The notes below the pieces were generated by a model, which was not told where the DNA came from, searched no databases, and was given only the letters and a program-made list of their open reading frames with translations. DNA of 22,038 bases, taken from IMG/VR virus record IMGVR_UViG_3300042868_004997, positions 1 through 22,038 of that record. One strand, written 5' to 3'. This document shows, piece after piece, positions 1 to 22,038 of the stretch (positions are counted from its first letter, which is position 1; every line of letters starts with the position of its first letter). The position numbers and the translations under genes are program-made. Origin of the DNA: a virus.

Positions 1-62
1 TCGCATTTGTATGTTACTTTGTCTACTAATTCTAGTAAGACTTTAGGTTGTGTTCTACTCAT
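1..62 (-). CDS. Hypothetical protein, 5' part only (runs off left edge)
   Basis: An ATG at 60-62 on the minus strand opens a frame of 20 codons (starting MSRTQPKVLLELVDKV) that continues out of the window. A good ribosome binding site (GGAGGA) lies 6 bases upstream, inside the end of the preceding gene. The ATG overlaps that gene's TGA as ATGA, the junction style used throughout the window. Nothing in the visible residues identifies a family. The start is well supported; the function is unknown. Confidence 0.6.
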   Translation of the reverse strand, partial: MSRTQPKVLLELVDKVTYKC

Positions 63-256
63 TTAAATCCTCCCCCGGATATTTGAACTTGAATTACCTC
101 TTCCGGGGAATCCTTTTTCATTTCATAGTGGTCTGCTAATAGTTTTGCTAATTCATCACGTAGGCCTCTAGCGTCAGATATTGGAATAACCACATCTTTC
201 CCTTGTCGCCCCTCAATCAACGATACTTTCTCAATAAACCGCTTAATTTGAATCAT
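59..256 (-). CDS. Small hypothetical protein (65 aa)
   Basis: A 65-residue acidic/basic mixed protein starting MIQIKRFIEKVSLIEGRQGK, with no signal peptide or membrane segment. Its ATG overlaps the stop of the upstream 152-aa gene (TAATG) and its TGA overlaps the ATG of the next gene, so it sits inside a translationally coupled chain. Residues about 20-45 contain a run resembling a helical region (DARGLRDELAKLLADHYEMK). I do not recognise a family. It is kept as a gene because both junctions are tight and the Shine-Dalgarno sequence for the following gene lies in its last codons. Confidence 0.7.
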   Translation of the reverse strand: MIQIKRFIEKVSLIEGRQGKDVVIPISDARGLRDELAKLLADHYEMKKDSPEEVIQVQISGGGFK

Positions 257-714
257 TAGATATTTATCAAGTCTTTTGCTTCATCTTCAGTTTTAAATGG
301 ACCTACATACTCATAACGCTGAATAAAGATGTATTTAGGGCAAAATTCTATAGTAGGTTCACTTCCCTGACTAACAATATACCATCCTGCGGCATAATAG
401 CACTTACTTTTGGATGTTTTTGTAAACAAGTGAATCTTACGTTTAATGTCTAGTATAGAATTATATACCTTTTTAGGTGTTGGATATTCACTAAAAGGAA
501 TTTCTTGTTTAACTTTTTCTTTAGTAACTCTTTGAAACTCAATTTTAGTTTGCTTCTCAATAGCATTTGTATTCTTAAAATGAGTCTTGTTGCCGTTCAG
601 TTTAACTTCAAAGCCAGAACCATCAGCTAATACATTACCTACTTTTTCGTTTCCGTCTGTTACTATCCAGAACTGATTCTTTACTACTGGTTTTGCGATT
701 AGTGTTTTTGTCAT
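256..714 (-). CDS. Conserved phage hypothetical protein (152 aa)
   Basis: The 152-aa protein begins MTKTLIAKPVVKNQFWIVTD. From memory, this N-terminal pattern recurs in unannotated proteins of T4-like marine phages; I cannot confirm that here. Residues 1-50 look like a small beta-rich domain. The C-terminal part (about 100-152) is aromatic-rich (YYAAGWYIVSQGS, IFIQRYEYVGPFKTEDEAKD) and ends with a motif typical of small alpha/beta modules. The start is supported by AGAGGAAACAAATG. The start lies 80 bases inside the upstream gene in another frame, an unusually long overlap for this window. No function can be given. Confidence 0.8.
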   Translation of the reverse strand: MTKTLIAKPVVKNQFWIVTDGNEKVGNVLADGSGFEVKLNGNKTHFKNTNAIEKQTKIEFQRVTKEKVKQEIPFSEYPTPKKVYNSILDIKRKIHLFTKTSKSKCYYAAGWYIVSQGSEPTIEFCPKYIFIQRYEYVGPFKTEDEAKDLINI

Positions 715-976
715 TTGTTTCCTCTATGATTGATACCAATTTTGATATCTTTTTAAACTCTTTATGTTTTGCTATTATAACAGTACGTATTACCTTTTCA
801 TAGCAAATTGGTAAATCTAAATGAATACTAAGTTGTGGTCCAACTAATTCACTTATTACGGTGTCGTTCCCTACAGTGCCAACAAACGGAATGTTATTCC
901 AATATCCAAAGATACGATCACCAATTTGATATTTGGCTTTGTATCTATTTTGTTCAAAGTATTCTGCTAGGTTCAT
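635..976 (-). CDS. Hypothetical protein with beta-barrel-like N-terminus (113 aa)
   Basis: The N-terminal half (KYQIGDRIFGYWNNIPFVGTV, about residues 15-35) has the look of a small KOW/SH3-like beta domain that regulates binding to nucleic acid or protein, but the match is only impressionistic. The C-terminal 27 residues are Lys/Arg/Ser-rich (up to NRRKRKSR) and overlap the next gene's start by 80 bases in another frame. Its ATG overlaps the TGA of the upstream 65-aa gene (ATGA). The long overlapping tail may be real, or homologues may stop earlier. Gene confidence is moderate and function is unknown. Confidence 0.6.
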   Translation of the reverse strand: MNLAEYFEQNRYKAKYQIGDRIFGYWNNIPFVGTVGNDTVISELVGPQLSIHLDLPICYEKVIRTVIIAKHKEFKKISKLVSIIEETNDKNTNRKTSSKESVLDSNRRKRKSR

Positions 977-1170
977 AACTGAAACTTCTTTAAGTATTCT
1001 CTTGCTAATGTATATTCTTCTACAACAGGTTCATCTAACATCTTACGATAGTCGGTAAGAATTTCTATGGCATACTGTTGTTCATCTTCACTTAATAGTT
1101 TCCACCATGCATGTAATTCTTTTGGGGATTTATTTAGAATAAACACAATGTTATTAAAATCTTTATTCAT
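973..1170 (-). CDS. Small hypothetical protein (65 aa)
   Basis: This 65-residue, probably all-helical protein carries ELHAWWKLLSEDEQQYAIEI at about residues 18-37, a pattern like small phage helical proteins. It has no cysteines and no membrane segment. It is coupled at both ends: its ATG overlaps the stop of the upstream 93-aa gene (1167-1170) and its TGA overlaps the ATG of the next (973-976). I do not recognise a family. Confidence 0.7.
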   Translation of the reverse strand: MNKDFNNIVFILNKSPKELHAWWKLLSEDEQQYAIEILTDYRKMLDEPVVEEYTLAREYLKKFQL

Positions 1171-1448
1171 TTTAAGTTCTCTAATTCTTTTTTCAATCTA
1201 CTATGGAAGCTATCTTCACCGTCATCACCTGACACTAGCCAATCGATACGCTGTGTATAGATATGTGCTTGTCGTAGAATAGCTAAACCCTTTTTAAATT
1301 CTTCAATGGTTTCTGTAGTGAAATGACAACCTTTTCTATCGCCCCATTGATCTTTTTCTTCACTATCATTGTCAATGATTAGTTGTTCTACTTCATCGGC
1401 AATATTACCTATTTCCCATTGCTTGTATTGAAAATGCCCGCCACTCAT
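1167..1448 (-). CDS. Conserved phage hypothetical protein (MSGGHF type, 93 aa)
   Basis: It begins MSGGHFQYKQWEIGNIADEV. From memory, an MSGGHF.Y.....I..IA.E.E.LI pattern recurs in small unannotated proteins of many phages and of some bacteria. Residues 48-75 (TIEEFKKGLAILRQAHIYTQ) look helical and are followed by an acidic GDDGEDSFHSRL segment typical of the same family. A strong ribosome binding site (GGAGAATAAAATG) precedes the start. No catalytic motif is visible. The family is conserved but its role is unknown. Confidence 0.8.
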   Translation of the reverse strand: MSGGHFQYKQWEIGNIADEVEQLIIDNDSEEKDQWGDRKGCHFTTETIEEFKKGLAILRQAHIYTQRIDWLVSGDDGEDSFHSRLKKELENLK

Positions 1449-1449
1449 T

Positions 1450-1677
1450 TTATTCTCCTACCTTTTCCCAAACATAATCTGATTCTTTAACATGTGCGAC
1501 GGGTTTGATCCAACCGTGATTCATACATTCAGCAATCAAACTTGCATAATTACTTGGGCATCGTTGGCTAATCTTAATGGCAGCTCGTGGTACTAATTTG
1601 ATACCATCATTCATCATAAAGTCTGGATCACCTTGATTGATTTCTTTAAAAGTTGTACCAGTAGTAGTGAATTTCAT
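1450..1677 (-). CDS. Small hypothetical protein (75 aa)
   Basis: A 75-aa protein starting MKFTTTGTTFKEINQGDPDF, with GIKLVPRAAIKIS and CPSNYASLIAECMNHGW in the middle and C-terminus. The ATG (1675-1677) overlaps the stop of the 110-aa gene, and its Shine-Dalgarno GGAG is encoded in that gene's last codons (the EHFGVE end). I do not recognise the family. It is soluble by composition. Confidence 0.7.
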   Translation of the reverse strand: MKFTTTGTTFKEINQGDPDFMMNDGIKLVPRAAIKISQRCPSNYASLIAECMNHGWIKPVAHVKESDYVWEKVGE

Positions 1678-2006
1678 TCTTCAACTCCAAAATGTTCTTT
1701 AATCTTTTCTTGAATGTGTACGCCTCTAACTGTTTCGGGATTATTCCAATACGCTTTGTAGGCAATTTCTCCACATTCTCTCACAATCAACTCGGCGAAC
1801 TTTTCCTTGTCAAAGATCCAGCCTTCGCCACTATTAGATGTTGGCTCAATATAAGTTGTAGCCTGTTCAGCAAGTTCTCGGATTCTCATTTTACCTAATG
1901 ATTGATTACGGCCCCTGACAAATTCATCATACTTTTCTTTAGTGCCTAGACTATAACCACCATCACCTGCGTTGAGGTCTGCACCTGCTTTAATATTATC
2001 GTTCAT
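1674..2006 (-). CDS. Phage protein with FAELIVREC...EHFGVE C-terminal module (110 aa)
   Basis: Residues about 40-110 form a module seen repeatedly in small proteins of T4-like and other phages: an RIRELAEQA helix, then KFAELIVRECGEIAYKAYW, then IKEHFGVEE at the end. Its function is not known to me. The N-terminal 40 residues (AGADLNAGDGGYSLGTKEKY) are extra compared with the short form at 16897-17088, which is a likely paralogue. The last codons carry the GGAG ribosome binding site for the next gene. A copy of these last 21 bases recurs immediately upstream, at 2008-2028, inside a tiny relic ORF. Confidence 0.8.
   Translation of the reverse strand: MNDNIKAGADLNAGDGGYSLGTKEKYDEFVRGRNQSLGKMRIRELAEQATTYIEPTSNSGEGWIFDKEKFAELIVRECGEIAYKAYWNNPETVRGVHIQEKIKEHFGVEE
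1679..1699 (-). repeat. 21-bp direct repeat, copy A
   Basis: These 21 bases are identical to 2008-2028 in the same orientation. On the minus strand they encode the KEHFGVE end of the 110-aa gene and carry the GGAG ribosome binding site 7 bases before the next ATG. Identity this long, 309 bases apart and each directly ahead of a start codon, suggests duplication of a gene end. Confidence 0.9.
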
Positions 2007-2044
2007 ACTTCAACTCCAAAATGTTCTTGATATTTGTCCGTCAT
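2003..2044 (-). pseudogene. 13-codon relic or leader ORF (EHFGVE remnant)
   Basis: This frame reads MTDKYQEHFGVEV then stop. Its ATG overlaps the TGA of the 5' nuclease gene (ATGA at 2041-2044) and its own TGA overlaps the ATG of the 110-aa gene (ATGA at 2003-2006). Residues 7-12 repeat the C-terminal EHFGVE of that 110-aa protein. It looks like a paralogue reduced by internal deletion to its first and last few codons, kept perhaps because it carries the ribosome binding site for the next gene. A role as a coupling leader peptide is equally possible. Confidence 0.6.
2008..2028 (-). repeat. 21-bp direct repeat, copy B
   Basis: Identical to 1679-1699. It lies within the 13-codon relic ORF and supplies the GGAG site for the 110-aa gene that starts at 2006. 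Confidence 0.9.
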
Positions 2045-3039
2045 ACCAATGAACCAGTATAGGGACTGTTTAACCATTTAGCATAAGTCTCGGCTTGTTC
2101 GCTAATCTTAGTCAAATCATACTTACCACAAAATCTCATAAAGTGAATACCAACTTGAGGGGTAGTAGTTATACGCACACCCTCACGAATAGTTGTATCA
2201 ACCTTATCTTTGATTTCTTGTGGTTGTGCAGTCAAATCAATTAAGATACGATTACGTTCATAATCTTCACGTACACGATGTTCCACTTCATTGTGGTCAG
2301 TCCAACGTTGTAGCATTAGATTGTTCCAATCAAAGCCTTGCTTATGTCTATCAGCGTATGCTTCAATCAAGCCAACTTTATTCTTGCTACCTTTCTCACG
2401 TACACCTGGATAAGCACTAAACACATTGTCAGTACCGTCGCCCCGCATACATTTTTTGAATAGCAAATATTGAGGATCCTCTAACAGTTTGGGTTCTTTA
2501 GTTTTCTTATCTTTGACAATCTTACCCTTATCGTCAAAGTAACCATCAAGTGTGATTAATTGATTAGCTACACCGTTATATTGTTTCACGTTCTCGTTAA
2601 TCAATTGAACATAGTCACTATCACTACTGATAATAAAATGTTCGTCATCGGGATGCAAGTGAACAAAACGTGCGATTAAGTCATCAGCTTCAGCCTCAGC
2701 ATGTCGCAAAACGCTAACATTAGTTTTCTCACGTAGAAAAGTTGTAAACTTCTCATACGTATCCCAGAACATTTCGTTTTCTTCAATCTCTGCTTCTGTC
2801 TGTGATAATGTATCAACAATACGATTTTTCTTGTATGGCTCATAGAAGCTCTTACGCCAGCTACGACCTTCTAAGCAAAATACAACGTGATCGATTCCAA
2901 ACTTGCGAACGATTTGATTAGTGCTTGCTAATGTTAAGTGAAGGGCCATGCCGATCTTTTCCCATGTATCACTATTACGTGATGCAATGTGACGGGCACG
3001 GAAGAATGTGTTAGCTGTGTCAATAAGTGCGTATTTCAT
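2041..3039 (-). CDS. 5'-3' exonuclease / T4 RNase H-like flap nuclease
   Basis: A metal-dependent 5' nuclease of the FEN1/T4 RNase H family, which removes RNA primers and 5' flaps from lagging-strand fragments during phage DNA replication. At 332 aa it is close to T4 RNase H (about 305 aa). Visible signatures are D7 in ALIDTANTFFRAR, the arch-side motif YEPYKKNR (residues 66-73), the acidic cluster EAEADDLI (115-122), SSDSDY (138-143), and the H3TH region CMRGDGTDNV (197-206) with PGV at 211-213. All the expected metal-binding aspartates of the PIN-like core are present, so it should be active. No strong ribosome binding site precedes the ATG; a TATAAT-like string sits only about 8 bases upstream. 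Confidence 0.93.
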   Translation of the reverse strand: MKYALIDTANTFFRARHIASRNSDTWEKIGMALHLTLASTNQIVRKFGIDHVVFCLEGRSWRKSFYEPYKKNRIVDTLSQTEAEIEENEMFWDTYEKFTTFLREKTNVSVLRHAEAEADDLIARFVHLHPDDEHFIISSDSDYVQLINENVKQYNGVANQLITLDGYFDDKGKIVKDKKTKEPKLLEDPQYLLFKKCMRGDGTDNVFSAYPGVREKGSKNKVGLIEAYADRHKQGFDWNNLMLQRWTDHNEVEHRVREDYERNRILIDLTAQPQEIKDKVDTTIREGVRITTTPQVGIHFMRFCGKYDLTKISEQAETYAKWLNSPYTGSLV

Positions 3040-3070
3040 GTGTCTATTATATACTACTATTTAGATTAAA

Positions 3071-3571
3071 TCAAATATTATGGTCTATGAGACAACTAGG
3101 CACTTCACTAATATCCAAATATTGCAAAGGGTTATTTTTAACATTGTAATTGGTCATTTTTTTGTGGCGAGTACTATTATTGAAAGGCAGATAAATATTT
3201 TTCACAGAAAAAATATCATATGATTCCGAATCAACTATATCCAAAATTAAATTATACAGTGATTGTACTGTCATACCGCTATCAAAACTTAACCATTCAA
3301 CCGGTTCTCCGTAAATAAAAGCGGTTTTACTAGCTAGTTTTTCCTTGACAATATTTTCCAAACTAGTTTGTTGTCTATAATCACCGTAAAGAATATGAAC
3401 AAATTCTTGTTCTCCTCCACTATGGTCAGCATATTGACTTAAACGTTTTTTGGGTCCTATAGTGATACCATAACCTAAACGACGCACCGGTTTACCGTCA
3501 TGCAAGAAGTGATGTGCAGTTTCAATAATATAAAAGAATTGAAACTCAGGTAGTTGACGTTTATTTGACAT
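3071..3571 (-). CDS. GIY-YIG-like nuclease-fold protein (166 aa)
   Basis: Residues 13-15 (FYI) and 34-37 (YGIT), followed by KKRLSQY with R43 and E92 in GEPVEWLSF, follow the order of a GIY-YIG domain (two strands, catalytic Arg, later Glu). It is closest in style to the T5orf172-like branch, where the first strand is less GIY-like. If so it would be a single-strand-nicking or hydrolytic DNA enzyme. It has no obvious DNA-binding appendage, which argues against a classical homing endonuclease. Its start overlaps the end of the ParB-like gene by 11 bases, so the two are probably expressed together. The assignment is by motif order only. Confidence 0.55.
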   Translation of the reverse strand: MSNKRQLPEFQFFYIIETAHHFLHDGKPVRRLGYGITIGPKKRLSQYADHSGGEQEFVHILYGDYRQQTSLENIVKEKLASKTAFIYGEPVEWLSFDSGMTVQSLYNLILDIVDSESYDIFSVKNIYLPFNNSTRHKKMTNYNVKNNPLQYLDISEVPSCLIDHNI

Positions 3572-4790
3572 ATTTTTTCAAATCTTGAGTAATAGACTTT
3601 GAAAGGTATTTCAATAAATCTCCTGATTTAGGACTCTTGAAATTGTTAACAATATCCGGAACCTTGTGGGTACCTCCTAGGACAACATATAACTTTAACA
3701 TTAATACAAGTGAAGCAAACTTGTCTACCCCTATTTCATCTGTAGAAGGGTCAAGATTCCACTCGGCAGCAAACCATTTCGTATAGGTAACTGTGCTTTC
3801 GCTTGCTAAATTATCAGGACCGCCCTTGAAAAAAGTTTGCATAATAGCAATAAAAGGCTCCATAAAATCCTTTTGAAAACTATTACTATAAACATCAACC
3901 CCCTCTATATTAGACATATACTTGTATAGTTCACAGAACAGAGTAATCTCCATCTGATGGATTTGACGATTAGGGAAATTCTGAGCATGAGTTCTCAACA
4001 TAAAACGCCAAGCGTCACGTTTTTCAGAAGTTTTTGCATATTTACGCATTTGATCCACTGCTTTGATTGCTTTGGGATGATCTATGTTTTCAAAATCAAA
4101 TTCACTAATAGGTTCATAACCCTCTTCCTCACATACCTTTTGTATTAGGTGAGCATTTTTATATTTTTGATCTGTTTTATCATCTACTCGCCAGCACAAA
4201 ACTTCAACACGATGATGGTCATAGGGTTGTGGCTTCTTACTTGCCATACCATTGCGAACATACCAATCATATCGCAAAATTGACCGGTCATCGGTTTCAA
4301 TGTATACAAAAGGTACTGTTAATTCTTCTACCTCACCGTCGTAATCATACCAAAGACCATGATAATCAAGGGCCGCCTCATATATCAATGTATGCTGACC
4401 ATTGCTTGAATGGTACTTGCCACTTGAATCCTTACTTCCAGTAATCACAGACATAAAGGGAACTGCAAATGTGTCAGGATCACCTATTTTTAATACATGA
4501 CCGTGATCCAATTCACGCTGAATATCATCATCGATGTTAATATCTTTTATTTTTACTAATTCAAATTTAACTCTTTGTTTTCGGCTATACATTTTACCTT
4601 CTTTTTTTAATTGGTCAAAATGTTTTTGTACCTGTACTCTATCACTATTTAAAAATTCATGTAGTCTGTCCATAGCATTCGTAGTACTGTACTCGTTCTT
4701 TTTTCTAAGAAGCCGATGTATAAGTGATTTATTGTATTTCAATACTTTGGGTTTAGTATATTTCAAAATAACTTTTTGATTAGTAGCCAT
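3561..4790 (-). CDS. ParB/DGQHR-like domain protein (409 aa)
   Basis: The region about 75-190 resembles the ParB/sulfiredoxin superfamily: VKIKDINIDDDIQRELDHGH, then a strand, then SSNGQHTLIYEA (NGQHT at 130-134), a variant of the D/EGQHR box. ParB-fold proteins bind or hydrolyse nucleotides, nick DNA, or act in phage regulation. Here the usual Arg after His is Thr, so catalysis is uncertain. The C-terminal 200 residues are helical and unrecognised. The start follows AAAGGACACTAATCATG. It is directly upstream of and overlapping the GIY-YIG-like gene, which suggests a functional pair. Confidence 0.6.
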   Translation of the reverse strand: MATNQKVILKYTKPKVLKYNKSLIHRLLRKKNEYSTTNAMDRLHEFLNSDRVQVQKHFDQLKKEGKMYSRKQRVKFELVKIKDINIDDDIQRELDHGHVLKIGDPDTFAVPFMSVITGSKDSSGKYHSSNGQHTLIYEAALDYHGLWYDYDGEVEELTVPFVYIETDDRSILRYDWYVRNGMASKKPQPYDHHRVEVLCWRVDDKTDQKYKNAHLIQKVCEEEGYEPISEFDFENIDHPKAIKAVDQMRKYAKTSEKRDAWRFMLRTHAQNFPNRQIHQMEITLFCELYKYMSNIEGVDVYSNSFQKDFMEPFIAIMQTFFKGGPDNLASESTVTYTKWFAAEWNLDPSTDEIGVDKFASLVLMLKLYVVLGGTHKVPDIVNNFKSPKSGDLLKYLSKSITQDLKKYVK

Positions 4791-4792
4791 GA

Positions 4793-4963
4793 TTAGTGTC
4801 CTTTAGTTTGTTGTGAAAGATTGTTCAATTCGTTATATACACGCATGATTGTGTTATAGCAGACCTCGTCAAAGCCGTCGCCGTATTCAACGTCAAGTAG
4901 CACTCCTTGCAATTCGGATTGTAAACATTGTAATTGTTCGGAAACAGTAGTATAGTTTCTCAT
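4793..4963 (-). CDS. Small acidic hypothetical protein (56 aa)
   Basis: A 56-codon frame beginning MRNYTTVSEQLQCLQSELQG and ending SQQTKGH. It fills the gap between the ParB-like gene and the 202-aa gene. A ribosome binding site (AAAGGAA, 9 bases ahead) precedes the ATG, and its stop lies 2 bases before the ATG of the ParB-like gene. The protein is probably helical, with no membrane segment. I do not recognise a family; the site and spacing make it a likely gene. Confidence 0.65.
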   Translation of the reverse strand: MRNYTTVSEQLQCLQSELQGVLLDVEYGDGFDEVCYNTIMRVYNELNNLSQQTKGH

Positions 4964-4978
4964 TGTTGTATTCCTTTG

Positions 4979-5587
4979 TTAAACAGCAAATTGTTTGCTG
5001 ATGTCACGTGCCTTACTAACATACTTCGGCACTTGATCCCTAGCAGATACTTTAGTGTAACCCATTTCAACGTATTGTGCATACAGTTGACGCTTCAGTT
5101 CTTCACCTTCGTCTTTGGACAAACCAAACTTAACGATGTGATAGGTACCTGCGTCCTCATCACACGGCCACTTCACAGTCATAGTAGACCAATCAATGCC
5201 TTTCATGTACCTTGGATCATTGGAATCTCGGCTACAGATATGTACCATCATTGTGAGTGGGCACAAAAATACCTTAAGGATGTGATTGTTGGGCTCATCA
5301 AGCACTCTAGCACGTAGAGGTTTGGGGTTACTACAATCATAACCTGCAAGATAGTAGTTGTCCAACAATGTATGTTTCAAACGATTGGCCCGTTGACCAT
5401 CTAATCCTTTGAACACGATAGGCACCTCTTTGTAAGTGCCGTTGGGGTGAGTCCAGCGTAAGAATTCACCACTGGGTTTAGTAACGATTGATGCACCATT
5501 TGGTAGTGCCAACTCATCTACTACAGTTGCGGTTGCGGTCTGCTTAGAATGATTCACAGCCGTTGCAATCAAAAAACTATCTGTCAT
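4979..5587 (-). CDS. Hypothetical protein (202 aa)
   Basis: The start chosen is the ATG at 5585-5587 (MTDSFLIATAVNHSKQ), because AAAGGAA lies 6 bases upstream; an in-frame extension of 13 residues has no such site. The protein looks soluble alpha/beta with a Trp/Tyr-rich core (SGEFLRWTHPNGTYKEVPIV; RQLYAQYVEMGYTKVS near the end). Three or four cysteines are scattered without a metal-site pattern. It is the first gene behind the 5588-5846 leader and its consensus promoter, so it is probably made early and strongly. I do not recognise the family. Confidence 0.75.
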   Translation of the reverse strand: MTDSFLIATAVNHSKQTATATVVDELALPNGASIVTKPSGEFLRWTHPNGTYKEVPIVFKGLDGQRANRLKHTLLDNYYLAGYDCSNPKPLRARVLDEPNNHILKVFLCPLTMMVHICSRDSNDPRYMKGIDWSTMTVKWPCDEDAGTYHIVKFGLSKDEGEELKRQLYAQYVEMGYTKVSARDQVPKYVSKARDISKQFAV

Positions 5588-5624
5588 ATATTTCCTTTGG
5601 TTCATATAAAAAAAATTAACTAAC

Positions 5625-5646
5625 AAAAAAAACAGTTTTACCTGTT
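5625..5646 (-). terminator. Weak intrinsic terminator or attenuator
   Basis: On the minus strand AACAG pairs with CTGTT around a GTAAAA loop and runs straight into eight T residues. The stem is only 5 bp, so termination would be partial. It stands between the promoters and the 202-aa gene, as expected for an attenuator. Confidence 0.4.
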
Positions 5647-5696
5647 ATCCCTGAGTAGAATTCAACTTAGTTGTCCTCATCTCAGTAGATGTATGT

Positions 5697-5725
5697 ACTA
5701 TAACACATGATTGAATTATTGTACA
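5697..5725 (-). promoter_or_regulatory. Second promoter-like site (TGTACA-N17-TATAGT)
   Basis: The minus strand reads TGTACA (5720-5725), 17 bases, then TATAGT (5697-5702), with TG one base before the -10 (extended -10). The match is 4/6 at -35 and 5/6 at -10. It would start RNA near 5690, about 100 bases before the 202-aa gene. Confidence 0.4.
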
Positions 5726-5785
5726 GTATTCAGTTTCCCGAATTTTTTTCTCTTTTTAGACCGTTATCTAACTGTCTAAGATTCT

Positions 5786-5814
5786 ATTATATAGCCAATT
5801 GGATTTATTGTCAA
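5786..5814 (-). promoter_or_regulatory. Perfect consensus sigma70-type promoter
   Basis: The minus strand has TTGACA (5809-5814), exactly 17 bases, then TATAAT (5786-5791): full consensus with optimal spacing. A start near 5779 would give a leader of about 190 nt before the 202-aa gene. Such a promoter needs only host RNA polymerase, so it is probably an early promoter. Confidence 0.8.
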
Positions 5815-5823
5815 ATTTTGGAT

Positions 5824-5841
5824 TGTTGTATTTTTACAACA
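5824..5841 (-). other. Hairpin just after the 143-aa gene
   Basis: A perfect 7-bp inverted repeat (TGTTGTA/TACAACA, 4-base loop) begins 6 bases after the stop of the 143-aa gene on the minus strand. No T-run follows, so it is more likely an mRNA 3'-end hairpin than a textbook terminator. Confidence 0.4.
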
Positions 5842-5846
5842 CTATT

Positions 5847-6278
5847 TCAACTTACCTCTGTTCTACCATCACCAAGGTCCTTAGCACGAACCACACGCAT
5901 GTCCGTAGCCATTGCCCGATTCTCCGGATCGGCCTGCTGTTGCTCATAGAGTTCTAGTGCTACATTACGACATACTGTTTGAAACCAACGATCTACAATA
6001 ATTGTATCAGTATCATCTTCACGTATTTTATATCCTGCACGAATCAAGTTTAACACAAACTTATCATTAAAGTCAAGTTCGAATGCGCCCGTATTAATAT
6101 CATATGGATCAAGTTCCATCTTAAGAATATTAACATAAGGCAATCCTTCTTTGGTTGCCTTTTCTTTATCAGATAGAACGCTATCTTCTTTTTTCTTCTT
6201 AGGCTGACGAGGTTTCTTTGCCTGTACAGGCTTTACAGGTTCTGGCTTTTTGAATAAGTTCTTTATTTTGTCAAACAT
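5847..6278 (-). CDS. Conserved T4-like phage hypothetical protein (143 aa)
   Basis: It begins MFDKIKNLFKKPEPVKPVQA, with a basic low-complexity linker (KKPRQPKKKKEDSV, about residues 21-34). A compact domain follows with YVNILKMELDPYDINTGAFE, then DKFVLNLIRAGYKIREDDTD and VDRWFQTVCRNVALEL. From memory, this architecture (short helix, Lys/Pro linker, FELDxN...W...CRN) recurs in cyanophages and other T4-like marine phages without assigned function. The amphipathic start plus linker could tether the domain. It overlaps uvdE by 16 bases and is therefore co-transcribed with it. Confidence 0.85.
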   Translation of the reverse strand: MFDKIKNLFKKPEPVKPVQAKKPRQPKKKKEDSVLSDKEKATKEGLPYVNILKMELDPYDINTGAFELDFNDKFVLNLIRAGYKIREDDTDTIIVDRWFQTVCRNVALELYEQQQADPENRAMATDMRVVRAKDLGDGRTEVS

Positions 6279-7291
6279 TTATATCTCTCTAATAATTTAA
6301 AGCTGGCAAGATTCTTTGCCTTCGATTCGCACATCATATCAAAATTATCAATGAATGTCAATGCCCAATCGTTCACCGCTTCGTTCCAATAGTAATCACT
6401 ATGTGCCCGAAGTTTTTGCTTACTGTATCCCGATTCAATCAACGCACCATGATTGGGTAACTGTGATCCGGAATGGCCGACAAGTACGTCCTCACGGCTG
6501 ACGGAGTAATGTAAAGTAGGCCTAATACCGCGCCAACTATCAATAACTTTTTTAACCCTGTCATCATTGGGGGAAATATATTCTCCTTCACGAATCCAGT
6601 GATGGTGAATGTCCATGACCGTAGGTACGAGGTCAGATAATGATAAGCAGTCTGTAAGTCCATGTGTGTATTCCTCATTCTCTAATGTAAGTGTGTTTCG
6701 TGCCTCGGGGCTAAGTCTATTATAAACATCTCTGATGCCCTGAGGACCTTTGCGACCAGAGATGTGAACATTGATTTTCATATCTTGAAACTTCTGACCA
6801 TAGCCCATCCAACGAGCCATGTCACAATGATATTCAAATTCATCTATACTCTTATTTACTACTTCTTCACGGTCACTTGCTAAAACTACAAATTGATCGG
6901 GGTGAAAACTTAGACGAACATCATTAGCCCTAGCAGTTTCACCGATCGGTGCGAACCATCGTTGTAAACTGTTTTGTACATCAGTTGATTGCCAAAAGTC
7001 TTTGTACTCATCCATAGTGTAGAAACTGAGCATATCGCTAGTAAGACGCAACATACGCAATTGTGGATCAAGTGTTGCAACTTTCTTAACAAGTGCATGT
7101 GTATTTAGAATATTGCGTTTAGCAACATCCATAATCTTTTCTTCTACGACACTACGACTATTACGCTTTGCCCAAGCATGAGTTGTACCACCTGTGTTAA
7201 GACCTTCGGCTGAAACAATCTCACCCTTCTTGTTAATTTCTGCCCATTTGCAAGCAAAACCGATACGTTTGACTGACTGATTTGTGTACAT
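6263..7291 (-). CDS. uvsE: UV-damage endonuclease (UvdE/UvsE)
   Basis: A metal-dependent TIM-barrel endonuclease that nicks DNA 5' of UV photoproducts and starts alternative excision repair. At 342 aa it is within the family range. Signatures seen: RIGFACKWAEI at the start, LSFHPDQFVVLAS (127-139, H130 and the DQF motif), H176 in NVHISG, ENEEY (E204, E206), DIHHHW (227-232), HYSVS (H261) and LRAHSDYYW (H297, D299). The full set of expected metal ligands is present. T4 itself uses DenV instead, so this is a different repair solution in a T4-like context. It is expressed from the divergent promoter at 7322-7350 and overlaps the next gene by 16 bases. Confidence 0.95.
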   Translation of the reverse strand: MYTNQSVKRIGFACKWAEINKKGEIVSAEGLNTGGTTHAWAKRNSRSVVEEKIMDVAKRNILNTHALVKKVATLDPQLRMLRLTSDMLSFYTMDEYKDFWQSTDVQNSLQRWFAPIGETARANDVRLSFHPDQFVVLASDREEVVNKSIDEFEYHCDMARWMGYGQKFQDMKINVHISGRKGPQGIRDVYNRLSPEARNTLTLENEEYTHGLTDCLSLSDLVPTVMDIHHHWIREGEYISPNDDRVKKVIDSWRGIRPTLHYSVSREDVLVGHSGSQLPNHGALIESGYSKQKLRAHSDYYWNEAVNDWALTFIDNFDMMCESKAKNLASFKLLERYKCLTK

Positions 7292-7305
7292 AGATAGACC
7301 AAAAT

Positions 7306-7313
7306 GATAAATA
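7306..7313 (+). promoter_or_regulatory. T4-like late promoter motif (GATAAATA)
   Basis: GATAAATA matches the NATAAATA late-promoter element described for marine T4-like phages and 7/8 of T4's TATAAATA. It lies 55 bases before the first plus-strand gene, the only place from which that whole block could be transcribed within this window. Confidence 0.5.
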
Positions 7314-7321
7314 ATAGATAT

Positions 7322-7350
7322 AGTGTAGCATACCTACGCAATAAAGTCAA
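7322..7350 (-). promoter_or_regulatory. Promoter for uvdE (TTGACT-N17-TACACT)
   Basis: On the minus strand TTGACT (7345-7350) is followed after 17 bases by TACACT (7322-7327): 5/6 and 4/6 matches with ideal spacing, about 30 bases before the uvdE start. It shares the short divergent region with the plus-strand late motif. Confidence 0.55.
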
Positions 7351-7368
7351 CTATTTACGGGAACTAAC

Positions 7369-8799
7369 ATGAGAGCAAACGAATTTTTAATTGAAAATGT
7401 GTTAAATGAGGGTGTAGAATTGCCATATAAAGGCTATGTTATTAAAGCATTTACGCTTAAAAATTCCAACACTGCTAAAGCCTGGGTGGGTGATAGAAAT
7501 GGTAACCAAGTTACTAATATAACAAAACTTTTTCCTGAGGTTGAAGTTGGATCTGAAGAAGAAGCAGTAGAAATTCAAAAACAAAAAATAGATGACTACA
7601 CGAACACTAGTTCAGTAGTAACAAAATATTTTAAAACATATCCAAATAAAAATTTACAGAGCATTCTGCATTTACCTGATTATATTTATGCGGGTGTGGA
7701 TTCAGGAGGCATTGTGTATATTAGTACAAAACCTCAACCCGGATGGTTAAAAAAAAGCGTAACATATGCAGATGGTAGTGGCACTGGTACACCTATTCAT
7801 ATAGACGATTTAAAAAAAGCTGGGCTTGAACCGGGTACTAGATATGAGGTGATAAGTAAAGAGGTTATGGATCCCGATACAGTAGCACTAAAAGTAAAAG
7901 AATATAATAGAATAACACATAGCGGTGACAAAGATGATAATAGAGTACCATTAATAGTAATTCAAATGGCCGGCAGAAATAAAGGTGTGGGGGAAGCCGC
8001 AAACCCAGCACAACAAGCCGCTATTGCTATCAATATGAAAAAACATCATCAGAAACCTAAAAGTGAAGGCGAGCTAAATGAATTTGCTCCTAATAAGCCT
8101 CCCACAGGCGGTGGTGGCGGACCAAAAGATTATGGTAAACCTACTAGTTCACGTTATATAGGTGGTAACAAGTTTGTAGTAGGTACTACCAATAACTATG
8201 TGTTAACTGCAACAATAGACAAATGGGGATTAGAATGGGATGAAGATGATGAAATCTGGTTCTTAGATAGCCCCGGTGCCGCACATATTGCTGATGCCAG
8301 TGAAGGTGAAATAGAATTACCTCCACCAATGGAACAAAGAAATCAAATTCACGATTTAGTAACTGATTATCTCAATGCTAGAAATTCTGCTGATTTACAA
8401 AAAGTAGCCGCATATTATGGTCATAGTGATGATGGTGAAATGGCAACAAATGAAGGTGAGAATTGGTCAAAGCACAATAACAAACGTGTTGGCGGGATGA
8501 GCAAAAAATCTGTGAGTAGTTATCGCCGCAGTCACCCTGGTAGCAAGATTCAAACAGCAGTAACTACTAAACCTAGCAAACTTAAAAAGGGTAGTAAAGC
8601 CGCTAAACGCCGTAAGTCATTCTGTGCTAGAATGAAAGGTATGAAGAAAAGTAGAACAAGTGCCAAGACAGCAAGAGATCCAAATAGCAATATTAATAAG
8701 AGTTTACGTAGATGGAATTGTGAATCCATTGAGCAGATGGAAGAATTACTAATGCTTGCCGAACAAATGGTAGCTAAAGCTAGGAAAGAAATACTATGA
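7369..8799 (+). CDS. Putative packaged protein: capsid-targeting leader plus basic DUF6321-like C-terminus (476 aa)
   Basis: The N-terminus MRANEFLIENVLNEG matches the T4 capsid-targeting pattern (MKTYQEFIAE of internal proteins) and offers two (L/I)-x-E sites, after E9 and E14. A Gly-rich linker (GGGGG) near residue 250 precedes an acidic/aromatic domain (about 260-320). The C-terminus (401-452) is strongly basic, with AAKRRKSFCARMKGMKK, RTSAKTARDPNS and SLRRWNCE, a module common in phage proteins (DUF6321 by recollection) and possibly nucleic-acid binding. It ends in a short helix. The ribosome binding site is GGGAA. First gene of the coupled plus-strand block. Function unknown; being packaged is inference. 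Confidence 0.85.
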   Translation: MRANEFLIENVLNEGVELPYKGYVIKAFTLKNSNTAKAWVGDRNGNQVTNITKLFPEVEVGSEEEAVEIQKQKIDDYTNTSSVVTKYFKTYPNKNLQSILHLPDYIYAGVDSGGIVYISTKPQPGWLKKSVTYADGSGTGTPIHIDDLKKAGLEPGTRYEVISKEVMDPDTVALKVKEYNRITHSGDKDDNRVPLIVIQMAGRNKGVGEAANPAQQAAIAINMKKHHQKPKSEGELNEFAPNKPPTGGGGGPKDYGKPTSSRYIGGNKFVVGTTNNYVLTATIDKWGLEWDEDDEIWFLDSPGAAHIADASEGEIELPPPMEQRNQIHDLVTDYLNARNSADLQKVAAYYGHSDDGEMATNEGENWSKHNNKRVGGMSKKSVSSYRRSHPGSKIQTAVTTKPSKLKKGSKAAKRRKSFCARMKGMKKSRTSAKTARDPNSNINKSLRRWNCESIEQMEELLMLAEQMVAKARKEIL

Positions 8800-10274
8800 A
8801 TTTTAAAGAACTATTTGAAGGCGCAGAGCCAAAAATGCCCGGAGCACCGAGTGGCATACAAATTATGACACCTCAGCAATTCGTTGCTAAAGCTGGTGAT
8901 ATGCCCGGTGAAAAAGAAGTTGACGAGGGAGTTCGTGATTTAGGTTATGATGCACAATCTCTTATAATGAAGTTGCGCCGTGATGTTGAAGAAAGAAGAC
9001 TACAACCAACTAGAGAAGCAGTATTGGCAGCGGCAAGAGAATTAGCCGGTGACATGGATTTTGCTCCCGAACTACTAGTTCAACAAGTGTTGGGCAAAAG
9101 CGTAGCAGAAGGTTTAGACAGAATTCGCAAACTATCTGGATTAGATGAAGCAACTAAACTACCAGCAAGTAGCCGTGAGTTTGGTGGTGACGAGTTCCAA
9201 GACTACATGAAACGTATCATTGGTACTCCTGATGTTGATAAACAAGGTAATGTTAAGACTGACAAGAAGGGCAATGAAAAGTATGTGTCTGGTAAAACAA
9301 AGACAGACAGATATAAAATGCCTTACATACATCGTAGTAGTGTGATTGAATATTTAGGTCCTGATGGTCAAACATATAATGAAGATAAAATCAAACAAGC
9401 ATTGGCACAAAGACCAAAAGCATTATTAAAGCAAAACGAAAAGATGAAGCATAGTAACGGTGAATTAGAACAGTTCTTTAACGTTGGCTTTGCGGCATTG
9501 ACTGGTATCGCATTGGATGAAGATACAAACAAACTAATCATTGTTAATACATGCCCAGGAGCTGGTTCATGTAAAATAGATTGTTTTGCCATGAAGGGTG
9601 GTAAAGTTCAGTTCAAAGCCGCTTGGCAGAGTGATGGTCGTATACTAACATATCTATTGAATGACCCAGATGGTTTCTTCAGTCAACTAAGCAGTGAAAT
9701 TGCCAAAGAAGAAAAATTAGGTCAGAAGGGTGGTTATACAGTAACCATTCGTTGGCATGATGCTGGTGACTTCTTTAGCCCAGAATACTTAGATTTAGCA
9801 TTGAAGATGGCTGCAAAGCATCCTGATACTAAGTTCTATGCGTATACAAAGATGGCTGGTGCCGCGCTAGGTCAGAAACCACCTAACTTCATTATCAACT
9901 GGAGTGAAGGTGCTAATACAGGACAAGAGAAGCAAGTCAAAGCCAAAGATGCTAACTTAGATACAACTAAGAATAGTCGCATTGTTCCAGATGATTTGTT
10001 CCAAGATTTGTTAGTTAAGGACGAAAAGAAAAACTTAGTTAAGGGGTCAGAAGGCCAATGGCAAGTACAACCTAACAAGTTACCTGAACTAAAGAATCGT
10101 CTTGCTAAAGAGTATGGACTAAGTGCTAACAGTATTCTAAACTATGATGAGTACATGGCTAAACGCAAATCTATCCCTGCAGGTATGAAGTACAATGTTA
10201 TTGTTGCTCCTGGTGAAGGTGATATCAGTGCTAATGATCCTAACATCATATCTACATTACTATTGAAACACTAA
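8796..10274 (+). CDS. Putative packaged GP88-like cysteine-motif protein (492 aa)
   Basis: Residues 1-9 (MNFKELFEG) form a leader with an L-F-E|G site. A second possible protease site is L-D-E|A at 116-119, after a RIRKLSGLDEA motif; cleavage there would release the main domain. That domain resembles phage GP88-type proteins: CPGAGSCKIDCFAMKGG with C253, C259 and C263, then TIRWHDAGDFFSPEYLDLA (317-335) and FYAYTK (347-352). The cysteine/His set could bind a metal, but the CX5CX3C spacing is not the radical-SAM one. The biochemical activity of this family is unknown to me. ATGA-coupled to its neighbours. Confidence 0.8.
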   Translation: MNFKELFEGAEPKMPGAPSGIQIMTPQQFVAKAGDMPGEKEVDEGVRDLGYDAQSLIMKLRRDVEERRLQPTREAVLAAARELAGDMDFAPELLVQQVLGKSVAEGLDRIRKLSGLDEATKLPASSREFGGDEFQDYMKRIIGTPDVDKQGNVKTDKKGNEKYVSGKTKTDRYKMPYIHRSSVIEYLGPDGQTYNEDKIKQALAQRPKALLKQNEKMKHSNGELEQFFNVGFAALTGIALDEDTNKLIIVNTCPGAGSCKIDCFAMKGGKVQFKAAWQSDGRILTYLLNDPDGFFSQLSSEIAKEEKLGQKGGYTVTIRWHDAGDFFSPEYLDLALKMAAKHPDTKFYAYTKMAGAALGQKPPNFIINWSEGANTGQEKQVKAKDANLDTTKNSRIVPDDLFQDLLVKDEKKNLVKGSEGQWQVQPNKLPELKNRLAKEYGLSANSILNYDEYMAKRKSIPAGMKYNVIVAPGEGDISANDPNIISTLLLKH

Positions 10275-10642
10275 TGCTATCCAAAGAGTTTATTTTTGAA
10301 AATACAAATGATCATACTCAATTATGGCATGGAACATCTGAGCCAGCTGATGTTATTCAACAGCAAGGTCTAAGAGGTGGTAGACACCATGCAGTATTTT
10401 TAACAGATAATCCTGACTTAGCATTAGAGTATGCGGTGTCAGACCAAGAAAGAACTGGTAATGATTATGTAACATTAATCACAGTTGATGTAAATAAATT
10501 AGACCATAAAAAACTTGTAGGAGATTTGGATCATACTACAGTTGATAATTGGATTGACAGTTTAAAAGAAACAGATCAATGTATGTATTTGGGTGATATA
10601 TTACCTAATATGATTGTACAAGTTGAGGATTATACAGACTAA
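10274..10642 (+). CDS. Mini ADP-ribosyltransferase-like protein with capsid-targeting leader (122 aa)
   Basis: The leader MLSKEFIFE fits the EFIxE pattern with a site after E9. The remainder resembles a minimal ADP-ribosyltransferase (PARP/KptA-like) fold: LWHGTSEPADVI (H19, the NAD-binding His), GLRGGRHHAVFLTDN (32-46), a DLALEYAV helix, TLITVDVNKL, and MYLGDILPNMI (104-114), which recalls the last strand motif of 2'-phosphotransferase-like ARTs. T4 Alt is a packaged ART that modifies host RNA polymerase; by analogy this could be an injected ART. It is far shorter than Alt (682 aa), and the catalytic Glu or Gln cannot be fixed by eye. TAATG overlaps at both ends. Confidence 0.65.
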   Translation: MLSKEFIFENTNDHTQLWHGTSEPADVIQQQGLRGGRHHAVFLTDNPDLALEYAVSDQERTGNDYVTLITVDVNKLDHKKLVGDLDHTTVDNWIDSLKETDQCMYLGDILPNMIVQVEDYTD

Positions 10643-11196
10643 TGCGTGACTTAATTACTTTACTTGAGGATAAGAGTAAACCCCAAGACATAGAAATCAT
10701 TCCACTAAACTTTACTGAAGGTGAACTTGCACCTGTTCTTAGTAAAGATACAATAGAACTTCACTATGACAAACTAGCTAAAGGTTATGCTGAACGCTAT
10801 AACAAGGGTGAGGGTGATAAGGATTTTAACTATGCAGGTGCATTTTTACATAATACATTATTCCCTCAGTTCCGTGAAGTGAGAAATAAAAATAATCCCA
10901 ATGGTCCTATGATGGGCTTTATTAACAAACATTTTGGCTCATACGAATCAATGAAGGATCAGTTTGAAACTGAAGCAATGAAGATTCAAGGTAGTGGTTG
11001 GGTATACTTAGCAACTGATGGTAAGATTAAAACTATCAAGAACCATGAAGTACGCAATGACATACTGTTGTTAGTTGATTGGTGGGAACATGCCTGGATA
11101 TTAGACTATGGTTCTGACAAAAAGAAATATTTGAAAGAACAGTGGAAGATTATTAACTGGAATGTAATCAATACACGTTGGGGTAAGAGTCTATGA
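10642..11196 (+). CDS. Fe/Mn superoxide dismutase-like protein with capsid-targeting leader (184 aa)
   Basis: After the leader MRDLITLLED (compare MELITELFDED of T4 Alt) the sequence follows the Fe/Mn SOD fold: LAPVLSKDTIELHYDKL (29-45), FLHNTLFPQF (68-77), GFINKHFGSYESMKDQF (92-108), GSGWVYL (117-123), VDWWEHAWILDY (145-156) and INWNVINTRW. All four metal ligands are present (H41, H70, D146, H150), as is the gateway Tyr (Y49). The His pair after the first ligand in most bacterial enzymes (HYGKHH) is replaced by L45-A46, which may change activity or specificity. Expected reaction: superoxide to peroxide and oxygen. The length is near the usual 190-200 aa. ATGA/TAATG-coupled. Confidence 0.85.
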   Translation: MRDLITLLEDKSKPQDIEIIPLNFTEGELAPVLSKDTIELHYDKLAKGYAERYNKGEGDKDFNYAGAFLHNTLFPQFREVRNKNNPNGPMMGFINKHFGSYESMKDQFETEAMKIQGSGWVYLATDGKIKTIKNHEVRNDILLLVDWWEHAWILDYGSDKKKYLKEQWKIINWNVINTRWGKSL

Positions 11197-11375
11197 ACTT
11201 AGACGAACTTAAAAGACTTGCTGGTGTAAATGATTATAGAGGAAAACCTACATCTTCTATTCCTATAGACCGTAGTAAGATTACTGCAAAGCCGGGCACT
11301 GATGAATGGTTCAAATCAATGTTCCCCGTTAATGATTTACATATGCCAGCAGGATTTAGAGGACGTAAGAAATGA
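11193..11375 (+). CDS. Small basic protein with DELKRLAGV motif (60 aa)
   Basis: It begins MNLDELKRLAGVNDYRGKPT and ends basic (GFRGRKK). The LxRLAGVN string resembles RIRKLSGLDEA in the 492-aa protein of this block, suggesting a shared targeting or cleavage motif. The leader is weaker than its neighbours (L-D-E at 3-5). A DYRGKPTSS string also recalls DYGKPTSS in the 476-aa gene. Coupled on both sides by ATGA. No fold can be named. Confidence 0.7.
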   Translation: MNLDELKRLAGVNDYRGKPTSSIPIDRSKITAKPGTDEWFKSMFPVNDLHMPAGFRGRKK

Positions 11376-11926
11376 GAGCCACTGAGTTTATCACAGAAGC
11401 CAAAGTAAGTGTTAAGGATCAAATCATCAATGCTGTTAAGCGTGATGGTGGCAGACCAGAAGAATACTTTGTTCGCTTTACTGACATTGACCAGTTAGGC
11501 TTTAGTGCTAAACAAAAGTTTGGACGTAGTGTTGACATTGACCATCCAGACTATTATCCAGATTATATTGGTGCAGGCAAGGGTAATCCTGCATTGTGGT
11601 TCTATCCATTAAAAACTTATATAAATGATAATGACTTGTATGCTATGGAAAAGCCTTATGTTTGGTTAGTTAGATTAAAACCAAATGCATGGTTACAACC
11701 AGTTGATAGAAATACAACTGATAAACAAGAAGCACCACAAGGTAAAGAACGTGTGGGAATGATGAAAAATATCAGACCTTTCCCGGCTGCAATTTTCTTT
11801 AAGCATGGATTCGATGTAGTAGGTAAATTCTATGACTATGGTAGTCAACATAAACGTCATGGAGAAGTTAAAGGTCCGTCAAAGGGTAAACCAAGTTTCT
11901 TTGATAGAGTTAGGGGTTATACATGA
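11372..11926 (+). CDS. Putative packaged protein with capsid-targeting leader (184 aa)
   Basis: MRATEFITEAK is the best leader in the block: I-T-E|A is an ideal T4 gp21-type cleavage site after E9. The rest has VRFTDIDQLGFSAKQKFG (34-51), PALWFYPLKTYIND (about 72-85) and PYVWLVRLKPNAW. From memory, this pattern (T-D-x-x-x-L-G ... YPL) recurs in unannotated proteins of aquatic phages. No catalytic residues can be named. The C-terminus is basic (KRHGEVKGPSKGKPSFF). Coupled by ATGA at both ends. Confidence 0.75.
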   Translation: MRATEFITEAKVSVKDQIINAVKRDGGRPEEYFVRFTDIDQLGFSAKQKFGRSVDIDHPDYYPDYIGAGKGNPALWFYPLKTYINDNDLYAMEKPYVWLVRLKPNAWLQPVDRNTTDKQEAPQGKERVGMMKNIRPFPAAIFFKHGFDVVGKFYDYGSQHKRHGEVKGPSKGKPSFFDRVRGYT

Positions 11927-12930
11927 GAGCTAATGAATTTATAATAGAACGCAAAAAATCTAGAAAAAAATCTAAAAGAATTCGCAGAACAGGAGGATAT
12001 TATTTTCCTGGTTATGGCTACTACGGAGGTAGTGGAGAATCCGGTGAAGGCGGAGGTGATGGTGGCGGCGGAGAATCAAGGTCAAGTGTGGCGGAAGGCT
12101 ATTCAAACACTACATTTAATGTTGACCGTAGAAAATTAAATGTACCGGCTCTTATACAAAAGGGTGCGATATTAGTTACTCATCCTCACGGTGAACAAGG
12201 TTGGGAAACTGATGATAAAGAAGACTGGGCTTTTAGTTTACTATCATTATATAATGTTCTTCAAGGTGGATGGCCTAGTGAAGCTAAAAAGTATCTCAAA
12301 CCTCAAAGCTATAAACGAGCAGAACAACAAATTAACTCTAGTGCGCCAAATCTAGGATCTGACAAATTAGTATATGATGGAAAATATAATCAAATACTGT
12401 GGAGCATTAAAAAGCTAGGCATACCAGACAATGTAGCATTTCTAGATAAAGGTCAGCAAGGTGTCACAGAAGGCACACTAAGTGTAGACGTACCTAATGA
12501 GGATTGGTTACAAAGCAAGATTGACTATGCTAAAAAGCAAGGACGCAATAGTTATGGTGTACCATATATGGGCAGTACTACAGCTTCAGTAAGAGGAACA
12601 CCACCAAGAGTACGTGTAATGCGTTTGGCATCATTGCCGGGTATGCGCCATGAACAAACTAATGTCCGTAAAGCTGACTTAAAGTGGTTGATGGATTATA
12701 TGGAAAAGACTGGTAAATTACCACCCATGTCACACAGTCCCGATCACGAATATCTTCCATACATCATGGTTGCCTACAACGGTGAAGCATGGGTCAACGA
12801 AGGCAATCATCGTATCATGGCTGCATACAGATTAAACTGGCAAGATATGCCTATTGAAATACGTTACTTTGACGGTGGTGAAAGAATCAAAGACGGGCCA
12901 ATGTATCCGGGAAAGATTGGTTTAAGTTAA
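11923..12930 (+). CDS. Putative packaged ParB-like protein with capsid-targeting leader (335 aa)
   Basis: MRANEFIIERKKSRKKSKR starts with the leader (site after E9), followed by a very basic stretch and a Gly/Ser linker (GGSGESGEGGGDGGGGE, about 35-51). The C-terminal region (about 235-320) resembles a ParB/sulfiredoxin-like domain: RVMRLASLPG, a helix (KADLKWLMDYMEKTG), YIMVAYNGEAWVNEGNHRIM with the EGNHR box at 293-297, and MPIEIRYFDGGE. That is the substrate-binding E/D-G-x-H-R variant, kept better here than in the 409-aa gene. The middle part (60-180) is unrecognised. Last gene of the block; its stop overlaps the convergent epimerase gene. Confidence 0.75.
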   Translation: MRANEFIIERKKSRKKSKRIRRTGGYYFPGYGYYGGSGESGEGGGDGGGGESRSSVAEGYSNTTFNVDRRKLNVPALIQKGAILVTHPHGEQGWETDDKEDWAFSLLSLYNVLQGGWPSEAKKYLKPQSYKRAEQQINSSAPNLGSDKLVYDGKYNQILWSIKKLGIPDNVAFLDKGQQGVTEGTLSVDVPNEDWLQSKIDYAKKQGRNSYGVPYMGSTTASVRGTPPRVRVMRLASLPGMRHEQTNVRKADLKWLMDYMEKTGKLPPMSHSPDHEYLPYIMVAYNGEAWVNEGNHRIMAAYRLNWQDMPIEIRYFDGGERIKDGPMYPGKIGLS

Positions 12931-12933
12931 ACC
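12919..12933. other. Inverted repeat at convergent gene ends
   Basis: GGTTTAA-G-TTAAACC is a perfect inverted repeat exactly where the plus-strand block and the minus-strand epimerase gene end, sharing bases of both stop codons (12928-12930 and 12927-12929). It could form a 5-bp stem in either transcript and act as a bidirectional 3' end, but there is no clear T-run. Confidence 0.4.
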
Positions 12934-13757
12934 TTAAGTAACTCATCCATCGTATACAAGTTACGCATATAGGGCGATACATTTTTTAGTACACTACTAG
13001 CAATGTCGCCCTTTCTTCTTGGCCCGTATTTTATATTAAAGCTAACATTATTGACTTTTTGAAATTCATCAACAATTTCTTTAACAGTCCATCCTACTCC
13101 GTGCCCAAGTGATTCAACACTATTGCTAGGTTTTTCAATTGCTTGCATTAATGCGTCACATATTTCATTGACATGTACATAGTCACGTACACAGGTACCA
13201 TCATCACTCACATCATAGTCATTACCAAATATAGTAAACTCACCACTCTCACGTGCCTTCATTAAGTTATACATTAACCCATCGGGGTTAGTGGGAGATA
13301 CGACGGTGCTTCCAATAACATTATAAAATCTAAAGATTGTATATGGTGTTTCTCGATGGTTTGTACAATATTCTCTAACTACATCTTCTGCCGCACGTTT
13401 ACTAATACCGTATGCGCTATTACAATCTTGTGCGGCACCTGTACTTGAAAATATAAAGTTCTTTGCTTTTATTCTGTTGATAACATTCATCGTACCATTC
13501 AAGTTAGTGATATAATATTTGATTGGTATTTGTTCACTCTCGCCAACACGAACTAATGCGGCTAAATGAATAACAGCATCGTATTCAATATCTTCCGGCA
13601 TTGTAAATTGTCTATTGATATCACATCGATAGAATTCATTGAGCGGTGCCTGTGGATCAACAATATCTAATCCATGCACCTCATAGTCATTTGCTAATAG
13701 TTTACATAGATGCGATCCTATGTAACCTGAACAACCTGTTATTAAAACTTTTTTCAT
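12927..13757 (-). CDS. NAD-dependent nucleotide-sugar epimerase (GalE-like)
   Basis: An extended short-chain dehydrogenase/reductase that epimerises or otherwise alters UDP/GDP-sugars with bound NAD. Seen: Rossmann motif ITGCSGYIG (6-14), D31 in GLDIVD (NAD ribose), HLAALVRVG, SSTGAA with S104/S105, the YGISK catalytic pair (Y116, K120), RFYNVIG and RDYVHVNE in the C-terminal part. At 276 aa it is shorter than the usual 310-340 aa, mainly in the substrate domain, so the substrate is uncertain (UDP-glucose/galactose is only the family default). It lies in an ATGA-coupled cassette with a glycosyltransferase. Confidence 0.9.
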   Translation of the reverse strand: MKKVLITGCSGYIGSHLCKLLANDYEVHGLDIVDPQAPLNEFYRCDINRQFTMPEDIEYDAVIHLAALVRVGESEQIPIKYYITNLNGTMNVINRIKAKNFIFSSTGAAQDCNSAYGISKRAAEDVVREYCTNHRETPYTIFRFYNVIGSTVVSPTNPDGLMYNLMKARESGEFTIFGNDYDVSDDGTCVRDYVHVNEICDALMQAIEKPSNSVESLGHGVGWTVKEIVDEFQKVNNVSFNIKYGPRRKGDIASSVLKNVSPYMRNLYTMDELLKV

Positions 13758-14275
13758 AATAAATTTAATGCCGGTATACCAAAAATAGAAAATCTTTGTT
13801 TATTAAGAATAGGATCAAGCGACATAATACACTTTGTTTCTAGATATTCCATTTCATCCTTACTAAGGTTAACTGTTTCATACCAAAGAACTTGGCAATT
13901 ACTTTGCCAAATGCCATTAACACCACCATGTCCTTTTGAATTTAACCAATTTTCAAAATAGTTAAAACTCGGAACAATAGTATTATTGTTTAAATTAAAA
14001 GTTCCTGTTGCTCTTTGCCAATGTTTACGAACACGGTCTCTTAGAGTTGAAGTACCAGTTATACCCACATACCATAGCGCATCCTTTTTATATAATCCGT
14101 GTTGATTGTCATCATACAAAAAATATATCCCGCCTTTAACTTTTATTGAGGAATTATTTACTAACTGATTTAAAGTAAAAATTTGCGGTCCAGGTGACAC
14201 AATTGACTTATTTAAAACATTAAACGTATTTTGAAAGTCAGATGAATTTATAAAATTAGTTATTTTCTGTTGCAT
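13754..14275 (-). CDS. GIY-YIG domain protein (173 aa)
   Basis: The GIY-YIG core is clear: GGIYFLYDD (48-56), LWYVGIT (67-73), TLRDRVRKHW with catalytic R79, E146 in MEYLETKCI, and N158 in PILNKQ. Such domains cut or nick DNA. The N-terminal 45 residues and the insertion after the second strand have no recognised DNA-binding motif. It lies between the glycosyltransferase and the epimerase, overlapping both (20 and 4 bases). It could be a homing endonuclease that invaded a sugar cassette, but its tight coupling argues for a resident gene. Confidence 0.75.
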   Translation of the reverse strand: MQQKITNFINSSDFQNTFNVLNKSIVSPGPQIFTLNQLVNNSSIKVKGGIYFLYDDNQHGLYKKDALWYVGITGTSTLRDRVRKHWQRATGTFNLNNNTIVPSFNYFENWLNSKGHGGVNGIWQSNCQVLWYETVNLSKDEMEYLETKCIMSLDPILNKQRFSIFGIPALNLL

Positions 14276-15659
14276 CAGTATCTTCGTAAAACAAATTGTT
14301 GTAGGGTTGAACTAACCTATCAGCGTTATCTTCTTTAACTTCTACCATAGGGTCAATTGGAATATAATTTTTATCTTTAGATAAATGGGTGTGATTATCT
14401 GTATAAATTACGTCAAACTTATGCTTGTTGTTATAAATTGCTCGTAAGTCATTACCTAAACTTATTTGTGTTCTTTTTAAACTCTTTATAAAGGTATCAT
14501 AGCATACAGATGTTTGTTGATTTATAGAAGCACTATCACCTTTAACTTGTTTAGGAATAAATGCGTCAAAACATTTCTTCCATTTAGAAAACACTTGACT
14601 TTCTAATTCAGAATAATATTCAACTACATTGATGTTATACCATTCTTCTGCTTTATCAAAATGCCCGTATAAACTCGTAATAGTATCAACCATAGTTTTT
14701 TTATCACAAGTATAATAATAATCACTATTGAAATTATTTAACCAACGCATGCCATCTAACGCTACTGTAGGTAATTGTATAGTTTGTTCATGGAATGCCA
14801 TACCATAACTTTCAACTATACTAGGATTGAACGCTATTCTAGCACTTGTTATAAAATCAACTTTTGATTGTCCTACAAGACTGTGTTTAATTTCATACTT
14901 AACACCTAATGGTTTTAATGCTTCCTCAAACTTTTTTACGCCATTAGGGCTTGTTAAAACTTTTGCAGGTAAACCTGTTTGTTTTATTAAATCAATAAAC
15001 AATTCTGGTTTCTTACCTGGTTCCCAACGACCAACGAATAATACACCTTCTCTCTTGTTGTTATATTTTTTCAACAACGTTGCTTCTGTCAATGGAATAG
15101 GACATTCATACACGTTTGGTCTATTAAATTGTTTTGCGTTAAAATCACTCTGAGTAGCAACAAAGATTCCTGAAGTTGTAAGATTTTGCCTCATTAATTC
15201 ATTTGCTTCATCACAGAAAGGATTACTAGTGTTAGTAAAAATTTGACTTTCTAGATGTGTATATGCAATTATTTGTATGTTTTCTGACATACCTAATGAT
15301 ATTGCGGTAAAAATACTCTCAGGTGAGTTACACACAAATATATCATACATATTAGTAGTCATAGCCTTTAGAATTGAATTTCTAAAGTTTAGCATTTTTT
15401 CTAAATTATAACTATCAGGTTTAGCAAAAATGGCGCTGTGCTTTCCATCTTTATATGGGTCATCTGGTGTAATGATATTCACTCCTAATGAGTTTGCAAA
15501 CTCTTTATAGTGCGGGGTTTTATCAGTAATGATATCTACTTTAATTTTATTTTTTGACATCAAGTCGCAAAAACTTCTAGCAAATTGTCCATTGCCACCT
15601 GTAGATTTTATATGTTCAGAGTTTATTAAAAACCCAATTCGTTTATCGTATGTTCTCAT
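14256..15659 (-). CDS. Glycosyltransferase family 4-like (GT-B fold, 467 aa)
   Basis: The start used is the ATG at 15657-15659, which overlaps the stop of the 57-aa gene (ATGA); a GTG start 30 bases earlier is less likely. The protein has the GT4 layout: N-terminal acceptor domain with STGGNGQFARSF (G21-G22), a linker, then VLFVGRWEPGKKPELFIDL (about 207-225, donor-phosphate Lys) and the EX7E motif VESYGMAFHE (E293, E301). It retains the sugar from an NDP-sugar donor and transfers it to an unknown acceptor, possibly phage DNA, tail fibre or host glycan. The last ~90 residues are a divergent extension. The partner epimerase lies two genes downstream. Confidence 0.88.
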   Translation of the reverse strand: MRTYDKRIGFLINSEHIKSTGGNGQFARSFCDLMSKNKIKVDIITDKTPHYKEFANSLGVNIITPDDPYKDGKHSAIFAKPDSYNLEKMLNFRNSILKAMTTNMYDIFVCNSPESIFTAISLGMSENIQIIAYTHLESQIFTNTSNPFCDEANELMRQNLTTSGIFVATQSDFNAKQFNRPNVYECPIPLTEATLLKKYNNKREGVLFVGRWEPGKKPELFIDLIKQTGLPAKVLTSPNGVKKFEEALKPLGVKYEIKHSLVGQSKVDFITSARIAFNPSIVESYGMAFHEQTIQLPTVALDGMRWLNNFNSDYYYTCDKKTMVDTITSLYGHFDKAEEWYNINVVEYYSELESQVFSKWKKCFDAFIPKQVKGDSASINQQTSVCYDTFIKSLKRTQISLGNDLRAIYNNKHKFDVIYTDNHTHLSKDKNYIPIDPMVEVKEDNADRLVQPYNNLFYEDTDATENN

Positions 15660-15829
15660 GTATCTTTTACTGTAGGCACATCTTGCCACTCAGTCCATTC
15701 ACGCTTTTTAGTAAAACTACCGTTTGTAGTAGTTCCACTATAGTCTGTAACTTCAAGTTGTGTTCTATATTGTAACACTTTTTCTGGTCCGTCCCAACCG
15801 TTTCGGACAAGATATCTTAATTCATACAT
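15656..15829 (-). CDS. Small hypothetical protein (57 aa)
   Basis: A 57-codon frame beginning MYELRYLVRNGWDGPEKVLQ and ending WTEWQDVPTVKDT. Aromatic residues and the WQDVPTV end suggest a small folded beta domain; similar ends (W.dVP.V) occur in short phage proteins, from memory. Its TGA overlaps the ATG of the glycosyltransferase. AAGGTAAATATATG places AAGG about 8 bases before the start. The frame fills what would otherwise be a gap. Function unknown. Confidence 0.7.
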   Translation of the reverse strand: MYELRYLVRNGWDGPEKVLQYRTQLEVTDYSGTTTNGSFTKKREWTEWQDVPTVKDT

Positions 15830-15833
15830 ATAT

Positions 15834-16052
15834 TTACCTTGTTAGTTTCCACATAATATGGGTATTCTTATCGTGCCATCTATACTCAAATATAGATTCA
15901 CCTGGCCCAGTAATGATTCTAGTTAATCGGTATCCATACTTTAACCAAATACGTTCACCTGATATATCACATCTCTTAGGTAACCAAGCAAACTTGTATT
16001 CGGTTCCGATCATCCTTTCATAGAAATGATCGTATGGCTGTGTTTGCGGCAT
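15834..16052 (-). CDS. Conserved small phage protein (72 aa)
   Basis: The start used is the ATG at 16050-16052 (MPQTQPYDH), because GGGGAAC lies 6 bases ahead and it overlaps the QueE stop (TAATG); an in-frame GTG 12 bases earlier would add 4 residues. The sequence AWLPKRCDISGERIWLKYGY ... IFEYRWHDKNTHIMWKL resembles a small phage family of unknown role. It is aromatic and basic, soluble, and possibly nucleic-acid binding. Coupled to QueE. Confidence 0.75.
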   Translation of the reverse strand: MPQTQPYDHFYERMIGTEYKFAWLPKRCDISGERIWLKYGYRLTRIITGPGESIFEYRWHDKNTHIMWKLTR

Positions 16053-16900
16053 TAAGTTCCCCACTCATTTTTAAAGAGTGGTACTTGTAGTCTGTCGCTA
16101 TAACGATAACCACGATTCATTGCTTCAATAGCAACATTCTTTGCATTTAAGTTATACAATGATTCTACACCACCGCATGGCATGAAGTATACTGGACCTC
16201 TAAAACCTCTACCACGAAACTCTTTTACTGCTTCATCAGCTTCAATTGCATCTTCTTTTGTGGCAATGACAAACTTAAGATATACAAATCCTATGCTTTC
16301 ATATTGATGAATAATTTCGGGACAAATTGCTTCACTCCACTTCTCACCGCTGATACTTAGTTTAGGACTCACACTAAATGTAAGTGCATTCTTTTCTCTG
16401 TTAATCTTCCATTTCTGTAGATATATTTTAAAGTCTTGATTTAGTTCTTGTGTGCCATTAGTTTCAAATGTAATCTCTTTCAATGCTCTCATTTTCTCAT
16501 GTGACAGTAAGTCAGGATACGCTCTTTGCCAGCCAAGAAGAGGTTCACCACCTGTAATAACAAGATGTTCATCCATCCAACGACCATGAGGAAGTATATC
16601 ACAAATGCTGTCAACAATACTATCGGTAGCGATGACAGGACTAAGATGTTTAAAACGAGGGTCCCAACTTGCGTAACTATCACATCCTGTACTGACAAGC
16701 GGTAAGGATTTATAGTCTGTATAATCTTCTGCTTTAATCGCAATAACATCTCTCTCACTACTCAATTCCCCTTTAGGCATGCCGAATCCACCGCATGTAA
16801 AATTGCATCCATATGTTCGTAAGAACACGGAGGGAACTCCCATGAATCTACCCTCACCTTGAATACTATAAAATAACTCTGATACTTTTAAATGACTCAT
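16052..16900 (-). CDS. queE: 7-carboxy-7-deazaguanine synthase (QueE)
   Basis: A radical SAM enzyme converting 6-carboxytetrahydropterin to 7-carboxy-7-deazaguanine (CDG), the third step from GTP in the queuosine/7-deazaguanine pathway. Seen: FYSIQGEGRFMGVPSVFLR (10-28), GCNFTC (C32, C36), and TGCDSYASWD (C73), which aligns with the third Cys of the usual WCDTxYAW motif; thus the CX3CX2C cluster motif is split by an insert of about 34 residues (CX3CX36C). SAM-site ITGGEPLLGWQ and ETNGTQEL follow. At 282 aa it is longer than most bacterial QueE (about 210-245), because of the insert. Coupled with the 63-aa gene upstream. Confidence is high; activity with a split motif is inferred. Confidence 0.92.
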   Translation of the reverse strand: MSHLKVSELFYSIQGEGRFMGVPSVFLRTYGCNFTCGGFGMPKGELSSERDVIAIKAEDYTDYKSLPLVSTGCDSYASWDPRFKHLSPVIATDSIVDSICDILPHGRWMDEHLVITGGEPLLGWQRAYPDLLSHEKMRALKEITFETNGTQELNQDFKIYLQKWKINREKNALTFSVSPKLSISGEKWSEAICPEIIHQYESIGFVYLKFVIATKEDAIEADEAVKEFRGRGFRGPVYFMPCGGVESLYNLNAKNVAIEAMNRGYRYSDRLQVPLFKNEWGT

Positions 16901-17088
16901 TTGATTTTTATATTAAAATGTTTAAGAATAACTTCACCCCAAGTGCCGCCACCTTGTTTATAAAGATGGTTAACTTGTTTAGCACAGTCTCTAATTACTA
17001 ACTCAGCAAAATGTTCATAACGTTTTTCATCCATTATATCATCTCGTTGAGCGGCTTCTTCCCATAGTTCTTTAATTTTTTTATTCAT
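16897..17088 (-). CDS. Short FAELVIRDC-module protein (63 aa)
   Basis: It reads KIKELWEEAAQRDDIMDEKR, then HFAELVIRDCAKQVN and ends VILKHFNIKIK. This parallels the C-terminal module of the 110-aa protein at 1674-2006 (RIRELAEQA ... FAELIVREC ... IKEHFGVEE), so the two are probably paralogues, this one the minimal form. Its TGA overlaps the QueE start (ATGA). The role is unknown. Confidence 0.75.
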   Translation of the reverse strand: MNKKIKELWEEAAQRDDIMDEKRYEHFAELVIRDCAKQVNHLYKQGGGTWGEVILKHFNIKIK

Positions 17089-17091
17089 ATT

Positions 17092-17283
17092 TTACCAATG
17101 ATGTATAGTATTTGCTATAATAAAACAACATGTTATCACATGTAGCACCACCCAGAAAGTTTTTAGGAACAATGCAATTCTTGCTTCACCCAATGTAAGA
17201 ATAGGCACATCAGGCCTGTCATCATCGGTGTTACCCATTAGATGACCTGTTGCCCTAGCCCAGATTTTCTCAAGCGAATTCAT
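17092..17283 (-). CDS. Small single-pass membrane protein (63 aa)
   Basis: The start used is the ATG at 17281-17283 (MNSLEKIWARATGHLMGNTD), with AGGGAAG 6 bases upstream inside the QueD end; the longer frame lacks support. Residues 1-34 are polar with a DDDRPDVP stretch, and residues about 40-60 (FWVVLHVITCCFIIANTI) form one membrane segment. It probably sits in the host inner membrane with the N-terminus in the cytoplasm. Overlaps QueD by 14 bases. Unknown role. Confidence 0.75.
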   Translation of the reverse strand: MNSLEKIWARATGHLMGNTDDDRPDVPILTLGEARIALFLKTFWVVLHVITCCFIIANTIHHW

Positions 17284-17752
17284 TGTCTTCCCTGTGACCA
17301 CCACGTCCTGCCATGTTACTATCAGTCTCACGAACCTCTACTCTACAGCACCAGACACGTTTTGCTTCTTCACTACCGCAGTTAGGTAAAAAGATTGTGT
17401 TAATATATTCATACAAGAAGTCAGCAATACCTTCACAACCAGTACGTTCTACTTCTGTAATCTTTGCTAATTTCAAACGACCTAGTTCTAATAAATGTTC
17501 ACGCATTGGGTCATCTTGTGCAACTAGTAATGTATGATCGAACCATTCTTCTAGTTTATCTTTGAGTGGTCGTAATCCACCGAAGTCTGTTACCCAGTTA
17601 CGGGCATCAAGTGTATCAGCTTCAAACTCAAAGTGAAAACTCATAGCATAGCCATGAATTAAATTACAATGACTGTCTGCACGCCATTGACGATATGCAA
17701 CAGGACCTATTTGTCGGTATGTCTTTGTTGAAAAGAATTTTTTGTTTGCCAT
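17270..17752 (-). CDS. queD: 6-carboxytetrahydropterin synthase-like (QueD/PTPS)
   Basis: Expected to convert dihydroneopterin triphosphate (the FolE product) to 6-carboxytetrahydropterin for QueE. Family marks: SHCNLIHGYAMSFHFEFE (H28, C29, H33, H40), DFGGLRPLK (56-64), FDHTLL (D72, H73), TGCEGIADFLYEY (104-116) and VEVRET with E142. The canonical HGH zinc triad reads HGY here (Y35 for the third His); this may be a feature of the aquatic-phage branch, with H40 as a possible substitute. At 160 aa it is longer than E. coli QueD (121 aa). AGGAG precedes the start, and an extended -10 promoter lies just upstream. Confidence 0.85.
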   Translation of the reverse strand: MANKKFFSTKTYRQIGPVAYRQWRADSHCNLIHGYAMSFHFEFEADTLDARNWVTDFGGLRPLKDKLEEWFDHTLLVAQDDPMREHLLELGRLKLAKITEVERTGCEGIADFLYEYINTIFLPNCGSEEAKRVWCCRVEVRETDSNMAGRGGHREDNEFA

Positions 17753-17770
17753 TGTGTTCTCCTATGTTAG

Positions 17771-17799
17771 ATTATAGCATAGGACGCAGAATTTGTATA
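17771..17799 (-). promoter_or_regulatory. Extended -10 promoter for the queD-queE group
   Basis: The minus strand reads TATACA (17794-17799), 17 bases, then TGC-TATAAT (-10 at 17771-17776). A full -10 with TGn extension and a 4/6 -35 makes a credible host-type promoter. The predicted start is about 10 bases before the AGGAG site of QueD. Confidence 0.65.
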
Positions 17800-17826
17800 C
17801 CGGGATGAGCCCAAAGAGACCGGTAT
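17797..17826. other. Inverted repeat ATACCGG...CCGGTAT
   Basis: A perfect 7-bp inverted repeat with a 16-base spacer overlaps the -35 of the QueD promoter and begins 9 bases after the stop of the sulfotransferase-like gene. It could be a repressor operator or an mRNA 3' hairpin; no T-run follows. Confidence 0.45.
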
Positions 17827-17834
17827 TGGTAAAG

Positions 17835-18536
17835 TCAAAGATTTGTTAAAAAATCCATAACCTCTTGTTTATTTATAATTAAATCAAATGGGTCACCTTT
17901 AATTGACTTTTCACTTTGATATTTAAATTTTGTGTTGTAGATGTTTTCCATATCTGAATGTATAGATTCATAATTTACTGTTTGATATTCAATATTGTGT
18001 AATACCACAGATAAGTTCTTTTCCCATAATAGATGACTATCATAGATGTGAGTTAGTGCTTTATTTAATTTTCTAAGATCAATGTATACCGGTTGATTTA
18101 TTTCACTATTAATTCTAAATACATTTTTTACATAAGAGCGGGCAATCATGTAACTTAATAGTTGTTCTTTTATATCCCTTTTCAATGTGATAAATTCAAA
18201 ACCTATATTTTTTAATTCCATTATTATATTAGATAGTATATCTTTATCATGTTGATCCATCAAAAATATTCTTAGTGTTAGTGGCTGATTTATATTTGTA
18301 TTTTTCAATAAATCAAGTCGTTCTTTAAATCCTTCAAATAGTTTAAAGTCTGTAGGAATGCTAGCAAAATTCTTTAATAATATATTATTGTCCACATCAG
18401 TGATGTATTCACTACGATTCCAATTTTCGAAATATTCACCCAATTGAATCCCTGAGTTTACCTCATTAGCTAATTGTTCACATAATTGACTACCCGTGCG
18501 TGGTAAGCAAATAATACAAGTTCGGTTACCGTTCAT
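17835..18536 (-). CDS. Sulfotransferase-like protein (Stf0-type, 233 aa)
   Basis: Near the start, CIICLPRTGSQLCEQLAN (PRTGS at 13-17) matches the 5'-phosphosulfate-binding loop of PAPS-dependent sulfotransferases, and KNIGFEFITLKRDIKEQLLS carries a later R-D motif like the 3'-phosphate-binding region. If correct it transfers sulfate from PAPS to an unknown acceptor. It is short (233 aa) and divergent otherwise. The start is uncertain: the ATG at 18534-18536 was used; an in-frame TTG is 6 bases earlier. The APS-kinase-like fusion two genes upstream could supply PAPS. The codon bias is more AT-rich than its neighbours, hinting at later arrival. Confidence 0.55.
   Translation of the reverse strand: MNGNRTCIICLPRTGSQLCEQLANEVNSGIQLGEYFENWNRSEYITDVDNNILLKNFASIPTDFKLFEGFKERLDLLKNTNINQPLTLRIFLMDQHDKDILSNIIMELKNIGFEFITLKRDIKEQLLSYMIARSYVKNVFRINSEINQPVYIDLRKLNKALTHIYDSHLLWEKNLSVVLHNIEYQTVNYESIHSDMENIYNTKFKYQSEKSIKGDPFDLIINKQEVMDFLTNL
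17870..17877 (-). promoter_or_regulatory. Possible late promoter motif (TATAAATA)
   Basis: An exact T4-type late element on the minus strand, inside the end of the sulfotransferase-like gene and about 118 bases before QueD. In AT-rich DNA an 8-base match can be chance. Confidence 0.25.
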
Positions 18537-18544
18537 CTTCAAAA

Positions 18545-18769
18545 TTAATCTTTATCTGTCACAATTACTGCAACCTTATTTACCCAAACTATTCTACCAT
18601 GGCAAGCAATATTCCATTTGGTTTCGCCATATTCATGTGTGCATTCGGTAAAAGTTTCTCCAATGATGCGAACATCTGTTGCCAAATGTTCTACACCATT
18701 TTCAAAAACACGCCAGACTAGTTCACTACCGTTATGTTTGGTATTAAATCTAACGTGGTATTTGTTCAT
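18545..18769 (-). CDS. Conserved phage hypothetical protein (74 aa)
   Basis: It begins MNKYHVRFNTKHNGSELVWR and carries VFENGVEHLATDVRI, then a Cys (ECTHEYGETKWNIACHGRIV). From memory, the pattern (HVRFNTKH....WR.FE.G.EHL) recurs in small proteins of T4-like marine phages with no known role. It looks like a small beta-rich domain. ATGA-coupled with the upstream kinase/nucleotidyltransferase fusion; 2 bases separate it from the TTG option of the next gene. Confidence 0.8.
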   Translation of the reverse strand: MNKYHVRFNTKHNGSELVWRVFENGVEHLATDVRIIGETFTECTHEYGETKWNIACHGRIVWVNKVAVIVTDKD

Positions 18770-19560
18770 TTTAATCCTAATTCCTTACGAATCTTTGTGG
18801 CACTAATACTATGAATAGCATCATCAAAAGTTTCTTGTTCAATCTTATATCCAACATCACGCCCATATGTAATGTTCACAATGTTAGGAACAACTTGTAT
18901 TTCGTACTGACCTTGGTACAGAGGATCTAAGTCTCTACGAATAAAACTCTTTACTTGTTCAATAGCAAATGGATTACTTCCTTGCCATCCTTGACAATCA
19001 CGTATTTGAATCACTACCTGTCCTGTTTTAGCAATAGCACGTTCAAATAATGCACGATGTCCTGGATGCCACGGTTGCCAACGTCCTAACATCTGTACTG
19101 TTTCTTTCTGCCAATCAAACACCGGTCTACGGCGATTATCATATATATGGGCGGCAATAAACTCACCCCACCATTCAGCACGTTGTTCTGTAATTCTAAA
19201 GTCGTAAACTTCAGGAGGTACAAATGCTTTGTTGGTATCTTCGTAACGACCTTTGTCAATGGTGTCAACCCATATAGTCCAATCTGCTTTGAAGTTGTTA
19301 CGCATTTCAACTAAAGGTGCAACAAAGTCGCAGATAACATAATCATACTCTGTCATTGAATCTGCTAGTTCACGCATACGTAGACTTTGACGAATACGGC
19401 CTGCTTCAGTGAAATCCCAGTCGTTGTATTTTTTACGAACATCGTCGGCATTGAGCCAACCCACTTTTTTCTTTTCGTTTTGTAAATGTTCTAGTACATA
19501 TTGTGCTAGATAAGTCTTACCCGATCCGGGTAAGCCCATGATTAAGATTCTTTGAGACAT
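18766..19560 (-). CDS. APS kinase-like / HxGH nucleotidyltransferase fusion (264 aa)
   Basis: N-terminal part (1-150): P-loop GLPGSGKT (9-16), LNADDVRKKY (36-45, equivalent to LDGDNVR of CysC), DFTEAGRIRQSLRMRELADSM (49-69) and DFVAPLVEMR, the APS kinase order. C-terminal part (155-264): GRWQPWHPGHRALFERA with the HPGH site (165-168) and ISATKIR (252-258), a nucleotidyltransferase of NMNAT/PPAT-like style. It could phosphorylate a substrate and adenylylate another: PAPS formation is possible given the nearby sulfotransferase-like gene, or an NAD-salvage/nucleotide-activation role. The C-terminal domain is too short for ATP sulfurylase. ATGA-coupled with its neighbour. Confidence 0.85.
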   Translation of the reverse strand: MSQRILIMGLPGSGKTYLAQYVLEHLQNEKKKVGWLNADDVRKKYNDWDFTEAGRIRQSLRMRELADSMTEYDYVICDFVAPLVEMRNNFKADWTIWVDTIDKGRYEDTNKAFVPPEVYDFRITEQRAEWWGEFIAAHIYDNRRRPVFDWQKETVQMLGRWQPWHPGHRALFERAIAKTGQVVIQIRDCQGWQGSNPFAIEQVKSFIRRDLDPLYQGQYEIQVVPNIVNITYGRDVGYKIEQETFDDAIHSISATKIRKELGLK

Positions 19561-19562
19561 TT

Positions 19563-19766
19563 TTAATTTTCCTTTAAGCCTTGTATTAGTGTTTTTAATT
19601 CTTCATCTGTCATAAAAAAATTATATGTTGATGTATCAATAACTGTTCCATCTTTTAGATTTTCTTGTATAAACTCTATAGAATTTAAATCCGACGGAGT
19701 AAGACATTTATTTAATTGAACACGGAGTCTAAATGCTTGATTTTCTTTAACTGTAAAATTTTTCAT
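19563..19766 (-). CDS. Small hypothetical protein (67 aa)
   Basis: It starts MKNFTVKENQAFRLRVQLNK and ends EELKTLIQGLKEN. Mixed strand/helix composition, no cysteine pattern, no membrane segment. Its ATG overlaps the stop of the cytidylyltransferase gene (ATGA at 19763-19766). I do not recognise a family; its placement in a coupled chain supports it. Confidence 0.65.
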   Translation of the reverse strand: MKNFTVKENQAFRLRVQLNKCLTPSDLNSIEFIQENLKDGTVIDTSTYNFFMTDEELKTLIQGLKEN

Positions 19767-20227
19767 ACTTTATTCCTTTCTGCTTCTGCTACACGTTTGC
19801 GTAAACTTGAACTACTAAAACTATGGTCACGCTTATTAAATATAACTTGGACACCACGACCTGCACCCTCATTACGTCCGGTAAAGTTCTTATCCTCATA
19901 CTCTGTACCCAAAATACGAACATCTAATGGGAGTATCAACAACAAGTCAATCAAGTCTTGTTCAGTTTGATAAACTACTACTTCATCAACATAACGACAA
20001 GCCGCTAGTTGAATCTGTCGCTCAACAATACTTTGAATAGGTTTGTTCTTAGTATCAGGTCTATCAATAGTTGGGTCAGTTTGTAATCCACAAATCAAGT
20101 AATCACAATGATTTTTAGCTTCACTTAACATAGCAACATGGCCTGCATGAAGCATATCAAATGTACTGAAAGTAACACCAATCTTCTTACCCTGTAATTT
20201 TAGTTCTTTAATGTGATTGAAAATCAT
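19763..20227 (-). CDS. Cytidylyltransferase-like (TagD/RfaE2 type, 154 aa)
   Basis: The start used is the ATG at 20225-20227 ([10 protein letters not shown]), which overlaps the upstream TGA; a GTG 18 bases earlier is the alternative. TFSTFDMLHAGHVAMLSEAK has the HAGH catalytic site (H27 and H30 from this start), followed by SIVERQIQLAACRYVDEVV and a C-terminal SSSSLRKRV (ISSTxxR-like). The length fits glycerol-3-phosphate or ribitol-phosphate cytidylyltransferases (about 130-150 aa) and the C-domain of HldE. It would activate a sugar- or polyol-phosphate as CDP/ADP derivative; the substrate is unknown. It fits the sugar-modifying gene set in this window. Confidence 0.85.
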   Translation of the reverse strand: MIFNHIKELKLQGKKIGVTFSTFDMLHAGHVAMLSEAKNHCDYLICGLQTDPTIDRPDTKNKPIQSIVERQIQLAACRYVDEVVVYQTEQDLIDLLLILPLDVRILGTEYEDKNFTGRNEGAGRGVQVIFNKRDHSFSSSSLRKRVAEAERNKV

Positions 20228-20460
20228 TTTGAAAGAGTTCTCCACATCTTAGTTTGGTCATGTTCTTTTAAGAATTCATCCTCACCTGCAAATGTAGGAC
20301 TGTCAGCCATAATCTCATCTAACAACCATTTTAACTTATGTAAATCTTGTTTGATTCCCCATTGAACATAACCGTCATTATACGGGCTATGTAGTTCTAC
20401 CCCTGCTAGATAGATTTGATGATGTACTGAATTATAATCCATTGGTGCTCTAAATCCCAT
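20224..20460 (-). CDS. Small hypothetical protein (78 aa)
   Basis: The start used is the ATG at 20458-20460 ([20 protein letters not shown]), because GGGAG lies 8 bases ahead inside the end of the DHFR-like gene; a longer frame exists but lacks a site. It is probably helical ([18 protein letters not shown], about 41-58). Its TGA overlaps the cytidylyltransferase ATG. No family recognised. Confidence 0.7.
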
Positions 20461-20638
20461 TATTAATCTCCCAAAGTTCAAGGGCCTTTGCAGGATATAT
20501 TTGCACAGAGCCCTTCTCAGTAGAACTTTCAACTGCATAACCTTCAGGGGTCAATTCAGTTGAATACGTACCTACTACCTTACCGTGCCATTGTGAACCT
20601 GACACTTTCTTAACCATATCACCTAACTTAAATTTCAT
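20450..20638 (-). CDS. Type II dihydrofolate reductase-like protein (R67/DfrB family, 62 aa)
   Basis: The sequence [18 protein letters not shown] ... [10 protein letters not shown] ... [12 protein letters not shown] matches R67 DHFR (GDRVRKKSGAAWQGQIVG ... [10 protein letters not shown] ... GSVQIYPVAALE) almost end to end. R67 is a 78-aa SH3-like protein that works as a homotetramer with one central active pore, reduces dihydrofolate with NADPH, and is insensitive to trimethoprim. Active-site equivalents are kept: K11 (R67 K32), W17 (W38), Q46-I47-Y48 (Q67-I68-Y69). The missing N-terminal ~20 residues are disordered and dispensable in R67. It lies two genes downstream of FolE, so a folate or pterin role is plausible. 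The family is clear; activity is inferred. Confidence 0.85.
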
Positions 20639-20770
20639 TTATTTATTCCCACATGTGCAATTACGACCTTGATTGCAGTCGCCTGTACAGCTACTATTAT
20701 TTGGCATTGTAGCAAATAATACTACGATGCCAACTACTACCGCTATTGTAATTAATAATGTAATAGTCAT
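20639..20770 (-). CDS. Mini membrane protein with Cys-rich tail (43 aa)
   Basis: A 43-codon frame: MTITLLITIAVVVGIVVLFA forms a membrane segment or uncleaved signal (residues 2-21), followed by a tail with C28, C32, C38 and C40 (CTGDCNQGRNCTCGNK). The CNQGRxCxC string recurs in very small phage and bacterial exported proteins, from memory; its role is unknown, and the four cysteines could bind metal or form disulfides outside the inner membrane. The ATG overlaps the FolE stop (ATGA) and its TAA abuts the DHFR-like gene's leader. Confidence 0.7.
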   Translation of the reverse strand: MTITLLITIAVVVGIVVLFATMPNNSSCTGDCNQGRNCTCGNK

Positions 20771-21447
20771 TTGCAACCTTTGTTAGCAATCTGTAAGAAC
20801 TCTTGTCTTGCCGCTGGATCAGTTTTGAAACCACCACCTAAACGACAAGTAACAGTACTACTACCTGTATCTTCTACACCACGTGATTTTACACAATAGT
20901 GTTGTGCATCAATCATAACTGCAACATCTTCTGTTTCAAGGATGAACTGTAAGGTGTGGAAAATTTGCTCTGTTAACCTCTCTTGGATTTGAGGCCTTTT
21001 GCTAAAATATTCTACAATACGGTTTATCTTACTAAGCCCTAACACTCGTTGTTTAGGGACATAAGCTACAGTAGCCAATCCGTCAATGATGACAAAATGA
21101 TGTTCGCAGTTAGATTGAACATTAACATTACGCTCTACAACCATTTCGTTGTATTGCATCTTGTTGTCAACTGTTGTGCATTTAGGGAATGCTTCATAGT
21201 CTAGTCCCCAAAAGATTTCATTTACATACATCTTAGCAACACGCTTTGGTGTTTCAATCAAACTATCGTCTGACAGGTCTAGACCCAATGTAAGCATAAT
21301 GTTTGTGAAAGCATTTTCGATGATTTCGATTTTAGCTTTACGATCAATACTGTTATTGACTGTAGGAGTTTCTACACCACACTTAAGTAAATGCTGATGT
21401 ACTTTTTGACCCAATTCTGGATCTGTTTTTGTCTTATTATAACTCAT
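20767..21447 (-). CDS. folE: GTP cyclohydrolase I (FolE)
   Basis: Converts GTP to 7,8-dihydroneopterin triphosphate, the entry point to folate and to 7-deazaguanines. Seen: SLIETPKRVAKMYVNEIFWG (62-81), CEHHF (C114, H116, H117), LGLSKINRIVEYFSKRPQIQ (137-156), DAQHYCVKSRG (H183, C185), and GSSTVTCRLGGGF. The Zn ligands C114, H117 and C185 are all present. At 226 aa it is typical (E. coli 222 aa). Strong GGAGG ribosome binding site. QueD and QueE are in the same window, so the main use is probably base modification; the neighbouring DHFR-like gene adds a folate reading. Confidence 0.96.
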   Translation of the reverse strand: MSYNKTKTDPELGQKVHQHLLKCGVETPTVNNSIDRKAKIEIIENAFTNIMLTLGLDLSDDSLIETPKRVAKMYVNEIFWGLDYEAFPKCTTVDNKMQYNEMVVERNVNVQSNCEHHFVIIDGLATVAYVPKQRVLGLSKINRIVEYFSKRPQIQERLTEQIFHTLQFILETEDVAVMIDAQHYCVKSRGVEDTGSSTVTCRLGGGFKTDPAARQEFLQIANKGCK

Positions 21448-21485
21448 AGATAACCCTCCGTTGTGAGTGTTTTGTTTTGACGTTT

Positions 21486-21503
21486 TGTAACCTTTGTGTT
21501 ACA
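21486..21503 (-). other. Inverted repeat in the FolE leader
   Basis: TGTAAC and GTTACA flank a 6-base spacer about 40 bases before the FolE start. The short perfect repeat could be an operator or a leader hairpin; the evidence is sequence symmetry only. Confidence 0.35.
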
Positions 21504-21507
21504 TCTT

Positions 21508-21515
21508 TATTTATC
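21508..21515 (-). promoter_or_regulatory. Possible late promoter motif for folE (GATAAATA)
   Basis: GATAAATA on the minus strand lies about 60 bases upstream of FolE in the only noncoding gap here (21448-21529). It is the same motif as at 7306-7313 on the other strand. Confidence 0.4.
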
Positions 21516-21529
21516 ATTTAATTTGTCTG

Positions 21530-22015
21530 TTAAGAAAAAGGCCATGCCGCATTTGGATCTAATGGGGGACGTTCTTTTAATTTTACATTCTCTTTGATTA
21601 TATCACCGTTGTCACTAGCGTAGTCAACACTAAAGGGTGCCAACACAATAACATAATCATCTTCGGTTTGCCAATCATGCTCACCGTCAAACAACCAAGC
21701 CGCACCACCTTCGTAGTATGACTCTTTGATTTCTTGTTGTTCTAATTCTGGAATATCGTCTGAGAATTCCCAATCTATACTGATAGAATCTTCAAACTCA
21801 CAACCCCAACCTGCATCTGTTCTACAGTGAGCAGACTTGTCGCCTTTCCAAGGTAGGTTGCAATCAAGGTCTTCTTCAATAAAACCTTGACCCCAACGAT
21901 ATAGTTCTTCCATATTAAACCAACTGATAGAACCGTCCTCATTCTCACGGTACATTTCTACCCGCCAGCTAATACTTTTCTTTTCTAGTGGTTTAATACA
22001 GTAGACATTTGCCAT
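21530..22015 (-). CDS. Conserved phage hypothetical protein (161 aa)
   Basis: It begins MANVYCIKPLEKKSISWRVE. It is acidic and Trp-rich, with DAGWGCEFEDSISIDWEF (about 67-84) and GGAAWLFDGEHDWQTEDDYV (102-121), patterns that recur in unannotated proteins of T4-like aquatic phages, from memory. No membrane segment or catalytic motif is visible. The start follows AAGGATTAAAAATG. FolE lies 82 bases downstream with its own promoter-like motif. Confidence 0.8.
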   Translation of the reverse strand: MANVYCIKPLEKKSISWRVEMYRENEDGSISWFNMEELYRWGQGFIEEDLDCNLPWKGDKSAHCRTDAGWGCEFEDSISIDWEFSDDIPELEQQEIKESYYEGGAAWLFDGEHDWQTEDDYVIVLAPFSVDYASDNGDIIKENVKLKERPPLDPNAAWPFS

Positions 22016-22017
22016 TT

Positions 22018-22038
22018 TTAATCCTTAGATTTTCTACC
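22018..22038 (-). CDS. Possible C-terminal end of a gene (runs off right edge)
   Basis: On the minus strand one frame reads GRKSKD then TAA, ending 2 bases before the 161-aa gene's ATG. Tight coupling in this genome makes a real gene end likely, but six residues cannot identify it. Confidence 0.3.
   Translation of the reverse strand, partial: GRKSKD

Follow-up and report, generated by a model that had tools for sequence, protein, structure and literature searches.

An enzyme kit of large T4-like phages appears to be swappable and tagged for head loading, with a protease-type motif that also appears to mark its recombination joints

What might a shared, very short N-terminus do on six disparate proteins encoded by one phage gene cassette? 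The window analyzed here, a stretch of 22,038 nt, belongs to a 101-kb contig from a group of T4-like jumbo phages. From 7369 to 12930 on the plus strand it carries seven ORFs with minus-strand genes on both sides, and all six gene junctions in the cassette are ATGA or TAATG, which bears out the coupled layout given in a preliminary description of the sequence. That description had also pointed to short leaders ending in (L/I)xE on six of the seven genes and had read them as capsid-targeting signals; the leaders, 8 to 9 residues long, are indeed present above chance. In phage T4, the internal proteins carry the leader MKTYQEFIAE and Alt carries MELITELFDE, and gp21 cuts after (L/I)xE.

The cassette products, all encoded on the plus strand, differ in how firmly they can be assigned. 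Gene g1 (7369..8799; 476 aa) starts with MRANEFLIE (7369..7395; predicted cut after E9) and has a C-terminal DUF6321 domain (Pfam PF19846, 2.8e-10, over the cut-off). The second gene, g2 (8796..10274; 492 aa; leader MNFKELFE, 8796..8819, predicted cut after E8), matches the GP88 family (PF17338, 4.5e-25; 89.3 bits against a Pfam cut-off of 24.4). An Fe/Mn superoxide dismutase (SOD) is encoded by g4 (10642..11196; 184 aa; leader MRDLITLLE, 10642..10668), with Sod_Fe_C over the cut-off (2.5e-24) and Sod_Fe_N just below it (1.3e-5; 26 bits against 27). Its residues H41, H70, D146, and H150, which we take to be the metal ligands, are invariant in 16 of 16 aligned rows, and near-full-length alignments to solved SODs begin at query residues 17 to 22. 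The SOD and GP88 labels of the preliminary description therefore hold, whereas its ADP-ribosyltransferase (ART)-like and ParB-like labels remain weak. The g3 protein (10274..10642; 122 aa; leader MLSKEFIFE, 10274..10300) has weak family matches below cut-off, among them an ART-like match (E 0.033, under the Pfam cut-off), and a single weak match in a defence-system library (E 0.0009); an ADP-ribosyltransferase or RNA 2'-phosphotransferase-like domain is possible. The model of g6 (11372..11926; 184 aa; leader MRATEFITE, 11372..11398) has a mean pLDDT of 73, with residues 1-10 below 50, and suggests a weak ART-superfamily fold, the best solved-structure match being ParT (Z 5.1; weak, with Foldseek E values of 0.15 or worse). 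The last gene, g7 (11923..12930; 335 aa; leader MRANEFIIE, 11923..11949), encodes two tandem domains, the second weakly ParB-like (phrog_1033, E 0.0052; no Pfam match for this domain). Its AlphaFold model, used for linker disorder only, has two domains at low confidence (mean pLDDT 53) and falls below 50 at residues 1-67 and 176-193. Finally, g5 (11193..11375; 60 aa) is not a real member of the leader set: it starts MNLDELKRLAG, with LDE at residues 3-5, and some homologues start MNIDQ or MDTND.

Leaders were scored in two ways, by a loose pattern (M, then 3-9 residues, then [LI]xE) and by a stricter form. The loose pattern fits 6/7 cassette genes, g5 being the exception, and 2/30 called minus-strand ORFs (Fisher P = 8e-5), so the earlier statement that leaders of this kind are missing from the minus-strand genes is true of the strict form alone. 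The probability of at least six loose matches among seven genes is 1e-5 at an assumed rate of 11%. The strict form, chosen after the leaders had been seen and, like the leader PSSM, derived from the genomes then counted, fits 21/2188 N-termini and 0/8559 internal methionines, the null control, in six records that include the window's own contig. Leader genes are also clustered: there are 6 adjacent pairs, whereas 2000 shuffles gave 0.68, with a maximum of 4. A divergent relative, G035, had 0/407 strict leaders.

The leaders are conserved in relatives, as judged from loci that were not picked by leader pattern and with the window's copy counted. For SOD, [LIV]xE stands at residue 9 in 80/80 loci (the best 80 of 230 found); the g6 module is immediately preceded by Glu in 15/15 loci and by [LIV]xE in 14/15, and [LIV]xE precedes the g3 module in 6/9. 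Leaders are also exchanged among relatives between unrelated modules, so that unrelated domain families share a leader type, and different leaders (MKTIREYLNLLE, MKINEILTE, MLSKEFIFE) are found on one and the same module; the g3 module likewise occurs behind other leaders. The SOD of Vibrio phage 2.275.O has no leader, although the protease is present in that phage.

Many predicted cargo proteins of this group are mosaics, in which a module that stands directly behind a leader elsewhere can lie internally, again after [LIV]xE; g7 and its relatives combine several disparate domains in one polypeptide. At 142 internal module boundaries (exact 16-residue contexts merged; many rows represent related proteins), [LIV]xE was present in 75 and Glu at P1 in 99, compared with 0-16 and 0-42, respectively, at other offsets from -12 to +12. 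Information was 2.36 bits at P1 and 1.15 at P3, against 0.34-0.84 at the other positions from P8 to P7'. This set left out matches with E > 1e-6, query start > 2, identity < 45%, or length < 25, as well as positions in the first 45 residues and sites with a strict leader. The 43/142 boundaries without Glu at P1 are due in part to where the alignment starts. A looser set gave Glu in 141/262 and [LIV]xE in 105/262.

An in-frame repeat of 18 bp, CAAGGTGTGGCGGAAGGC, forms many of the joints; it codes for QGVAEG and is conserved at the DNA level. Near-copies lay in sense frame 0 in 102/103 cases, with none in reversed sequence, and exact copies were in frame in 161/163 cases in viral contigs compared with 25/70 in cellular contigs. 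The third base was G in 64/81 Val codons and 61/81 Ala/Ser/Thr codons, against a background usage of 13% for GTG among Val codons and 7% for GCG among Ala codons; because these 81 sites were picked by peptide, only their wobble bases are informative. Protein homology was one-sided at the joint in 215/217 pairs, which are not independent of one another, compared with 14-31% at 30-42 residues away; the 345 sites kept excluded exact duplicates and those with < 70 residues upstream or < 80 downstream. With ORFs of < 90 aa left out, a [LIV]xE leader starts 78/109 joint-bearing proteins and 1015/4361 controls, and of 102 exact-joint copies whose 5' end is complete, only 15 lie in proteins that passed the leader PSSM. 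In the window, g7 has a joint reading QGVTEG (12457..12474; 3 mismatches; predicted cut after E183), and the module that follows it occurs alone in G028, behind the leader MRAQEFITE. An internal SVAE site (E58; 12085..12096) lies before GYSNTTFNVDRR in g7, and L003 has QGVTEGYSNTTFNVDRR at the equivalent place. A fourth [LIV]xE in g7, at residue 293, lies within a predicted strand and was not counted as a site. A degenerate joint in g1, KGVGEA (7981..7998; 3 mismatches), lies ahead of the AANPAQQAAIAI module, and g2 has two candidate internal sites: VDE (8919..8927), picked by pattern only, and SVAE (9099..9110), also picked by pattern, with relatives that have GVAE before a related EDHLARIRK stretch. 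The chances seem to us evenly balanced that one 18-bp element is both a joint at which T4-like jumbo phages shuffle effector modules by recombination and a translated prohead protease site at which the resulting polyproteins would be split, within the head and before injection, into separate effectors.

The preliminary description had raised co-occurrence with a prohead protease and T4-like capsid genes. A gp21-type S77 protease and Gp23 were found in 12/12 searched SOD- or g7-bearing records > 200 kb (two large g6-bearing records, of 320,541 and 337,119 bases, lay outside this search), whereas the contig to which the window belongs, a fragment of 101 kb, gave no S77 or Gp23 match. Among joint-bearing records > 200 kb, 3/5 had the protease; in the other two, G044 and G049, no S77, Gp23, or T4 portal was found. 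Seven Gp23 propeptides were examined, and in these LAE, LKE, or INE stands where such a site is expected; short Gp23-like proteins were dropped as propeptide carriers, their match lying after the propeptide region. In PA5oct, the SOD is flagged for ESI-MS/MS detection in the phage's record. Leader-like N-termini were not enriched among the MS-flagged PA5oct proteins (13/53 compared with 77/353, P = 0.39; 90 of 93 flagged CDS recovered by gene calling), nor were those fitting a second leader pattern (flagged, 4/21 compared with 86/385, P = 0.72), and the PSSM, passed by two N-termini of which one is MS flagged, showed no enrichment either. The capsid-targeting reading is supported in part, at the level of sequence, by leaders that are kept and swapped and by the protease and Gp23 in large relatives.

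A conserved 5' element (7297..7360, plus strand) lies ahead of g1; it contains TGATAAATA at 7305 and ends in AGTCAACTATTTACGG. The 14 copies in the loci examined, including the window's, each lie a few bases upstream of a leader-gene ATG, with ~50 bases well conserved. In G006, TGATAAATA was found at most 100 bases ahead of 11/383 genes (in-gene control, 2), a group that includes leader genes as well as genes that look structural by eye; in each of three records, however, it was not in excess when compared with permutations. The T4 late promoter TATAAATA was absent ahead of the cassette, and G021 had 34 copies compared with a permutation median of 61, i.e., no excess.

We consider it likely that these are T4-type leaders on cargo that is packaged, trimmed, and ejected and that the mosaics are cut at joints which also serve recombination. 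The leaders would be capsid-targeting propeptides like those of T4 internal proteins and would bring cargo to the prohead core; there, the phage S77 prohead protease would cut after [L/I/V]-x-E, so that the cargo would be trimmed, would lie next to the DNA, and would be ejected with it. Many of these presumed cargo proteins are mosaics of exchangeable modules and, since the joint before a module has a leader-type site, cleavage in the head would probably divide multi-module cargo into separate effectors. The joint seen most often, the 18-bp QGVAEG repeat, may also be the point at which modules recombine, and an example of cargo function may be a SOD that protects the newly infected cell. The mosaics could instead remain uncut, with the leaders as T4-type packaging tags and the internal [LIV]xE and QGVAEG as fusion scars plus a recombination repeat. 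Conservation of the joint at the DNA level is expected of such a repeat, and homology does break there, but most [LIV]xE internal boundaries are LDE, LNE, VNE, LSE, and similar rather than QGVAEG, and P1 and P3 stand out. Moreover, in S77-bearing cyanophages the DUF6321 module is still preceded by VSE, VNE, or IGE, whereas two Pelagibacter phages without S77 have no such motif there (4 compared with 2 only). We regard uncut mosaics as unlikely.

In G021, G006, and G028, some families with leader-like N-termini are encoded close to genes that look, by eye, like tail genes, as might be expected if the leader were a tag that directs assembly or localisation elsewhere in the virion or cell (to the tail, neck, or membrane) and its final Glu were incidental. 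The combination of [LIV] at P3 and Glu at P1 is nevertheless the prohead protease rule, found inside proteins too, and the small PA5oct gene between portal and protease starts MKINDIITE; such a tag seems quite improbable. An action of the leaders on RNA or translation, as a shared initiation region and not as peptides, would fit the conserved 5' element found upstream of the first gene in cassettes, but leaders of different sequence serve one module. In 101 leader genes, wobble bases vary (except for a fixed AGA arginine) while residues are kept, a conservation partly built in because the set was picked by the strict pattern; nothing is conserved beyond the P1 Glu. We think such a role very unlikely. 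Least can be said for chance or the shared descent of a few paralogues: in six related records the loose pattern alone fits 8-17% of N-termini, compared with 7-10% of internal methionines, but the boundary, strict-leader, and minus-strand controls, the conservation of leaders in relatives, and the sharing of a leader type by unrelated domain families leave this explanation hardly credible.

On the reading that we favor, the enzymes of large T4-like phages appear to form a swappable kit that is tagged for loading into the head and probably trimmed there before injection, and a protease-type cut motif appears also to mark the joints where the phages recombine its parts. If true, a nine-residue tag would give, from sequence alone, a list of the proteins delivered with the DNA by a large, mostly uncultured phage group; the joint repeat would show how recombination builds new injected effectors; and the leaders would be ready-made modules for protein delivery by phage heads. 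To our knowledge, a packaged superoxide dismutase would be unusual phage virion cargo. A literature search yielded no packaged phage SOD, judged by title and start of abstract, and no modular prohead-cleaved polyprotein cargo among the matches listed, judged by title; on capsid targeting in T4-like cyanophages it turned up a single review. QGVAEG was not found, and for AANPAQQ, MRANEF, MRATEF, and QGVAE none of the matches listed was about phages. Cultured phage records gave no match to g6, g7, or a five-joint cargo protein and 4 weak matches to g2.

Among known systems, PA5oct, Paride, MIJ3, and Callisto (Wroclawvirus and kin) have a SOD homologue at 37% identity, with the N-terminus MNDSIKKYISIAE in PA5oct and Paride; these two share the S77 protease, and PA5oct has the same head gene order. 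Their leader has diverged, however, and g2, g6, and g7 have no match in the four phages. The inner-body or ejection proteins of phiKZ and SPN3US are described as head proteins of giant phages that a prohead protease cuts after Glu (PMC5694885, PMC10052503, PMC13282480). As described there, SPN3US propeptides are mostly far longer, with the motif AxE, whereas the leaders here have 8-9 residues and end in [LIV]xE; P3 is mostly L, V, or I, and the relatives have a Gp23-type capsid. Polyvalent proteins, as presented by Iyer et al. (2017; PMC5512222), are multidomain proteins thought to be injected with DNA, with ART and ParB domains and proposed processing. They resemble g7 and its relatives in having several disparate domains in one polypeptide; unlike the peptidase domain proposed there for some of them, no peptidase family was found by Pfam in the seven window proteins, and a separate prohead protease, a defined site, and a DNA-level joint are implied instead. 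The closest parallel in principle is T4, in which the internal proteins are reported to be diverse mature proteins with the leader alone in common (PMC3012670) and Alt is a packaged ADP-ribosyltransferase (PMC9026906, PMC3012670, PMC5512222). Shared with that account are an N-terminal leader of about 10 residues on diverse mature proteins and, in the relatives, T4-type head genes and S77. The suggestion of a new kind of virion cargo set was therefore too strong as to principle; as to architecture, it was too modest, having missed the mosaics, internal sites, and DNA-level joint. Unlike that of T4, the predicted cargo here includes a superoxide dismutase and GP88, and many of its proteins are multi-module, with predicted internal sites and an 18-bp in-frame joint repeat.

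The seven coupled plus-strand genes (g1 to g7, 7369-12930) and the six leaders at the N-termini of g1 to g4, g6, and g7 matched the preliminary description when gene calls and junctions were re-examined. Its claim that no minus-strand gene carries a leader held for a strict form of the pattern, defined after the leaders had been seen (0/30 minus-strand ORFs in the window), but not for the loose pattern of M, 3 to 9 residues, and [LI]xE, which occurred in 2/30. Chance is not the source of the excess of leaders in the cassette over the minus-strand ORFs (Fisher test, 8e-5). Genome-wide controls on internal methionines agreed with this excess; a PSSM was passed by 34 of 1750 N-termini, with 5.2 predicted from internal methionines. 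Adjacency of leader genes to one another exceeded the shuffled expectation. A conserved element of ~50 bases, ending in AGTCAACTATTTACGG, was identified in 14 copies, that of the window included (L013, L017, L022, L024, L041, L042, L066, L166, L198, L240, L246, L285, L320, and L382). Every copy lay immediately upstream of the ATG start of a leader gene, irrespective of what the gene encodes. In the window, the element lies ahead of the first cassette gene (7297-7360), and it is perhaps the cassette promoter. A UV endonuclease gene, UvdE (Pfam, 9e-36; 6263-7291), immediately adjoins the cassette on the opposite strand.

One leader type was found on unrelated proteins. Among 101 leader genes chosen by the strict pattern, wobble positions were variable except for AGA arginine and nothing was conserved beyond the glutamate, which argues that selection on the leader acts at the level of the peptide. 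Three families that had not been chosen by the leader pattern agreed with the leader reading. [LIV]xE stood at residue 9 in 80/80 SOD loci (the best 80 of 230 relatives retrieved with the SOD query); glutamate stood just before the g6 module in 15/15 loci, with [LIV]xE in 14/15; and [LIV]xE preceded the g3 module in 6/9 loci, the remaining three having MAE (two) or VWE (one) a few residues upstream. The leaders seen ahead of the g3 module were MLSKEFIFE, MKTIREYLNLLE, and MKINEILTE, and inside one longer protein the module was preceded by IQEQDITE. Since the same module stands behind differing leaders, leader and cargo are swapped as units.

Similar sites were found inside mosaic proteins. The C-terminal module of g7 is a standalone protein in a related record (G028), where it reads MRAQEFITE followed by GKLSVDVPNEAW; in g7, the junction before this module reads QQGVTE followed by GTLSVDVPNEDW. 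In 142 nonredundant cases, a module known from behind a leader in another protein sits inside a protein; glutamate occupied P1 in 99 of these and [LIV]xE occurred in 75, compared with 0 to 42 and 0 to 16, respectively, at other offsets; P1 and P3 exceeded every other position. Some of the 43 boundaries without glutamate at P1 reflect an alignment beginning two residues late (e.g., LAEGE followed by NWSK). In a low-confidence predicted structure of g7, the candidate sites at residues 9, 58, and 183 fall in disordered stretches.

A frequent junction is QGVAEG, for which the same codons are used (CAAGGTGTGGCGGAAGGC). Within this 18-bp joint, the third codon base was G in 64/81 Val codons and in 61/81 Ala/Ser/Thr codons, against a background in these genomes of 13% GTG for Val and 7% GCG for Ala. 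Near-copies were in the sense frame in 102/103 cases, and the reversed sequence gave none; exact copies in an IMG/VR scan were in frame in 161/163 cases among the matches listed, and in a cellular control 25/70 single copies were in that frame. Across 345 sites, homology at the joint was one-sided in 215 of the 217 pairs of sites sharing homology, and the one-sided share was down to 14 to 31% at 30 to 42 residues away, and thus the joint is the probable place of module exchange. An [LIV]xE leader started 78/109 joint proteins versus 1015/4361 other ORFs; when the pattern was moved to residue 41 or 81, the counts were 28/109 and 16/109. By a narrower PSSM, leader proteins held 15/102 exact joint copies among the matches listed; since so few joint proteins pass it, their leaders are diverse.

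The S77 (gp21-type) prohead protease had no match within the 22-kb window record. The cassette recurs on a 101-kb IMG/VR contig (G001), where the SOD is identical and the gene starts run as in the window. The SOD query gave 230 relatives and the g7 query gave 39; in the searched records from these two lists, S77 was present in 14/39 and the T4-type capsid protein Gp23 in 15/39. The co-occurrence that the preliminary description had proposed as a check was seen in every searched record of >200 kb from these lists (both genes in 12/12). Among joint-bearing records, S77 was found in 6/17 searched and in 3/5 of those >200 kb. We inspected the head region directly in seven relatives and in the cultured phage PA5oct. 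The order small gene, scaffold-like gene, protease, gp22-like gene, and gp23 (the small, scaffold-like, and gp22-like labels being assigned by position) was shared by PA5oct and six of the seven, two of which have the head genes on the minus strand; in G035, this region contains insertions and gp23 is longer. The Gp23 propeptides end at the same place in LLAE, YLKE, FLVE, or LINE, which we take as the cleavage rule of this group, the cut being predicted from sequence. Short proteins (115 to 128 amino acids; G024:13507-13854 [L250], G024:200850-201236 [L249], and G027:50137-50487 [L253]) resemble the Gp23 stretch right after the propeptide and themselves have no propeptide.

SOD homologues occur in 11 Pseudomonas phage records, including PA5oct, Paride, MIJ3, and Callisto (37% identity). 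Another, from Vibrio phage 2.275.O (34% identity), has no leader at its N-terminus. The PA5oct SOD, gp223, has the N-terminus MNDSIKKYISIAE and bears an ESI-MS/MS flag in its record; trimming predicted after E13 would leave AASSVKK as its new N-terminus. Proteins of PA5oct so flagged include metabolic enzymes, and leader-like N-termini were not enriched among them. We read six of the 454 records with DUF6321, a domain carried by g1: it is preceded by VSE, VNE, VSE, and IGE in the S77-bearing cyanophages P-HM1, P-SSM2, RN05-S, and DSL-LC02, respectively, and such a site was absent in two Pelagibacter phages without S77.

Of the cargo types named earlier, two were borne out: g2 has a GP88 domain, and g4 is an Fe/Mn SOD with invariant H41, H70, D146, and H150, which we take to be the metal ligands. 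Relative to solved SODs, g4 has ~15 additional N-terminal residues (e.g., query residue 19 aligns with residue 4 of 1isa). Both g3 and g6 may be ART-like, each by a weak match, and the second domain of g7 is weakly ParB-like. The small g5 family (11193-11375 in the window) occurs in or close to cassettes and has no real leader; by eye, a protein at G021:344786-345034 has LKxLxG and PGTxEWF stretches in common with g5. Folate/queuosine-type genes occupy the minus strand at 16052-21447. One encodes GTP cyclohydrolase I (Pfam, 4.4e-61) and another a 6-pyruvoyl tetrahydropterin synthase (8.7e-16), and a third may be a radical SAM gene of the QueE-like kind (0.0053, below the cutoff); GTP cyclohydrolase and QueD-like genes also lie ≤5 kb from the SOD gene of PA5oct.

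Neither the joint nor this combination of features was described in the literature searched, partly among the matches listed and with preprints and most subscription papers outside its scope. T4 internal proteins are described as diverse, with only the targeting sequence common to them (PMC3012670, PMC9026906), and injected multidomain proteins are thought to be widespread (PMC5512222). For T4 IPIII, replacing the final leader glutamate by aspartate is reported to prevent cleavage while still allowing the protein into the head (PMC9026906). Compared with this earlier work, the new elements are the kinds of cargo, the sites inside proteins, and the joint at the DNA level.
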